Below, in pieces: positions 1-64,000 of a stretch of 64,000 nt of DNA. Numbering within the stretch: position 1 is the stretch's first letter; the number at the start of each line of letters is the position of its first letter. The notes under the pieces were generated by a model. It was not told the DNA's origin and made no database searches. It worked only from the letters and a program-made list of their open reading frames with translations. Made by a program: the position numbers and the translations under genes. Source of the DNA: Chrysophaeum taylorii (lineage: Eukaryota > Sar > Pelagophyceae > Pelagomonadales > Pelagomonadaceae); assembly GCA_029834535.1 (NCBI GenBank), contig JAQMWT010000384.1, positions 52,467 through 116,466 of the forward strand. The letters are read 5' to 3'.

Positions 1-975
1 GATAGTACTGGTTGCTATGTGCGAGACCGTAAGTAGCTGTTGAGCAGCTGTTGAGAGTTGAGTGCTTTCTTGTCTGGCAGTTTCTGTTGCTTTGGAGTTC
101 CAGAGACATGATTGCGCAGCTTCAGACGTCTTGGCATTGGGGATTGCCATAAAGTAACTCGTAAGTTCAAAGTCGGACGTCGGAAAATGCATCGAAAGAC
201 CTGTGAGGTCACCAATAGAAATACGCCCTCGCAAGACGTGCGCGACGTGGTGCGGACGCGAGCGACTTATGTTGGTGATCTGAAGGTCGTGAGATACGTT
301 GTGGCGCGGAGTGTCGGTGGAAATGACGAGTGTCGTGGTGGTCCGAAATCAGTGCCAAAAGGAGTGTGGCTCGCGGCTGACCTGTCTGCAAGGTAGCGCA
401 GATGGGCGCGTGAGCTGAGATCCCGTGGTGGAGAGTATCCGGCCTGAAATGCTTGCGCTCCAGTGCGGGAATTCGAAAAGAGGGGTCGCCGAAGGAGAGT
501 GCAGTTGAACCAAGGGCGATGTAAGGGTCAGTCCTGCTGGGTGCATCCTCAATAGCGGAGATGCTGGGACCAGAGCGGTGAGTGCCGTAGCGACCAGGGT
601 TGCCCTTAGGCGTGTTGAGCATTCGAAGGTGCGGGCATGTGACATGCGTCCTCAGATGAGGAGTGACGTGCTAAGCGATAAGATGCTTTTGAGGGAGGCA
701 ACGTACGTGACTAGGGTGCATGTTTGTGGTGGAGCCAACAGCTGGCGTGGAACGTTTGTCGTGCATTCCAGTGATGCGAAAATGCTTACAGAAGTGGTTC
801 AGTAGGAGCGGTCTGTGCATAGTGCGCGGAGAATGTTTCCTGAGAGCGCAACGTCGATTTTCCGGAGGCAGCGCAAGCGTGTGGCGTCCAGAAGAGAGCT
901 ATGCAAGGGGACATAAAGGAGCGAAGTGGTCGCAATGGAATCTTGCATAGTTTGCGGCTGATCTGGTCGTTCAGA
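1..975 (-). other. Unassigned sequence, probably retroelement interior
   Basis: No domain is recognisable here. The longest open frames are on the minus strand (209-622 and 349-645), rich in Pro, Ser, Arg and His, similar in composition to the long minus-strand frame at 1388-3751. The simplest reading is that this is the continuation of the minus-strand Copia-like element RE1 beyond the non-LTR insert at about 1000-1369, but I see no protease, integrase or reverse transcriptase motif. The element's left LTR lies outside the window. Confidence 0.35.
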
Positions 976-999
976 ACTCTCGAAATCTGTGCCTGTTAC

Positions 1000-1369
1000 T
1001 TACCCTTACCCTGATCGCCGACTACGGTTGCGATGGAGGACGGTGCCTCATGAATCCTGAGCCTTGCGAGGGCATCCGCCCTCCCGGCGTAGGTTGGCAC
1101 CTATTCGCCTCCCGGGCGGGCCGGTTGGCAGCCGGAACGTTCGCAGTGGGACGGGGTATGGCCGGGGGGCGAAGACTGAAGGTTATCGACGAGTTGGTTG
1201 TCAGTCACATCGCGGTCTCCTCGTCGCATGGCGACAAGCTTGATGGTCACTCTCCGCCGACCGACCTTTCGGCGCTCCTCGTCTACAGGCCCGTGATTCC
1301 GGACTGGCACCTGTCGGTCCGGCCTGGCTCCCATGCTCGGGAGAGGTCTGAAGTTAGTTTAGTTAGTTA
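1000..1369 (+). mobile_element. 3' end of a non-LTR retrotransposon
   Basis: The last part, about 1280-1369, closely resembles 51180-51256, the 3' end of a recognisable non-LTR retrotransposon: both contain GGCTCCCATGC[TC]CGGGAGAGGT followed by GAAGTTAGTT and a short AGTT/TTAG repeat tail. The piece is therefore a 5'-truncated insertion with its tetranucleotide tail at 1356-1369, on the plus strand. The left boundary is uncertain; I place it near 1000 because sequence style changes there. Only 3' untranslated sequence is present. It abuts the end of the minus-strand frame at 1388, so it probably truncated that frame. Confidence 0.6.
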
Positions 1370-1387
1370 CTGCGGCCATGGGGAAAG

Positions 1388-3751
1388 CTATCCAGAAGCT
1401 TGGTCGCGGTGAGACATAAGGATCGGCAGCCGAAAGGACTGCGTCTTCTGACTGAAAGTTGTGGAGCGGGTGATCAGGTGCTGCGACTGGTGCTCGTGCG
1501 AAGACATCCATCGAATCGTGAAATGGTGATCGCAGATGGGTCCATGCAACCTGCTGAGCAGTGTCATCCAGTGCATCCGGCCGAAAGGTGGATGGTGGGT
1601 GCAGCAGCGAGCGCCGGTGAGCGGCAGTGCGCGCCTGTCTTCGGGGAGAGAAGGCGGCGAGGTGGAACCAGCTTCGAAGTGATCGGGATCTGTTGATCGA
1701 GAGATGTCGAACAAGGCGGAAGTGCCTGGTGAATCTGAGCTGATACCTGCAGGTGCGGTGAGTGCCTGCGAGTATGGTGACCGTGGGACCGTCGACAGCG
1801 TGTCTAGTCTTTGTGGATACGGCATTGCTGGGTCATTGGTGGTGCTTGGATCAGGCGGCTGATCTGGAATGGTCGAGGAGACTATCTTCGAGACTAGTGA
1901 AGTGGGTCTTGCTACTTCGCGGTATGCATCATACCAGGGGGCTGAATCCGAGGGGATGTCGTCAGTGGCCTGCGGCTCTTGTGCCTTGGGCATAGAATAC
2001 GGCGGAGCCTTAGGTTCTTGGGTGTGGTTGCCATAGTCGATGTAGGCATAATACTCGGGAACATCTCGAGGTGTCTTGTTCTTTGACTTGTCGACAGTGG
2101 GAACGAGGTGGCTAGGTGTTTCTTCGACAAGATTGCTTCCTGGGCCGTTGTGCCCGAAGAGCGAAGAAGCCCTTATGCATGTCTTGGCAGCACGATGGTG
2201 AGCATGACCATCTGGCAAAGAGCTGTCTTTTAATAGTTCGGAACTTGTCGACTCTTGATGTCGGTGGTCTTGATTCTTGGTGGGACTTTGCACGTGGTGA
2301 TCGTCGCTGGTGGTAGGGGTACGGTTGCCGGTGTTGGATGTGCGCCCTCGCAACTCGGACGCGGGGATATGGTCGAGTTGGGATGAACCAGGTGGCTGAG
2401 AAGGCGAGCGGGTGCAAAGGGGTTCGGGGGGTGCCAGAGAGTCGAAGAGTGATTTGGCAGAGGAGGAGGGGCCAGAGATGGCGGGGGGTTGAGAACTGAG
2501 AGACGGAGTGGGTGGTGAACCTGGAGAACCAGGTCCGGGGCATACGTGGAGGTTGTGATGATACTCGGGGATTGTCGGGGGAGAGGCATTTGAGGTTGGT
2601 TCGGAAGGGGATGAAGGTTGGTTGTTGATGGGGAAAGGAGGTGAAAGATGCGATGCAGCATCTTTGGTGGGGTTGGTGGCATCCAAGGAGGTGAGAATGG
2701 TTTGGAGGACGGCGTTGGTTTCGAGGTGGGAGTTGCGGATGTCAGCGTGGGCAGTTTCGAGTGCCTTGAGCTGGGTGTGGGTGAGCTGGAGTTCAGCGTG
2801 GGTGGAGACCAGTTCGTCGGCTTGGATGGCGAGCTGGGCAGTGGCGAAAGCCAGGGCGGCGTCGGTGGTGGTGAGTTTGTTGGCTGCGGTGGACAGAGCG
2901 CCATCCTTGCGAATGAGCGTGGCCTTAGTTGCGGCCAATTCAGCGGTTTGGGAGCGGAATGCAGCCGTAGTGGTGGCCAACTCGCGTTGGAGCGCAGACG
3001 GAGGTGCATTGGAACTTCGAGAAAGGAAGTGGGTGTTTGCTTGGGTGGAGACGGAGGAATGGTCGTAGTTGTGGAATGCGTAGTCACGCGGGTGGAGGTG
3101 CAAATCGGGGGAACAGCGACTTTCGAAAGGTGATGAGGGTCTGTCAGGAGGGTCCGATGGTTGGGCGGCAGTAGCTTGAGCCGCGGAAGGAGCTGGGGTA
3201 GGAATGGAAGTGCCGGGGCCGTCGTGGTCGTAGGTGGCATGGTCTTGTGGATGGAGAGGAAAGTCTTGAGGAGAATGACTTGCGGAAGATGATGGATATC
3301 GGACAAGGGAATCCGACCGTGGGGCGGCAGGAGCTTGAGCCGCGGTGGGGGCTTGGTCAGGGATGAAGGTGCCGGGGCCGTCATGGCTGTAGGTGGCATG
3401 ATCATCAAGGAGATGAGTGGTGCGGCGAGGGGGTTGACGGGGATGTTGTGGAACTTGTATAGGTGGTGTAGCGGGAGTCGCCGATAGTGGGGAGTTAGGC
3501 TCCAGTGAAGGAGGTGGAGGCTCCGGTGGGGTTGGTGGAGTGAAGGGAGTAATGTTTATTGGTGGTGGTGTGTTCAACATTGCTGGTGCGATATTTGAAC
3601 AAGGTGGAGTGTCCTCGTGAATGTGGGGTGTGCCAGGTTGTGGAGTAACCTTGGCCATGCCTGGGTCCGGAGGGAAGGCAGTGGGGTCTGAGACTTTGCC
3701 GTGGGGTGTTTTATATCCGGTGGGGTTGTCGGCATGAGGGGGGGTGACCAT
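1388..3751 (-). CDS. Long proline-rich coiled-coil ORF of element RE1
   Basis: A 787-codon open frame starting at an ATG (3751). The first third is dense in Pro, Thr and Ser and holds two copies of a His-Asp-Gly-Pro-Gly segment (DHATYSHDGPG and DHATYDHDGPG, about residues 97-107 and 151-161). About residues 240-350 are Ala/Leu/Thr/Gln-rich with heptad-like spacing, a probable coiled coil. The rest is Pro/Ser-rich and I recognise nothing in it. The frame overlaps the gag-like frame 3574-4095 in another phase, which suggests a shifted Gag continuation. It ends 19 bp from the tail of a non-LTR insert, so its C-terminus may be an artefact of that insertion. It could be the second half of a Gag or an accessory ORF; function unknown. 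Confidence 0.5.
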   Translation of the reverse strand: MVTPPHADNPTGYKTPHGKVSDPTAFPPDPGMAKVTPQPGTPHIHEDTPPCSNIAPAMLNTPPPINITPFTPPTPPEPPPPSLEPNSPLSATPATPPIQVPQHPRQPPRRTTHLLDDHATYSHDGPGTFIPDQAPTAAQAPAAPRSDSLVRYPSSSASHSPQDFPLHPQDHATYDHDGPGTSIPTPAPSAAQATAAQPSDPPDRPSSPFESRCSPDLHLHPRDYAFHNYDHSSVSTQANTHFLSRSSNAPPSALQRELATTTAAFRSQTAELAATKATLIRKDGALSTAANKLTTTDAALAFATAQLAIQADELVSTHAELQLTHTQLKALETAHADIRNSHLETNAVLQTILTSLDATNPTKDAASHLSPPFPINNQPSSPSEPTSNASPPTIPEYHHNLHVCPGPGSPGSPPTPSLSSQPPAISGPSSSAKSLFDSLAPPEPLCTRSPSQPPGSSQLDHIPASELRGRTSNTGNRTPTTSDDHHVQSPTKNQDHRHQESTSSELLKDSSLPDGHAHHRAAKTCIRASSLFGHNGPGSNLVEETPSHLVPTVDKSKNKTPRDVPEYYAYIDYGNHTQEPKAPPYSMPKAQEPQATDDIPSDSAPWYDAYREVARPTSLVSKIVSSTIPDQPPDPSTTNDPAMPYPQRLDTLSTVPRSPYSQALTAPAGISSDSPGTSALFDISRSTDPDHFEAGSTSPPSLPEDRRALPLTGARCCTHHPPFGRMHWMTLLSRLHGPICDHHFTIRWMSSHEHQSQHLITRSTTFSQKTQSFRLPILMSHRDQASG

Positions 3752-4095
3752 CGAGATGATCGGGTCTTGGGTCGCGACTTCGCGAGAAGTTGCTTGTGCT
3801 TGAGGGGAGTTGCCGGAAGAATAGCTGGTTGGGGAGCTTGTTCAAGTTGCTCGTCTTGATCTAGGTGCACGTCTTGAGCTTCGATTGCGGCAGTGATTTT
3901 GGCTCTGAGATCAGCGTAATCAGCGGCGTAATCAGCGGCGATTTTGGCTGTTAAGGCAGCGTTATCGGCGGCGAGTTGATCTAAGTTAGCTTTGAGCTGT
4001 TGCAAATTAGCTTGGAGCTGGTGCCAGAGAGCTTGTTGTGTAGCGAATTGCGTCGCTACTTCCAGACTCGGGACTTGTGGGTCGTGAGTCGCCAT
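3574..4095 (-). CDS. Gag-like N-terminal coiled-coil ORF of RE1
   Basis: I start this at the ATG at 4095 (MATHDPQ...), downstream of a longer open frame. About residues 10-70 are an Ala/Gln/Leu-rich helix with repeated L-x-Q-L and AADYAADYADL, a likely coiled coil. This matches the design of the RE6 gag (61498-62556), which also opens with a Gln/Glu-rich coil just after its 5' LTR. It lies about 220 bp inside the LTR at 4317-4507 on the same strand, the expected place for gag. After about residue 105 it overlaps the 787-codon frame out of phase, so either a frameshift mutation or programmed shifting joins the two. No zinc knuckle is visible. Confidence 0.5.
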   Translation of the reverse strand: MATHDPQVPSLEVATQFATQQALWHQLQANLQQLKANLDQLAADNAALTAKIAADYAADYADLRAKITAAIEAQDVHLDQDEQLEQAPQPAILPATPLKHKQLLAKSRPKTRSSRWSPPLMPTTPPDIKHPTAKSQTPLPSLRTQAWPRLLHNLAHPTFTRTLHLVQISHQQC

Positions 4096-4316
4096 CGTTT
4101 TCGGGTTGCGTTTTGCGCGTTGTTGTTTGCCTTTCACACTTTGTTCACACTTGTTCACCAGTAGCAAGCGATGAGACTTGACTACGGTCTTAAAACTTTC
4201 AGGAACTTCAGGAGATTGCTCTTGCCTGGAAATCCTGAGTCTTTGTCCGAGACGTCGATCGAGATCGACGTCTTTCGGAGGACGCTTCTCTACCAGTACC
4301 GGGCTGGGTCCAAACC

Positions 4317-4507
4317 TAGAGAACAGTAAAAATCACTGTGCCTCTGGTAGAGAATGGTGGCAGTGGTAGTGCTGCCTTTCGTCCTGTCCTCTAACGACAC
4401 AAAGAGCAGCACAGTGTACGACACAGCGATTTTGGGGTTGTTAGGTGTGAGTGTGAGGTTAAGGGAGGGGGGGGGTTCCTAACCCTAAATGGTATTTTCT
4501 ATCTCTA
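4317..4507 (-). repeat. LTR of RE1 (5' LTR on minus strand)
   Basis: A 191-bp segment related along its length to the two LTRs of RE6 (53394-53588 and 62637-62831). Shared blocks include TAGAGAACAGTAA at one end, ACACAGCG in the middle, AACCCTA near the far end and TTTCTATCTCTA at the end. Its termini are TAGAG...CTCTA rather than the usual TG...CA. The partner LTR would lie left of the window. Together with the coil-forming frame beside it, this marks a minus-strand Copia-like element of the same broad family as RE6 but diverged from it. Confidence 0.7.
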
Positions 4508-4761
4508 TCCCTCCTACCCCACAAAACCACACACACCCCCCTCTTAGCAGTCGACATTCAAAGACAAACCACACACATCCTCCATGCGCCACCCCCCCCC
4601 CCCTCTTAGCAGTCGACCTTCAAAGACAAACAAACAGACAGACAAACATTTCCATTTTAGAAGTTAGGATCCAAGACGGAAGTTAGCGATATAATTGACG
4701 TCGCCTTGAGATGCGCGCTCTGTCGTTTTCGGTGAATGAAGACGCAGAAATAGCATAGTTA
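4508..4761. repeat. CTCTTAGCAGTCGACATT cassette, two partial copies
   Basis: Two copies of a C-rich segment ending CTCTTAGCAGTCGAC[AC]TT-AAAGACAAAC occur at about 4510-4570 and 4580-4635, followed by a short GACAAACA run. The same cassette recurs at 6005-6450, 6770-6800, 12115-12150, 13170-13290, 15620-15680 and 39470-39655, always beside Helitron pieces. 4690-4761 holds nothing I recognise. Confidence 0.6.
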
Positions 4762-5800
4762 CAAGTGCAGGCCAGTAAGTTCACCTAGTCCCAATCTCCA
4801 ACCCCAGTAAGTTCACCTAATCCCAGTAAGTTTCATATAAGCTCACCTGGTCAGTAAGTTCACCTAGTCCAAATCTCTAACCCCAGTAAGTTCGGCGTAA
4901 ACCCACTCGTGCTCACACCCACTCACCCCACCCTCCTTCGAGCTCGTCGCTCTCGCCTCCGCCAATCTAAGCAGCTTTGATCCGCACACGGCGCTAACCT
5001 TTGAGTTTACTCTAAAACCCCCAGTAAGTTCACCTGGCCCCAGTAAGTTCACCTGGTCACTCAGTTCACCTAGTCCCAATCTCAAACCCCAGTAAGTTCA
5101 CCTGGCCCCAGTAAGTTCACCTGGTCACTCAGTTCACCTAGTCCCAATCTCAAACCCCAGTAAGTTCACCTGGTCCCAGTAAGTCCACCTACAGTGCGCG
5201 TGTAGACGCCGGGAGGGGGCTTATCGGTATTGCGCAGCACGTGTGGGGTAGGGTGGAGTCGTCGACCCAGAAGAGGATATCATCGGGGTTGCCGACTCGA
5301 CAGAGAGCCACGTAGAGCTGGACGTGGCAGAAGACGGGCTTGTGGGCAAGAGGACGCCGACCTCGCGGGGCGTCTGGCCCTGGCTCTTGTTGATCGTTTG
5401 GCGTAGGCGGGCCTTAAGGGATACAGGTTGGAGGAGCCTCGGTGACAACGACACGATCAATCATGTATCTGGTACCGTTGCAGTGGCCGTGCGATGGGTC
5501 GAGGTTGCGAAGACTTTAAGCTCGCGATCAAAGTCAGCATGCCGTTGGTTGTCAGGGAGTTCAAAACTCGACTGTAAAGAGCGAGGCGTCGTCTTCCGAC
5601 CCAACCTAGTCGGCCGAAAAGAACTCCGACGCCTCGTCTCCGGGAAAAAAAGGCCGCGGTCATGCGCGCGTTGTCAGCATCGACAACATCGTTTCGACGG
5701 GGCGTGAGAATGGCGCGCTGAAAGAGCCGCCGCGGGTCGTGGAAATAGTCTGCGAGGTCGCCGTAGACGGCTTGGAGGATCACTGTCTGGCTCGCGCGCC
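4762..5800 (-). mobile_element. Helitron copy H1 (defective)
   Basis: Read on the minus strand, this is the C-terminal part of a Helitron PIF1-type helicase (5206-5800) followed by a 3' tail of degenerate GTGAACTTACTGGGACCAG units (4762-5205). Helicase signs, spread over all three phases, are ILTPRRNDVVDADNARM, VEFLNS-like text, RNLDPSHGHCNGTRYMIDR, TINKSQGQT and QLYVALCR. These are the last SF1B helicase motifs of Helitron RepHel proteins. The copy has frameshifts and lacks the Rep domain and the helicase ATPase core, so it cannot be autonomous. Its 3' end, CCTGCACTTG followed by T, is shared by all seven copies here and fits Helitron-style 3' ends (CTRR) with a variant CTTG. Confidence 0.75.
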
Positions 5801-5824
5801 TACCTGATCCTTACCCTGATCGGG

Positions 5825-6801
5825 GGACAAACCCACATACGTCCGGCGGCAGCATGCGTACGACCTACGGGCGGGGCCCGTCCTTTCTTCGCCTGCCCCA
5901 CGACTCGGCGATGACCCCGACTAGGTCCCGCGTACTTATCTCCGCCCGTCAGGCACATCCCTCATACCCCACAAACCCACCCACATCCTTCATGCTCCCC
6001 ACACACACCCTCCTCTTAGCAGTCGACATTTAAAAACTAACCCACATCTTAGCAATCGACATTTAAAGACAAACCTACATCCTTCTACCGTGAGTGGGGG
6101 ATCGCCAACGCATTAGGCCGGGCTCGCTGTGCCCTCACCGCCCTCACCCATGTCGCCGCCTCGGGGAACCCCACCCAGGCCGCCCGATCCCAGCAGGACG
6201 TCACCCTTCGTCGCACATACGTCCGGCGGCAGCATGCGTACGACCTACGGGCGGGGCCCGGCCTCTCTTCGCCTGCCCCACGACTCGGCGATGACCCCGA
6301 CAAGGTCCCGCGTACTTATCTCCGCCCGTCCGGCACATCCCTCGTACCCCACAAACCCTCCCACATCCTTCATGCTCCCCACACACACCCTCCTCTTAGC
6401 AGCCGGCATTTAAAGACAAACCCACATCTTAGCAGTCGACATTTAAAGACAAACCCACATCCTTCTACCGTGAGTGGGGGATCGCCAACGCATTAGGCCG
6501 GGCTCGCTGTGCCCTCGCCGCCCTCACCCATGTCGCCGCCTCGGGGAACCCCACCCAGGCCGCCCGATCCCAGCAGGACGTCACCCTTCGTCGCACATAC
6601 GTCCGGCGGCAGCATGCGTACGACCTACGGGCGGGGCCCGGCCTCTTCGCCTGCCCCACGACTCGGCGATGACCCCGACTAGGTCCCGCGTACTTATCTC
6701 CGCCCGTCAGGCACATCCCTCGTACCCCACAAACCCACCCACATCCTTCATGCCCCCCCCCCCACACACCCCCCTCTTAGCAGCCGACATTTAAAGACAA
6801 A
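5825..6801. repeat. About 385-bp tandem unit, two full copies and one partial
   Basis: Units begin with CTACCGTGAGTGGGGGATCGC at 6086 and 6466, a period of 380 bp, with a partial unit at about 5830-6085 lacking the first part. Each contains a GC-rich stretch (ACATACGTCCGGCGGCAGCA, GACTCGGCGATGACCCCGAC) and ends with the CTCTTAGCAG[TC]CG cassette. Frames such as 6129-6413 and 6474-6794 cross the units, but they are Pro/Arg-rich, differ between phases and show no domain; I do not count them as genes. An inverted partial unit lies at about 13240-13525 and a fragment at 39510-39590. Confidence 0.75.
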
Positions 6802-7830
6802 CAAGTGCAGGCCAGTAAGTTCACCTACTCCCAATCTCTAACCCCAGTAAGTTCACCTGGTCCCAGTAAGTTTCATATAAGTTCACCTGGTCAGTAAGTT
6901 CACCTAGCTCACACCAACTCCTTTGAGCTCGTCGCTCTCGCCTCCGCCAATCTAAGCTGCTTTGATCCGCACGCGCCGCCAACCTTTGAGTTTACTCTAA
7001 AAACCCTTTACTCTAAAAGCCCCAGTATGTTCACCTGGTCCCAGTTTCACCTGGTCACTCAGCTCACCTAGTCCCAATCCCCAACCCCAGTAAGTTCACC
7101 TGGTCCCAGTAAGTTCACCTACAGTGCGCGTGTAGACGCCGTGAGGGGGCTTATCGGTATTGCGCAGCACGTGTGGGGTAGGGTGGAGTCGTCGACCCAG
7201 ATGAGTATATCCTCGGGGATGCCGATCGACAGAGAGCCACGTAGAGCTGGACGTGGCAGAAGACGGGCTTGGCAAAGAGGACGCCGACCTCGCGGGGCGT
7301 CTGGCCCTGGCTCTTGTTGATCGTTTGGCGTAGGCGGGCCTTAAGCGATACAGGTTGGAGGAGCCTCGGTGACAACGACACGATCGATCATGTATCTGGT
7401 ACCGTTGCAGTGGCCGTGCGACGGGTCGAGATTGCGAAGACATTAAGCTCGCGATCAAAGTTAGCATGCCGTTGGTTGTCAGGGAGTTGAAAACTCTACT
7501 GTAAAGAGCGAGGCGTCGTCTTCGACCCAGCCTAGTCAGCCGAAAAGAACTCCGACGCCTCGTCTCCGGGAAAAAAAGGCCGCGGTCATGCGCGCGTTGT
7601 CAGCATCGACAACATCGTTTCGACGGGGCGTGAGAATGGCGCGCTGAAAGAGCCGCCGCGGGTCGTGGAAATAGTCTGCGAGGTCGCCGTAGACGGCTTG
7701 GAGGATCACTATCTGGCTCTCGCGCCTACCTGATCCTTACTCTCGCGCCTACCTGATCCTTACCCTAAATCGAGGGACAAACAGACAGACAGACAAACAG
7801 ACAGACAAACATCTGTCGATTAGTAGTTAA
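6802..7830 (-). mobile_element. Helitron copy H2 (defective), complete between termini
   Basis: On the minus strand this starts at about 7830 with TCTTAACTACTAATCGACAG, a Helitron-like 5' terminus (TC followed by TACTA-type sequence), runs through GACAAACA-type repeats, the helicase remnant (7125-7712) and the GTGAACTTACTGG tail, and ends in CTTG at 6802. A 29-bp segment containing CGCCTACCTGATCCTTAC is duplicated at about 7722-7770. H3 (plus) has a matching duplication and the same base changes, for example TAGTCAGCCGAAAAG in place of TAGTCGGCCGAAAAG, so H2 and H3 are sister copies in inverted orientation. The helicase text is broken by shifts as in the other copies. Confidence 0.75.
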
Positions 7831-7875
7831 GACAAACAGACAAACAGACAAACAGACAAACAGACAAACAGACAA
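7773..7875. repeat. ACAGACAA-type simple repeat
   Basis: Runs of CAGA/CAAACAGA flank a Helitron 5' end (ATCTGTCGATTAGTAGTTA at about 7811-7829). The run at 7831-7875 is the insertion site of RE2: the pentamer GACAA occurs immediately before 7876 and immediately after 12102. Confidence 0.85.
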
Positions 7876-7950
7876 TGTGAGGAAGCTATGACACTTACCC
7901 CTGCACCACGTCCCCATTATAGTTCTCACGTCCCCATTTCAGTTCTCACA
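7876..7950 (+). repeat. 5' LTR of RE2 (75 bp)
   Basis: Terminal inverted repeat TGTGAG...CTCACA. The next bases, TGGCACCAGGTGCTCG, would be the primer binding site; I cannot assign the tRNA. It differs from the 3' LTR by about one base (TTCTCACGTCCCC against TTCTCACATCCCC), so the insertion looks fairly recent despite the ruined coding region. Confidence 0.9.
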
Positions 7951-8589
7951 TGGCACCAGGTGCTCGTTCACGATCGAGCCTGTGCTTGACTTCGTGGCGA
8001 CTCCTCCTCGGCTTCAGTTCATTGCTACGTGTTCGATTCGTTGTCGTCTATCATGTCCTCGATCGAAATTCAAGCTAGCAAGCTTTCGCACAAACTTGAT
8101 GCCTTCAGCGGTGAGCGACATTTTTTTTTTCCACCAATGGACACGTCGTCGCGAACATGATCATCACTACCGGCGATCACATTATCTCGACCAACGATCC
8201 TTGGACTAGCATCTCAGCATCTCGCTGCTCTGCAGAAGCATCTCGCTGCTCTGAAGAAGACTTTCGCGTCAAGCAACAACGTTGATATCCATGAAAACCG
8301 TGACATGAACTTCACGCGAACAACATGACAACCGCGACATGAACTTCACGCGACTTTCCAAAGCGCATCACCGATGTCTACATGGGCCGTGGGGATCGCG
8401 TAGCGAACTTCCTCAACAAGTTCATCATCGGAGTATACAAGTTGCTCGGCATTGTACCAATCACCGGAGTTCAAGTTGCTCGGCATTGTACCTGATCCGA
8501 CGTACCCTCGAGTGTGTCCTCGCATTTGACTACGTGCATCGTGCTTCAAGCCTTACTGGCTTTGTTTTATCGTCTCGCGTTTCGTACCG

Positions 8590-8830
8590 ACAACTGTGGT
8601 TGTACCCTTGAGAAGTTCAACACCAATCAATTTAGATGGCATGCACAACCACTTCCGCCGCGCTATCCGCCGCGTCGTCAGCCACGACTTCAGACTCTTC
8701 CAACTGACCTACCCTAGACGCTCCTCTTTCCCAACAACCTGGCTCTACTCGACTCCGACGCACTACCCAATGTCATTTTGGCGGCTGCAAGGATCACTTT
8801 AAGAGGGACTGCCGCACGTTTCAACGTTCC
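8590..8830 (+). pseudogene. RE2 gag remnant with zinc-knuckle-like motif
   Basis: The frame around 8730-8830 reads TTHYPMSFWRLQG in one phase and CHFGGCKDHFKRDC in another; the latter is a Cys/His cluster with the H-x4-C spacing of a retroviral zinc knuckle though not the canonical C-x2-C start. It is followed by Arg/Thr-rich text. No continuous Gag frame survives. The assignment rests on the motif plus its location between the 5' LTR and the reverse transcriptase. Confidence 0.4.
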
Positions 8831-9224
8831 TAGCTATTCCACGACAACGCGCTACCCACCATCGCCGTTCTTCTCAACAGCGCAGCACTTCCAATGACTC
8901 CAAAAACACCCAACAACACCAACCCAAACCCACCACCACTAGCACTACCTTTTCTGCTCCTATGCCTACTCCCACCTTGACTGATTCTAGTTCCACTCCG
9001 CCGCTTTTCTTAATACCACCATCTATTCCACCCCCTTCACCGCCTTAAACAGCCGCACCCACCGTCTCACATACCCCTCCCGATACTCTGTCTCATGCCA
9101 ATCAAGATAATTCCAAGTCAGCGTGTGTACCGCCGAATGTCTGATGCAAGCACATCAACAACCCCATCCCACGGAAGCCCCTCGTTTTTGTTTTTAGCTC
9201 CCATTGCACAGGCGCCCTTCGTTC

Positions 9225-9375
9225 TGTATTTTCCGCTATTCGTTGCTCCCCTCCTCGTTCTGTATTTCGCCTATTCGTTGCTCCACTCCCCGTTGTGCAT
9301 TTTCAGCTATTCGTTGATCCACTCCCCGTTGTGCATTTTCACCTATTCGTTGATCCACTCCTCGTTGTGCTTGTC
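9225..9375 (+). repeat. Degenerate tandem repeat of about 40 bp in RE2
   Basis: Three to four units containing CTATTCGTTG[AC]TCCACTCC and CGTTGTGCATTTTC lie in tandem. They encode a repeated SLLHSPLCIFSY-like peptide in one phase, probably without function. Confidence 0.7.
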
Positions 9376-10621
9376 GGTTTTGGTAAAACCAGCGAATCAC
9401 GTTCCATCGCGCATTTCACCTGCCACAACTAAGCTGCGCCTGTCAATTTTTCGCGTGCGCAGTTTTCGAGCTTCCTATGTGGTTGGATCGCTCATCTTCG
9501 GGATCCTGGACAGACGCTTCTTTGCTGTGTGATTTGTGGTTCTCCTTCACGCACTATCGCTTTTTCGCCGCTTTTCTGACCTTTAAAATTCGGTTTTGCT
9601 ATCGACGTGAATTCCGTGCTCAGCACCCGCGACGCTATCTGCAATGTTCTTACATGCCACTGCGACGCTATCTGCAAGCTATCTGCAACGTTCTTACGTG
9701 CCACAACTGTTTTGCCACTGTCGCCAACTTCTACCGCAGCCTATTCGAGTATGACGAGCGAAGCTCGCCGCTTGCTCCTCCAACGTTGACCCATATGGCA
9801 ATTTCGTTCTTGCGAATGCGAAAACGGGCCACTTTCTTATCTGTCACAGCAGGCTGGCATACAGCAGCCTGGTCTACCTGTGTTCGTTCCTTACACCGCA
9901 GGCGCGTCCGAAGTCTTCCATTTTCGCGTACAGGACGCGGTCGTGCCCATGGCAACTTGCTCGCACCACAACAGCCAAACACCCACGTTCGTATCAAACC
10001 TGCTTACGCCTGTTTTTGCTTCTGTCGACTCCAACCATCGTCATAACCTGGTCACCATGCACCATGCAACCTATCTGCCCAAAGGCAACGTTCTCATCAG
10101 ACGTCTGGTACACCGCCATCATATGTACCAGCTTGTGTTTCCGCTATCTTTGCCCCGCTGCGACAATCGTCTAACGCACGCCATCATATGCACTTTTGTC
10201 GCTATTGTTCTTTAGATCTCGATTTTGCTGACAGTTTCACTTACCCGATTTCCTGCAATGTCAACCACCGAAGGAACTTCAACGTTGTTCTGACTTTCTC
10301 GAATCACGCTTCCAAGCTCTCGTCTATTGTTCCCCCATTGTCCGCTGTTCTTCCGCTGTTGCCCCCTTGTCCGCTGTTGCCCCCTTGCCCCCTGTGTTTG
10401 ATGAGAATGCGCCGGTTTCACTGGGACTGATCACCCCATCACGTGAACCGACCATTCTACGAGCTCGAGAGAAAAGTACAAAAGAGCACCAAAGAGAGAA
10501 AACAACAGAAAGTGCAAAACAAAGTCGCGCCAAACGGAGCCGACCGCGCAAAGTCGACCAACGCGCGTTACAACAACCAACAAACTTTTTTTTACGGGCC
10601 ATTCTGTTTCATCCTGTCACA

Positions 10622-10705
10622 ATGTTGATACGGGCCATTCTAATGTTGATACGGGCCATTCTGATGTTGATACGGGCCATTCTGATGTCGATACGGGCCA
10701 TTCTG
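10622..10705 (+). repeat. Four tandem 21-bp repeats in RE2
   Basis: The unit ATGTTGATACGGGCCATTCT plus one base occurs four times in a row (10622, 10643, 10664, 10685), the last with one change. The unit is a multiple of three and stays open in one phase (LIRAILM repeats). Confidence 0.9.
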
Positions 10706-10885
10706 TTTCCCCCTGTAACTCTTTGTATGTCTCTTCTGTTAGCTTTCGTTTGTTAGTTCATTGTGTCTTCCTTCCCCTTTGTTTAGCTAACACCCTTGTT
10801 GATCCCCATGCACACGTTTATTACTCTGCTTCTGAAGAAATCTCTCAGTATTACCTTGACGAAACTACTATTACTTCCATTTACG

Positions 10886-11725
10886 TGAAGCTTTAGCTCC
10901 GACCAATCCTGAGCGTCCTGGCTGGTTGCAAGCCATCGCTAACGAATACAGCTCTCTTGGTCAGCTTGGTTGCTGGGATGTTATGCGCCTTCCTTCGACG
11001 TTTTCTGGCAACATTTGTACTCTCAAGTGGACCCTCCGCAAGAAGTATGACTCTGGCCGCTTCAAATCGTACAAGGCTCGCCTCGTTGTCCGCGGTTACA
11101 CGCAGGTTCACGGCATTGATTATCATGACACCTACTCACCGGTTGCCAACATCGTCACGATCCGTTTCTTTCTAACCTTTGTCGCTGTTCATGACTGGGA
11201 TTTGCACAAGTTGGATGTCAGCTCCGCCTTTATTCAAGCTCCCACAACCCACCGATGGTTCCAAAATCGTTTACAAGCTCCGTCGCTCTTGGTATGGTTG
11301 CAAACAAACTTGTCGTAATTAGTGGCTTTATTTGGCACGCTTTCTCGTCAATGACTGTGGCTTCGTCCGCGGATCTGGTGACACTTGCCATTACAAGCTC
11401 GTGCTCAATTCTACCGTGGTCCTCCGTCTCGTTTTAGTCGTTGATGATCATCTTGTGGCGCACCCTCGTCATTGCATTGGCCATTACCAAGCCTTTTTCC
11501 TCCATATCCGCGCTTTCACTGACGTCAATGAACTTGATCTCACCTCTTACGTTGGCTTTTGAAGCTGAATTGCTCGCTCTTTACGCCGCTACTGCTGAGC
11601 TCTATTGGCTTCTCCAACTTTTTGATGACTTTGATCTCCCTCGTCACACGGTACCAATGTATGTCGATAATAGCACCACCGTCACCCAAGTCCGTCTCCA
11701 ATGTCTCCCGCGGCGCACCCGCCAT
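10886..11725 (+). pseudogene. RE2 Copia reverse transcriptase and RNase H remnant
   Basis: 10886-11290 reads as the N-terminal half of a Copia reverse transcriptase: ANEYSSLGQLGCWDV, YKARLVVRGYTQVHGIDY, YSPVANIVTIR and LHKLDVSSAFIQAP (catalytic motif A, first Asp). The frame then breaks; 11430-11460 keeps a VVDDHLV trace of the catalytic [YF]-V-D-D motif. 11554-11725 shows AELLALYAATAELYWL and VDNSTTVT, the Copia RNase H signature. The region between motif A and the VDD trace is mostly deleted. Clear family assignment, clearly non-functional. Confidence 0.85.
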
Positions 11726-11920
11726 ATTGATATTCGCTTTTACCGCCGAATATCATCGCAACCACATCATTGACCTCCAACATAGCGATATCTTCACCCG
11801 CAGTACGGAAGCTCCTTCCTTCCTCCGGCTTCGTGCTCGTTACCTCACTTCGTGATCTTCGCCCTGATCTCTGCTGTTTTCTTGCCACAATGCCTCTGTG
11901 ACGTCTTCCTTCAAGCTTCT

Positions 11921-12027
11921 CCTCTGTGAGGATCTCACTTACCCCTTTTTCCTCTTCTTTCTTTTTCCAGCACCTGTGTGAGGACCTCACTTACCCCTTT
12001 TTCCTTTTCTTTCTTTTCCAGCACCTG
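11921..12027 (+). repeat. Two LTR-start-like repeats beside the 3' LTR of RE2
   Basis: TGTGAGGATCTCACTTACCCC (about 11926) and TGTGAGGACCTCACTTACCCC (about 11978) each precede a pyrimidine tract ending TCCAGCACC, a tandem unit of about 52 bp. Both resemble the first 26 bases of the LTR at 12028. A normal polypurine tract is not seen before the LTR. Confidence 0.75.
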
Positions 12028-12102
12028 TGTGAGGAAGCTATGACACTTACCCCTGCACCACGTCCCCATTATAGTTCTCACATCCCCATTTCAGTTCTCA
12101 CA
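12028..12102 (+). repeat. 3' LTR of RE2 (75 bp)
   Basis: Nearly identical to 7876-7950 and followed by the target duplication GACAA at 12103-12107. Confidence 0.9.
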
Positions 12103-12177
12103 GACAAACATCTGTCTTTAAATGTCGACTGCTAAGAGGGGGGTGTGTGTGAAACATCTGTCGATTAGTAGTTAGGA

Positions 12178-13132
12178 CTTGAATCTTTTTGTGATCAAAC
12201 CGAATTCAATTTGGTGTGAACAAATTTCGAACAATCACATCAAACTTGTCATATTTGAGACTCGTACTGATGACTGGGTTAGAATTACAGGGGTGGTGTC
12301 AGCGATCTTCCGGAACGAGGCTGTCGACGTCTTGACATCCCTTCGCGCCGCAGCTTGTATTTGCCGACTTTCTCGTACAGTGCTCGACGGTGCAGCAGCA
12401 GCTCCCGTGGAGATCTTGCGGCAGGGCGGGGTTGTCGAGATGCGCGAGGAGGAGGAGGATAAGGAGGTGTTCACTTACGGTCGTGCGAGTTGTTTAAGCA
12501 GGCGTAACGGCACGTGCTCGCGTTGCCGTCCCATGATCAATCTGGACAACTAACTCCTGATCGGGTACGCGACGGTGAGGAACTCCTGAACGTGGTCCTG
12601 TACGGTCCCGCGCAAGTGTGGGACTACAATCTTTGGGTGCTTCACGTGCGTTGCTCGCGCAGTTTCTCGAGGTCGTCGAGTTTCGCGTTCTCGACCCCGA
12701 GTCGATTATCAAAGACGCTCTCCCTCTCGGATTTTGGGACGTAGAATGGGGTGATCCGTCTCACGCAGACCATGTAAGTCTGGTGTCCGATGTCCGCTTG
12801 TTGCTGAAGAATGACGTACGACCACGGCAACACCACCGTGGTGAGTCGCGGTTTGGGTGGCTTCTACGAACGATGGAAGGTACGAGAATGGGCCCAGCTT
12901 AAGTACGCCAAGCCGTGGGAATCAGCTCTCGGGGCCGCGTGTCGCTGCCCGCTCTCCTTGCGTATCGCCGCGCTGTCTTAGGATCTCCTTCTAAGGCGGT
13001 CATGGGGGGGTGCCCATGCCGCGCGTGTAACGCCACGGTAGATTCTGCGTAGCTGCAGCACCTAGCTCTCGTTTTTGAAGCATTTTCGCTCCAAAAGCGC
13101 TCACGCGCCCCCTTTAAAAGCCTCATTAAGTC
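12178..13132. other. 955-bp non-repeat segment between diverging Helitron 5' ends
   Basis: It is bounded by outward-facing copies of TCC[AT][AT]ACTACTAATCGACAGATG (ending at 12177 on the minus strand, starting at 13133 on the plus strand). Inside are short frames: 12179-12553 (plus, 124 codons, with an acidic MREEEEDKE run) and 12618-12902 (plus, LQSLGASRALLAQFLEVVEF...). No family is recognised. It may be the original host sequence between two Helitron insertions, or captured sequence. Confidence 0.5.
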
Positions 13133-13602
13133 CTTACTACTAATCGACAGATGTTTGTCTGTTTGTTTTTAAATGTCGACTGCTAAGAGGGGGGTGTGTG
13201 TGGGGAGCATGACTGTTGTCTGTTTGTCTTTCTGTTTGTTTGTCTTTAAATGTCGACTGCTAAGAGGGGGGTGTGTGTGGGGAGCATGAAGGACGTGGGT
13301 GGGTTTGTGGGGCATGAGGGATGTGCCTGGCGGGCGGAGATAAGTACGCGGGACCTAGTCGGGGTCATCGCCGAGGCGTGGGGCAGGCGAAGAGAGGACG
13401 GGCCCCGCCCGTAAGTCGTACGCATGCTGCCGCCGGACGTATGTGCGACGAAGGGTGACGTCCTGCTGGGATCGGGCGGCCTGGGTGGGGTTCCCCGAGG
13501 CGGCGACATGGGTGAGGGCGGTGAGTCCTTACTACTAATCGACAGATGTTTGTCTGTCTGTCTGTTTGTCTGTCTGTTTGTCTGTCTGTTTGTCTTTAAA
13601 TG
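13133..13602 (+). repeat. Helitron 5' terminal pieces with inverted 385-bp unit fragment
   Basis: Helitron-like 5' termini (TCCTTACTACTAATCGACAG) occur at 13133 and about 13527, each followed by GTTTGTCTG-type simple repeat. Between them, 13240-13525 is an inverted, partial copy of the 380-bp unit from 5825-6801. This looks like serial Helitron insertion into Helitron. Confidence 0.7.
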
Positions 13603-14615
13603 TCCTAACTACTAATCGACAGATGTTTGTTTGTTTGTCTGTCCCTCGATTTAGGGTAAGGATCAGGTAGGCACGAGAGTAAGGATCAGCTAGGCGCGAG
13701 AGCCAGACAGTGATCCTCCAAGCCGTCTACGGCGACCTCGCAGACTATTTCCACGAGCCGCGGCGGCTCTTTCAGTGCGCCATTCTCACGCCCCGTCGAA
13801 ACGATGTTGTCGATGCTGACAACGCGCGCATGACCGCGGCCTTTTTTTCCCGGAGACGAGGCGTCGGAGTTCTTTTCGGCTGACTAGGCTGGGTCGGAAG
13901 ACGACGCCTCGCTCTTTACAGTAGAGTTTTCAACTCCCTGACAACCAACGGGATGCTGACTTTGAGCGCGAGCTTACGGTCTTCGAAACCTCGACCCGTC
14001 GCACGGCCACTGCAACGGTACCAGATACATGATTGATCGTGTCGTTGTCACCAAGGCTCCTCCAACCTGTATCCCTTAAGCCCCGCCGACGCCAAACGAT
14101 CAACAAGAGCCAGGCCAGACGCCCCGCGAGGTCGGCGTCCTCTTTCCCAAGCCCGTCTTCTGCCACGTCCAGCTCTACGTGGCTCTCTGTCGATCGGCAT
14201 CCCCGAGGATATACTCATCTGGGTCGACGACTCCACCCTACCCCACGCGTGCTGCGCAATACCGATAAGCCCCCTCCCGGCGTCTACACGCGCACTATAG
14301 GTGAACTTACTGGGACCACGTGAACTTACTGGGGTTAGAGATTGGGACTAGGTGAACTGAGTGACCAGGTGAAACTGGGACCAGGTGAACATACTGGGGT
14401 TTTTAGAGTAAAGTTTTTAGAGTAAACTCAAAGGTTGGAGGCGCGTGCGGATCAAAGCAGCTTAGATTGGCGGAGGCGAGAGCGACGAGCACAAAGGAGT
14501 TGGTGTGAGCTAGGTGAACTTACTGACCAGGTGTACTTATATGAAACTTGCTGGGACCAGGTGAACTTACTGGGGTTAGAGATTGGGACTAGGTGAAATT
14601 ACTGGCCTGCACTTG
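13603..14615 (+). mobile_element. Helitron copy H3 (defective), complete between termini
   Basis: Begins TCCTAACTACTAATCG at 13603 and ends CCTGCACTTG at 14615, followed by T. The helicase remnant is at about 13700-14300, in the order SQ-VILQAVYGDLADYF, ILTPRRNDVV, RNLDPSHGHCNGTRYMIDRVV, QLYVALCR, DDSTLPHVLRNTDK. The tail (14300-14615) carries TACTGGGACCAGGTGAAC-type repeats including a doubled TTTTTAGAGTAAA also found in H2. It is the inverted sister of H2. Confidence 0.75.
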
Positions 14616-14689
14616 TCGACTGCTAAGAGGGGCGTGTGTGTGGCTGTTTGTCCCCCGATTTAGGGTAAGGATAAGGTAGGCGCGCGAGC

Positions 14690-15612
14690 CAGGCAGTGAT
14701 CCTCCAAGCCGTCTACGGCGACCTCGCAGACTGTTTCCACGACCCGCGGCGGCTCTTTCAGCGCGCCATTCTCACGCCCCGTCGAAACGATGTTGTCGAT
14801 GCTGACAACGCGCGCATGACCGCGGCCTTTCCCCCAGAGACGAGGCGTCGGAGTTCTTTTCGGCCGACTAGGTTGGGTCGGAAGCCGACGCCTCGCTCTT
14901 TACAGTCGAGTTTTCAACTCCCTGACAACCAACGGCATGCTGACTTTGATCGCGAGCTTAAAGTCTTCGCAACCTCGACCCGTCGCACGGCCACTGCAAC
15001 GGTACCAGATACATGATCGATCGTGTTGTGTCACCGAGGCTCCTCCAACCTGCATCCCTTAAGGCCCGCCGACGCCAAACGATCAACAAGAGCCAGGGCC
15101 AGACGCCCCGCGAGGTCGGCGTCCTCTCGCCCAAGCCCGTCTTCTGCCACGTCCAGCTCTACGTGGCTCTCTGTCGATCGGCAACCCCGAGGATATGCTC
15201 TTCTGAGTCGACGACTCCACCCTACCCCACGTGCTGCGCAATACCGATAAGCCCCTCCCGGCGTCTACACGCGTAGGTGAACTTAGGACCAGGTGAACTT
15301 ACTGGGTTGGAAATTGGGACTAGGTGAACTGAGTGACCAGGTGAACTTACTGGGACCAGGTGACTTACTGGGTTTTGACAAGCTAAACTCAAAGGTTGGC
15401 GGCGCGTGCGGATCAAAGCAGCTTAGATTAGCGGAGGTGAGAGCGACGAGCTCAAAGGGGAGTGGGGTGAGTGGGTGTGAGCACGAGTGGGCTTACGCCG
15501 GGATAGAGATTGGGACTAAGTGAACTTACTGACCAGGTGAACTTACTGGGACCAGACCTGAACTTACTAGGGTTAGAGATTGGGACTAGGTGAACTTACC
15601 TGCCTGCACTTG
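14690..15612 (+). mobile_element. Helitron copy H4 (defective)
   Basis: Helicase remnant 14696-15272 and tail to CACTTG at 15612. The 5' terminal TACTACTAATCG sequence is missing; it starts within the GTTTGTCCCCCGATTTAGGG leader, next to the end of H3. One base is lost at GTCGTTGTCACC (here GTTGTGTCACC), so even the residual phase differs from its neighbours. Confidence 0.7.
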
Positions 15613-15694
15613 TTTGTCTTTAAATGTCGACTGCTAAGAGGGGGGTGTGTGTGGGGAGCATGAAGGATGTGGGTGGGTTTGTGGGGTATGAGGG

Positions 15695-16712
15695 ATGTCC
15701 CTCGATTTAGGGTAAGGATCAGGTAGGCCCGCGAGCCAGGCAGGCATTGATCCTCCAAGCCGTCTACGGCGACCTCGCAGACTGTTTCCACGACCCGCGG
15801 CGGCTCTTTCAGCGCGCCATTCTCACGCCCCGTCGAAACGATGTTGTCGATGCTGACAACGCGCGCATGACCGCGGCCTTTTTTCCCGGAGACGAGGCGT
15901 CGGAGTTCTTTTCGGCCGACTAGGTTGGGTCGGAAGACGACGCCTCGCTCTCAAGAGTCGAGTTTTGAACTCCCTGACAACCAACGGCATGCTGACTTTG
16001 ATCGCGAGCTTAAAGTCTTCGCAACCTCGACCCGTCGCACGGCCACTGCAACGGTACCAGATACATGATCGATCGTGTCGTTGTCACCGAGGCTCCTCCA
16101 ACCTGTATCCCTTAAGGCCCGCCGACGCCAAACGATCACCAAGAGCCAGGGCCAGACGCCCCGCGAGGTCGGCGTCCTCTTGGCGAAGCCCGTCTTCTGC
16201 CACGTCCAGCTCTACGTGGCTCTCTGTCGATCGGCAACCCCGAGGATATCCTCTTCTTGGTCGACGACTCCACCCTACTCCACACGTGCTGCGCAATACC
16301 GATAAGCCCCCTCCCGGCGTCTACACGCGCACTATAGGTTAACTTACTGGGACCAGGTGAACTTACTGGAACCAGGTGAACTTACTGGGGTTAGAAATTG
16401 GGACTAGGCGAACTTAGTGACCAGGTGAACTTACTGAGGCCAAGTGTGAACTTACAGGGGCTTTCAGAGTAAACTCAAAGCTTAGCGGCGTGTGCGGATC
16501 AAAGCAGCTTAGATTGGCGGGGGTGAGAGCGACGAGCTCGAAGGAGAGTGGGGTGAGTGGGTGTGGGTTTGCGCCGAGCTTACTGGGGGTAGAGATTGGG
16601 CTTACGCCGAATTTGCTGGGGTTGGAGATTGGGACTAGGTGAACTTAACGGGAACAGGTGAACTTGCTGGGGTTAGAGATTGGGACTAGGTGAACTTACT
16701 GGCCTGCACTTG
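15695..16712 (+). mobile_element. Helitron copy H5 (defective)
   Basis: Helicase remnant 15748-16338, tail 16339-16712 ending CTTG followed by T. It shares with H6 the variant CTCTCAAGAGTCGAG where other copies have CTCTTTACAGTCGAG or similar, so H5 and H6 are closer relatives. 16713-16739 between it and RE3 contains CCAAAGTTTGGTC, part of the pre-insertion target that continues at 28781. Confidence 0.7.
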
Positions 16713-16744
16713 TTTGATTTTAATAGCCAAAGTTTGGTCAATAC

Positions 16745-17059
16745 TGCAGAGAAATCTGCTGCCTCTTACCCTTATCCGTCCGTTGAGAACGTGATCTCTT
16801 CCTTGCCCTTCTTCTGCCTTTCTACACAATCAAATAGTCCTCTGATTTGTGCTTAAGCTCATCATCATGGTCTAGCGCGCCCCGAGGTATGTAGCACTAT
16901 ACACTTTACCTTTCTCGTGTAGTTCTAGATGCCGCCTGTCGTGTTCTGAGGATATAGGGAACATACCTTTTCATTCCCCGAATTAAATACTTCCAGACGT
17001 TCATGATGAGACGGGATGGTTTCCCAGGTGACTTACCACTGCTTGCTAAATGCTCTGCA
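16745..17059 (+). repeat. 5' LTR of RE3 (315 bp)
   Basis: Direct repeat with 28466-28780, only a few base differences (for example TTCTTGCTAAA against CTGCTTTCTAAA near the end). The next bases, GGTTATGGGCCCAGGCGGG, would hold the primer binding site; tRNA not assigned. Confidence 0.95.
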
Positions 17060-17579
17060 GGTTATGGGCCCAGGCGGGTCCCTGAGAAACCATGTGTTAA
17101 AACGTGCACGTAACCTATGGGTTTTGAACTGTTACCGCGCCGGTTCAGCCTCGCCACGTAAACACGCTTGTGAATATTACGCCATTACCATTGGGCTGTA
17201 TATAACATTTTTTGCACACGTGATCGTGTAACCTTGTGTGCACCTGTTCATAGTATCGTATTGTCATGTCAATGTTGATGTGTGTGTAATTGGCTAACCT
17301 GTACTCTTGCACACATGTTATGGAATATTTTGGGTACGTCCACTCGTACATTCCATGGCAATGCACTTAACAAGCTCCTTGAGAGCACCAAAACTAACCA
17401 GCTGCCTGAGTGACTACGCTTAGCGACACTACTCTGGACTCACAGCTTGCACAGTCGTCAAATAGACATCTTTCCATCGAAAACGATGAGTGTACATAGA
17501 CACCGATAGACAGACCCCCTTAGAATGTCTAGACAGTGTCAACTGCGTGACTGAACCCACAGGTTCCCCGTCAACTGCT

Positions 17580-18560
17580 ATGGCAGAACACGCAGCACGA
17601 GCCGCACCCAAGGCGATCACAGGTGCGGATATATTGAAGCTCGAAGCTCCTGTAGTTGAGTTTCTTAACGATGGAAATCGATTTCAGCTTCAGACTCGCA
17701 AGGTATCCTTGCAAATCAAGCATATTAAGCAATTGTTACGGTCCAGTCATGCCGATGCCTTCCTCGAGTACGACTCGTACGAAGCATATACTCGGTCATG
17801 CAAGGACTACGAGATCCTCCGGAATCAAATTCTCGATCGCGTTTTCCTGGAATGGAAGACCGATAGGGCTGCTGATCTCCGTTTAGCTGTTGATGAATTG
17901 CCCCCTGAGTATCAGGAATGGCATTTCACCAACGAAGCTTTCCCAACTTACCTGATGCAGAAGTAGCTCAGCTAGCTACTGTCTGTTACGACTATGAAGT
18001 CAAGGCATTACGTCCTGAAATCAATGCCCGTTTCTTAGAAGAGGAACGAATCTTAAATCGCGCGCACCCGAAAGCATTAGCTTTCGACACCCGTGTTCGT
18101 GCCCCTGTTACTATGTTTTCGTTAACTGCTGCTGACTGGCACACTTATCAGAACACGTATGCTACATTCTTGCATACTTACTTCAATCTTGAAAGTGTTG
18201 GAAAACCGGCACTTGCGGCCTGGCCCGCCATCAATGAGGTATAACAAAAGTTATTTACCCAACAAGGCTCGAGCCATTATGCTCATCGCCTTTAGTCACT
18301 ACGAGTCTGTTACGACTACTGATGTGTCCTATTTGAAACAGCAGTTTAACTCTGTTGTTTATAATCCTAACTGGTATGTCCATGTATTTATCGAAGCTGT
18401 CCTAGCATTTAGGCAAATCTCTTACCAACTTAACCAGGAAGAGACTGACCTTCAATTCGACTTTGGTACTCTTTGTAGAAAAATTATGAAGAGATACATC
18501 GGCATTATGCCGATAATACCAGCAACAATCGTTACGATCGTGGTTGGGTAGATTGGTGTT
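17580..18560 (+). pseudogene. RE3 Gag, N-terminal half, frameshifted
   Basis: Starts at ATG 17580 (MAEHAARAAPKAITGADIL). The text runs through three phases: 17580-17930, about 17930-18244, and 18240-18551, then enters the phase of the frame opening at 18563. The undisrupted relative on the minus strand (RE3', 29134-30601) shows the same protein with fewer breaks, which confirms that the phases belong together: EAPVVEFLNDGNRF, YDSYEAYTRSC, PPEYQEWHF, TYQNTYATFL, NKARAIMLIAF, YLKQQFN, YEEIYRH and NRYDRGW all recur. This is an all-helical capsid-like protein without a known signature that I can name. At least two frame breaks make this copy non-functional. Confidence 0.85.
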
Positions 18561-18562
18561 AT

Positions 18563-20368
18563 ATGTACGAAACCCGATCTTCATCTCGGCCTGTGCCAGA
18601 AGCTGAACGATTGTGTCACCCTACCAACCCTAGCTACATTTTAGAATACGCATTAGACTTATATAATGTAGTATCAAATGGGTCGAACAAAAGACGCTTA
18701 GAACGCCCTGTTTCTTGGCAACCCTATGTCGAAGGTTTATCATCTCAACCAAAGCCAAAGTTACTACTTACAAACACGCTGGATTTAGCAGACAAAAGTC
18801 TGACTCAAACTGCTAACACACTCGCCTTCATCACTGCGTCTCAACCTGGTACATCTTCCACGTTTAATGCTAGACGCTTGCGTAACTCTAATGATGCTCG
18901 CCAGCCTTTCTCTCGCAGCGATTTATCGTATTATCGTTCTGGTGATTCTTACGTCACCAAGAAAACTACAGGACAGTCCCATGATCGCCCAATTTACCCC
19001 CGCACTTTTGACAGGTCCTCTCGGTCTAACATGAAATTATTAGATCGAACAAATCACACCTTAAACACCCTGCGAGAGCAGTGTAGCGAACTTACGAAGC
19101 ATGTGACAGATAATGATACCACGGCTCAGCTACAACAGAATATCAACAAGTTATTTGAGACTCTATTGCAATCAGCTGATATTCTGTCAACGACATCTAC
19201 TGATGACAACAGTAACTTACTTCGTCTAAACGAACAACTCATGTTTGCAGAAGACATCATTTATGATGTAGACGTTCATCTATCCTCGACCGAAAAGTCG
19301 TTAAACTACGTGGAGCCACAACATCATACTGTTGCTACTGCTCCCACCCCAAAGGCAACTCCTCCTACTACAGACACGAAGAATGCCCCCAACACACAGG
19401 GTAATCCCTCCAATATTGTGCCTAACTTCTTTACCGCTTCCGCCATCTCGGCTTTACCACCAGCGTTACTGTCCTCGCTAACTTCACAGGTCCAATCTGC
19501 CCTCAACCAACCACCACAAGCCGAAACCAAAAGGGATGCCAATCATACTTCGCTATCGTCATTTGATGAAAAGCACGGCATGGCTGATGAGGCTGACGAA
19601 CCATCACCACCTGTTCAGCCGATTATTATTCCAACTCGTCTGTTATTGCTGCAGAACTTCTTCACAGGCAGCCTCTCCACTACTTGCCCACATTCGGAAA
19701 ACGCCTTCATCACCAACTACATGAAGGTAAACAGTGTCCCTCCACATTGTTCCTTTCTATATTTTGACTCTTGTGCTACCATCTCATTGATGTCCACTTA
19801 CGATTTTGCAATACCAAATCACATTATTCCACTGGACTCCAAATACGCGCCGATTGTTATTCAAACTGCCACTGGACAACAACGTGCCTCACACATGATG
19901 TTAACGCGTAACATAGTTGTTCCCCTACCAGATCATCCACAAATTGGCTATGTTAAGATCGATTTCGCTTTATGTCTTCAGCCAGTGCACGACCGACATC
20001 TCGCTATCCTGAGCATGCTCGAGTGGAACCAGACGAACCTGACCACTGTGTTCAATGATCGATCTGAGCCAAAGCTCAGCGCTGTCACGAGCCGCATAGA
20101 CAAAGATGTACGTATTCCCATACACTACATAGCAGCTAATTTACCTGCTCTCCCTTGTCTCACCTACAACATCGCTCGCGACAAACAACTCGAACTTCGA
20201 TCCCTCGCATTTCCGCTCAAGCGATACCATGAAAACAGGGATATACTGGCATACTACAACTACCTACTCCAAAGAGTTTTACCGGATCGCCCGTGGATTC
20301 GCCCTTTGGTTCTCGATCTTCGGAAACAGAACAAGTTTGTTCAGCAAAACACACAGCCATTAACCTGA
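18563..20368 (+). CDS. RE3 Gag C-terminus and aspartic protease
   Basis: A 601-codon open frame. Residues 1-150 continue Gag (YETRSSSRPVPEAERLC, FNARRLRN). Residues 150-240 are a helical NTLREQCSELTKHV-type segment. A candidate processing peptide S-T-E-K-S-L-N-Y sits at about residue 242-249. A Pro/Thr/Asn-rich linker follows. Residues about 405-480 are a retropepsin-like domain: LYFDSCATISLM replaces the usual LDSGAT, so the catalytic Asp and Ser are present and Gly is replaced by Cys; a later MLEWNQ resembles the I-L-G-x-[DN] helix. The frame ends with TGA at 20366-20368 and the methyltransferase begins in the same phase, so one stop separates them. Confidence 0.75.
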   Translation: MYETRSSSRPVPEAERLCHPTNPSYILEYALDLYNVVSNGSNKRRLERPVSWQPYVEGLSSQPKPKLLLTNTLDLADKSLTQTANTLAFITASQPGTSSTFNARRLRNSNDARQPFSRSDLSYYRSGDSYVTKKTTGQSHDRPIYPRTFDRSSRSNMKLLDRTNHTLNTLREQCSELTKHVTDNDTTAQLQQNINKLFETLLQSADILSTTSTDDNSNLLRLNEQLMFAEDIIYDVDVHLSSTEKSLNYVEPQHHTVATAPTPKATPPTTDTKNAPNTQGNPSNIVPNFFTASAISALPPALLSSLTSQVQSALNQPPQAETKRDANHTSLSSFDEKHGMADEADEPSPPVQPIIIPTRLLLLQNFFTGSLSTTCPHSENAFITNYMKVNSVPPHCSFLYFDSCATISLMSTYDFAIPNHIIPLDSKYAPIVIQTATGQQRASHMMLTRNIVVPLPDHPQIGYVKIDFALCLQPVHDRHLAILSMLEWNQTNLTTVFNDRSEPKLSAVTSRIDKDVRIPIHYIAANLPALPCLTYNIARDKQLELRSLAFPLKRYHENRDILAYYNYLLQRVLPDRPWIRPLVLDLRKQNKFVQQNTQPLT

Positions 20369-22335
20369 ATACTCTCACGCCCAGTGTTTCTCTCACAAGA
20401 GTCCAATCTCCGCAAACCCTCTGTCATGTTACTTTGTTCTGGTTTGTCAACTCCGGCGTTCCTGTCTCAAGCCACTAATGACTTAGGCTTAAATATCAAT
20501 GTAAAAGTTGTTGTTGAGTCTGATGATACGCTTGTTCGTATGTTACGCCACCGTTTCCCTACTGTATTATTATTTGAATCTCTCCCGCCTTTATTAACCA
20601 TCTTCACCTAATCTCACCAGAGGAAAGGCGCAAATTCTATTGTGATATAATTGAGATTACTCCTCCCTGCACGAACAGGAATCTACTAAAGCAGCATAAG
20701 ACAGAAGACTTACACAGCCTGCTGGACGATTCTCTTTTCGACAGCATGCTGTCTGTCATCAAGTTACTCCAGCCCTTGGTACTACTGGCTGAGATGACGC
20801 CTCCGCATAAGTACTGTCATCAAGACCACATCACAGTGGCCAATCTCATCCATACTACACTCGATTACTGTGTCGATGTTGTTGATAGGTTCCCGACCTA
20901 CCTCTGTGGCGACTACCAATCTAGAGAAAGATGGATATGCATCGCACGCAGGTATTCTACTGGACCAATTAAATTATTGTCGTGGCCTATCCTCCATCCA
21001 CGCCCCTTCCTAAAGATCGTGGATGATCTACAAGCTATTCCAAGCGCCTTTGGCTACCTAAACGCGCATCCAAAGACTGGATCCGGGTGTTGCCCGAACG
21101 TCCATATATCCCGTTCCTAAAACGTTTGCACCTTACTCTCGCACAGGTTCTGTTCAGCTTACTATGGCTGACCTTGAATCCTCAATATGTTACTGCTTCG
21201 CCTTCACTCACAACAGGCTCACGGGCAACGTACTCACTCTGTTCAATCCGAGTGTACTTATCATCAGCTGTGCTTTAAACGCGCCTCTATGGAGCCGCTA
21301 CAATGCAACCTACCTATACACGTCAAGGTTTTTACAATCCTATAACTTGTTTGCCAGCTTACACACTAACTCACCCACTCCTGTGTCTTATTACATAACC
21401 GTTTTCGAAACTAACCAACCGTCACACAGGTTACTACTTACAACCTCATCAACATCACACAACTCCCACTTCTTAACTGGTGGCCACCACTCCGACGGCA
21501 ACCTCACCATAGAGAACGCCACCACCAAATACCATGCTTCCATTGACGCATTTGGAAGCACGTATACGTTCACTGCTTCCGACATCCCCCGCGACCGGGA
21601 CAGGTCCATATATTTGGAGCCGTTTATGGGTTACTTGTGGATAGTCCAAGCCCCCTCAAGTTGGCTCCGCTGCCACCTATGGCACCGCCATACAAAACGC
21701 TTGTTTCCAGATGCTCTCTTGTGATCCCTGGCTGCCTTACCTACGAGGCCACCGATAACTCTTTCGACTACAAGGATTCTCATTTTGCCCTGGAAGATCA
21801 CCACTTATCTCGTAGTCGCTATATAGGGTACCTTCGTGGAAGTGACCGCAAACTCGGCTCTAAAATCCACTCTATGCTTGCTCCATTGCCCACCGTCCGA
21901 GGGTACGCCAATATTATTTTACTTGACCCTCGCAACGGGAAATTACGCTACCCCACTCGACCGGAGTTGATTCGTGCTAACAACCACACCAAACAACAGG
22001 AATCTTTCCTCTTGTCTCTACGCCATGACCTTTGCTGTGACATGCTCAGCAATGCTCTGCCTGCCGGTACGTACAGCACTCTGTACAAGCACCTTTCGCT
22101 CCTCGTTGCCGATATTAAATCCCTTATGTTGGACCCTACCTTCCAACATACTGCTGCCGTGACGAAGAAATCCTATGTATCCAATTTCATGACCGTTGAC
22201 CAAGCCTCCACGTGCAGCACAGATACCTTGTCTTTGGCACAATGTTGTGTGATGTCTATTTCCAGCAACTGCTTGACCGAACTGTCGTTAAACCATATAT
22301 CTTCGTCATACGAAGATACTCTCGCTACGTGATGA
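20369..22335 (+). pseudogene. RE3 C5-cytosine DNA methyltransferase domain
   Basis: Would transfer methyl from S-adenosylmethionine to cytosine C5. Motif I is LLCSGLSTPAF at about 20420-20452 with the acidic VVVESDD after it (motif II). Motif IV, holding the catalytic Cys, is IIEITPPCTNR (Cys codon 20668-20670). Motif VI is AEMTPP (20788-20805), keeping Glu but not the usual E-N-V. Motif VIII is QSRERWICIARR (20917-20952), an excellent Q-x-R-x-R match. A variable region of about 330 codons follows, the place of the target recognition domain. Motif X is LSNALPAGTYSTL near 22045-22085, preceded by a weak motif IX (PTRPELIRAN). At least one frameshift near 20590 and others in the variable region break it. 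It lies between protease and integrase. Identification is from motif order and spacing. Confidence 0.85.
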
Positions 22336-22351
22336 TGAGGATGCACCTCAA

Positions 22352-23480
22352 GTGACCCTGCTGCGCACCAGGATGACGACGCACCGCCCCCCTGCCTTAG
22401 ACACCGAACTCAAGTTCGATGTTCGGCGCAAACGGCACATTCCCGCTCGTCCCATTTCTCGTAAGTCCTTCGCACACGGATCTACCGAATATCTCAATGC
22501 CAAAGAACGTGCCAATCGCTTCCACCGGGTGCACCACTGCCCCGACAACGTCGCTGCCAAGGCCCCCAACGTACTTGCTCGCCCTGGATTCTCTGCTTCT
22601 GACATACCATATCGCGACTTATGCACCGACTGCATCGCACACAACAAGCGCCACCCGCACAAGCATTTCAATGCGACCAAGCTTCTTGAGCAAACTCACA
22701 AAGCCGGCGAAGTCTGGGCGTGCGACGGCGGCTATGTGACCATCCCATCCGAATGGGGAGGCTTCACACATATCATCGTCTTCAAGGAACTCATTTCGAA
22801 ATTTCTCTTGGTGTACTTTACACGCACCACCAACGCCACGGAGTTCACTCAAGCTCTGGATTTTGTGTGTGTCGTACACAACTCAACGTGCACATGCGCA
22901 CCCTCTACTCCGATGCCTTCAAGCCCTACTTTAGCCAGCACATTACCTCCCCGTACCGCGTCGATAAGGGCATTCAACTCATCGCTTTCCCGCCGTACAT
23001 GCACCACTTTAACTTTGAAGTTGAGTCCGCCATCGGTTTCATCGCCTCCGCCTCCTCAACTCGCCTTCGTTCTCTCCTTAATGCTCACTATCGTGGCGCC
23101 AAGATCGTGGAACCAGCCATCATGTTTCCGTGGGCGGTGATACACACCGTAAAGCTACAACCTTCTCCCGAACGCCACGCTCGAGCGCATTCATCATGCT
23201 ATCCTGAGTCCGCAACAGCTACTCTACAACCAACTCAACACTCCCCAACATGACATGCTCAAGATTTTTGGCGCTGAATGTTACCTTTTGGAGCCCCATG
23301 AACACCACAAGTGGGAACCGTGCCGCCGCAAATACTTATCTGTTGCGCCAACACGCAAAACCCGCTCGTCTCCCCACGCGTCGACCATCTCGCTGACGTC
23401 GTCCTCAACCATGAAAACGGACAAATTCGTGTTTCGTCAAGCTGCAATTCCTCTACATGCTTCAGCATCCTACTCCTGAT
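22352..23480 (+). pseudogene. RE3 integrase
   Basis: Copia integrase. The zinc-binding part reads H-H-C-P-D near 22530 and DLCTDCIAHNK near 22615-22650 (HHCC type). The catalytic core starts at WACDGGYVTIP (first Asp, about 22715) and FTHIIVFKELISKFLLVYF. Near 22880 the phase changes to the frame 22720-23253, which carries LYSDAFKPYF (second acidic region) and FNFEVESAIGFI (Glu, in the place of the N-x-x-x-E-R-x-I helix). 23255-23480 continues with FGAECYLLEPHEHHKWEPC, the typical post-core G-x-x-x-Y-x-L-x-P-x-x-x-x-K segment. One frameshift disables it. Confidence 0.85.
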
Positions 23481-23970
23481 CCTGAACTTGCTCCTCCGCC
23501 TCACGCTCCTCCCGCGCCTTTCTCGCTCACACCCCACGCCGCTATCCAAGACCATGTCATTCAGAGGGGACACGGACATCATCCTCAGAGGGGGCACTCC
23601 CACCTCCTTCAGCTCCTTCTTCGTCCCCTGCTCCTGCCTCTTCTCCCTCTTCTGACGCCTCGCCGACGATTCTGGCTCTTTGTCACCGCCGCCCTTGCTT
23701 CCTTCTTACTAAGACCTTTTGCACAAGATGACCTCATTCTTGTCCCAGGTTCCAAACAGCCTAACACCCGCAAGGCCACTTCTATGAAAATATCCAAGCC
23801 CGGCTGCAAGCGTCTACTATTGGTGCTTACAAAGCCGCTGGTGGCAAACTCGCCGATTTCCGCTGGGATCTTCGCCACCACTTTCTTACGTTCAAGTCTC
23901 CCGCCCTCTCCGCCCTTCATCTCAATGGTGGTATCCTCTGGTCTGCTATCTGCTCAGAGGGGAACATGCG

Positions 23971-26293
23971 TTGTTAGCTCGTCTTCTTCTCCCGTTGCGC
24001 ACTGACTTACTTGCCCGCTACCCGCACGTCGATGGTTACTTCGCCCACGCCAAGTGCGCATCCAGCATCCCAGCTGCAACCTTTTTAACTGCTGATGGTT
24101 CACCTACGTGCCCCATTCCTCAGCCCCTTTTATCTGCGTTCACTGAACACGCTGCTGCCTTTGGCACTTCTTCCTTACAATATGCACTTACGTACCTGGC
24201 GCCGACCAGCTTTATTGATCACAACTCCTCCGAGTTTGGCGCTACTTCTGCATCTCTGGCTGACTTGGAGGAATACCTTCTGGTCTCTACAGAGTTTATC
24301 ACCCAGGTCTTACACACCGACCCTACTATCCATATTCAACTGGAATCTGCTCCTACTCCTACTGACGCTGTTTCCGCTTATCCCGAAGTTGCGCACACTG
24401 CCTCGACCGCAACGTCGCTAAACTATAATTCACCAGCCATTGTTGGTCCTGACGAATATAAGGTCCAAGAAGCGGACGTTTCCATTGACGAATATAAACT
24501 TAAGTGCCTCCACGGTTTGTCGCCTGAAAACAGGCACGCCTACCTCAAGGCCATCGCCAAGGAACTCCACGACATTATCCGCTTTGGCTGCTTCAAACTT
24601 TCCTTACCCGACGGTGTCTCTCGTCCTATTGACAGCAGGATGGTGCTGAAGATTAAAACAGACTCTGCAGGCAAATACGTTAAGCACAAGGCTCGCCTCG
24701 TACTACGTGGCTTCCTAGCATCTTGGGCGCCGATTTCTTTGTACCTTCAGCCCCATGGCCACAATGACCGCAATCCGGGTACTACTAGCTATTGCAGCAT
24801 ACAAGCAATTGCCTGTCTACCATGCAGACGTCCCGAACGCCTTCGTTCAGTCTGACATCGATGCCAACGTCTATGTTCAGTTACCAGACGGCATCAAGCT
24901 TATCGACCCCGATGACGCTAAGTACAAGGGCCGACGTCTACCGAAACTGCTGAAGTCACTTTATGGACTTCGGCAATCACCATCTCTTTGGAACAAAGAG
25001 ATAGACGGCTTCTTCCGTAGCCTTGGCTACAAACGCCTGCATTCGGACTCTTGCCTATATGCTCGAGTATCCGCACATGCTAAGTTCGTCGTATGCAGTC
25101 TGTCTGTAGACGACATTGTTATTGTGTCCAATGACGACCCTCTTCGTACTGAGTTACAGGATGCCCTCCACAAACGGTATGCTGTAGAGCAGTTTGAACC
25201 CGTCCATACCCTCCTAGGCATGCGTGTGTGTCGCACATCTGATGGATCCATTTCTCTGGATGTGCAAGCCAAGCTGGATGAACTCTTCGCTGATCACCCT
25301 GTCTTGCAGCAACTGACCCCGCTTAAATATCCTATGTCATCGTCCTTCAAGTATAAAGATGGCACTCCCAGCTCTGAAACAGAGTTGTACATCAATTCGC
25401 ACTTTGCCACCCTCCTTGGCAAGCTGGTGTTCATGCAAGTTGCCTGCAGACCTGACTTGTCGCAGGCCTTGGGCAGATGTTCGCGTGGTATGCATGCACC
25501 CACGTATGTTCACGTCCAAATGCTAGAGCATTTGCTTCACTACCTCAAGAAGCCGGAAAACCGCTCACTTCGCCTCTGGTTCCATCCTAAAGGTAATGCC
25601 ATTGAAGCTCACCTTCGCACTGTCTCCGCTAATCGAATTGATCTATCCACTGTGGTCGACTACCAACCGCAGGATGTATCTACTGGACAGTTAGATCCCT
25701 TAGTTGCCATGGTTGACGCTGACAACGCCCCTTCCTTAGCACAGGAAGATAGGAAATCTACCACCGGGTTTGTCTTCTATCTTTTCAACTGCCTTATTGG
25801 TTGGAAAAGCAAACTTCAACCGATTGTCTCCTGCTCAACTCACGAAGCTGAGTTGATTGCCCTCAGTATTTGTGCTGATGAAGCTGTTTGGCTACGCAAG
25901 CTGCTGTTGGAACTCTCCTTTGTCGTCAACCCCACCTTCTACGTCAACAATGCTAATGGTGAGAACACCGCTGATCCTGTTGACTTCGATGACAATGACA
26001 ACCCAATTGCTGAAGATATGCGCTTCATCAGAAGCCTACCTCTCTTGTCTGACAATGCTGCCGCTGTTCACACCTCTAATAACCCAGATGGGTCTTCTCG
26101 ATCCAAGGCACTGTCGACCAGATGGTTTAAGATCCGTGAGTACATCTCGCTACAGAAAATACGAGTCCATCATGTTCCCGGCAAGCTAAACGTGGCGGGT
26201 GGTTTTACAAAGCCACTTGCTGCTGAGTTCTCCACCTTTCGCTCTCTACTCGGTATGCATCATGCCTCTGACGACAATCCTTTACAAGATTGA
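23971..26293 (+). CDS. RE3 reverse transcriptase and RNase H
   Basis: 23971-24760 is a linker (with the candidate cleavage peptide S-T-A-T-S-L-N-Y at 24403-24426) and the reverse transcriptase N-terminus (AIAKELHDI, SRMVLKIKTDSAGKYVKHKARLVLRGF). After a frameshift near 24730-24760 the frame 24755-26293 (512 codons) completes it: VYHADVPNAFVQSDI (motif A), LLKSLYGLRQSPSLWN (motif B region), LSVDDIVIVS at about 25100 (catalytic V-D-D). RNase H follows with MVDADNAPSLAQEDRKSTTG, CSTHEAELIALS, LLSDNAAAV and VHHVPGKLNVAGGFTKPL. Apart from the one shift the enzyme looks complete. Typical Ty1/Copia layout. Confidence 0.93.
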
Positions 26294-28224
26294 AGATGCC
26301 TAACTCTAGTGACCGCAACGTCGTTAAACTATCCCCTAGCCCTGGCCTACTTTCTTTTGCCACAATTTTTTTTTGTACGCGTGTGAGTGTCGCTCATGTC
26401 TTTTTCTTGGCACTCCCGTGGCCGTGGCATCTCTCCAGTCGTTCGAAGGACAATTCCACGCTCGCTCTCCACGACCGAACCTTCTCCCAAGTTGTCGCAA
26501 AAGCTACAACCCATGCTCGCTGTTACTACTGCTACCTCCCAGGCTGCTGCTGTCGCACCGACACCAGCCAAACATACTTTACCTCAATCGCTAACACTCC
26601 AGGATGGCCTCAACATGGATTTTTTTTTCCTGTTTGAACGGGGAATCTCTCTCTTTGAGAACTTCCGTGTCCCTGCCACCCCGTCTCTCTCTTCTTTTAT
26701 GCGAGCGGAAATCGCTACGGCACTCAACTCGATCTATGAGTCTACTGACCTTTCACTGTTCGTGGAACTAACAACATTCATATCCATGCGCCTACCCATT
26801 TCTATACCTTGGGTAGCTGCCCCTGCTATTGCTTCTATTGGCTGCTACAGAGGCCCCAAACGCGAACGTTTCATTTTGTCATTCTTCTGTACGCAATGCC
26901 TCAACAATTTGGGACAACCAACGTTCCTTGTCTCGACCACGTACAGTTCGAAGTCACAAACACCTCGTGAACTCCCCACTGAAGTGCTGAGTCACCTCAA
27001 CACGGACGACCATAAGAAGAATGGTCACATCCCCATCTCGATTATTACCATGAACATTTGCTGTGCTTGTCACAACACCGCTCAGGTGCCTATACAACCT
27101 ACTGTATGTGCACGCAATGCTACTTCCTTCCAATCCTCCTGTGATGCGTGCTCAGCTGGTCATATACGCGCGACCATCATACGCGCCTATCATTTGCCAA
27201 GGAGTTATATACTCTTTTGACTAGCAATCTAACGCAATACCCGTCACTTGCTCATTTAATCCTATCGGTATCCGATGCAGCCACAGATTCCACCACTCAA
27301 CTGCCATTCGCACTGGATCTTCGGCTTATTACTCAGATGCACCTTGAGCATCTTAACTTTCTTGTAACTCTTGTTCGAACACAGAGTCGCAAAGCCCAGG
27401 CTATGTTCAAGCCCTCCAAATCCCACCATGTGATTAATACTGTTGCCCAATCGTGGGTACAACATCTTGACAACGACGTATCATCCTCAGATGATACAAA
27501 ACCGCCATCACTCCTGGATGTAATGTTCGGCCCCACTTATACTCCGGAAGAACATCAAGACTTTCTGCGCTTTCTAAACGCGAAATACCCCCTACTCACA
27601 CAGCATGTGTTGACCGAGACGTCGTTAAACTCCTCACTTCCTACATCAGAACCTACCCTGGAAAGAACCTCGCCATCGACTCACCCTGCCTCTTCTGCCT
27701 CGGTTGATGTCGATGCCTTACATCAGCAAGTCGAGCAACTCCAGGAAACTCTTCGCCTATACATCCGCAAAATCAACACCCTCAGCGCTGAAAATCTATC
27801 TCTGCGCACTGATCTACAGGCTGCCATTGCTTCAATCACCTCCCTGGAGAATCGGCTCTTTCCTCCTACTGCCAATGCACACGTGTTACTCATAACACTG
27901 TACAAGATCCCAGAGCTGCTGTCTCGCTTAACTCTTACAGCTTATGACCAATATGCTGCCAACCACTCCTCCCAGGACGATCACCTCCTTCATCTACGTG
28001 ACAAGTTGCTCTCATGCTTCAGAGCATTCCGTCCGCTCTCATGTGAATCTGAAGACTCTTCTATCTTCGTTCGCCAAGTCCAACTTTTTGGAAAACCAAC
28101 TGGACACCTTTCAACTAGATTCTCTGTCGCCATCCATACTGAATGCTCTACTTGCACTCACCCTTCTCTTGGCACCACATCATTCAGCTATTGGTGTTCA
28201 CCACCTTACAGCAGAAGCTGACGA
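26294..28224 (+). CDS. RE3 extra ORF after RNase H (two overlapping frames)
   Basis: About 1.9 kb of mostly open sequence between the RNase H stop and the 3' LTR, where most Copia elements have only a short untranslated region. Frames 26387-27220 (277 codons) and 27148-28221 (357 codons) overlap and probably represent one protein split by a shift. The first has several Cys pairs (FFCTQCLNNLG, NICCACHN, CDACSAGH), which could bind zinc. The second has a clear leucine-rich coiled coil (LHQQVEQLQETLRLYIRK to LENRLF, about 27718-27870) after another S-L-N peptide (27610-27633). I see no signal peptide or membrane anchor, so an envelope-type role is not supported. Function unknown. Confidence 0.65.
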
Positions 28225-28465
28225 TGATTGATAATCCTAACACACTGTCTGTTGTATCTGTGTTTCTTAATGTTCTGTTCAAAAGGGTCAAATCGACTCT
28301 CAGCTCCACCAAGTCCAAGTCCTAAGACCCTTCTATACTCTTGATGCTTCGTATGTGACCTCTGCGACCATCAAGACTGTATTCTCCTTTTTTTCTTCCT
28401 TCATCATCATCTTTCTCAAGAGATGTTCTATAGACGCACCTTGCGCTTAAGACATCTCGAGGGGA

Positions 28466-28780
28466 TGCAGAGAAATCTGCTGCCTCTTACCCTTATCCGT
28501 CCGTTGAGAACGTGATCTCTTCCTTACCCTTCTTCTTCCTTTCTACACAATCAAATAGTCCTCTGATTTGTGCTTAAGCTCATCATCATGGTCTGGCGCG
28601 TCCCGAGGTATGTAGCACTATACACTTTACCTTTCTCGTGTAGTTCTAGATGCCGCCTGTCGTGTTCTGAGGATATAGGGAACATACCTTTTCATTCCCC
28701 GAATTAAATACTTCCAGACGTTCATGCTGAGACGGGATGGTTTCCCAGGTGACTTACCACTGCTTTCTAAATGCTCTGAA
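28466..28780 (+). repeat. 3' LTR of RE3 (315 bp)
   Basis: Preceded by the purine-rich CGAGGGGA (28458-28465), a likely polypurine tract, and followed by target duplication AATAC. The last three bases are GAA where the 5' LTR has GCA. Confidence 0.93.
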
Positions 28781-28785
28781 AATAC

Positions 28786-29015
28786 CGTGGAAGTTTGAGG
28801 AGTAGTACTCAAACTTGTTGACCAAACTTACAAGGTTGTTAATCAAATTTGAAGGGTTGATTGATCAAACTTAATGCAACTTCGGAGTGACCAAACTTAA
28901 CTGGTCAAACTTCTATTGAAAGTGGCCAAACTTGTGAATTTTCCCTTAAACATACATCAAATCGAGCAAACTTGAAAGAAATTGACCAAACTTGTTGACC
29001 AAACTTGACCGATCC
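28786..29015. repeat. Cluster of CAAACTT words
   Basis: Nine exact CAAACTT words, many as TTGACCAAACTTG, are scattered with irregular spacing over about 220 bp. The part of the target left of RE3 (CCAAAGTTTGGTC, about 16726) belongs to the same region before insertion. It is AT-rich and non-coding. It may be an array of binding sites or a decayed minisatellite. Confidence 0.75.
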
Positions 29016-29029
29016 CATTTATTAATGTT

Positions 29030-31070
29030 GTCTTGCAGTTGCGACGTAGTCGTCTTCTGGGAAGCATGTTAGGAGAGTTCTCTGCATTGTTCCTTCAGAG
29101 CATGAATAGTGTGCGTGGTGCGATCCAAGAGCCTCATAATAGATCGGGCAGTTCGATCGAACGTGCGCACGTACACGGGTCGGTCATTAGATTGACCAGG
29201 GTCACGTGTACTGGTAACATAGGAGTCACCAGGACGGTAATAGCTGAGATCATGACGAGAAAAGGGCTGGTTAGCATCTTCGAGTTGCGAAGGCGTCTTG
29301 CGTTAAATGAGGGTTTCGACGGTCCAGAGGCTGTGGTAGTAAGTGACGCGAATACATGAGCGGTATGATCCAGCTCAGAATCAGTGTTGTCCAGCAGCTG
29401 AGTTAAAAGCAACTTAGGTTTCTGGTGAGTGGAGAGACCTTCCACGTAGGGGATCCAACTGACAGGAGCCTCCAGGCGTTTTTTGTCATCAGCGTTGTTG
29501 GAAACAGAGTTGTAGAGGTCCAATGCATACTCCAGTATGTGTGATGAATCTGCAGGGTGACATTGTCTGTCAGCATCAGGCTGGGCTCTAGGAGACGAAC
29601 GGGTCTCGTAGGTCATACACCATTCGACCCAACCCCTGTCATATCGATTGTTGCTGGTGTTATTGGCAAAATGCCGATATATTTCTTCATACACTTTTCG
29701 ACAAAGAGCGGCTTCATCAAACTGAAGATTTGTCTCCTCTTGGTTGAGTTGAAACGAGAGATGCCTGAAGGACTGCACACATTCAATAAAAACATGTACA
29801 TGCCAAAAAGGATTATACGCAACAGCGTTAAATTGCTGTTTCAGATACAAAACATCGTTAAAAGACACAGTTTCGTATAAACCAAAGGCTATGAGTATGA
29901 TTGCTCTGGCCTTGTTTGGGCGGTAATGCCGATTATATACCTCAGTAATGGCTGCCCAGGCCGCGAGAGCAGGTTTGCTAACGCTCTCGTGGTTAAAGGT
30001 ACATAAGAACGTAGCATAGGTGTTTTGGTAAGTTTGCCAATCAGTATGTGATAAGGCAAATATGGACACTGGGGCATTAATCCTGCCGTCAAAGGCAAGT
30101 TCGCGAGGATAAGTGCGGTTAAGAAACCGCTCTCCAGCCTTAAAACGACTATTAATTTCGGGCGGAATAGCCCTGACTTCATTATCGTAGCAGACAGTGG
30201 CCAACTGTGCTGCGCCAAGGTCTGGTAAGTGTGGGATCGCCTCTGCTGTGAAGTGCCAGCTCTGAAATTCAGGAGGCAATTCTTCAACAGATCTGAGGTT
30301 GAGTTATACCATTCTGGCGTCTTGCCATTCCAGGAAGACCTGGTCAAAAAACCCTTTTGCGCATGACTTCGTAGTCAGCGCAGGATCTTGTGTAATCCTC
30401 ATACGAATCATATTCGAAGAGGGCTCCTGCGTGATGAAAACGCAGCATCTGCCTAATCTGTCGCACTTGGAGCGACACTTTCCGGCTTTGAAGTTGAAAG
30501 CGATTCCCATCGTTGAGAAAATCAACAACAGGAGCTTCCAGCTTGAGGATGTCTGCGCCCGTGACTGCCCTGGGCACAGCCCTTGCTGCTCGTTCTGCCA
30601 TGAGAACGGTGACGTGAACCTGTGGGTTCAGTCAGAGCAGTTGACTCCTTCTAGACATTCTAGGGGGCTCTGTCTAGCGGTGTCTATGTACACTCATCAG
30701 GTAAACAATGGGAGGATGCCTATGTGGCAACTGTACAAACTGTAATTCCAATCAGTGTGCAGGGGTAGCACTGACAGGCATTTGTGGTAAGTTGTGCTCA
30801 AAGAGCGGTTAGTGCACCATCGTGGAGTGTCCAGGTGGACATACCCACAATATTCCATAGCGCGCGTGTAATCAGTGCAGGTTAAACAGAATACACACAC
30901 ACCAACACTTTCAAGACAATACGATGACATATAAACAAGCACACGAGGGTTCGCAGTCTTAACGTGTGCGGTGTAGCTATGTACAGCCCGTGTTAAGCGT
31001 ATACACACAAGCGTGTTGCATGGCGAGGCTAGACTGGCGCTTTGAAAGTCCAATACCCATTATGGTAAGG
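29030..31070 (-). pseudogene. RE3': truncated inverted relative of RE3 (leader and gag)
   Basis: Gag starts at ATG 30601 (MAERAARAVPRAVTGADIL), closely matching RE3 Gag. The phase changes near 30345 and again near 30280, after which 29134-30279 is open for 381 codons (AAQLATVCYDNEVRA, TYQNTYATFL, NKARAIILIAF, YEEIYRHFANNTSNNRYDRGW). Text homologous to RE3 continues to about 29035 (ALKEQCRELS, QLQDNINK), then stops at the CAAACTT cluster. Upstream, 30602-31070 matches the RE3 leader (GGTTCAGCCTCGCCA-like and GGGCTGTA blocks). No LTR matching RE3 is visible. Protease and pol are absent. A deletion product, opposite in direction to RE3 and only 250 bp from it. Confidence 0.85.
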
Positions 31071-31308
31071 CTTACGCCTTGAATACATTAGCATGGAATA
31101 ATGAGATAGGACCTTGGCGGTCTATTTTGTTGGTTTGCACATCTTGATTATTGTACAATCAACAATCCATCACCCATCCTCAATCCATCCAGTCTTTCGA
31201 GGCTGATTTAAAAACATCAGACTAACTGCGGTAAAATGCAGGGTTGATTTAAAGTGCAATACGAGGGTGGGCCTCTGACGAACTCGACTAAGGAGACAGA
31301 GATACACG
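31071..31308. other. Short AT-rich spacer downstream of eRF3
   Basis: Contains CAATCCATCACCCATCCTCAATCCATCC-type short repeats and no open frame. It should hold the 3' untranslated region and polyadenylation site of eRF3; I cannot place the signal. Confidence 0.5.
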
Positions 31309-33333
31309 TTATGTGACCAAGGCAGATTGAGTATGCTCTCGCGTGGAAAGACGTGCAGGGTCTAGCGTGTCGAGAGAAAGAACTTTCCCAATAGCAATCG
31401 ACTTCCCCTCATCGCGCAAGGTGAACCTTCCGAGCTGTTCTACATCCTCGAAGATCTCGAGGCATATGGACTGAGGCACTGAAAGACGGGCGAGGACCAC
31501 AGCTCCTTGTTTGGCGAAGTGGAGTCGGCGTTGAGGCACATTGCAGCTACCTCTTTTCATAAGGAGTGGTTGCTTGGTGGGCTTAAGGTTCACCTGTTGC
31601 AGGAGCTGCGTGACCGTGCACTCAGTATCGAGAGTATGAGCATGGAGCATACAGTCGTAGCCAGCTGTGAAGACAGGCCGGTGCTCGAGGAGCTCAACAA
31701 GAGCAATCTGGGCCGTAAAGGTGGTGACAGCTCGGCAGACACGAGCAGGCGGGGGGGTGCAAAGGACATAACCTTTGTTCAGGTCTTCGATGCCTATGCC
31801 TGCAAGCTTAACACATACGTTCTCCCCTGGCTTCGCTGAATACACCGGCTGAGTTTCATTGAGGAAGATGGCCTCCACTTTCATCTTGAGGTTGGTAGGC
31901 ATGACAATAACCTCGTCACCCTTGGTGAGACGACCAGCTTCGACCTTACCCATTGCAATTGTACCACGATCGTGGTATCGATCTAGGACTGGGACGCGAA
32001 GCGGCGACTCTGGCGATCGGCCCGTGATGACGAGCGCATCAAGGCAATCTAGAAGCGTCCGGTCCTCAGTGTTGTGGCCAGAAGCAGCACAGAGTGTCTC
32101 CCACCAGTCGCAGACTCCTGGGTCGACCTTTTCCTTAACGTTGGCTCCTGTTAGGCCTGAGATTGCAAGGAACTTTACCTCTTTCTTGATGGTGTAACCG
32201 CATGATTTAAGGAACGGCTTAAGCTTGCTCACGCACTCCTCGTAACGGTTCTTGGACCAACGGACAGTTGGGTCATCCATCTTATTCACAACAACCACCA
32301 AGTATCTGACACCGAGTGTCTTGGCGAGCATGGCATGCTCACGTGTCTGGCCGCCACGCTCGAATCCAGTCTCGAACTCGCCGCGTCGCGCCGAAATGAC
32401 GAGGATTCCGACATCGGCTTGAGCAGCACCCGAAATCATGTGAGGGACGTAGTTCTTGTGACCAGGTGCATCAAGTATAGTGTAACGCTTCGCGGCAGTT
32501 GCGAACGGGGCACGACCAACTTCCACAGTCTTTCCCTTGGCGCGCTCCTCCTCGTTCGTGTCCATGATGAACGCGAGAAACCAAGACTCGCGGTTCCGCT
32601 GCTTCGCTTCGCGTTCGTACTTCTCGATTGTCCGTTTATCCACATGGTCTGTCAGATAAAGAATGTTTCCCGACAGCGTCGACTTCCCAGCATCAACGTG
32701 CCCAATAAAAACAATGTTCAGGTGCTCACGCGGGTCCTCCTCTTGCTCCTCTCTGACACTTCCCCCCACGGCTTCGGTTTCATCCTCGACCTGCAAGGGC
32801 TGTGGCACTTGAAAGTGCTCGATGGAGTCATCAGCCACAACCACACATGGAGAGCTAGCAGCTTGCTTGTCACCTCTGAGCTTCTCAATCACATCCGTTT
32901 CATCCTTGTTGGTCTTCTCGAAATCCGCCGTGGTATCCCACTCGTCAACATCAAGCTGCGGCTTTTCATTCATCACAGCCTTGACCTCGGGAAACTGCAT
33001 GAGCTCATCCGGGTCCTGGAGCAGCTCGATCGCCCTCACTCTATTACCTATGAGTTGCAATCAAGTGGCACTGCAAATCGTACCTTTAGTGATTTTGAGC
33101 GTGGCTTTCCAGAGTGGGTCGTTTTCGTCGATTTCCTTGTCTTCTTCCCCTGTGCATCCCCGTACCAGTAAGCTTTCCTCCCAAGATTCGACGTTGTCGG
33201 AAAGCTGCTCTTGCTTGGCTGTCTGGGGTTGCTCGTTCGAAGACGGGAGTGCGGGTGGCACCGCGAGTGGCATCGAGAACGAAGGCCGAAACTCGCCTGC
33301 TGTCGGGTTCAAGTTGAAAGTTGGTGCGTTCAT
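31309..33333 (-). CDS. SUP35: Eukaryotic peptide chain release factor GTPase subunit eRF3
   Basis: The translation GTPase that works with eRF1 to end protein synthesis at stop codons. I propose two exons, 33333-33084 and 33047-31309, joined across a 36-nt GT-AG intron (33083-33048), giving 662 codons in one phase. Residues 6-17, FNLNPTAGEFRP, are a PAM2 motif that binds the MLLE domain of poly(A)-binding protein, as in animal and fungal eRF3. The GTPase domain begins with HLNIVFIGHVDAGKST (G1), DAPGHKNYVPHM (G3), VVNKMDDPTVRWS (G4); beta-barrel domains 2 and 3 follow, and the end GRFTLRDEGKSIAIGKVL is typical of eRF3. HBS1 and eEF1A fit less well because of PAM2, GHKNYVPHM and CGYTIKKE. Frame looks intact. 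Without the intron, translation could only start at an ATG inside exon 2's open frame (33060). Confidence 0.96.
33048..33083 (-). other. Proposed 36-nt intron of eRF3
   Basis: On the minus strand the segment starts GTACG and ends CATAG. Removing it joins codons K|G-N-R-V-R-A without a shift and removes the TGA at 33061-33063. An upstream CTTGATTGCAAC could be the branch site. An alternative AG eight bases further on would produce an immediate stop. Confidence 0.7.
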
Positions 33334-33720
33334 CGGCGATATTGCTTTTTGGCGGGTCACTACCTCCAGCTTTGTTAGGTTGGGTTAAGGAACCAGGTGG
33401 TTACGCGCGCAGCCCCACCCCTGCCACTGAATGTCCGGGGAAAGTCGATAGACGTCGAAAGGGGCTTCCAACTGGCCACTCTGCACCTGAGGCCACCCTC
33501 GTAGCTCCCGCACTCGTGATTTTATGCTGCTTTATTTCCTAGAGCCCCGCTGATGAGCGTGAGCAGGAACCGGCTGCTCGAGTTTACGTGGAAATCCAGG
33601 TGAAAACGCATGAAAGCTAACCCACTCTAAAATGTGGTTCCTCCGAAGAACTCCTGACCAGCACACGGTGCGAAGTCGACCATTTGGACGGCTGGTTGGC
33701 CGTTGTCGACAGTCGGCCCG
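33334..33720. promoter_or_regulatory. eRF3 upstream region
   Basis: 387 bp between the eRF3 start and the end of the coiled-coil gene on the same strand. It must contain the eRF3 promoter and the 3' end of the neighbour. I see no clear TATA box, initiator or polyadenylation signal. Confidence 0.4.
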
Positions 33721-35947
33721 TCAATCAGCGAGCTCGTCGGTGAAAGAAAACGCCCATGTCCTCTTGAAACGGTAGATCTGCTCGAGATGCTTGGTTAAAA
33801 AGGCAACATTTGCTTCTGGACCAGACTGGCCGACCAGTGCGTCCTTTGTCGAAGTGAAGGACTTGGGCTTGAGGTCACCCATGCCCATGCCGTGGGTGTG
33901 GCGAGTAATGTTGCTGACGAGCATCTTGCATCGACCACTGTTGCTACGGAGCTTGGCGAGTTCGGCGTCGAGCTTTCTTTCCAACTCTGCGAGCGTGGTT
34001 TGTCCCTCCAGCTCCCGACCACAGTTGCTACGGAGCCTGGCGAGTTCGGCGTCGAGCTTTCTTTCCAACTCTGCTGCGAGCGTGGTTTGTCCCTCCAAGG
34101 TGTTTCCGAGATGACGTTGGCAGTTTGCCGAATAGACGCGAGTCGCCTCGCTACGCTGCGACTCGGTAAGACTCTCCCAAGCTGGCTCACCCATGTTTGG
34201 CGTACTTCTGCCGCCACGATGGTTCGCAGCTCTCGGGCGCTTGCCAAGGCCGCCGCTGCGTTGTCGGTCGTCCCGACAGCACCTGCAAGACAGCGAACGC
34301 CGACGTCACCAATCGCTGAAATTCCGTCCACCGAACCATGAAGCTTCGCGTACACCCCACGGAACTGATCGAGGGCGCTCTGGATGTCGCGGAAGCGGGC
34401 TGCAATAGCCTGGGATTCGCTGCGAGCGGCCTGGTCGGCGAGCTCGGTGGCGCCCATGGTCCAGTCTCGAACTCCATGGGCGCTTTCGATTCGGAGTTGC
34501 GTGCCGATGAGCTCCTTGTGGTCGAGCGGCGACGCGTCCAATTGGAACGCGCGCACCTCGCCCTCGCTGAGGTCGAGGGCTAAGAGGACCTCGTGGAGAC
34601 GTCCCATCTCGCTTCGCAGGTTGCGGACGAAACGCTTCGCAGGTTGCGGACGAAACGCAAGGATGGGAGCTCCATTTCGGCGGCGCGCTCTTCCCCTTCC
34701 CCACTGACCGCGATGACGATCGATGCGATGACTTCAGAGACCTCGGCCGGCGCGACGCGCAACGCCAACAGACCCATGCAGAGGTGTCGCACACACGGAG
34801 GCCAGGCCTGGCCCTTGCCAGCACCGACGCCTGCCGGCCGGCATGGAACTCGAATAGCTGCGTCTCGCTTCTCGAGCTCGGCGACGCGCGCCCGTTGACG
34901 ATCGATCTCCTCGTCTCGCGCTCTAAGCTCGGCTTCGGCCTTGTCGAGCTTAAGGGCCAGCTGCTTCGCATCCCTGTTGACGTCGGCGTAGCTGCGCTGG
35001 AGCTGGCGCATCTTCGCCGGGTCGCACTTTTTAGCCAGCTGCGCCTTGGTCCGCTCCGTCGCCGCTGCCGCCGCCTCGGTCACTGCTCGCTTCACTTCGG
35101 CGCGGGCGTCGGCCGCCGCCTGCTTCTCTTCAGCCACCGCCTGCAGAGCGCGCTTCCGCTTCAACGCCGCAGCCTCCTCGCTCCGCTGACGCTGGACCTT
35201 GAGTTGTTGCTCTCGATGGGCCGCCTCCCGGGCCTCCGCATCAGCTCGGGCAGCGACAGCTGCCGCAGCCTCCATGGCCTCGGCCTTCTCGACCTCGGCC
35301 TCGAAGGCCTCTTCGTTTGCCACCATAACGGCACGCTCGGCCGCGGCGGCACGGTGTTGCTGGGGCGCCCTTGCTGCCTCGAGCTGCTGGACCTTGAGCC
35401 GTTCCGCCACCAACGCCTCTGCAACTGCTGAATGCAACGCAGGCGGCCGCCGGTGCGACGTGGTCGATCGAGCGCGACTTGCGACGGCGTTCTCCTTGTC
35501 CGACGCTGCGCGGACGCCGCTCAAGCCCACCTTGATGGTGCCGTTGGAGACGCCCTTGACCGTGAGAGTGACCGAGCTCGTTGCTGCGTCATAGTGGAGC
35601 CTGCGGACGGTAACCACCTCCGCGTAGACTCTGACGCCAGCCGAAAGGCTGCCTATCGCCTCGACTCGATCGCCGGGCCGGATGTCCGTCTTCAAGCACG
35701 TGGTCAACGCCGCCGAGATGCGTTTCTTGATCTCAAGCACAGGCCGGAAGTCGGCGTACATTGGGGCAAAGTCCTTGCGGCAGCGCTTACTGTAGACAAA
35801 GAATTGAAGGGGCAGCTCGCCCTCGATGCTGAGCACTCGTTCCAGGTCAATCGTCTTGCCCGGATCCTCCGGTAGCACAGCGACGCAGCAGGAACACTCC
35901 CCTTCGCGGAGGTTGGACCGGCGTACGCGCCGCTCGGCCGGTTTCAT
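33721..35947 (-). pseudogene. Coiled-coil protein of unknown function, frameshifted
   Basis: Likely start at ATG 35947 (MKPAERRVRRSNLREGECSC). Residues 1-150 are a compact, mixed region (LPLQFFVYSKRCRKDFAPMY, VEAIGSLSAGVRVYAEVV) that I cannot assign. About residues 165-380 are a long Ala/Glu/Arg/Lys coiled coil. The frame runs to 34580 but an exact 23-bp tandem duplication (34612-34634 and 34635-34657) shifts it; past it the frame 34607-33795 continues naturally (EMGRLHEVLLALDLSEGE...). Another shift near 34195 leads to 34194-33721, which contains two tandem copies of an EGQTTLAELERKLDAELA-type unit (about 85 bp, 33930-34100). At least two breaks. It could be a recently dead gene or contain assembly errors. 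Confidence 0.65.
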
Positions 35948-36005
35948 TGACCGATTCTGCGAGCCCACTGCCTCGGGGAGCTCGGTGACCGTATCAGGCA
36001 AGATC

Positions 36006-36405
36006 TGAACGGCCGCCGAACCATCGTTCTAGAGCGCCTCGCGCTCGCCTTCACGCGTCCCAACGGCTCAAAAACGGCTAAAAAGGCTCGTGTTGAAATC
36101 GAGCCTGGTGCTTTTCGATTTTTGCTTTGGTTTCGCGCTCATTGTCAGAAAGTTGTCATTCACCGAATCAAACTTATGGTTCCTTAACCCACCCTAGCTA
36201 GCACATCCCTCCTACCCCACAAACCCACCCTAGCTTTGTAGAAAACAAGTCACATCCCGTGATTCAGAAACGGGCAGGTTTATTTAGCCTTACCCTCACT
36301 AGTAACACGTCACATAAATACTAGTCTTTTGGCGCTTCGGAAATAAGAAGGTTTATTTTGCCTTACCCTCACTAGTACCACGTCACACCGCGTCTTAGAT
36401 ACATA
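36006..36405. other. Intergenic sequence with a two-copy repeat
   Basis: 36270-36390 holds two units of GGTTTATTT[AT]GCCTTACCCTCACTAGTA followed by CACGTCACA, about 75 bp apart. 36190-36240 repeats CCCACCCTAGCT. No gene is seen; the region should include the promoter of the coiled-coil gene. Confidence 0.6.
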
Positions 36406-37352
36406 CAAGTGCAGGCCAGTAAGTTCGCCAGTAAGTTCACCTAGTCCCAATCTCTAACCCCAGTAAGTTCGCCTGGTCCCAGTAAGTTCACCTGGTCAGT
36501 AAGTTCACCTAGTCCAAATCTCTAACCCCAGTAAGTTCGGCGTACTCGTGCTCACACCACTCCTTCGAGCTCGTCGCTGTCCCCTCCGCCAATCTAAGCC
36601 GCTTCGATCCGCACACGCCGCTAACCTTTCAGTTTACTCTAAAACCCTCAGTAAGCTCACCTGGTCCCAGTAGGTTCACCTGGTCACTATATTCACCTAG
36701 TCCCAATCTCAAGCCCCAGTAAGTCCACGTGGTCCCAGTAAGCTCACCTACAGTGCGCGTGTAGGCGCCGGGAGGGGGCTTATCGGTATTGCGCAGCACG
36801 TGTGGGGTAGGGCGGAGTCGTCGACTCAGAAGAGTATATTCTCGGGGTTGCCGATCGACAGAGAGCCACGTAGAGCCGTGACAGAAGACGGGCTTGTGGG
36901 CAAGAGGACGCGGACCTCGCGGGGCGTCTGGTCCTGGCTCTTGTTGGTCGTTTGGCATAGGCGGGCCTTAAGGGATGCAGGTTGGAGGAGCCTCGGTGAC
37001 AACGACACGATCGATCATGTATCTGGTACCGTTGCAGTGGCCGTGCGACGGGTCAAGGTTGCGAAGACTTTAAGCTCGCGATCAAAGTCAGCATGCCGTT
37101 GGTTGTCAGGGAGTTCAAAACTCGACTCTTGAGAGCGAGGCGTCGTCTTCCGACCCAACCTAGTCGGCCGAAAAGAACTCCGACGCCTCGTCTCCGGGAA
37201 AAAAAGGCCGCGGTCATGCGCGCGTTGTCAGCATCGACAACATCGTTTCGACGGGGCGTGAGAATGGCGCGCCGAAAGAGCCGCCGCGGGTCGTGGAAAT
37301 AGTCTGCGAGGTCGCCGTAGACGGCTTGGAGGATCACTGTCTGGCTCGCGTT
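36406..37352 (-). mobile_element. Helitron copy H6 (defective)
   Basis: Tail of GTGAACTTACTGG-type units (36406-36755) and helicase remnant (36760-37352) on the minus strand, ending CTTG at 36406. Unlike the other copies, the helicase text is not preceded by the CGCCTACCTGATCCTTACCC leader; it passes straight into a different open frame (next entry) after GCGAGCCAGACAGTG. An 11-bp block around AGCTCTACGTGG in the QLYVALCR region is missing (here TAGAGCCGTGACAG), so this copy is further decayed. Confidence 0.75.
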
Positions 37353-38048
37353 TGTCGGAGCCTTGGACTCCTCGGCCGGTGGCGGGCCGAGCTCGAGGCG
37401 GTCGCACCGCGTGTCAAAACGTTGGGCCTTCAACGTGAGCTTGCTGCGGCCTTTGAAGTCGATCCGGGAGAGGTACGTGTACAGTTCTATGGTGGTGAGC
37501 TTGCGAAGCGAGTCGTAGGTGTGTTGCTTCAGCTCTTCCAGCGCGCGCGCGATCTCGTCCTTCTTTTGCTGATCCTCGCGTACCTTGGTGGCGTCGTCCT
37601 TGGGCCACTCTGCACTGGCGAGGCGCTGCTCGACATTCTTGATGAAGCCCGGGACGCGCGCGAGCCCGAAAGCAGCAACCTTGTCGACGTGCATGTGCTC
37701 GCCGACCTCGCCTCTCTCAAAGACGGCGATGAATTCGGTGATTTTTTTCACGTTGAAGGCAATACAGGCGTCGAGCGTCGGTTGGAATCTTTGTATTCGA
37801 GCGCGCTCCTGATGTTGGAGGATCTCGGGCCTGCTGTGTTTGCGGTTGATGCCGAGGATCGATTGTACGAGAGTTCGGTGACGCCAGCAACCCCGCGTCG
37901 CTCGAGAGTCTCTTTCGAAGGCTATCGGACCAGGCGCTTCGGCCGGTGGGCGTTTGAAGGACTGCAGCAACAACTGGGTCGTCGACGCTGAGACGAAACT
38001 TCGGCGGCATCGTCGGCACTGAATGCACAAACAGCTACCAAAGTACAA
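37353..38048 (-). pseudogene. ORF fragment fused to Helitron H6
   Basis: The open frame 38048-37053 (331 codons) reads through the junction: about 230 non-Helitron residues, then SQTVILQAVYGDLADYF of the helicase. The non-Helitron part includes FNVKKITEFIAVFERGEV, VDKVAAFGLARVPGFIKN, a charged helix around DDATKVREDQQKKDEIAR and LTTIELYTYLSRIDFKGR. I do not recognise the family. Codon-like structure before about 37720 is less certain, since an alternative frame from 38028 (MHSVPTMPPKFRLSV) looks more like a natural start and would need a shift near 37730. It is either a gene fragment captured by the Helitron or a gene hit by it. Confidence 0.5.
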
Positions 38049-38424
38049 GTCCCTATAGAGCGCGACGCCGTCCAGGCCCTCGGTGGTATGTGCCGAGGAC
38101 TTAGTTTGCGTGAAGCTCTAAACAGGCCTCGGGGGGCGACGCTGCGCGCCAAAACGTGCCGAATGAGGGTTTCGTCGCTCACAATAAACAGCCGTGTCAA
38201 CCGATTTCCACCTCGCCGCGTCGCGTTTCTTGCTCGGGGATACCCAGGGCGAGTATGAACAAGGTGCTGGCACGATGGGGCCGACGGGACCTGTGAGGGA
38301 TGCTCATCGCCGAGCGCTTATAGGGTTGGCCGACGGCCGAAGATTTTGAGTTTTTTGCAAGTCGAAGGGCGCATGACGTCACGAGGCCCTGGAGAAAGAG
38401 GTTTTTTCAGGAGCACGGGATGTA
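38049..38424. other. Sequence between H6-linked ORF and H7
   Basis: Short unconvincing frames only. CTTATAGGGTTGG near 38318 could be a TATA-like element for minus-strand transcription, but this is weak. Nothing else is seen. Confidence 0.3.
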
Positions 38425-39415
38425 CAAGTGCAGGCCAGTAAGTTCACCTAGTCCCAATCTCTAACCCCAGTAAGTTCACCTGGTCGCGGTAAGTTCACCT
38501 GTAACCTGGTCAGTAAGTTCACCTAGTCCCAATCTCTAACCCCATTAAGTTCGGCGTAAACCCACTCGTGCTCACACCCACTCACCCCACTCTCCTTTGG
38601 GCTCGTCGCTCTCACCCCCGCCAATCTGAGCTGCTTTGATCCGCACACGCCGCTACCCTTTGAGTTTACTCTAAAAACCCCCAGTAAGTTCACCTGGTCC
38701 CAGTTATTCCACCTGGTCACTAAGTTCACCTAGTCCCAATCTCGAACCCCACTAAGTTCACTTGGTCCCAGTAAGTTCACCTGGACCCAGCAAGCTCATG
38801 TACAGTGCACGTGTAGACGCCGGGAGGGGGCTTGTCGGTATTGCGCAGCACGTGTGGGGTAGGGTGGAGTCGTCGTCTCAGAAGAGGATATCCTCGGGGT
38901 TGCCGACTCGATAGAGAGCCACGTAGAGCTCGGCGTGGCAGAAGACGGGCTAGGGCAAGAGGACGCCGGCCTTGCGGGGCGTCTGCCCCTTGCTCTTGTT
39001 GATCGTTTGGCGTCGGTGGGGCTTAAGGGATACTGGTTGGAGGAGCCTCGGTGACACGACACGATCGATGATGTATCGGGTGCCGTTGCAGTGGCCGTGC
39101 GACGGGTCGAGGTTGCGAAGACATTAAGCTCGCGATCAAAGTCAGCATGCCGTTGGTGGTCAGGGAGTTGGAAACTCGACTGTAAAGAGCGAGGCGTCGT
39201 CTTCCGACCCAACCTAGTCGGCCGAAAAGAACTCCGACGCCTCGTCCCCGGGAAAGGCCGCGGTCATACGCGCGTTGTCAGCATCGACAACATCGTTTCG
39301 ACGGGGCGTGAGAATGGCGCGCTGAAAGAGCCGCCGCGGGTCGTGGAAATAGTCTGCGAGGTCGCCGTAGACGGCTTGGAGGATCAATGTTTTGGCTCGC
39401 GCGCCTAACTGAGCC
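38425..39415 (-). mobile_element. Helitron copy H7 (defective)
   Basis: Tail 38425-38805, helicase remnant 38806-39392, minus strand. This copy keeps FPGDEASEFFSAD near 39214-39260 in a single phase because it lacks the extra A bases (AAAAAA) that interrupt most other copies, and so shows the ancestral text best. GQT reads KGQT here and the HVQLYVAL segment reads HAELYVAL. Confidence 0.75.
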
Positions 39416-39712
39416 TTACCCGGATTCGTGGGACACTCTCCTTGCCCACATCCTTCATGCTCCCCACACACACCCCCCTCTTAGCAGTCGACATTTAAAG
39501 ACACTCTCATTGCCTGCCCCACGACTCGGCGATGACCCCGACTAGGTCCCGCATACCTATCTACGCCCGTCAGGCACATCCCTCCTACCCCACAAAACCA
39601 CACACATCCTTCATGCACCACACATACCCCCCCCTCTTGGCAGTCGACCTTTACAGACAGACGCCGTGCCCCAACTGCCGCCGTGCTATACGCATGGTCC
39701 GCCCTCATCTAC
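39416..39712. repeat. Fragments of the 380-bp unit and CTCTTAGCAG cassette
   Basis: 39440-39510 and 39590-39660 are cassette copies; 39512-39590 matches the GACTCGGCGATGACCCCGAC part of the unit. 39661-39712 is a short stretch interrupted by RE4; its other half probably continues at 48878. Confidence 0.65.
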
Positions 39713-40023
39713 TGTGGCGGTAACCCTTACACCGTCATCCTTGACCCTAGGTCTATCGAGTTCTCTACCCCACTTCCCGTTACTGCACTCTACTTCAACC
39801 CCTGACGCACGTATTTGTAACGCCACCAGGCGTTTACTCCTTTCAAAATCGACTAATTTCAACCATAAATCATTTCACGAGTCTTCGGATTGAAGCTCGT
39901 GGGCAGTTTGAAGGTTGATCGACAGGAAGGAAGCGCTCCTCAACCCCCTCGGCACCCTCGAGACGTCGAGGGCACAGTCGAAGCAGGGTAAGAAGTCAGC
40001 GCGCATAATCATCTCCTGCCGCA
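39713..40023 (+). repeat. 5' LTR of RE4 (311 bp)
   Basis: About 95 percent similar by eye to the 3' LTR. It is followed by GGTGGTGGAGGACACGAG, the expected primer site position. 40024-40515 is leader sequence with no gene. Confidence 0.92.
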
Positions 40024-40515
40024 GGTGGTGGAGGACACGAGATCTTGCTACATCGGCGAGATCTCCGAACCTGCAACCGCAAGTCGAGCGTTGGGAACAA
40101 CACAAGCACCGCCGGTATTTGCCGCGGGGATTGATCACCCCCGAAGCTCTTCAAGGCGCTCGAGAGAAGACTAGCACACGTAACGTGCTCCGTACGATCG
40201 TCGACGAGTTCGTACGCCCGCGTGAAGACACGCACAACAACAACAGAAGGGTACCCAGCCGAGACAACATCTCTCGGTATCACCACCAGTTTGGGAACTG
40301 AGTGACAAAGAAGCTTCCCGACGGGGTCCTGAGCGGAACGTCGAACGCGGCATACGTGTGAAAAACGTATATTTGCGCGAAATCCGGAGACGAGCATCGA
40401 CTCGCCCGACAAGCCCGAGGACAACCAAATAGCCGACCACCGGAAAGAGTGAGCGGAGTCCGAGAAGACGGGCCAAGCCAGAACAGAGGCACTGAAAGAG
40501 ACAGCGTCAGCAGCA

Positions 40516-43314
40516 ATGCCGAAGCGACGCATCATACGAGATGAAGACGTCCCCCCCGACGCCGGGAGAGAAGGGGCGGAAGAAAAAGAGACCCCGCCGA
40601 CGCAGCCACCCGCGCCGGCGCCGGCCGCCGCACACGAGCCAGGCCGAGAAACCGAAAGACCGGCAGAAGCCGAAGAGAGAAAAGACGAAGAGTCGACGGG
40701 CGAGCAGCCAAGCGCCCCGACCACGACTCGAACCGAAACCGCCGATGAGCGCGCCGCCGAAAGCTCCCGAGCAGTTCGCGAGCTGCAGGAGATGGTATCG
40801 TTGCTCCAAGACCAGCTGCAGCAGCGCAACCGGCAAGATGAAGAAGTGCGAAGCCTGCTGCAAGAGCGGATCCGAATACAAGATGAGGAGAGTCGAAAGC
40901 AAGCGCAAGAGCGCGAGGAAGAGCGCGATCGGTTTGCCCGAGAGATACAGAAGCAGGCGCAAGAGCGCGACGAAGAGCGCAGCTTGATCGCCCAAGAAAT
41001 CGCGGCGCAGATCGAACAGGCGGCGACAGCTCAACTCGAAACCGCAACCCGTGAGGAGAGGGAAGCCCTTCAGAACGAGCTCCGACGCGCTCGCGAGGAC
41101 GCGGAGCACGCTCGCGAAGCGGCAGCGACCGAAATCCAAGATCTTCGGGAGGAAATGCGCTCGCTCAAGACGCGTCGAGAGCAGCGAGCGCAACCACCGC
41201 GACCCGAATCGCCTCGAGACTCGAACCACGACGAATCCGACTCCGAGCCGCCGAGCAGCGAACCGCCGGTCCGACGCGCGGAGCAAGCGAATCGTCCGCG
41301 AGCCCACGAGGAAGAGAAGGAACCCACGGAAGCCGACAAGATCGTCGCCGCACTGGTGAGAGCCGCCACGGGCCAAGGGCCCTCCGCCGCCCTGGCTTCC
41401 CGAAGATACGAGGACGCGGCTGCCCCGAGGCACCGACGTCTCAAGCTGGAGATGATCAAGCTGGACATCGAGGGCAAAGACCAGCGGCAGTTCGATCACG
41501 AGGCCGCCCTCATCGTCGGAGAGTTGTCGAAGGACCACTATTCTATTAGCTCGCTGTCGTTTGGCCTCGCGGACGACGTGCGCCAGGCCGTGCTACCGAC
41601 GTTGGAGGAAGGGCGGATGGCGGCCGAGGCACTGTGTACCTCGTTCGGCCACCCCGAGTCGTTCTATCTGCAATTCCACGCCGACAGCCAAACGCCGTAC
41701 AAGGAACAGATCCGACAGCTTCGCGACATGAACCTCTCCCACGTCCAGCGGATCCTCCAGCAGCTCCGCCAAGCCTGCCGACCCGCGCCTCGACCGGAGG
41801 AAGCCTTCCACAAGGTCCGGAACATCACGCAGGCCACCACGCCGAAGAAGGAGGGCGAATCTTGGGTCCTGACCTACCTCAAGTCGCTGCAGAAGGAGGC
41901 TACGGCCTATACAGCGTTGACGGGAACGTCGATGGATAGCATCGAGATGATTCACCAAATGATCGCCGGTCTGGCATCGACAAAGCTGCAACAAAAGATT
42001 CATATGGCGCGATGCGATCAGCCTAGTCAGTACAACACCTTCGCCGAGGTACAAAGTCTGATCCTCCGGCACGAGATCCAGTTCAACGCGTGGCAGAAGG
42101 CGCACCCCAGTAAGACCACCGACCCGCCGCCACGCGACCCGCGCGACCGCAAGAAACCCGGCGCATACGCGACGCAACCGGAAGAGCCAGAGGTGGACGA
42201 TGATCCGAGGCCCAGTATGCGAAACAAGGACGCATGGATGCAGAAGATGTGCGACTGCGGAAACTACAAGATCGACCATACGCGAAACGCGGATGGTTCC
42301 CTCCGATGCCCGCGCCCGAACGCGCACAAGCAAGCGATGAAAGCGCGGCGACGGCAGGGACAAGAACCCATCCCTTACGGAGCCTGGAAGAGAGAACAGA
42401 AAGCAGCACGACCCAACGGCGACCAACGACCGCCCGCGAATGCGAACGCCACCGCCTCGCCGGGTGCTGGCATTGTGCAGGTCAACCAGGTCGAAGCGAT
42501 CGTCGAGCGCATGCTCGCAGTGCGAAACTCCTCGAGCTCGAGTACGCAACCCTCGATGGATTACGCGGGGTCTTTCTTTGGGCCTCAATCGAGGGACGGA
42601 ACCGCCGGATGCTCCCTCACCGACGCCAAGCCCCTCGGGTCGGCCAGCAGCACCGGCGGAGAGTTTTTTGGAGCACTGCGGCCGTTATCCGTGCACCCGG
42701 TAACACCACCGAGCGAACCGCCGCCAAAGCCGGGCGTGATGACCGCCCCGGCCGACTCGACGTTCGCCTCCCCGACTGCTCTCGACGTGGTCCCTGAGGA
42801 CGAGCTAGACAAAACGCAAGCAGAGACCGCAATCGCACAGGCAAAGCTCGCCTTGCTAGGAGCCCCGCTCCGGAACGAAGAGAACGCCGGGCTCCCCGAG
42901 ATCGACGTAGACCCCGAGCCGGTGGTCGACCCTCGATCACTCACCGCCCAGGCGCCTGATGACGGTCGGGCTGGTCTAGAGGAGAACGCGCTATCGTCAC
43001 TGGCTAAGCCAGGACGCCGAAACACTGAGGACATCCAGCGGGGACCGCACGAGTCGGACGCAACACCCTCGGACGTCAATGACGACGCCGAAGACTCGAA
43101 TTCACGCGATCAGGAGGAAGATGTGGCCAGTCGCATCAGCGGCGCAACCGCAGAAGTCCCGCACGACTCGGACGCCGACGGCCCCGACCTCATCAAGAAC
43201 ACGTCCGACGGTGATGACGACGCCGACTCGGGAACGGAAGCGACCAATGAGCACCCGTCTGACTCCGACAGCGATGGTGACAGCGACGACGATTCCGACC
43301 CGACGCTAACCTAA
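40516..43314 (+). CDS. RE4 Gag
   Basis: A 932-codon uninterrupted frame from ATG 40516 (MPKRRIIRDEDVPPDAG). Residues 1-75 are charged and disordered; 75-230 form a long Glu/Arg/Gln coiled coil (LQEMVSLLQDQLQQRNRQD onward). Residues about 310-535 are the capsid-like helical domain (LKLEMIKLDIEGKDQRQFD, ADDVRQAVLPTLEEGRM, DQPSQYNTFAEVQSLIL). A Cys/His cluster CDCGNYKIDH...CPRPNAH near residue 575 may bind zinc, in the position of a zinc knuckle. The last 150 residues are Asp/Ser-rich. Its intact length suggests recent activity. The next coding segment is in the -1 phase. Confidence 0.85.
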   Translation: MPKRRIIRDEDVPPDAGREGAEEKETPPTQPPAPAPAAAHEPGRETERPAEAEERKDEESTGEQPSAPTTTRTETADERAAESSRAVRELQEMVSLLQDQLQQRNRQDEEVRSLLQERIRIQDEESRKQAQEREEERDRFAREIQKQAQERDEERSLIAQEIAAQIEQAATAQLETATREEREALQNELRRAREDAEHAREAAATEIQDLREEMRSLKTRREQRAQPPRPESPRDSNHDESDSEPPSSEPPVRRAEQANRPRAHEEEKEPTEADKIVAALVRAATGQGPSAALASRRYEDAAAPRHRRLKLEMIKLDIEGKDQRQFDHEAALIVGELSKDHYSISSLSFGLADDVRQAVLPTLEEGRMAAEALCTSFGHPESFYLQFHADSQTPYKEQIRQLRDMNLSHVQRILQQLRQACRPAPRPEEAFHKVRNITQATTPKKEGESWVLTYLKSLQKEATAYTALTGTSMDSIEMIHQMIAGLASTKLQQKIHMARCDQPSQYNTFAEVQSLILRHEIQFNAWQKAHPSKTTDPPPRDPRDRKKPGAYATQPEEPEVDDDPRPSMRNKDAWMQKMCDCGNYKIDHTRNADGSLRCPRPNAHKQAMKARRRQGQEPIPYGAWKREQKAARPNGDQRPPANANATASPGAGIVQVNQVEAIVERMLAVRNSSSSSTQPSMDYAGSFFGPQSRDGTAGCSLTDAKPLGSASSTGGEFFGALRPLSVHPVTPPSEPPPKPGVMTAPADSTFASPTALDVVPEDELDKTQAETAIAQAKLALLGAPLRNEENAGLPEIDVDPEPVVDPRSLTAQAPDDGRAGLEENALSSLAKPGRRNTEDIQRGPHESDATPSDVNDDAEDSNSRDQEEDVASRISGATAEVPHDSDADGPDLIKNTSDGDDDADSGTEATNEHPSDSDSDGDSDDDSDPTLT

Positions 43315-44162
43315 CGGGATCACCGGAGGCAAATCCGCACGCCGTCAATCACGAACTCACCGCCCTCATCGACGATGACACCGATTCGGACGGCGGCAGT
43401 TCGGACGAACGGGAAAGTCAACCCGGAGAATTGTTCCCTGCCCTATTCGGTCATCCGCGCGGACCCGCAACCGCCACAGCAATAACAGATGCCCTTCTCC
43501 AAGCACTCGAGGACCCGCACCGACAAAACCCGACGGATGCGGACGGCGACGCGTCTGACAGAAACGACTATGACGACGACGGCAGCACGCCCGAGAACGA
43601 TATCAACCCCGATTCAACGTCGAGGGCGACGCCGCACTCTCCCCAAGGGGGTACCCGCCGCGGACCCGGCCGCGATATCGGCAGCGGAAACAGCGAGTCG
43701 CCTCCAGTCGAGGGACCCGCCCAGGAACCGAACACGCCGGAACCGGAAGGATCGGAACAAACAGCCGAAACCGACAAGGGACCCCCGCGCAAAGGATCGG
43801 AACAAACAGCCGAAACCGACAGGGGACCCCCGCGCGAAGCTCGGGGAGAGATAAGCCTCGAGGAAGTTCACGGATCGAAAGCGTCCCGCACGCGGCTAAG
43901 AAGCGCCAGATTAAGACCTCCGCGCCGAGGGTCGAGGAGGGGGACGAGAGCCAAACGGCTCTGGAACAAGAAGAGTCCCGAGCGAACCGACCCCCCGGCA
44001 CGAAACCGAAATAAGACCCCAGACGGTGGCAGAGTCCTCCCGCTTCAAAACGAAGAGAAGGCAATCGACAAGGAGCCCGAGCCACCCGAAGAACGAAAGG
44101 AGGCTCGGAAAGACGAGGAACGAAGATTCCCCGACCTTCCGGTTCGAGAGCGCGAAGAATGA
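43315..44162 (+). CDS. RE4 acidic/basic linker region
   Basis: In the -1 phase relative to gag the text continues without a stop from about 43300 (ANLTGSPEANPHAVNHEL) to 44162. It contains a Q-G-G-T-R peptide at 43638-43658, a direct repeat of GSEQTAETDKGPPR (about residues 104-131 of the frame starting 43431), and a final stretch rich in Arg, Lys, Glu. No domain. It may be a Gag-Pol linker reached by frameshifting; or gag and this frame were one before a one-base change. Confidence 0.55.
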
Positions 44163-44273
44163 GGCCGTCGGTTACAGCGAAGAATCCAAGAGCTACCCGC
44201 CGATCCGCGAGCGAGCCGACAGAGCCGGTGGTCGATAGCCCCCCGATTCTTCGCGGGACGCGCGCACGTATCG

Positions 44274-44648
44274 ATGCCAATGGCAGGGACGGAGGACGAA
44301 GCCATGCGCATGCACTCCTCTTTCGCCCCCATCGACACCGAAACGATCAGCAGAGACCTGCGCGTCCTTAACTGCTGGGAAGCCGGTAGCCTGACGTTCA
44401 TGCCCATCCACGTGTTCAATCAGCCGGGCGACTCATCGTATGCCACGGTGATCGGTGTGGACGGAATGGCCGACGTCACCTACATCTGTCGCGACCTCGC
44501 ACGCCTAATGCGAAGGCGAGGGATGTTGCTGGATAGCGGCAAGCTGCCTTTCGAGCGAACGCTCTTCGGATCGGGAAAGAACACGACCTCGATTTCAGAG
44601 TGGATCGCCCTGCGAGTATCCGTTTCGGACGAAATGGCCGTACCGTAG
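44274..44648 (+). CDS. RE4 protease-like domain
   Basis: The frame reads ...YATVIGVDGMADVTYICRDL (Asp codon near 44458), a retropepsin-like beta strand and turn where D-T-G-A is replaced by D-G-M-A. RE5 has the same D-G-M-A-D (63764-63784) in a related domain. The segment GSGKNTTSISEWIALRVSV could be the flap and following strand. The frame stops at 44648 but the phase of the next frame (44600-46279) continues the homologous strand (RTVVAIVADTNK), so one shift is present. An inactive protease or a different single-domain protein remains possible. Confidence 0.55.
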   Translation: MPMAGTEDEAMRMHSSFAPIDTETISRDLRVLNCWEAGSLTFMPIHVFNQPGDSSYATVIGVDGMADVTYICRDLARLMRRRGMLLDSGKLPFERTLFGSGKNTTSISEWIALRVSVSDEMAVP

Positions 44649-46440
44649 TCGCAATCGTGGCAGACACCAACAAACAATTTCGGCCGGGAGCCCGCGACAT
44701 TCGAGCCTTTGGCGCTGTCGTGGATAATCCCCGAGACCGAATCTCCCTCTCGCGAACCCAAACAGCATTCCAGATGATGAAGCTCCCGTACTCGGGGGAA
44801 ATCGTTCGATCACCCGTCATTATTTATCGGGCAGCGTACGAAAGACACCCTATCGTATCGCTGATTTGCGGTTTTCGAGGGCAAGCGATGACGCAGAGTC
44901 GGAGTCAAGGTGGCAAGAGAGCTCTGCCACCACTGCTCGCTGAAGAGGATCTCCTCTCGCCGCCTCCTCAGCGAGCTTCGGCCGCCGTAACCTTGGCCGA
45001 GGACCCGTCTATGCCGAGCAACGACCCGAAAACGTCCGCGCCCGAGATCCGAGCGTTCGCAACCGGCTCCCAGCGCATCGACCCTGGTCGAACCCACAAC
45101 ATCCCGGTCAAGCTGAGTCAAGCGCTGAAGCCCGGAGAAGCCTTCGTCGCCACCGCGCCAAGCGTGGATCACCTCGGCGTCGTCGCCGGGACCTGCTCGA
45201 CGTGTGACCGCTCCGACCCGACCGCGGCCGCAGTGGCCGTGTCGTCGATGGACGACACGCCGATGTCGATCATCCCAGGTCAAGAGCTCGCGCGGGGGGA
45301 ATTTATCAACTGCCAAGAAGAAGTTCGGGTGACAACCCCATTGCCAAGCGCCGACCTGGGAAACGCGCACGAGAGCGAGCCCGAGGGCACGGCCTCCTTC
45401 ACGGTCTCGGTCACCAGTTACCCAACTCCAGACCCCGGAGAACTAAACGGCCAAGCACTTCGAACGTCGTCATTCAAGCCGCGTCTGCAAGCCCCGAAGG
45501 CGCAGTCGCAAGAACCGCCGAAATCCCGGGCCGCCGAACAAGCGATCATCGACAGGCACCAGGCGCTCTCCTGGATCCCGGAGAACGCGACGGCCGGGAT
45601 TGGAGGTGGTACACAGGGCATGTACCGGAGCAACGAATGGTTCGGAGCCGCGTACAAGGTCATGCTCGTCATCGACGCGTCCGACACCGCCAAAGAAGTC
45701 CAGGAGAGAAACTTTCCAGGAGTACCTGTCGTCCAGCACACCCTCGGCGGTCGGTACGACCGAGTCTTATTTCTGGTCAAAGGTTACCTGCATGAAAGCC
45801 TATGGCCCACGGCACTTTTCGTTGGTACGTCCCCATGCGTAGACTCCGACTTGTGCAACCTTGCGGCCTGCGACGCCGGGAAAGGAGTCTCCGCGACCAA
45901 TTGGACCATCAAGCTCTTCCAGCTTTCCGGAGTCGGACGATGGATCATCGAGCAGGAACCTTCAATCCGCTCGAAAATCACGTTGCGGCAAGGTTTCATC
46001 ACCGTCGTCGACCTATGGACGACGACGCCGGACCTCATGAGTACCCGTCGGCGCATGATCATCACGAGCTGGCCTCTCCAGCTCACCCGACGTCCCAAAA
46101 CGTGCGGCACTATTCAAGACACCTTCGCCGCCAAACTCGGACTCGACCCTGCGCAGCCTCTCATCCAGCGCAACAACTTTGGATGCGCGCGAGAGGCCAC
46201 GGCACCGATATACACCATCACGCGGAACGGGGTGCGAACAGGACCCACGCCTTCGGACACCGAAGCGCTCAGACTATAGATGCTCGCGGAGGCTCTCACA
46301 ATGCCGAGCGATCTCGCATGGGGTAATCTCACAGTCACGGACCGAATGAAGCATCTAGCGGCCGTAATACCCCCGTCTTCCACGGCGCACATAGTCCTCG
46401 ACGCCCACAACGCGCTGCCGCCCACGCTCCGCAACATCGG
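44649..46440 (+). CDS. RE4 C5-cytosine DNA methyltransferase domain
   Basis: Frame 44600-46279 followed, after one TAG (46277-46279), by the same phase from 46280. After protease remnants, a Q-G-G-K-R peptide (44903-44920) and a linker, the methyltransferase starts about 45560. Motif I is ATAGIGGGTQGM (about 45590-45625), the F-x-G-x-G SAM loop; motif II is VIDASD; motif IV is FVGTSPCVDSD (catalytic Cys, about 45835); an E-Q-E-P in the place of motif VI (E-N-V) follows WII; motif VIII is LMSTRRRMIITSW (about 46035-46075). Past the stop, LTVTDRMKHLAAVIPP and DAHNALPP (about 46330-46430) match motifs IX and X. Organisation resembles DNMT3/DRM-type enzymes more than bacterial Dcm, by eye. It lies between protease and reverse transcriptase. 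Confidence 0.78.
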
Positions 46441-47295
46441 AATCGCGCGCCCGAGCGTAGTCGGACCCACCGACGAACCCTCCGAAACATACATCATCGA
46501 GCGCGCCCCCTCCAACCGCACCCGCGCCGGAGCCACCGCACCCGAGCCCCGGAGCGCCCTTGCGAACGTTTCGACTCGCGTACTTCACTGGGTGCCGAAC
46601 CGCGACCTCCAGGACAAAGCGAAATGGCAACCGCCGGACCTTCCTTTGACCCCTCCGAAGCCCGCTGCATCAGGGACGATGCACTCATCTTCCCAAGGGG
46701 GTACCCGCGCGAGCAAAAACGACGCAACCTCGAAAGGCGAACCAAGCGACGAAAAACCAACCAAGAAACCAACTGGCGACAAGACCAAAGAGCCCGTCCG
46801 GTTCAAGTATGAGGAACGGCTTGACGTACCAAGGAAAAACGCATCACGGGACGAAGACGGCGCGCCGCTACCGCAACAGCCCAACCATCTGAAAGAGAAC
46901 GAGGCCATAATCGACAAGAACCCCACGAAGGAAGAAGTGGACAAGGTAGTCGACGAGTTAGGCATCCCGAACAACTCACACTTGGACGAGAATGCCAAAC
47001 TCATGTTGGCGCACTGCATTCGACACTCTTGGGCCTCCTTCAATCCCGTTATGAGGACCGTGCACCCTCGACCGGTGTCCCTCCGATTCAAAGACGCGAA
47101 CCCAAAGCCCATCGAGACGTCGCCGTACCGCCTCGCTCCAGCCAAGATCGAAGATCTTCGCAAGCAGATTTCCGGATGGCACCGAGACGGAGTCGTAAGA
47201 CCCGCCAACCCCCCTCGGGGGTTCCCGATCTTCATGCTTCCGAAGAAAGGGGCAGAGCTCGGGACATCTACCGCTCTCGGCGCGGCCGTCGACTT
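46441..47295 (+). pseudogene. RE4 reverse transcriptase, N-terminal part
   Basis: Continues the phase of 46280-47629. After a linker with S-S-Q-G-G-T-R (46688-46708) it reads HCIRHSWASFNPVMRTVHP, KPIETSPYRLAPAKIEDLRKQ, GVVRPANPPRGFPIFMLPKK, the start of a Gypsy reverse transcriptase (the P-Y-R-x-x-P and G-x-I-x-P-x-x-S-P segment). The text ends at about 47250 and the catalytic Y-x-D-D part is absent. The phase after 47250 is shadow sequence. Truncated by the internal deletion. Confidence 0.8.
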
Positions 47296-47299
47296 AACG

Positions 47300-48521
47300 T
47301 CCGCTCAACGATCAGTTGGTTTCAGACAGAGGGCCGAACCCGCCGCAAGAGGACGCCATAGCGTTCCGGGCCGGCCGAAAGCACAGGACGCCGAGACCAC
47401 ACCACGCCCAAGCGAACCCCGCGGAGCAAGTCAATCGACTCCTCAAGGCGTTCCTCCGGGCCCGCCGCCTCGAAAGTCGCAGCATCACCGACTGGCCGGC
47501 CCTCGTCCGGTGCGTGTCGTTTTGCTACAACCGAAAGTTCATACCCGGCATGCAAATCTCGCCATTCATGTTGCGCCTGAACCGCCAGCCGATGTTGCCC
47601 ACGGACTACCCCTTGTTGGTTCGGCCTGACCCCGTTTTGCCGCGACCACGATCCGACGCGATACTGAAAGTCAAGCAGAGCTTCCAGTACCACTCGAAAG
47701 TAATCGCCGAAGCGCAGGATCATGCCAAGACGACGCAGAAACCCACTTACGACGCCGAGCACGTGGATGTCGAATACAATGTCAATTCGCACGTATTACT
47801 GTACATTCCGCAGTCCCACAACAAGTTGCGACCGGAGTGGCACGGCCCTTTCCTCATCACCGAGCATCTGTCGCCTGTCTCGTACAAGATCCGATCGGTT
47901 TACGGAGCCGCCGAAGAGCGAATCGTGCCGGTCCAACAGATCACCCCAGTGTCGAGGCCTCCCGCACTCGATGCCACGATCCGTCGTCCGAGCCCCGGAT
48001 GCCGCGACGAGTACGAGCGCGGCGAGTTCGTCATCTTCCGAATCCCGTCGGCCCGAAACCCCGAGTGGCGCAAGAAGCTCTACGTCGCCGAGGTATTCGA
48101 GGATTATGATGATGTTCAAGACCGAGACGCCCTCCATTTTTACTCCGACCTGGGCCCGCGCGACGACCCATCGTATTTCGACCCGACCTCACCGCTTGAA
48201 GGTCGCACGCTGAGCCCGGAAATCAAGTCGGCACTCGGTCGCAGCTTCACCCGCACCGAGAAACTAACACCTCAGTGCACCCCTTGCGTGACCGACTTCG
48301 CTCCGGACGAGATCGACGTCCTGGTTCCCCGGTTCAAGCTCCAGGGGAAATCAGTTCCTCCTCCGATCGTCCAGCGAGTCAAAGATATTCTCGCGCATCG
48401 CGCGCGCCAAGAACAAGAACAACTCCAAGCTCAACAGCGCGCTCATCAGACGCGCACTCAAGTCCCGTCCACCGACGGTCCGCGCCGAAACTCTCGTCGG
48501 TCGCACCACCGCCGTCGCTGA
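47300..48521 (+). pseudogene. RE4 integrase C-terminus and tail
   Basis: The frame 47316-48521 opens with VSDRGPN, the strand around the second catalytic Asp of Gypsy integrase, then QANPAEQVNRLLKAFLRARR (the N-x-x-E-R-x-N region; Glu present), FCYNRKFIPGMQISPFMLRL, and the C-terminal HVLLYIPQSHNKLRPEWHGPFLITE (a typical L-x-P-x-W-x-G-P-F motif). The first catalytic Asp and zinc domain are deleted. The last 150 residues include VPVQQITPVSRPP and an Arg/Gln-rich end with no recognisable chromodomain. Confidence 0.85.
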
Positions 48522-48550
48522 GGACAGCTCCTATCGAAGCAGGGGAGTCC

Positions 48551-48877
48551 TGTGGCGGTAACCCTTACACCACCATCCTTACCCCTAGGTCTATCGAGCT
48601 CTCTACACCACGTCCCGTTACTGGACTCTACTTCAACCCCTGACGTACGTATTTGTAACGCCACCCGGCGTTTACTCCTTTCAGAATCGACTAATTTCAA
48701 CCATGAATCATTTCACGAGTCTTCGGATTGAAGCTCGTGGGCAGTTTGAAGGTTGATCGACAAGAAGGAAGCGCTCCTCAAAGGAAGCGCTCCTCAACCC
48801 GCTCGGCACCCTCGAGACGTCGAGGGCACAGTCGAAGCAGGGTAAGAAGTCGGCGCGCATAATCCTTTCCTGCCGCA
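48551..48877 (+). repeat. 3' LTR of RE4 (327 bp)
   Basis: 16 bp longer than the 5' LTR because AAGGAAGCGCTCCTCA is duplicated in tandem near 48763-48795. Confidence 0.92.
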
Positions 48878-49025
48878 TCTATGCTGGGTGTCTGTGCACT
48901 CTCTCCCCCAGGTCCGCGATGCCGCGCCCCATCGCACTTTCCCACTTGCTGCGGCCCTTGCCGCCACCACCGCCCGATATCGAATTCGAGCGCGTATGCG
49001 CGACGCTGCCCTTGCCGCACGAGCC
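48878..49025. other. Short GC-rich flank between RE4 and the inverted LTR
   Basis: Probably the continuation of the target sequence interrupted by RE4 (39661-39712). The sequence reads as Arg/Ala-rich in all phases and I see no gene. Confidence 0.4.
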
Positions 49026-49205
49026 TGTAGTGGTTTTCTCAGAAACCCGCCCCTCTTGGCCGGACCAGGGGCCTCAACAAGCCCTTTCTCCCAACCCGAA
49101 CCGCGGGTGAAACCACCACAGATCTCAGCGTAAACGCTCACGCCATCTTCAAATCGGACAATCAAATGAGGGTAATAACAAGAAGACAGCAAGAAAACTG
49201 TGGCA
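49026..49205 (-). repeat. Inverted LTR of the RE5 family
   Basis: The reverse complement of this segment matches 49345-49526 nearly throughout (TTTTCTTGCTGTCTTCTTG, TTTCACCCGCGGTTCGGG, CTGAGAAACCACTACA). Its 3' end at 49026 is joined directly to other sequence and not to a primer binding site, so it is a solo or 3' LTR. No flanking duplication (GAGCC against GTAAC), so a rearrangement is likely. Confidence 0.85.
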
Positions 49206-49344
49206 GTAACGCCCATCCCCCCACTTGCCTGCCTGCCACCTGACTTACCCTGATTGTTGCCCTGGTACTGACCTTGCAATTATGGGGGGGTGTCATCTTG
49301 ACATCCTCACCTGCGCTTCCACCGAACCCAATGTACCAGGCATT

Positions 49345-49526
49345 TGTATTGTTTTCTTGCTGTCTTCTTGCTATTACCCTCATTTGATTGTCCGATTTCG
49401 TGATGGCGTGAGGTGTTACGCTGAGATCGGGCGTGTGGTGGTTTCACCCGCGGTTCGGGTTGGGAGAAAGGGTTGTTGAGGCCTCTGGCCTGGCCAAGAG
49501 GGGCGGGTATCTGAGAAACCACTACA
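49345..49526 (+). repeat. 5' LTR of RE5 (about 182 bp)
   Basis: Starts about TGTATTG and ends CCACTACA, directly before a primer binding site. The start is estimated from alignment with the inverted copy. 49206-49344 between the two LTRs holds no gene. Confidence 0.8.
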
Positions 49527-49527
49527 G

Positions 49528-49540
49528 TGGTATCAGAAAC
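49528..49540 (+). promoter_or_regulatory. Primer binding site of RE5
   Basis: TGGTATCAGAAAC matches the common initiator-methionine tRNA primer site TGGTATCAGAGC at the first ten bases and sits one base after the LTR end. Confidence 0.8.
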
Positions 49541-49591
49541 GGGAATCGATAGTCCAACTCCCGGACTATCAATCTCCTGTTTTTCGGAGCG

Positions 49592-51175
49592 TGTAGCCCT
49601 CGAGTTATGGGAGTCCGAAGTCCAGCCGGCCGAGTGGGACGTAGGCCTCCTCGGGATTCAAACCAAGAAGGGGGGCCTCTCCCTGCCGGGCAACTACCGC
49701 GGGGTCATGATGCTCGAGGTCGCGCAGAAGATCGTTTCGAACATCGTCCGTGCGCGACTCAACGTCATCTGCGAGGCCCTCGATCACGAGTCCCAATGTG
49801 GATTCCGACCCGAGCGCGGTACGTCCGACGCCACCTTCTCGCTCAAGCTGGCGCTGAATAAACGGCGCGAGCACGGTCAGGACGCGTGGGTACTGTTCAT
49901 CGATTTCGTTAAGGCGTTCGACCGCGTCCCGCGAGAGCTTCTCTGGGAGGTGCTCCTGAAGTTCGGCGTCCCGCCGAAGATCGTCGAAGTCACCAAGGGC
50001 CTCCACTGAATCCAGGTCCACTTATCGGGCAGCGGTGTCGTCGCCTCGGTTGACTCGATCATCGGCGTCGAGCAGGGCGACGTCCTCGGCCCCGTCCTGT
50101 TCGTGCTGTTCATGGCGGCACTGACGACGTCGTTTCGACGACGCCATGGCCGCGCCCCGTGTGTCTACCGTACGCGGGAGGACTTTCAGATGACGAACCG
50201 GGGTTGGTCCGCTCGCGGCGACGAGTTTCCCTTCGATGAATCGGCGTACGCCGACGACGTCGCCTTTATCTTCTGGGACCGCCACATCGCCGCCAGCGAG
50301 ACACCGCGCCTCATCGAACACTGCGACGCCTGGGGCATGGAGGTGCATTGCGGCAACCGACACACGAAGGCGGCGTCCAAAACGGAGATGCTGTTCGTCG
50401 CTCGCCCGGCACACCTGTACGGCGACCCAACGTCGTTCGACGACACGGACCTCTCGGACATCGAGCTCGGGTTGAACCACTCGGCGGGCGTCCCGGCGTA
50501 GGCGAAAGGCGCGAACTTCTTCTGCTCGAAGAGCGCGGCCGCTTCATACCGGTCGTCGACCAGTTTAAGTACCTCGGCTCGGTCCACTCGCGCGACTGCC
50601 GCGACGACTCGGACGTCGACGCGCGGATCAAGAAGCCGTCTCAGGCCTTCGGTGCCTTGCGGGACTGCATCTTCGCCTCGAAGTCCGTCACTGCTCGCGC
50701 CAAGCGCCTCGTCTACGTCTCGCTCGTCCTGGCCATCCTCCTTCACGGTGCGGGATCGTGGTACCTCACCGAGGTCCTGTTCCGCCGGCTGCGGTGCTTC
50801 CACGCGCAGTGCGCCCGCGTCATGTGTCGTGTGACCCGGAAGCACACCTGGCTCCACCACATCTCAACGGAGATCCTGCTGCGGCGCCTCGGCCTCGAGT
50901 CCATCGACGTCTACGTCACGCGCCGCCAGCTCCGCTGGGCCGGTCACGTCGCCCGCGTGCCCTTCTCCCGACTCCCTCGCAAGATGCTCTCGTCTTGTGT
51001 CCGCTCCGAGCGCCCACCGGGGGCTCCGCAGATGACGTACGGGAGGACGCTCGCCAAGGCACTCCGGAAATGCGACATCCCCTTCAACTCGTGGCACGAC
51101 CTCGCACAAGACCGCGCGCGGTGGCGGTCCGCCATCAACGCCTTTTCATCCCTCGCCTCTACCCCAACTGTGTGA
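49592..51175 (+). pseudogene. Non-LTR reverse transcriptase remnant
   Basis: Broken by an in-frame TGA at 50007-50009 (between KGLH and IQVHLSGSG) and by a shift near 50490-50510. Both active-site blocks, DFVKAFD and YADDVAF, are kept. The R-R-Q-L-R-W-x-G-H-V-x-R segment is common to several non-LTR clades; I do not assign a clade. Confidence 0.9.
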
Positions 51176-51256
51176 TTTTGCTCTGTGATCCTGGACCGGC
51201 TCCTGCCGGCCCAGCCTGGCTCCCATGCCCGGGAGAGGTCCGAAGTTAGTTAGTTA
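49592..51256 (+). mobile_element. 5'-truncated non-LTR retrotransposon inserted in RE5
   Basis: 1665 bp ending in AGTTAGTTAGTTAGTT-type tail. The duplicated target is GTTTTTCGGAGCG at 49579-49591 and GTTTTTCGGCAGCG at 51257-51270 (one base different in length). Reverse transcriptase text starts midway: GNYRGVMMLEVAQKIVSNIV, ESQCGFRPERGTSDATF, VLFIDFVKAFDRVPRELL, GVEQGDVLGPVLF and YADDVAFIF (catalytic Asp pair near 50255). After a break near 50500 it continues with YLGSVHSRDCRDDSDVDARI, LLHGAGSWYL, RRQLRWAGHVARVP, the usual C-terminal thumb and tail. No ORF1 or endonuclease remains. Confidence 0.92.
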
Positions 51257-52489
51257 GTTTTTCGGCAGCGAGTCGGTTCGTAACGGTCGAGTGAGTGCGA
51301 AGCCGACGCATTTGTGGGTGAAGATCCAGGGGATCACGGGTACCGCCGCGGGGTTCATTTTACGTGATTCGGATCGAACGGGGAGCGGAGTCACTACGAC
51401 TCATTTAGGCAAACATCGTAAGACCTACGAGGCAACAAAACAAGTAAGCCCTAACCTAGCTCGCGCGAGGCAGACCACCTCCCTGACGGCGAGCGACAGC
51501 ACCGGGAAGGCCGTCCACAGCCTTCACGCGCAAGGCAAATCCTACCGTAAGTCCAGCGCACCGGTACAGCGCGCAGTCAGACGGCTGCCGGCAATTGTCG
51601 TCTAACGAAAAGAGCGCAACAAGCGAGTTGTGAGCGTTCGGATTAACCTCATATCCGGGCAAAGCGCGGTCATGGCAGAAAGGCCAATGACAGAACGACC
51701 GCAGTGGTTCGGGACGCACAGGAGCGTCTGCAACGATTCAGTGGAGGGACTCCATTTGCGTCTATTGGAAGAACACCGTTCAGTACCCCCTTTCAACGGC
51801 CGGAAGCCGAGGAAAGCGGCATCAGAATAGAGGCAAGATCATCAGATAGCCTCGACACCCCCCCAAGCGTGATCATCCTTCCGGATCCACGCGCCGGCGA
51901 AGGGGGATCTACGGTTGCGCCAGACGCGACCTCAAGACCGGGTGAGCCGACGTTCCCGTACGCACGACCCTACGAACGTGCGATGAATGCTACGGCGTCA
52001 TCTCGAGCGGACCCCGGAGCTCCTACGGCGATGCGTGGACCAGAGGAGAGTGCACCTCCTAGGCCACCATCCGCGAATACGAGGGCGGCGGCAGATTTTT
52101 GAGTGGACACCGACCCCGAGATTCTACCGGCCATAAACGAGCGATTCGAGATGTGCCAGTCGCAGCTCGAGCAAGTCCTACTTGAAATTGAGCGCACCCG
52201 CTGCGACGCGCAACAACAACGCTCAGAAGTGGAGCGGCAGCGGATCGACAACGATCGACTTCGACGAATGGTGGAGGAATCCACGCGGGCGCATGCTCGA
52301 GAGGCACGGCCAGCCTCTCCGGATGCTACGCGTGTTACGCCCGAAGAAGATGACGCTGTATAAGCACTGACCGATGATCAGCCACCGCGAAGTCGACCGG
52401 AGCCTACCCCGCAGCATCATACTGACCCCGGTTCAGCACGTCCTCGTAACGAAGAAGAGATACTTCAGATCAAGAAGGGAGCTGCTGGT
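51257..52489 (+). other. RE5 leader and N-terminal Gag region, frames uncertain
   Basis: 52103-52363 reads as a Glu/Arg/Gln coiled coil (CQSQLEQVLLEIERTRCDAQ, VERQRIDNDRLRRMVEE), matching the coil at the start of RE4 Gag. 51704-52102 is Pro/Ser/Arg-rich and may precede it. A stop at 52361-52363 separates the coil from the capsid frame. 51290-51600 has a plus-strand frame without recognisable features. Confidence 0.5.
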
Positions 52490-53388
52490 ATGACTCGTAT
52501 CACGTTTTCGAATCTCGGTGGGCAAATTACTAAGGACCGGGAGGAGGTGGACGCGTCGTGGATGCAATTGCGGCGTATGATGGAAGGCAGAATTGACAAG
52601 CCTTCGATGGCGATGAACGTGATCGGAGGCGAGTATCAACTTGCCCCTATAGAAGCTTATCGCAAATGGGAAGCCGAACGGCCGCAGATGTGGAAACGAT
52701 ACAAGGAAGGAACCATCACATTAAAAGAGTTGCGCCAGCATGATGAGGACTGTCTGGATGCTATGCAAGAGGCGACGAAGCTTCCTTGCCCACCTCGGGC
52801 TACAGTTGAGGAGCTTGAACGTGAATGGTTCAATTTACGGCAAGGGGATTTGTCATTGAACAAGTATATTGCGCGGTGGGTGCAGAAATTCGGCCAGTGG
52901 CGAGCAATGTCAGGTCGCGATACTGATCCTGCTGCGTTCCGTTCGCACTTCATTGCTGGGCTCAATTCTGAGCGCTTGCGGACGAGTGTCGAACTTGCTC
53001 AGGCCTCACCCCATATGAAAGCATCTACTCTAACGCTTAATGATGTCATTCAATTGACCATCCAGATCACCAAGATTTTGGAAGCCAACCCTACTGCCAA
53101 CATCGAAGAGGCGATTAAGAAGGAGAAGGGAAAGGAGCGCGCACCACGGATGAGGAGAGAGAGCAGCAGCAGCAGATGCAGCAGTTGCAGCCAGTACAGC
53201 GGGTTGGTTATGTTACTGACTCGGGATTTGGAACCTGGCTACCACAAAGGATAGATACCAATACGCGCCAAGCAATTGCGACGTGCCTTAGTTGCGGCCG
53301 GCATGGTGGTTTTTACCACGACAACGGTGTGTGTCCTGTGCCGGACAATCCCTCGAGGAAGAGACGTGCTGATCAGACGTCGACGAAT
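52490..53388 (+). CDS. RE5 Gag capsid and zinc-finger region
   Basis: From 52490 (MTRITFSNLGGQITKDREE): EEVDASWMQLRRMMEGRID, YKEGTITLKELRQHDEDCL, ATVEELEREWFNLRQGDLS, IARWVQKFGQWRAM, FIAGLNSERLRTSVELA are the helical capsid text of a Gypsy retrotransposon Gag (the L-x-Q-G-x-x-S-x-x-x-Y-x-x-x-F motif appears as LRQGDLSLNKYIARWVQKF). A shift near 53170 leads to a Cys/His cluster CLSCGRHGGFYHDNGVCP at about 53284-53340. RE6 is inserted after 53393; the text resumes at 62837. Confidence 0.8.
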
Positions 53389-53393
53389 GCAGG

Positions 53394-53588
53394 TAGAGAA
53401 CAGTAATTACTACTGTGTTACCCTTCAGCAGAGTGTGAGAACAGTGGTAGCCTGTCCTCGAATCTGTCTCTGAATCGAGGACAGCCGGTGTGAATAACAC
53501 AGCGTTTTCTTAAATCAAAGGTGGCAAAGTTAAGTGAATTAACCCTAGAAGAGGGGGTACTAACCCTAGTTCGGATTTTCTATCTCTA
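53394..53588 (-). repeat. 3' LTR of RE6 (195 bp)
   Basis: Close to identical with the right-hand LTR; differences include GTGAGAACAGTGGTAGCC against GCGAGAACAGTGGTGGTC and GAAGAGGG against GAAAATGG. Confidence 0.93.
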
Positions 53589-53630
53589 CGCCCTCACAGA
53601 TTGAACGTGGGGAGCGAAATCTGGTTCAAA

Positions 53631-54791
53631 CTAAGCTGGAAGCGCCTTACCATCGAGAAGAATGTAGAGAGTGCTATGGACAGAGTCGTACGGTGGAAGA
53701 GCAGCTGAAAGAGTGACTTGATGGGATGGTGGGGAGGATGAAGTGGAATGAACGCCGTAGGCGTTTTTGGACTTATGAAATAAGTTGCGTTGAAGGAGCT
53801 TCGAAAAATGATCAGCGACCTGGTAGAGAGTAAGACACCAAAGAGGTCTAATGATCGAGTTAGCTTGGTAGTCACGAATGCGAAATTCCCGTAAGTTGAT
53901 ATGACGAGAAGGAGCACTGACTTTAGGATGATTAGCGACATGTAGTGCGCTAGCGTTGTCAATAAGTAAGGGGATAGCGTGAGCTTGATCACACGAAAAC
54001 AGATAGGGGTGGGAGGAGAAAAGCTTGTAGAACCAGTGACATTCATCAGCGGCGGCGCTGGCGGCGATGAGTTCAGCTTCCATGGTGCTCTTGGCAGTGA
54101 GAGTCTGGCGTTTGCTAGACCAAAATACGAGATTGCCAAAGACGAAGATACATGCACCAGAATTGGATCGTAAGCGAGGGTCAGAACGATCAGCAAAGCT
54201 TGCATCAGTAAAACAGATAATAGGTGAACGAAGATGATGCAGTTCAGGATAGTGAGCGATCCGATGCTGAATAAAGGGGGTAATAGACGGGCTGTCGGAT
54301 GAATAGTCAAGGGAATCATTCGGAGTGCCCTTTAAATAGCGAAGTAAAACATATAAGTGCAGAAGATGGGTTTGGTCAGGGTTGTGCATCCCTTTGCAGC
54401 ATTTGTTGCACAGGGTGGTGATGTCCGGCCGACATGTGACAGACAAATAAATGCTGGTGCCACAGTAGAAAGGGAAGTTTTGGCGTAATACGTTTAAGGT
54501 AGGAGGCAAGTTGGAGAGAAGTTTGTTGGAAGGTTTTTGGACGAGCATGTCCGAATAGGGGACGTCTAGGCTATGCAGATTGAGCTTATGCTCAGCAAGC
54601 ATCTTGTTGATCATCGCTGCAACATTCATAGTGAGATGACCAGCGGAGACATTGTAGTGGACATCGATGCCAAGAAAGGATCGGATGTTGTCATGCCATG
54701 CACCCTTGCCATATTCGGTCTCCAGAGCGGTGCGAAGAGACGCAATTTTGGCAGTGTTGGTACCAGTGATATAGACCATACATATATACAT
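53631..54791 (-). CDS. RE6 reverse transcriptase end and RNase H
   Basis: Continues the reverse transcriptase after a shift near 54790 just past the V-D-D motif: LETEYGKGAWHDNIRSFLGIDV, PFYCGTSIYLSVTCRPDI, LLRYLKGTPNDSLDYS are Copia thumb sequences. RNase H: ICFTDASFADRSDPRLRSNSG, AKSTMEAELIAASAAADE, LLIDNASALHVANHP, RHINLREFRIRDYQ. The end past VADHFSKLL is a normal Copia terminus. Confidence 0.92.
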   Translation of the reverse strand: MYICMVYITGTNTAKIASLRTALETEYGKGAWHDNIRSFLGIDVHYNVSAGHLTMNVAAMINKMLAEHKLNLHSLDVPYSDMLVQKPSNKLLSNLPPTLNVLRQNFPFYCGTSIYLSVTCRPDITTLCNKCCKGMHNPDQTHLLHLYVLLRYLKGTPNDSLDYSSDSPSITPFIQHRIAHYPELHHLRSPIICFTDASFADRSDPRLRSNSGACIFVFGNLVFWSSKRQTLTAKSTMEAELIAASAAADECHWFYKLFSSHPYLFSCDQAHAIPLLIDNASALHVANHPKVSAPSRHINLREFRIRDYQANSIIRPLWCLTLYQVADHFSKLLQRNLFHKSKNAYGVHSTSSSPPSHQVTLSAALPPYDSVHSTLYILLDGKALPA

Positions 54792-57583
54792 AGATCATCG
54801 ACTGAAAAGGATAGTAATACCCATTGGTTGATATATCGATCCCAATTGATATAAAGACAAGTATCGACTTGTGAGCGTTCGAACTCATGCTGTCGAAGAA
54901 ATGAGTCGAGCTTAATGTTCCACAACAAAGCTGACTGTTTGAGGCCATAGAGAGCCTTGACGAGTCGGAGAGCGAGTTTTGACTCTGGATGGTTCTTCTG
55001 TATCTGCTGGACAAGATTTGGAGAGACACGTATTCCTCGAGGAAAGTCGATCCATACCGGGCGATCGAGTGCGGATTGGATGAATGCCTGGGGAGTGTCC
55101 GCGTGCGCGACAGGGTGCTTGTGCTTCACAGCAATGGCGAGCAGTAGCCGGTTGGTAGCGAGCATTGCGGTTGGTGAGGATGTGGCATAGAAGTGAATAC
55201 CTACACGTGCCAAGGAACCTCGGGCGACTAGACGGGCTTTATAGCGGTCTGGAGTGCCGTCAGCAAAATACTTGATCTTCAGCACGAGCTTTGTCGAGAT
55301 GGACGAACGGTCTGGTGGTAAAGGCTCAAGCTGGAACACACCATTGGAGCACAATCCTTCAATTTCCTTGCGAATCGAAGCGATATGCTTTAACTTGTCT
55401 TCTTCGCTGAGTCCTTTAAGTTCGACAATCTTTTCCGGCTCATATACGATATCTTCAGCGGTCACAAGTTGTAACACGACGTGATCGATGTGCTGCAAAT
55501 CATAGTCCATGACTTCTTGTAGAATGTCTTGATTCGGATCACTTTGACTTAGGAAGAGGTGTCCGAGTTCGCCAGAATCATGCATGAAGGCATGCCTGTG
55601 ACGAGAAGCTATATGGTAATGCTGATGCGCGGAGATGTCCCATAAAAGAGAGGAGCCCATACAACATAATTCTTGGTTCCATTGACGCGCATAATACTCT
55701 GCCGGTGACATTTCGTCATTGCACATGTAGTTCTCGAGAACAGAATTGTCGTTGTCAAGGTGGTCGACGAACACAGACGAGTGGTATGGCTTCCGGGGGA
55801 AGTCAACGTACAAGAGTTTCGCGTCGGTTTCTCTCTGCAAGTCCAGTGCGGTGCCGCCCATGATACCATAGTCTTGTGTGGTATTTGCTAGGAGACATCC
55901 TTTCGGGACATCATTAGGCGGCTTAGCATCTCTTCGAATGTTGAGAGCAGAGGCGATGCTGGCGGCGTGGCCCTGGTGCAGAGCGCTGTCACTGATGAGG
56001 AACATCAATGTGCTGGACATGTTGGCTGTGGCGTGAGCCGTGGATTGCTCCTGCTGGTATTTCCAGTTGCGACCATATTCTGAGGCGATGATGCGTCTGG
56101 TGAAGAGTTTTCCATCATCAACACGTTTCGCGATATAGAGTTGATCCTTAAGGATGCGAAATCCACGTTCGTCATTGAGATCCGCTTTGAGCTTATCGCT
56201 CTGGTTGCGATGCATGAGAACTGGAGTAAAACCTGAATCGTCGAGAACAACCTCTAGGCGATCTTTTCGTTTGGGCATCGGAATGCTACCATCCGGCGGA
56301 GGTGGCCGGTTGAGGAACGAAAAATCCTGTTCAGGTGTCGCGTCGCTGACGGGACTTGAATCAGCGGCGGGAGTTGGATCCAGTTCTTTGTGTTTGTCGT
56401 CATCGCTAGGTTTGTCATCGTGCTCGTCTTCGTGAGTCTCGCCCTCATTTTTTGATTCCTGTCTAACTTCCGGCATTTGCTGTTCGCTTATAGCTGGTAG
56501 CGGGTCCTCTTGTCGTGCCTTTGTTGGGATCTGTGCAAGTGCTTTGATCCGTTCGATCTCCTTGTTGCGGTTGACTGGCATGTCTGCGTCGACATGAAAG
56601 TCGTTTGAGGTGACGATTTTTCCATATCGCCCTTGATGTACAAGCAAGATAGAGCTGTGAACATCTCGGATAAATCGGTCCGTTCCGGGGAGGTTCGGGA
56701 GATAGTTGTTACTATGAAAGTAAGAGGCGGAGACGCTGGATGATTCCAGCTTGTGACTTTGAGGGTAGTCAAAAGTGACAGGTTCGCCAAAGGGGATAAG
56801 CTTCAAGAGCGGTGCCATGGGTGACATGATACGCCGGGGAACGGTGCATGGCATATTTGTGCGCGAGGGCAGTCCATGAGAGCGCTGGTTGTCGGCTTGG
56901 ATCTTATGCAGGAGAGCAAATGGGTGATAATACTCAGCGGCAATAGACTTTCCTTCGATGCGTACACTGCGAAGGTTGGGAAGACGAACCACGGTGCCTC
57001 GGGTGTTTTCCTTGATAATGTTTTCAGCAAAGTTCCGCTGGTGGAGGTGGCGACCAAGGATTTGGAATTGGAGACCAAGCTGCACCTTGAGGGGGTGGAA
57101 AGCTTCAGAGCGAAAAGTTGAGAAGGCATTAGACGATATGATCTTCACATTGACATCGAATTCGACTTTAATCACATTGACCACATAGAGGATGCCGGCC
57201 AGGACATCCGGTGCGTCTAATTTCCGCAGGAAATAGACCCATTTGTGTGCTGAGATAAGACACACAAAGTGCATGATATAGCGAAATCTGCCGTTGCACT
57301 TGCGGATGCTCGGGTATGATACATCCATGTGGAGGTGTTGGCCGGGAGCGTAGGCCAGTTCGTCCGGTGACCAGGAGTTGTTCTTGTGACTGAAGCTTAC
57401 ATGCGATTGGCAGCGCTTGCATTCACTGCAGTCTTGCAGATACCGATCATCACCTGGGCGGAGATTCGTTACGTTAGCGGCGATCGTGCGGCGAAGAATC
57501 TCGGGTTGTTGGTGGTGTGTGCGGTGCCAGCGAGTGACCAAAAGCACTCTTTTGGCGTGCTGAATGGTGCCGGGCTGGTGCAA
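54785..57583 (-). CDS. RE6 integrase and reverse transcriptase
   Basis: Part of a 985-codon frame starting near 57583. Zinc-binding HHCC: WHRTHHQQ and YLQDCSECKRCQSH (residues 19-58). Core: LHMDVSYPSI (first Asp, about residue 84). The second site is degenerate, IISSNAFSTFRSEAF instead of S-D-N-G, so the second Asp is missing; the Glu helix is FAENIIKENTRG. An acidic linker follows (DDKPSDDDKHKEL). Reverse transcriptase: LVLKIKYFADGTPDRYKARLVARG, VAHADTPQAFIQSAL, LRLVKALYGLKQSALLWN, LLSFSVDDLCIYV (catalytic Asp pair). The text after residue 935 is shadow. The missing integrase Asp makes this copy's integrase unlikely to work. Confidence 0.9.
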
Positions 57584-57779
57584 GGGAGGCAGAGCAGCAG
57601 TCGAAGCGCTGGGGGGGGCTGGGTCGCTTGTCGACTCGGAATATTAGCAACGGTTGCCTCGGCAAGAAGCGTATCGAGGCTTGTCGATTTGCTTGGTTTG
57701 CGGGTCGCCTCATGGTGAGCATCTGCAACGGCATTGAAGAGGGAGGTGCGGTTCAGGTGTTCCTCTGCTAAGAGACGGC

Positions 57780-59475
57780 TGGAGATGGCCGATAAGAATT
57801 CTGTAACCTGGTTGATGTCTCCGGGGCTGGGGATGCCATGGCGTATCGTGGCCCATTCGATGTGAAGGTTCACGTGGTGGTGCGATTCGTGGAATGCGAG
57901 GACAGCGCTGTATTTTGCCTGCAACATGTGGTGCGGGACGGCGTTGGCCAGTGCCTTGAACGCGAAGTACGGCGGGTGCTGTTTGAACAGGCGGAGCAGT
58001 TCCGGGTCCGAGTGGTGTCCAAATTTTGCGATTTCGTTGAGGGTCGCGTAACGAATGTGGTCTGGAGAGATCAGCAGCAAGGCATTGGAGTAGCTCGTGT
58101 TGGTGGGGTACGAGCCAGTGACCGAGTAGCACTTGGTGCTCTTCTGAAGCGTGTCTCCGATGTGGCCGACATAGTCCACGTAAGTGGGACGTGCTTTGGA
58201 CATAATGAGTCCCTTGGGGTCATCGAGAGCAATTCGCCATTGCTAGTCGATCGCGGCAGAGCCAGGATGCGAACGATTCGTATAGTGGACCCAAGTGGAC
58301 GGGCGAGAACAGCTGTGAGCGGCGGCCAAGGAGGTGGTGTAGGCGACGACCAGAAAGGTGGTCCCCTTGGGAACATCCAGGGAAAAGGAGTTTGTTGGGG
58401 AGAAGACTGCGGGTTGGTGGGAACAGTCCAAAATCTGAAGGGGCCTGGAATGTAGGGTGAGGGAGGCGCGCGAGAAGTATCCACATGCGACGGCAGTAGC
58501 GGCGGTGCCGGTGATGGCTCCATCCAAATGGTAAGCACATTGAGACTCTGAGGCATGAAAACAGCGGATGGTGTTCCAAGCGGCGAGATTGGGGTGTTGC
58601 ACAAATGGTTGTGCAGGAGCGTGAAAACCAGGAGGTGGGAGATGGACGCCATCGCGGCGTAGGGGGTGCCGTCGGCATCTAGACCGAGATCCGCGAAGGG
58701 CTTGGTGAGACGTGCGAGCATTTGGCAGATGCGGGCATTCTCGGAAATCGAGAGTTTCGAGGCGCTGGCGGGCTTGTAGGAGTAGGTGGCCTTGTGCTGG
58801 TAGTAGTCCAATGTGGAACGGGGCATTGTACCACGAAGGACGGGTTTGGCGATCCAGAGATCGTCAGGGATGGTGTGACTGGGGTCCAGGAGAGGAACCA
58901 TGCTCGGAGGCGAGGTTAACCAAGGAGAGGCGGTTTTCTCGAGGTTGTAGCCAGTGAGCGGGTGCCGGGCATACACGGCGAGATAGCGTGTCTAGCTGAT
59001 GACATCACCAAAAGCAGAGGCATTGTAGACGCCGGAATGGCGGAAGTAGCCTAAGCGCTGATAACCTTTGGCGAGTTGAGCATACTCGTGGTGAGTTCGG
59101 GGGTTGGGAGGGACGTTCTCGACAATGGTATAAGTCGGGAGCGTGCAACGAACGAAGCGGAGTTGTTCTTTGACAAAGAGGTCGGCGGTGACCGGAGTGT
59201 CATAACCGTCGTATTCTTTCATTACACTCAGATGTTGGCAGGGCAATGTAAAAACTGCGAGGTCGAATGTAGGGAGTCTTATTTTGCCGGTTTGGAGTGC
59301 GGCATTGAGTTTTCTGAGGTCCGCATAGTGCTTGGCATGCGGGAAGAGGTGTCGCGCATGGGTGCGCACGATATCGTTGATTTCACGGGCGACTACGACA
59401 GTTAGGCGTTTGTCGAATCGTTTGCGAAAAGTGGCGAAACCTTCCTGGTGAAGTCCACCGGTAATAATGGCTGTT
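57780..59475 (-). pseudogene. RE6 C5-cytosine DNA methyltransferase domain
   Basis: Spread over frames 58992-59475, 58071-58976 and 57780-58203. Motif I is weak: AIITGGLHQEGFATF (about 59425-59470), with AREINDIVRTHARHLFPHA as motif II and AKHYADLRKL as motif III. Motif IV is FTLPCQHLSV (catalytic Cys, about 59240). Motif VI is IVENVPPN (about 59105-59125), canonical. Motif VIII is SAFGDVIS*TRYLAVYAR, with one TAG inside it at about 58994. The variable region follows, about 300 residues. Motif IX is IRYATLNEIAKFGHH (58020-58060), motif X is ALANAVPHHML (57925-57960). One stop and one shift. It sits between protease and integrase. Strong motif set; the first loop is the weak point. Confidence 0.87.
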
Positions 59476-60358
59476 TTGGCAGAGGGGTGTGTGTTTGCAC
59501 AGAGAGGTCTGCGGAGCCATTGAAGGCGTAGTGGACGACAGGAGATTGGATGTTGAGCAGTTCGGTAAGATACATGGAATGAGTTTGTAACTTCGCGAAG
59601 TCAAGCGTCTGCGATTGTGAGCGTGTCTTGGCGACATGCTGGGTGATGTGTGCAATCTCATCTTTGAGGGACATTCGTTTTCTTGTGTGAAAGCTGACCA
59701 CCGTGGCGAATGTTTGCTGGGGGTGGGATGGCAGGGACAACAGGCCGTTAGGCTTGCGAGCGGCAAGTACGACGGCGGTCTTTCCTAGAAGTGTGGCGTA
59801 ATCGTGGGGGTCTGAGGTCGAGGATTTTAAGAGCTCATACAGGTAGGGCTCGTGAGGCAGTGGCGGGTCTGTTGCTTGTACATGCAGAGCTTTGAGCTGG
59901 GATGTTGCAATAACTTGAAGACCTTGTCGAAATTGCGGGACTACCATAAATACGAGATATAATACGCAACCTGTGTTGTCTTTTGTATCCTTTGAAGAGA
60001 GACCTGCAGCCTGCAGATACAACGGTTTAACGCCGATAAAGTGACTGGTAAGAGTGCCTCGTCCCATATGAATAGTATGTTCGGGAATTCGGCGGATGGT
60101 CTCGGGAACAAAATTTCGAATTGTGCGCGTAAAGCAAAAAGATGCGCCACCGTCAATCAATGAGGTTTCTGTGCCGGGGCCATTGCATCCGTGCAGGGAG
60201 CTAGTCTTCTTTGAGGTCTTGTCTGGAGTGTAAGTGGTACAAAGAAAATCTGCGACTCGTGTGGAGATAATGGATGAAGTCGGGAAATTCGTCATCTGGA
60301 GGTTTGGTGCCTGATGAAGTAAGGTGTGGTTGTCGGCACAGGCGTCGTCGGCAACCAT
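59402..60358 (-). CDS. RE6 protease region
   Basis: The frame reads ETSLIDGGASFCFTRTIR near 60150, a retropepsin strand with D-G-G-A in place of D-[ST]-G-A. It continues VLYLVFMVVPQFRQGLQVIA and a helical stretch to 59402. The methyltransferase text starts in the -1 phase over its last 70 bases, so the two frames overlap. This could be programmed frameshifting or a mutation. Confidence 0.65.
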   Translation of the reverse strand: MVADDACADNHTLLHQAPNLQMTNFPTSSIISTRVADFLCTTYTPDKTSKKTSSLHGCNGPGTETSLIDGGASFCFTRTIRNFVPETIRRIPEHTIHMGRGTLTSHFIGVKPLYLQAAGLSSKDTKDNTGCVLYLVFMVVPQFRQGLQVIATSQLKALHVQATDPPLPHEPYLYELLKSSTSDPHDYATLLGKTAVVLAARKPNGLLSLPSHPQQTFATVVSFHTRKRMSLKDEIAHITQHVAKTRSQSQTLDFAKLQTHSMYLTELLNIQSPVVHYAFNGSADLSVQTHTPLPKQPLLPVDFTRKVSPLFANDSTNA

Positions 60359-61401
60359 CAGGGAAAAAGCCGACTCTTGTGGAGAGCACGCATGTAGTCA
60401 TTGTGACGTTTGGCGTAGGCTTCGGCGGAGTCTTCTTCATCTTGGGTTTCGGGAATGGCGTCGGCGTAGAGGTCTAGCTGACCTTTGTCGTCATAGAAGC
60501 CGAGATGTCCTTTGTCTTCTTGGTCATCGGTTTCGGCGTCGTCCTCATCAGGTTGATCATCTTGGGGATCGGACGTTAACATCTGGAGAAATTCGGCGGC
60601 GTCAGTTTCAGCTTCGGAAAGAAGTATCTCGTCGGAAATGGTGGTGATGAGGTTGACGAGCTTGTTCATATGCTCGGTGCTAGACGTATGTTGGCGACTG
60701 GCTTGGCTAAGGTTGCGTGTGGTTTGGAGTTTGCGACGAACTTCACGAAGGGGGACCTTGAAGCGTTGGTCTGGAGTATACGGTTTGGGTGGATGAGGTT
60801 GTGTTGGGAAGGTGACCTTTCGAAGATGCGGGTGCTCGCGTTTGTCAGGGGTTACAGAAGGAGCGCGGGGACGGTGCTTGTTCTTCGGTGGGGTGACAGG
60901 GGTGGCCTTGGGTTTAGGACTGTCATTGACGTTGTAGTAAGACGGGGAGCGAGGATTAGGAGGCTTTTTGTTTGGAGGGGGCTTCTTGAGGTGCCACGAA
61001 ATTTGCTTCTTGCGGTAGGCGTGGAGTTGATGAATGAGGTCATTGTCTTCCTCTTGATCAAGGTTGGCCTCCGTGAGAAAAACAGCGACGGGGTCGGTGT
61101 CTTCAACGGGGTCCGGTGGGGTGTCGTCTTCAGAGGGAGAGGTGTCATCATCGTCTTCGGTGAGGTGGAGACAACGACGGCGGGAGCGAAAGCGGGGGCT
61201 GTCTTTGTCCTTTGTTGGCAGACGACCAAAGTCCGCAACGAAGCGCAAAGGCTTGAAGTTAAGGGTGGGGTGGGGCTTGAGGTGAGCCCAAAAGTTGCGC
61301 TCGGATGTTGAAATGACGGTGATGCGAGCGATGAGCGTAGGAAGGTGGTGGATGGCGTCCTTGTCTTCGTCAAGTAACAGCGAGTCTTTGGGAGTGCGCA
61401 A
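60358..61401 (-). CDS. RE6 Gag C-terminal linker
   Basis: A 347-codon frame, highly charged: DDDDTSPSEDDTPPD, KKPPPNKKPPNPRS, FLQMLTSDPQDDQPDEDD. No zinc knuckle. It continues gag after a break between 61401 and 61498 and leads to the protease. The role of this acidic-basic region is unknown. Confidence 0.55.
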   Translation of the reverse strand: MRTPKDSLLLDEDKDAIHHLPTLIARITVISTSERNFWAHLKPHPTLNFKPLRFVADFGRLPTKDKDSPRFRSRRRCLHLTEDDDDTSPSEDDTPPDPVEDTDPVAVFLTEANLDQEEDNDLIHQLHAYRKKQISWHLKKPPPNKKPPNPRSPSYYNVNDSPKPKATPVTPPKNKHRPRAPSVTPDKREHPHLRKVTFPTQPHPPKPYTPDQRFKVPLREVRRKLQTTRNLSQASRQHTSSTEHMNKLVNLITTISDEILLSEAETDAAEFLQMLTSDPQDDQPDEDDAETDDQEDKGHLGFYDDKGQLDLYADAIPETQDEEDSAEAYAKRHNDYMRALHKSRLFP

Positions 61402-61497
61402 ACAGTTAGCAAGACGTGCAAAGCCCTTGATGTGTGTTGGGGCGCGGGAGTCAAGTAAGCTTGGGGGGTACTTGAAGCGGAGAATTTGGCGAATTTC

Positions 61498-62556
61498 TTA
61501 AAGGATCTTGTCGTCGGGAAGTTGGAGAGAAGCGTCCGTGGTGATCTGGCGGAACTGCTGCTGGACATGACGCATGCAGTCGATGTAGTGAGCTGGCTCA
61601 TGGATTTCAGGGTTGAACGGTGTGTCCAGAAAGGCATTGTAAACATAATGCGCATGATGGATGTGGTTCTGGCCCGTATGCTTGTCGAGTGCGAGGCGAA
61701 CTTGTAGCACGAATTCGTGTCCTATCGGGCAGGAGGATCCGAGTGCATCGATTTCGTCGTATGCTGGATGCTTGACGGAGTCGCTATCGGCATGTACGAA
61801 ACGGCGAAATAGGGGGTGTACGGTCTCGCGGAGATATACGATGAAGTCGGCTTCTTTTCCTTGGAGATGCGGTTGAGTGATCGGATATAACTTGCCTTTT
61901 GTCATATCGGTCGGGTCCTTGTCTTGGGCTTTGAGTTCTTGGGGCATTGGCTCGTAGACGTCGTCCCGGAAGTGCTTGCCGAACTTGCGGCAGACACCCT
62001 TGTAGTATACGTAACGGCCTTGGAAATCTTGTGTGTTCCCGGCGGTAGAGTGGCTGTTGGGGTCCTTGTCGTATTCGTCGATACAGTGGCTTAGGAGAGC
62101 GTCAGCGAGATCGTTAGATCCGCGTAGGACGGATTCCCATGTGTAGAAGCCCTGTAGGAAGTATTGAGTTATGCCTGTTTCAGGCATCAGATGTTCGACG
62201 AACAATTGCATGACACGAAACGAAAGCATTTGGGGTGTGACTTGCGCCGAGTCCATGGACTTGAGAACGGCACTTGGAGGGTCACTAAAAGTGCTGATCT
62301 TCGACATGGGATCTTGTTGAGCCGGAGTGGGAGGCGAAGCCGCAGCAGTGACGGCAGGTTGTGGTGCTTGCGTTGCTTGCACTTGGGTGACCAATGCGCG
62401 TATTTGAGCCATCATGCGAGTTTCTTGGTCTTGCATTTCTTGTTTATGCCGAGCTTCGTACGCTTGAGCTTGCTGTTGCATGTCTCTTTGGTACTTGGCT
62501 TCTAAACGAGCTTCTTGCTCTCTTATCTCCTTCTGGAGTTCTTGGTTCGTCGGCAT
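61498..62556 (-). CDS. RE6 Gag
   Basis: A 352-codon frame from ATG 62556 (MPTNQELQKEIREQEAR), 80 bp inside the 5' LTR. Residues 5-65 are a Gln/Glu/Ala coiled coil. Residues 90-350 are an all-helical capsid-like domain (QMLSFRVMQLFVEHLMPE, FQGRYVYYKGVCRKFGKHF, ADFIVYLRETVHPLFRRF, YIDCMRHVQQQFRQITT). No family name recognised. It ends at a stop near 61498 and the next frame takes over. Confidence 0.75.
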   Translation of the reverse strand: MPTNQELQKEIREQEARLEAKYQRDMQQQAQAYEARHKQEMQDQETRMMAQIRALVTQVQATQAPQPAVTAAASPPTPAQQDPMSKISTFSDPPSAVLKSMDSAQVTPQMLSFRVMQLFVEHLMPETGITQYFLQGFYTWESVLRGSNDLADALLSHCIDEYDKDPNSHSTAGNTQDFQGRYVYYKGVCRKFGKHFRDDVYEPMPQELKAQDKDPTDMTKGKLYPITQPHLQGKEADFIVYLRETVHPLFRRFVHADSDSVKHPAYDEIDALGSSCPIGHEFVLQVRLALDKHTGQNHIHHAHYVYNAFLDTPFNPEIHEPAHYIDCMRHVQQQFRQITTDASLQLPDDKIL

Positions 62557-62636
62557 TTTGGTTCAGGAACGTCAGTGAACTTGACTTGTCTGGAAATCCT
62601 GGGACTCTGCTGATACCGGGACTGGTGCCCAATACC

Positions 62637-62831
62637 TAGAGAACAGTAATTACTACTGTGTTACCCTTCAGCAGAGTGCGAGAACAGTGGTGGTCTGTCC
62701 TCGAATCTGTCTCTTAATCGAGGCCAGCCGGTGTGAATAACACAGCGTTTTCTTAAATCAAAGGTGGCAAAGTTAAGTGAATTAACCCTTGAAAATGGGG
62801 TACTAACCCTAGTTCAGATTTTATATATCTA
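62637..62831 (-). repeat. 5' LTR of RE6 (195 bp)
   Basis: Followed on the minus strand by GGTATTGGGCACCAGTCCCGG, the primer site position. RE1 has GGTTTGGACCCAGCCCGG in the same place. Confidence 0.93.
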
Positions 62832-62836
62832 GCAGG

Positions 62837-63485
62837 TTTTCCAGCGACGCCAGAGGGACAGGAGCAATACCGACGGGCGCTTTTAGCTGCAGCAGGACCG
62901 GCTTCAGTGACTCAGCTAGCGCCGCGCGTTGTGCAACAGCCGCAGGTGGTCTACGCAGCAGCACAGGTTCCAGGTGCAGGTCAACAGCAGTTGGTTGCAG
63001 GCACTCAACAGCAGGTGGTCCAAAGGCAGCCCGCAGTGCAGCAGACCGCGCAGACCTCGGTGCGCCTGGAGGATCTGACTACGGCTCTCAACACGATGAA
63101 CTTGCTTCGTCGAGCACAGCAGACGGCTCCAACGGTTAGAGGGCAACCGCCGCAGAGAGCAAACCACAGCCAGCGCAATGATGGTGTCGCCGCTCAGTGG
63201 CTTGAAGTGCTTGGCGAAGACCAGCATGACGCTAAGCGAGCGGACTACTGCACTGTGCAGTATTCTGAGCTCATGGAGGGCAACGTGTATGACGGCGACG
63301 ATGACGATGTTGGAGGCGATCATGATAGCTTCGCTGCAGAAGGCTATTCACATGGTGGCCCCATGGAACCTCCTTCCTTTTTCGTCATCACTGAAGATGC
63401 GTGGGTGGAGGAGCAGGGGCAAAGTACCGAAGTGATCGGAGTTGCACACAGAGTTCCCTCGGAAGACGAAGATAATCGTGACTGA
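62837..63485 (+). CDS. RE5 Gag C-terminus or linker, resumed
   Basis: Open from the RE6 junction to 63485: VTQLAPRVVQQPQVVYAAAQ, a Gln/Val-rich low-complexity stretch (about residues 10-50), then SVRLEDLTTALNTMNLLRRAQQT and an acidic GDDDDVGGDHDSF. It continues the Gag text cut off at 53393. No domain recognised. Confidence 0.6.
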
Positions 63486-64000
63486 TTGGGATATACGATC
63501 GTTCGTGTGGGACGGGATACCTTGGTTGCTATGGATATAGTGCCACCGAGGGACGACTGCGCCGAGCGTTACGCCGCTCACCCTTCCATCTCTTCGGATT
63601 TCGAGAGTTTCTGCCCTGAGACTGCGTTGAATACCACTCAGGATCCCGAATATCGTGAAAATAAAGCCGTGAGGTACGATGGCACGAGACCCGCCTCTTT
63701 GACGTATGTGCCTGTGGCTGTCTCTTCGCTAGATAGTTCGAAATATTCCATCATCGCGGCCGGTTTGGATGGCATGGCCGATTCCCCCTACATCGATCAC
63801 CGCTTGCATCGCAAACTCGATCGTGACGGCAAAATCATCTATCGTCAGCCACTTCCTACGATTCGCACTCTTAATGGGTCAGGAGGTTCGGGTGCTGCTA
63901 TTCGAGATTGGGTCATTCTCCGAATCTCCTTAGTGCCAACGACATCCATACTGCTAATGTTCTTTGTTGGTCAAACTAATGGGCAGTTGCTATGGGAGCA
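63486..64000 (+). CDS. RE5 protease-like domain, cut by window end
   Basis: In a shifted phase from about 63500 (VPPRDDCAERYAAHPSI). Near 63750-63800 it reads YSIIAAGLDGMADSPYID, parallel to the RE4 text YATVIGVDGMADVTYI, followed by LNGSGGSGAAIRDWVILRISLV, parallel to RE4 FGSGKNTTSISEWIALRVSV. Thus RE4 and RE5 share this domain. The pol region of RE5 lies beyond the window. Confidence 0.65.
   Translation, partial: MGYTIVRVGRDTLVAMDIVPPRDDCAERYAAHPSISSDFESFCPETALNTTQDPEYRENKAVRYDGTRPASLTYVPVAVSSLDSSKYSIIAAGLDGMADSPYIDHRLHRKLDRDGKIIYRQPLPTIRTLNGSGGSGAAIRDWVILRISLVPTTSILLMFFVGQTNGQLLWE

What the first reader, a model, noticed from the sequence alone, without database searches (positions are those of the whole stretch)
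44900..46440. Gypsy-type element RE4 also carries a methyltransferase, of a different subtype
AGIGGGTQGM, VIDASD, GTSPCVDSD, STRRRMIIT and HNALPP lie in order in one frame with a single TAG. The style differs from RE3 and RE6 and by eye is nearer to DNMT3/DRM. The domain is placed between protease and reverse transcriptase, again just after the protease. Two superfamilies holding this domain in one 64-kb locus suggests convergent capture.
Basis: partly seen in the sequence, partly recalled or inferred. Interest (0 to 1): 0.88.

Follow-up and report, generated by a model that had tools for sequence, protein, structure and literature searches.

The report
Jumping gene carrying a DNA methyltransferase
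A family of retrotransposons in this eukaryotic genome carries a cytosine-methyltransferase-like domain that selection has kept, apparently even in a shortened form of the element that has lost its own copying machinery.

Summary
Window 45560-46440 encodes a cytosine-C5-methyltransferase-like domain in a Ty3/Gypsy element (LTRs 39713-40023, 48551-48877). The window copy is decayed: a TAG, six residues missing before motif I, a 2-kb pol deletion. The family is not: 30 matches in the own genome and at least 108 relatives at 46-49% identity, 92 of 108 without a stop. PF00145 matches 16 of 20 aligned members. A joint profile matches eight C5 enzymes at 96.6%, over motifs I-IV only; reversed and unrelated controls 0.5% or less. 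Catalytic Cys: 23 of 24 readable copies. DNMT3/DRM affinity is not supported. Copia element RE6 in the same window also carries a C5-type domain; one or two captures is undecided.

Unexpected: 14 of 28 copies examined share one in-frame deletion of RT palm, RNase H and integrase core. They are one lineage by RT remnant but have exchanged 5' halves with full-length elements. In a clade without full-length copies the methyltransferase looks constrained (omega 0.14) while the RT remnant drifts (0.79); counts are small. Methyltransferases in Gypsy elements are known (Klebsormidium, 2018): new variant of a known kind.

The parts
39713..40023 (+). 5' LTR of RE4
   Evidence: Pairs with 48551-48877: 312 aligned bases, 17 mismatches, one 16-base gap; starts TG, ends CA; flanks TCTAC (39708-39712) and TCTAT (48878-48882)
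40453..43314 (+). Gag-like open frame (position only; no Pfam match under cut-off)
   Evidence: ORF of 953 aa; no family
44448..44507 (+). Protease-like stretch VIGVDGMADVTYICRDLARL, assigned by eye
   Evidence: Position; conserved in sister element L073; no Pfam match
45086..45199 (+). Conserved post-protease stretch
   Evidence: Alignable with sister element L073; position
45560..46440 (+). C5-methyltransferase-like domain, interrupted by TAG at 46277-46279 and missing six residues before motif I
45824..45850 (+). Motif IV with catalytic Pro-Cys
   Evidence: Pro-Cys in 23 of 24 readable copies
46346..46381 (+). Likely motif X block (MKHLAAVIPPSS)
   Evidence: Conserved in both subfamilies; aligned with motif X of references
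46814..47399 (+). RT N-terminal remnant
   Evidence: 68% to L073 RT over 161 residues; junction position
47400..48521 (+). Integrase C-terminal part, joined to the RT remnant by an in-frame deletion of about 2.0 kb
   Evidence: Integrase_p58_C and SH3_Tf2-1 below their cut-offs; same junction in 14 of 28 copies; gap in full-length copies
48551..48877 (+). 3' LTR of RE4

Best explanation
RE4 is a decayed copy of a Ty3/Gypsy family whose polyprotein carries a C5-methyltransferase domain between the post-protease segment and the reverse transcriptase. Shown: homology, ordinary motif order, conserved catalytic Cys, Glu and Arg, purifying selection, and coexistence of full-length and shortened forms. 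Inferred: the domain is packaged with the element and methylates cytosines of its new cDNA before or at integration, so that a new copy arrives already marked; the host's DNMT5-like enzyme could then maintain the mark. The shortened form lacks RT palm, RNase H and integrase core, so it must borrow them from full-length relatives; that the methyltransferase seems to stay constrained there suggests that it serves the template or particle that encodes it, rather than surviving only as a passenger of pol.
For: PF00145 in 16 of 20 aligned members, best E 1.5e-6; phage DNA-methyltransferase family in 19 of 20, best 4.9e-8; joint profile against eight C5 references (two identical) 96.6%, E 7e-10, against 0.1% reversed, 0.5% N4/N6 methylase, 0.05% RT. 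Cys in 23 of 24, Glu of motif VI in 23 of 25, Arg of motif VIII in 25 and 24 of 25 readable copies. Omega in the domain 0.24 against 0.53 and 0.57 in its flanks, 11 of 28 copies; second subfamily p 9e-33. Shortened form: one lineage on the RT remnant, exchange in the 5' half; domain 10 synonymous to 4 non-synonymous fixed differences against 4 to 10 in the RT remnant. Host DNMT5-like gene, E 3e-129. Published precedent: retrotransposon DNMTs can methylate CG de novo (PMC5890265, abstract).
Against: No activity or methylome data. Asn of ENV and Gly-Asn of motif X are absent in both subfamilies. The profile match covers motifs I-IV only (80 columns; 156 when host enzymes are added). CpG is not depleted in the window (1.04) or RE4 (1.29), so there is no footprint of dense CpG methylation. 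The domain-versus-RT contrast in the shortened form is marginal (Fisher p 0.057); exchange with full-length elements could explain the constraint; the integrase tail is constrained too (0.15). Another RT comparison ran differently (domain 0.49, RT 0.88; 6 of 21 pairs).
Confidence: 0.45

Rival explanations
1. The domain methylates RNA, for instance the element RNA or the primer tRNA, in the way of DNMT2.
For: The nearest solved C5 enzymes are DNMT2 chains, though weakly (E 0.035-0.16); the DNMT2-like host protein is the better match of the two host enzymes (62% against 0.2%). The 2018 authors raise RNA methylation for LINE elements (PMC5890265 discussion).
Against: The resemblance is weak and lies in the cofactor half; sister sequences match the general PF00145 profile; phage DNA methyltransferases match as well.
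Confidence: 0.2
2. The domain is no longer an enzyme but a structural or nucleic-acid-binding part of the polyprotein, which explains its constraint.
For: Asn of ENV and Gly-Asn of motif X are missing; the window copy itself cannot be active as it stands.
Against: Catalytic Cys, Glu and Arg are kept in nearly all readable copies and Pro-Cys, the motif VI Glu and the motif VIII Arg pair are invariant among the 20 sequences of both subfamilies at 46-49% identity; a purely structural part would have no need of the Cys.
Confidence: 0.25
3. The constraint seen in the shortened form is borrowed: its 5' half is refreshed by recombination with full-length elements, and the methyltransferase does nothing for the shortened form itself.
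For: The methyltransferase tree mixes the forms (AU p 7e-5 against one clade, at least 4 changes). The integrase tail is constrained as well (0.15).
Against: The 10-copy clade used for the test holds 7 shortened, 3 undetermined and no full-length copies, and the domain is constrained on its inner branch (p 4e-4).
Confidence: 0.4
4. The motifs are chance resemblance and there is no methyltransferase.
For: RE4 members alone match no Pfam or NCBIfam family as a methyltransferase and no C5 enzyme of the PDB; three searches of a protein database found nothing; the single-sequence fold is unusable.
Against: PF00145 and phage-family matches in sister sequences, profile comparison with controls, conserved catalytic residues, five of six phage matches annotated as methyltransferases and one unannotated.
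Confidence: 0.02

Closest known systems
KnitGypsy-Dnmt3 of Klebsormidium nitens (de Mendoza et al. 2018, PMC5890265; abstract and sections 6, 9 and 11 read)
   Same: C5-methyltransferase inside the Pol frame of a Gypsy LTR element, purifying selection on the domain, key residues conserved
   Different: There the domain is Dnmt3-related; here no DNMT3 affinity was found. No shortened derivative is described in the sections read. Here a Copia element of the same genome carries such a domain too
SymbioDIRS-Dnmt3 and SymbioLINE-Dnmt of Symbiodinium (same paper)
   Same: Retrotransposon families with conserved DNMT domains in many copies
   Different: DIRS and LINE elements, not Gypsy; Dnmt3 or a dinoflagellate-specific lineage
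RE6-type Copia elements of the same genome
   Same: C5-type domain in an LTR element, constrained (omega 0.10-0.29 in 21 pairs of 7 copies)
   Different: Copia (RVT_2), with PCQ and ENV motifs; no detectable profile similarity to RE4
Non-autonomous LTR derivatives of plants and others (recalled as a kind: BARE2, LARD, TRIM)
   Same: Multiplied deletion form living beside full-length relatives
   Different: Keeps a long open frame with protease-like stretch and an added methyltransferase while losing the RT, RNase H and integrase core

Membership tests
C5 cytosine methyltransferase superfamily (PF00145) | Motif I glycines, motif IV Pro-Cys, motif VI Glu, motif VIII Arg-x-Arg in this order | tested here: met
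   G19 in 25 of 25, Pro-Cys 23 of 24, Glu 23 of 25, Arg 25 and 24 of 25 readable RE4-type copies; these positions also shared with the sister subfamily
C5 cytosine methyltransferase superfamily (PF00145) | Asn of ENV and Gly-Asn of motif X | tested here: not met
   EQE and AA in RE4, EQE/EQA and AS in the sister subfamily
C5 cytosine methyltransferase superfamily (PF00145) | Profile match | tested here: met
   PF00145 in 16 of 20 members, best E 1.5e-6; none of three RE4 members scanned one by one. Bits per member not shown; in the long frame L073 21.6 against a cut-off of 22
C5 cytosine methyltransferase superfamily (PF00145) | Methyl transfer to cytosine | not testable with these tools
   No assay or methylome
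DNMT3 | Closest relatives are DNMT3 | tested here: inconclusive
   No DNMT3 chain among PDB matches at E 10; no DNMT3 sequences could be placed in the tree
DRM | Rearranged motif order (recalled) | tested here: not met
   Ordinary order I, IV, VI, VIII, X
Ty3/Gypsy LTR retrotransposon | LTRs, and order RT, RNase H, integrase | tested here: met
   LTRs; order in relatives L055 and L073. The window copy has lost the middle of pol
Non-autonomous LTR derivative | One shared deletion, present in many copies | tested here: met
   Same junction in 14 of 28 copies; one clade on the RT remnant, 100/100
Non-autonomous LTR derivative | Mobilised in trans by full-length relatives | not tested
   Exchange of 5' halves is compatible with co-packaging; LTRs and target sites of other copies were not examined

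The most novel reading that the evidence does not exclude
A retrotransposon lineage without its own RT, RNase H and integrase core keeps a methyltransferase under selection because the enzyme marks or protects the nucleic acid of the element that encodes it, and host DNMT5 then perpetuates the mark: a mobile element that writes heritable methylation onto its own new copies, arisen separately in Gypsy and Copia elements of one genome.
Probability: 0.15. Interest if true: 0.8.

Novelty: new variant of a known kind. Interest (0 to 1): 0.6.

Why it matters
Why retrotransposons carry the enzyme class that hosts use to silence them is open; the 2018 paper says so in its discussion. This genome offers a natural test: the domain occurs in two LTR superfamilies and in full-length and shortened elements, which can separate what it does for its own template from what it does as part of pol. 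A host with a DNMT5-like enzyme also makes element-written, host-maintained methylation testable.

Tried and rejected
Structure: the window piece before the TAG (244 aa, single sequence) folded at pLDDT 32 and was not used. Protein database: no match for the RE4 profile at E 10, the joint profile at E 1 or the methyltransferase region of a sister frame at E 1; length and shared-word limits of that tool make this weak evidence of rarity. Viral contigs: no relative for either profile or the host DNMT2-like protein. A bacterial scan for references gave one relative.

Selection results that did not fit: the RT value (0.72) mixed full-length and shortened copies, whose sequences do not correspond there, and was dropped. 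A second comparison (6 of 21 pairs kept by dS over 0.1) gave RT 0.88 and domain 0.49; I did not check which copies drive it. One search separates the forms: RT N-terminus 0.20 in full-length (20 pairs) and 0.57 in shortened copies (58 pairs), domain 0.30 and 0.27; medians use pairs with pS over 0.08 only. One search used 11 of 28 copies, those without indels in the domain, so it leans to intact copies. One search classed 14 as shortened, 9 as full-length (L035 and L036 identical) and 5 as undetermined. Fixed-difference counts allow one deviating copy per group, skip other codons, and used groups chosen after seeing a tree or alignment.

One origin for RE4 and RE6 domains: neither shown nor rejected. 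RE3: not found by profile or in the window frames scanned with Pfam. The TAG codon: TAG in 4 of 25 readable copies (window, L029, L045, L048); shared ancestry or recurrence not separated.

Full report
What is there. Window 39713-48877 is an LTR retrotransposon: two LTRs with 17 mismatches in 312 aligned bases and one 16-base gap, flanked by TCTAC and TCTAT. Inside lie a gag-like frame (40453-43314), a protease-like stretch (44448-44507, by eye), a conserved post-protease stretch (45086-45199), the domain of the finding (45560-46440), an RT N-terminal remnant and an integrase C-terminal part.

Is it a methyltransferase? RE4-type members alone match no methyltransferase family of Pfam or NCBIfam and no C5 enzyme in the PDB; phage methyltransferase families match weakly, best E 0.02. 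A search of the own genome with one RE4-type domain lists 132 matches, from 131 scored of 911 candidates. By my count of that table 24 are RE4-type and 108 form a second subfamily at 46-49% identity, 92 of the 108 without a stop; since the best candidates are scored first, this leans to intact copies. I fetched 16 of the 108. They read like ordinary C5 enzymes around motif I, for instance VVMLFSGAGGSTLGLQRANE. PF00145 matches 16 of the 20 aligned sequences, best E 1.5e-6; three of the four RE4 members had no such match when scanned singly, so at least 15 of the 16 are sister sequences. A phage DNA-methyltransferase family matches 19 of 20, best E 4.9e-8. Of 6 phage records hit by a sister protein, at E 0.02 to 7, five are annotated as methyltransferases and one is unannotated. 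The PDB profile search gives DNMT2 at E 0.14-0.16 next to noise such as Cry1Ac at 0.21. The joint profile against eight C5 enzymes (seven viral, two of them identical, and one bacterial) gives 96.6%, E 7e-10, over 80 columns (motifs I-IV); RE4 alone gives 85.9%. The reversed profile gives 0.1%, an N4/N6 methylase 0.5%, an RT 0.05%. The test misses real relatives when only one sequence stands on the other side: the host DNMT5-like protein gets 0.2%.

Is it intact in the family? Over 27 RE4-type copies with an alignable domain, Pro-Cys is present in 23 of 24 readable, the motif VI Glu in 23 of 25, the two motif VIII Arg in 25 and 24 of 25, G19 of motif I in 25 of 25 and G21 in 22 of 25. The window copy is a poor representative: six residues before motif I are missing, and it has the TAG. 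Two features of ordinary C5 enzymes are absent in both subfamilies: Asn of ENV and Gly-Asn of motif X.

Selection. In 11 of 28 copies, those without indels in the domain, 55 pairs give a median omega of 0.24 in the domain, 0.53 upstream and 0.57 downstream. In the second subfamily fixed differences between two groups are 110.5 synonymous and 47.5 non-synonymous over 235 codons, p 9e-33. The RE6-type Copia domain is constrained as well (7 copies, 21 pairs, 0.10-0.29).

Element class. L055 carries RVT_1, RNase H, integrase zinc finger and rve in that order, and so does second-subfamily element L073: Ty3/Gypsy. Between the subfamilies RT is 81% identical over 377 residues, the protease segment 45%, the methyltransferase 46-49%. 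Either the 5' half evolves faster or it has been exchanged; not separated.

The shortened form. In the window the frame passes from the RT N-terminus into the integrase C-terminus. The same junction is in 14 of the 28 copies examined (of 30 matches); 9 are full-length there, two of them identical, and 5 undetermined. A 401-base probe across the junction finds 14 continuous matches among 40 scored of 316 candidates, while full-length copies match in two halves about 2.0 kb apart, for instance on C451, C503, C579 and C681. The deletion keeps the frame; shortened copy C405 has an open frame of 1885 aa through the domain. On the RT remnant the 14 shortened copies are one side of a branch, 100/100, against 8 full-length ones. 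On the methyltransferase a single clade is rejected (AU p 7e-5; 13 against 9), with at least 4 changes of form. So one deletion, spread, and exchange of 5' halves with full-length elements is the simplest reading. In a methyltransferase clade of 7 shortened, 3 undetermined and no full-length copies, the inner split has 10 synonymous and 4 non-synonymous fixed differences in the domain (omega 0.14, p 4e-4), against 4 and 10 in the RT remnant (0.79, p 0.44). The contrast is marginal by Fisher's test, p 0.057. Over all pairs the RT N-terminus is 0.20 in full-length and 0.57 in shortened copies, the domain 0.30 and 0.27. Against a simple story, the integrase tail of the shortened form is constrained too (0.15), and another RT comparison gave higher values.

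Mechanism. Most likely the domain travels in the particle and methylates the element's cDNA. This was proposed for the 2018 elements, whose DNMTs were shown able to methylate CG de novo (PMC5890265: abstract and sections 6, 9, 11 read). Here it is inference. The host has a DNMT5-like gene (E 3e-129 to PDB 7r76, listed as 'DNA repair protein Rad8' and recalled as Cryptococcus DNMT5) and a DNMT2-like gene (E 3.9e-39 to 1g55). Others may be missed behind introns. CpG is not depleted in the window (observed/expected 1.04) or RE4 (1.29), which gives no support for dense, lasting CpG methylation.

Subtype and origin. DRM is excluded by motif order (its order is recalled). DNMT3 affinity was not found, but no DNMT3 sequences could be put in a tree. 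In the tree RE4 and its sister subfamily stand apart from RE6, but with long branches, and one clade of all retrotransposon domains is not rejected, AU p 0.069. Separate capture is possible, not shown.

Known or new. C5-methyltransferases in Gypsy, DIRS and LINE elements were published in 2018. In five library searches (listings and abstract starts seen) and passages of three papers (PMC12477816, PMC9998398, PMC12730594) I saw no report of such a domain in Copia, nor of an RT-less derivative keeping it. That is a statement about those searches only.

Noticed in passing
window 58614-59477, minus strand (RE6): Copia element with a C5-methyltransferase-like domain (PF00145 E 5e-9, RVT_2 nearby); 18 of the 20 loci fetched for PF00145 in the own genome are of this type.
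   Followed up: partly
L009 and L010: Host cytosine methyltransferases: DNMT2-like (E 3.9e-39 to 1g55) and DNMT5-like (E 3e-129 to 7r76).
   Followed up: partly
window 46277-46279 and L029, L045, L048: The same codon near the end of the domain reads TAG in 4 of 25 readable copies, mostly GAG in the others.
   Followed up: partly
L035 and L036: Two contigs (C521, C25) hold the same RE4 copy and flanks of nearly equal contig length: likely uncollapsed haplotypes, so copy counts may be slightly inflated.
   Followed up: no
window 49515-50009, plus strand: Fragment of another reverse transcriptase (RVT_1, E 1.7e-17) just downstream of RE4, next to an 85-base inverted repeat at 49114-49435.
   Followed up: no
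window 31309-33060, minus strand: Host translation GTPase of the EF-1alpha type (GTP_EFTU, eEF1A_C), a likely marker to identify the organism.
   Followed up: no
window 36427-38783: Repeats around CAGTAAGTTCACCTAGTCCCAATCTC inside a segment duplicated with about 2.05 kb spacing.
   Followed up: no
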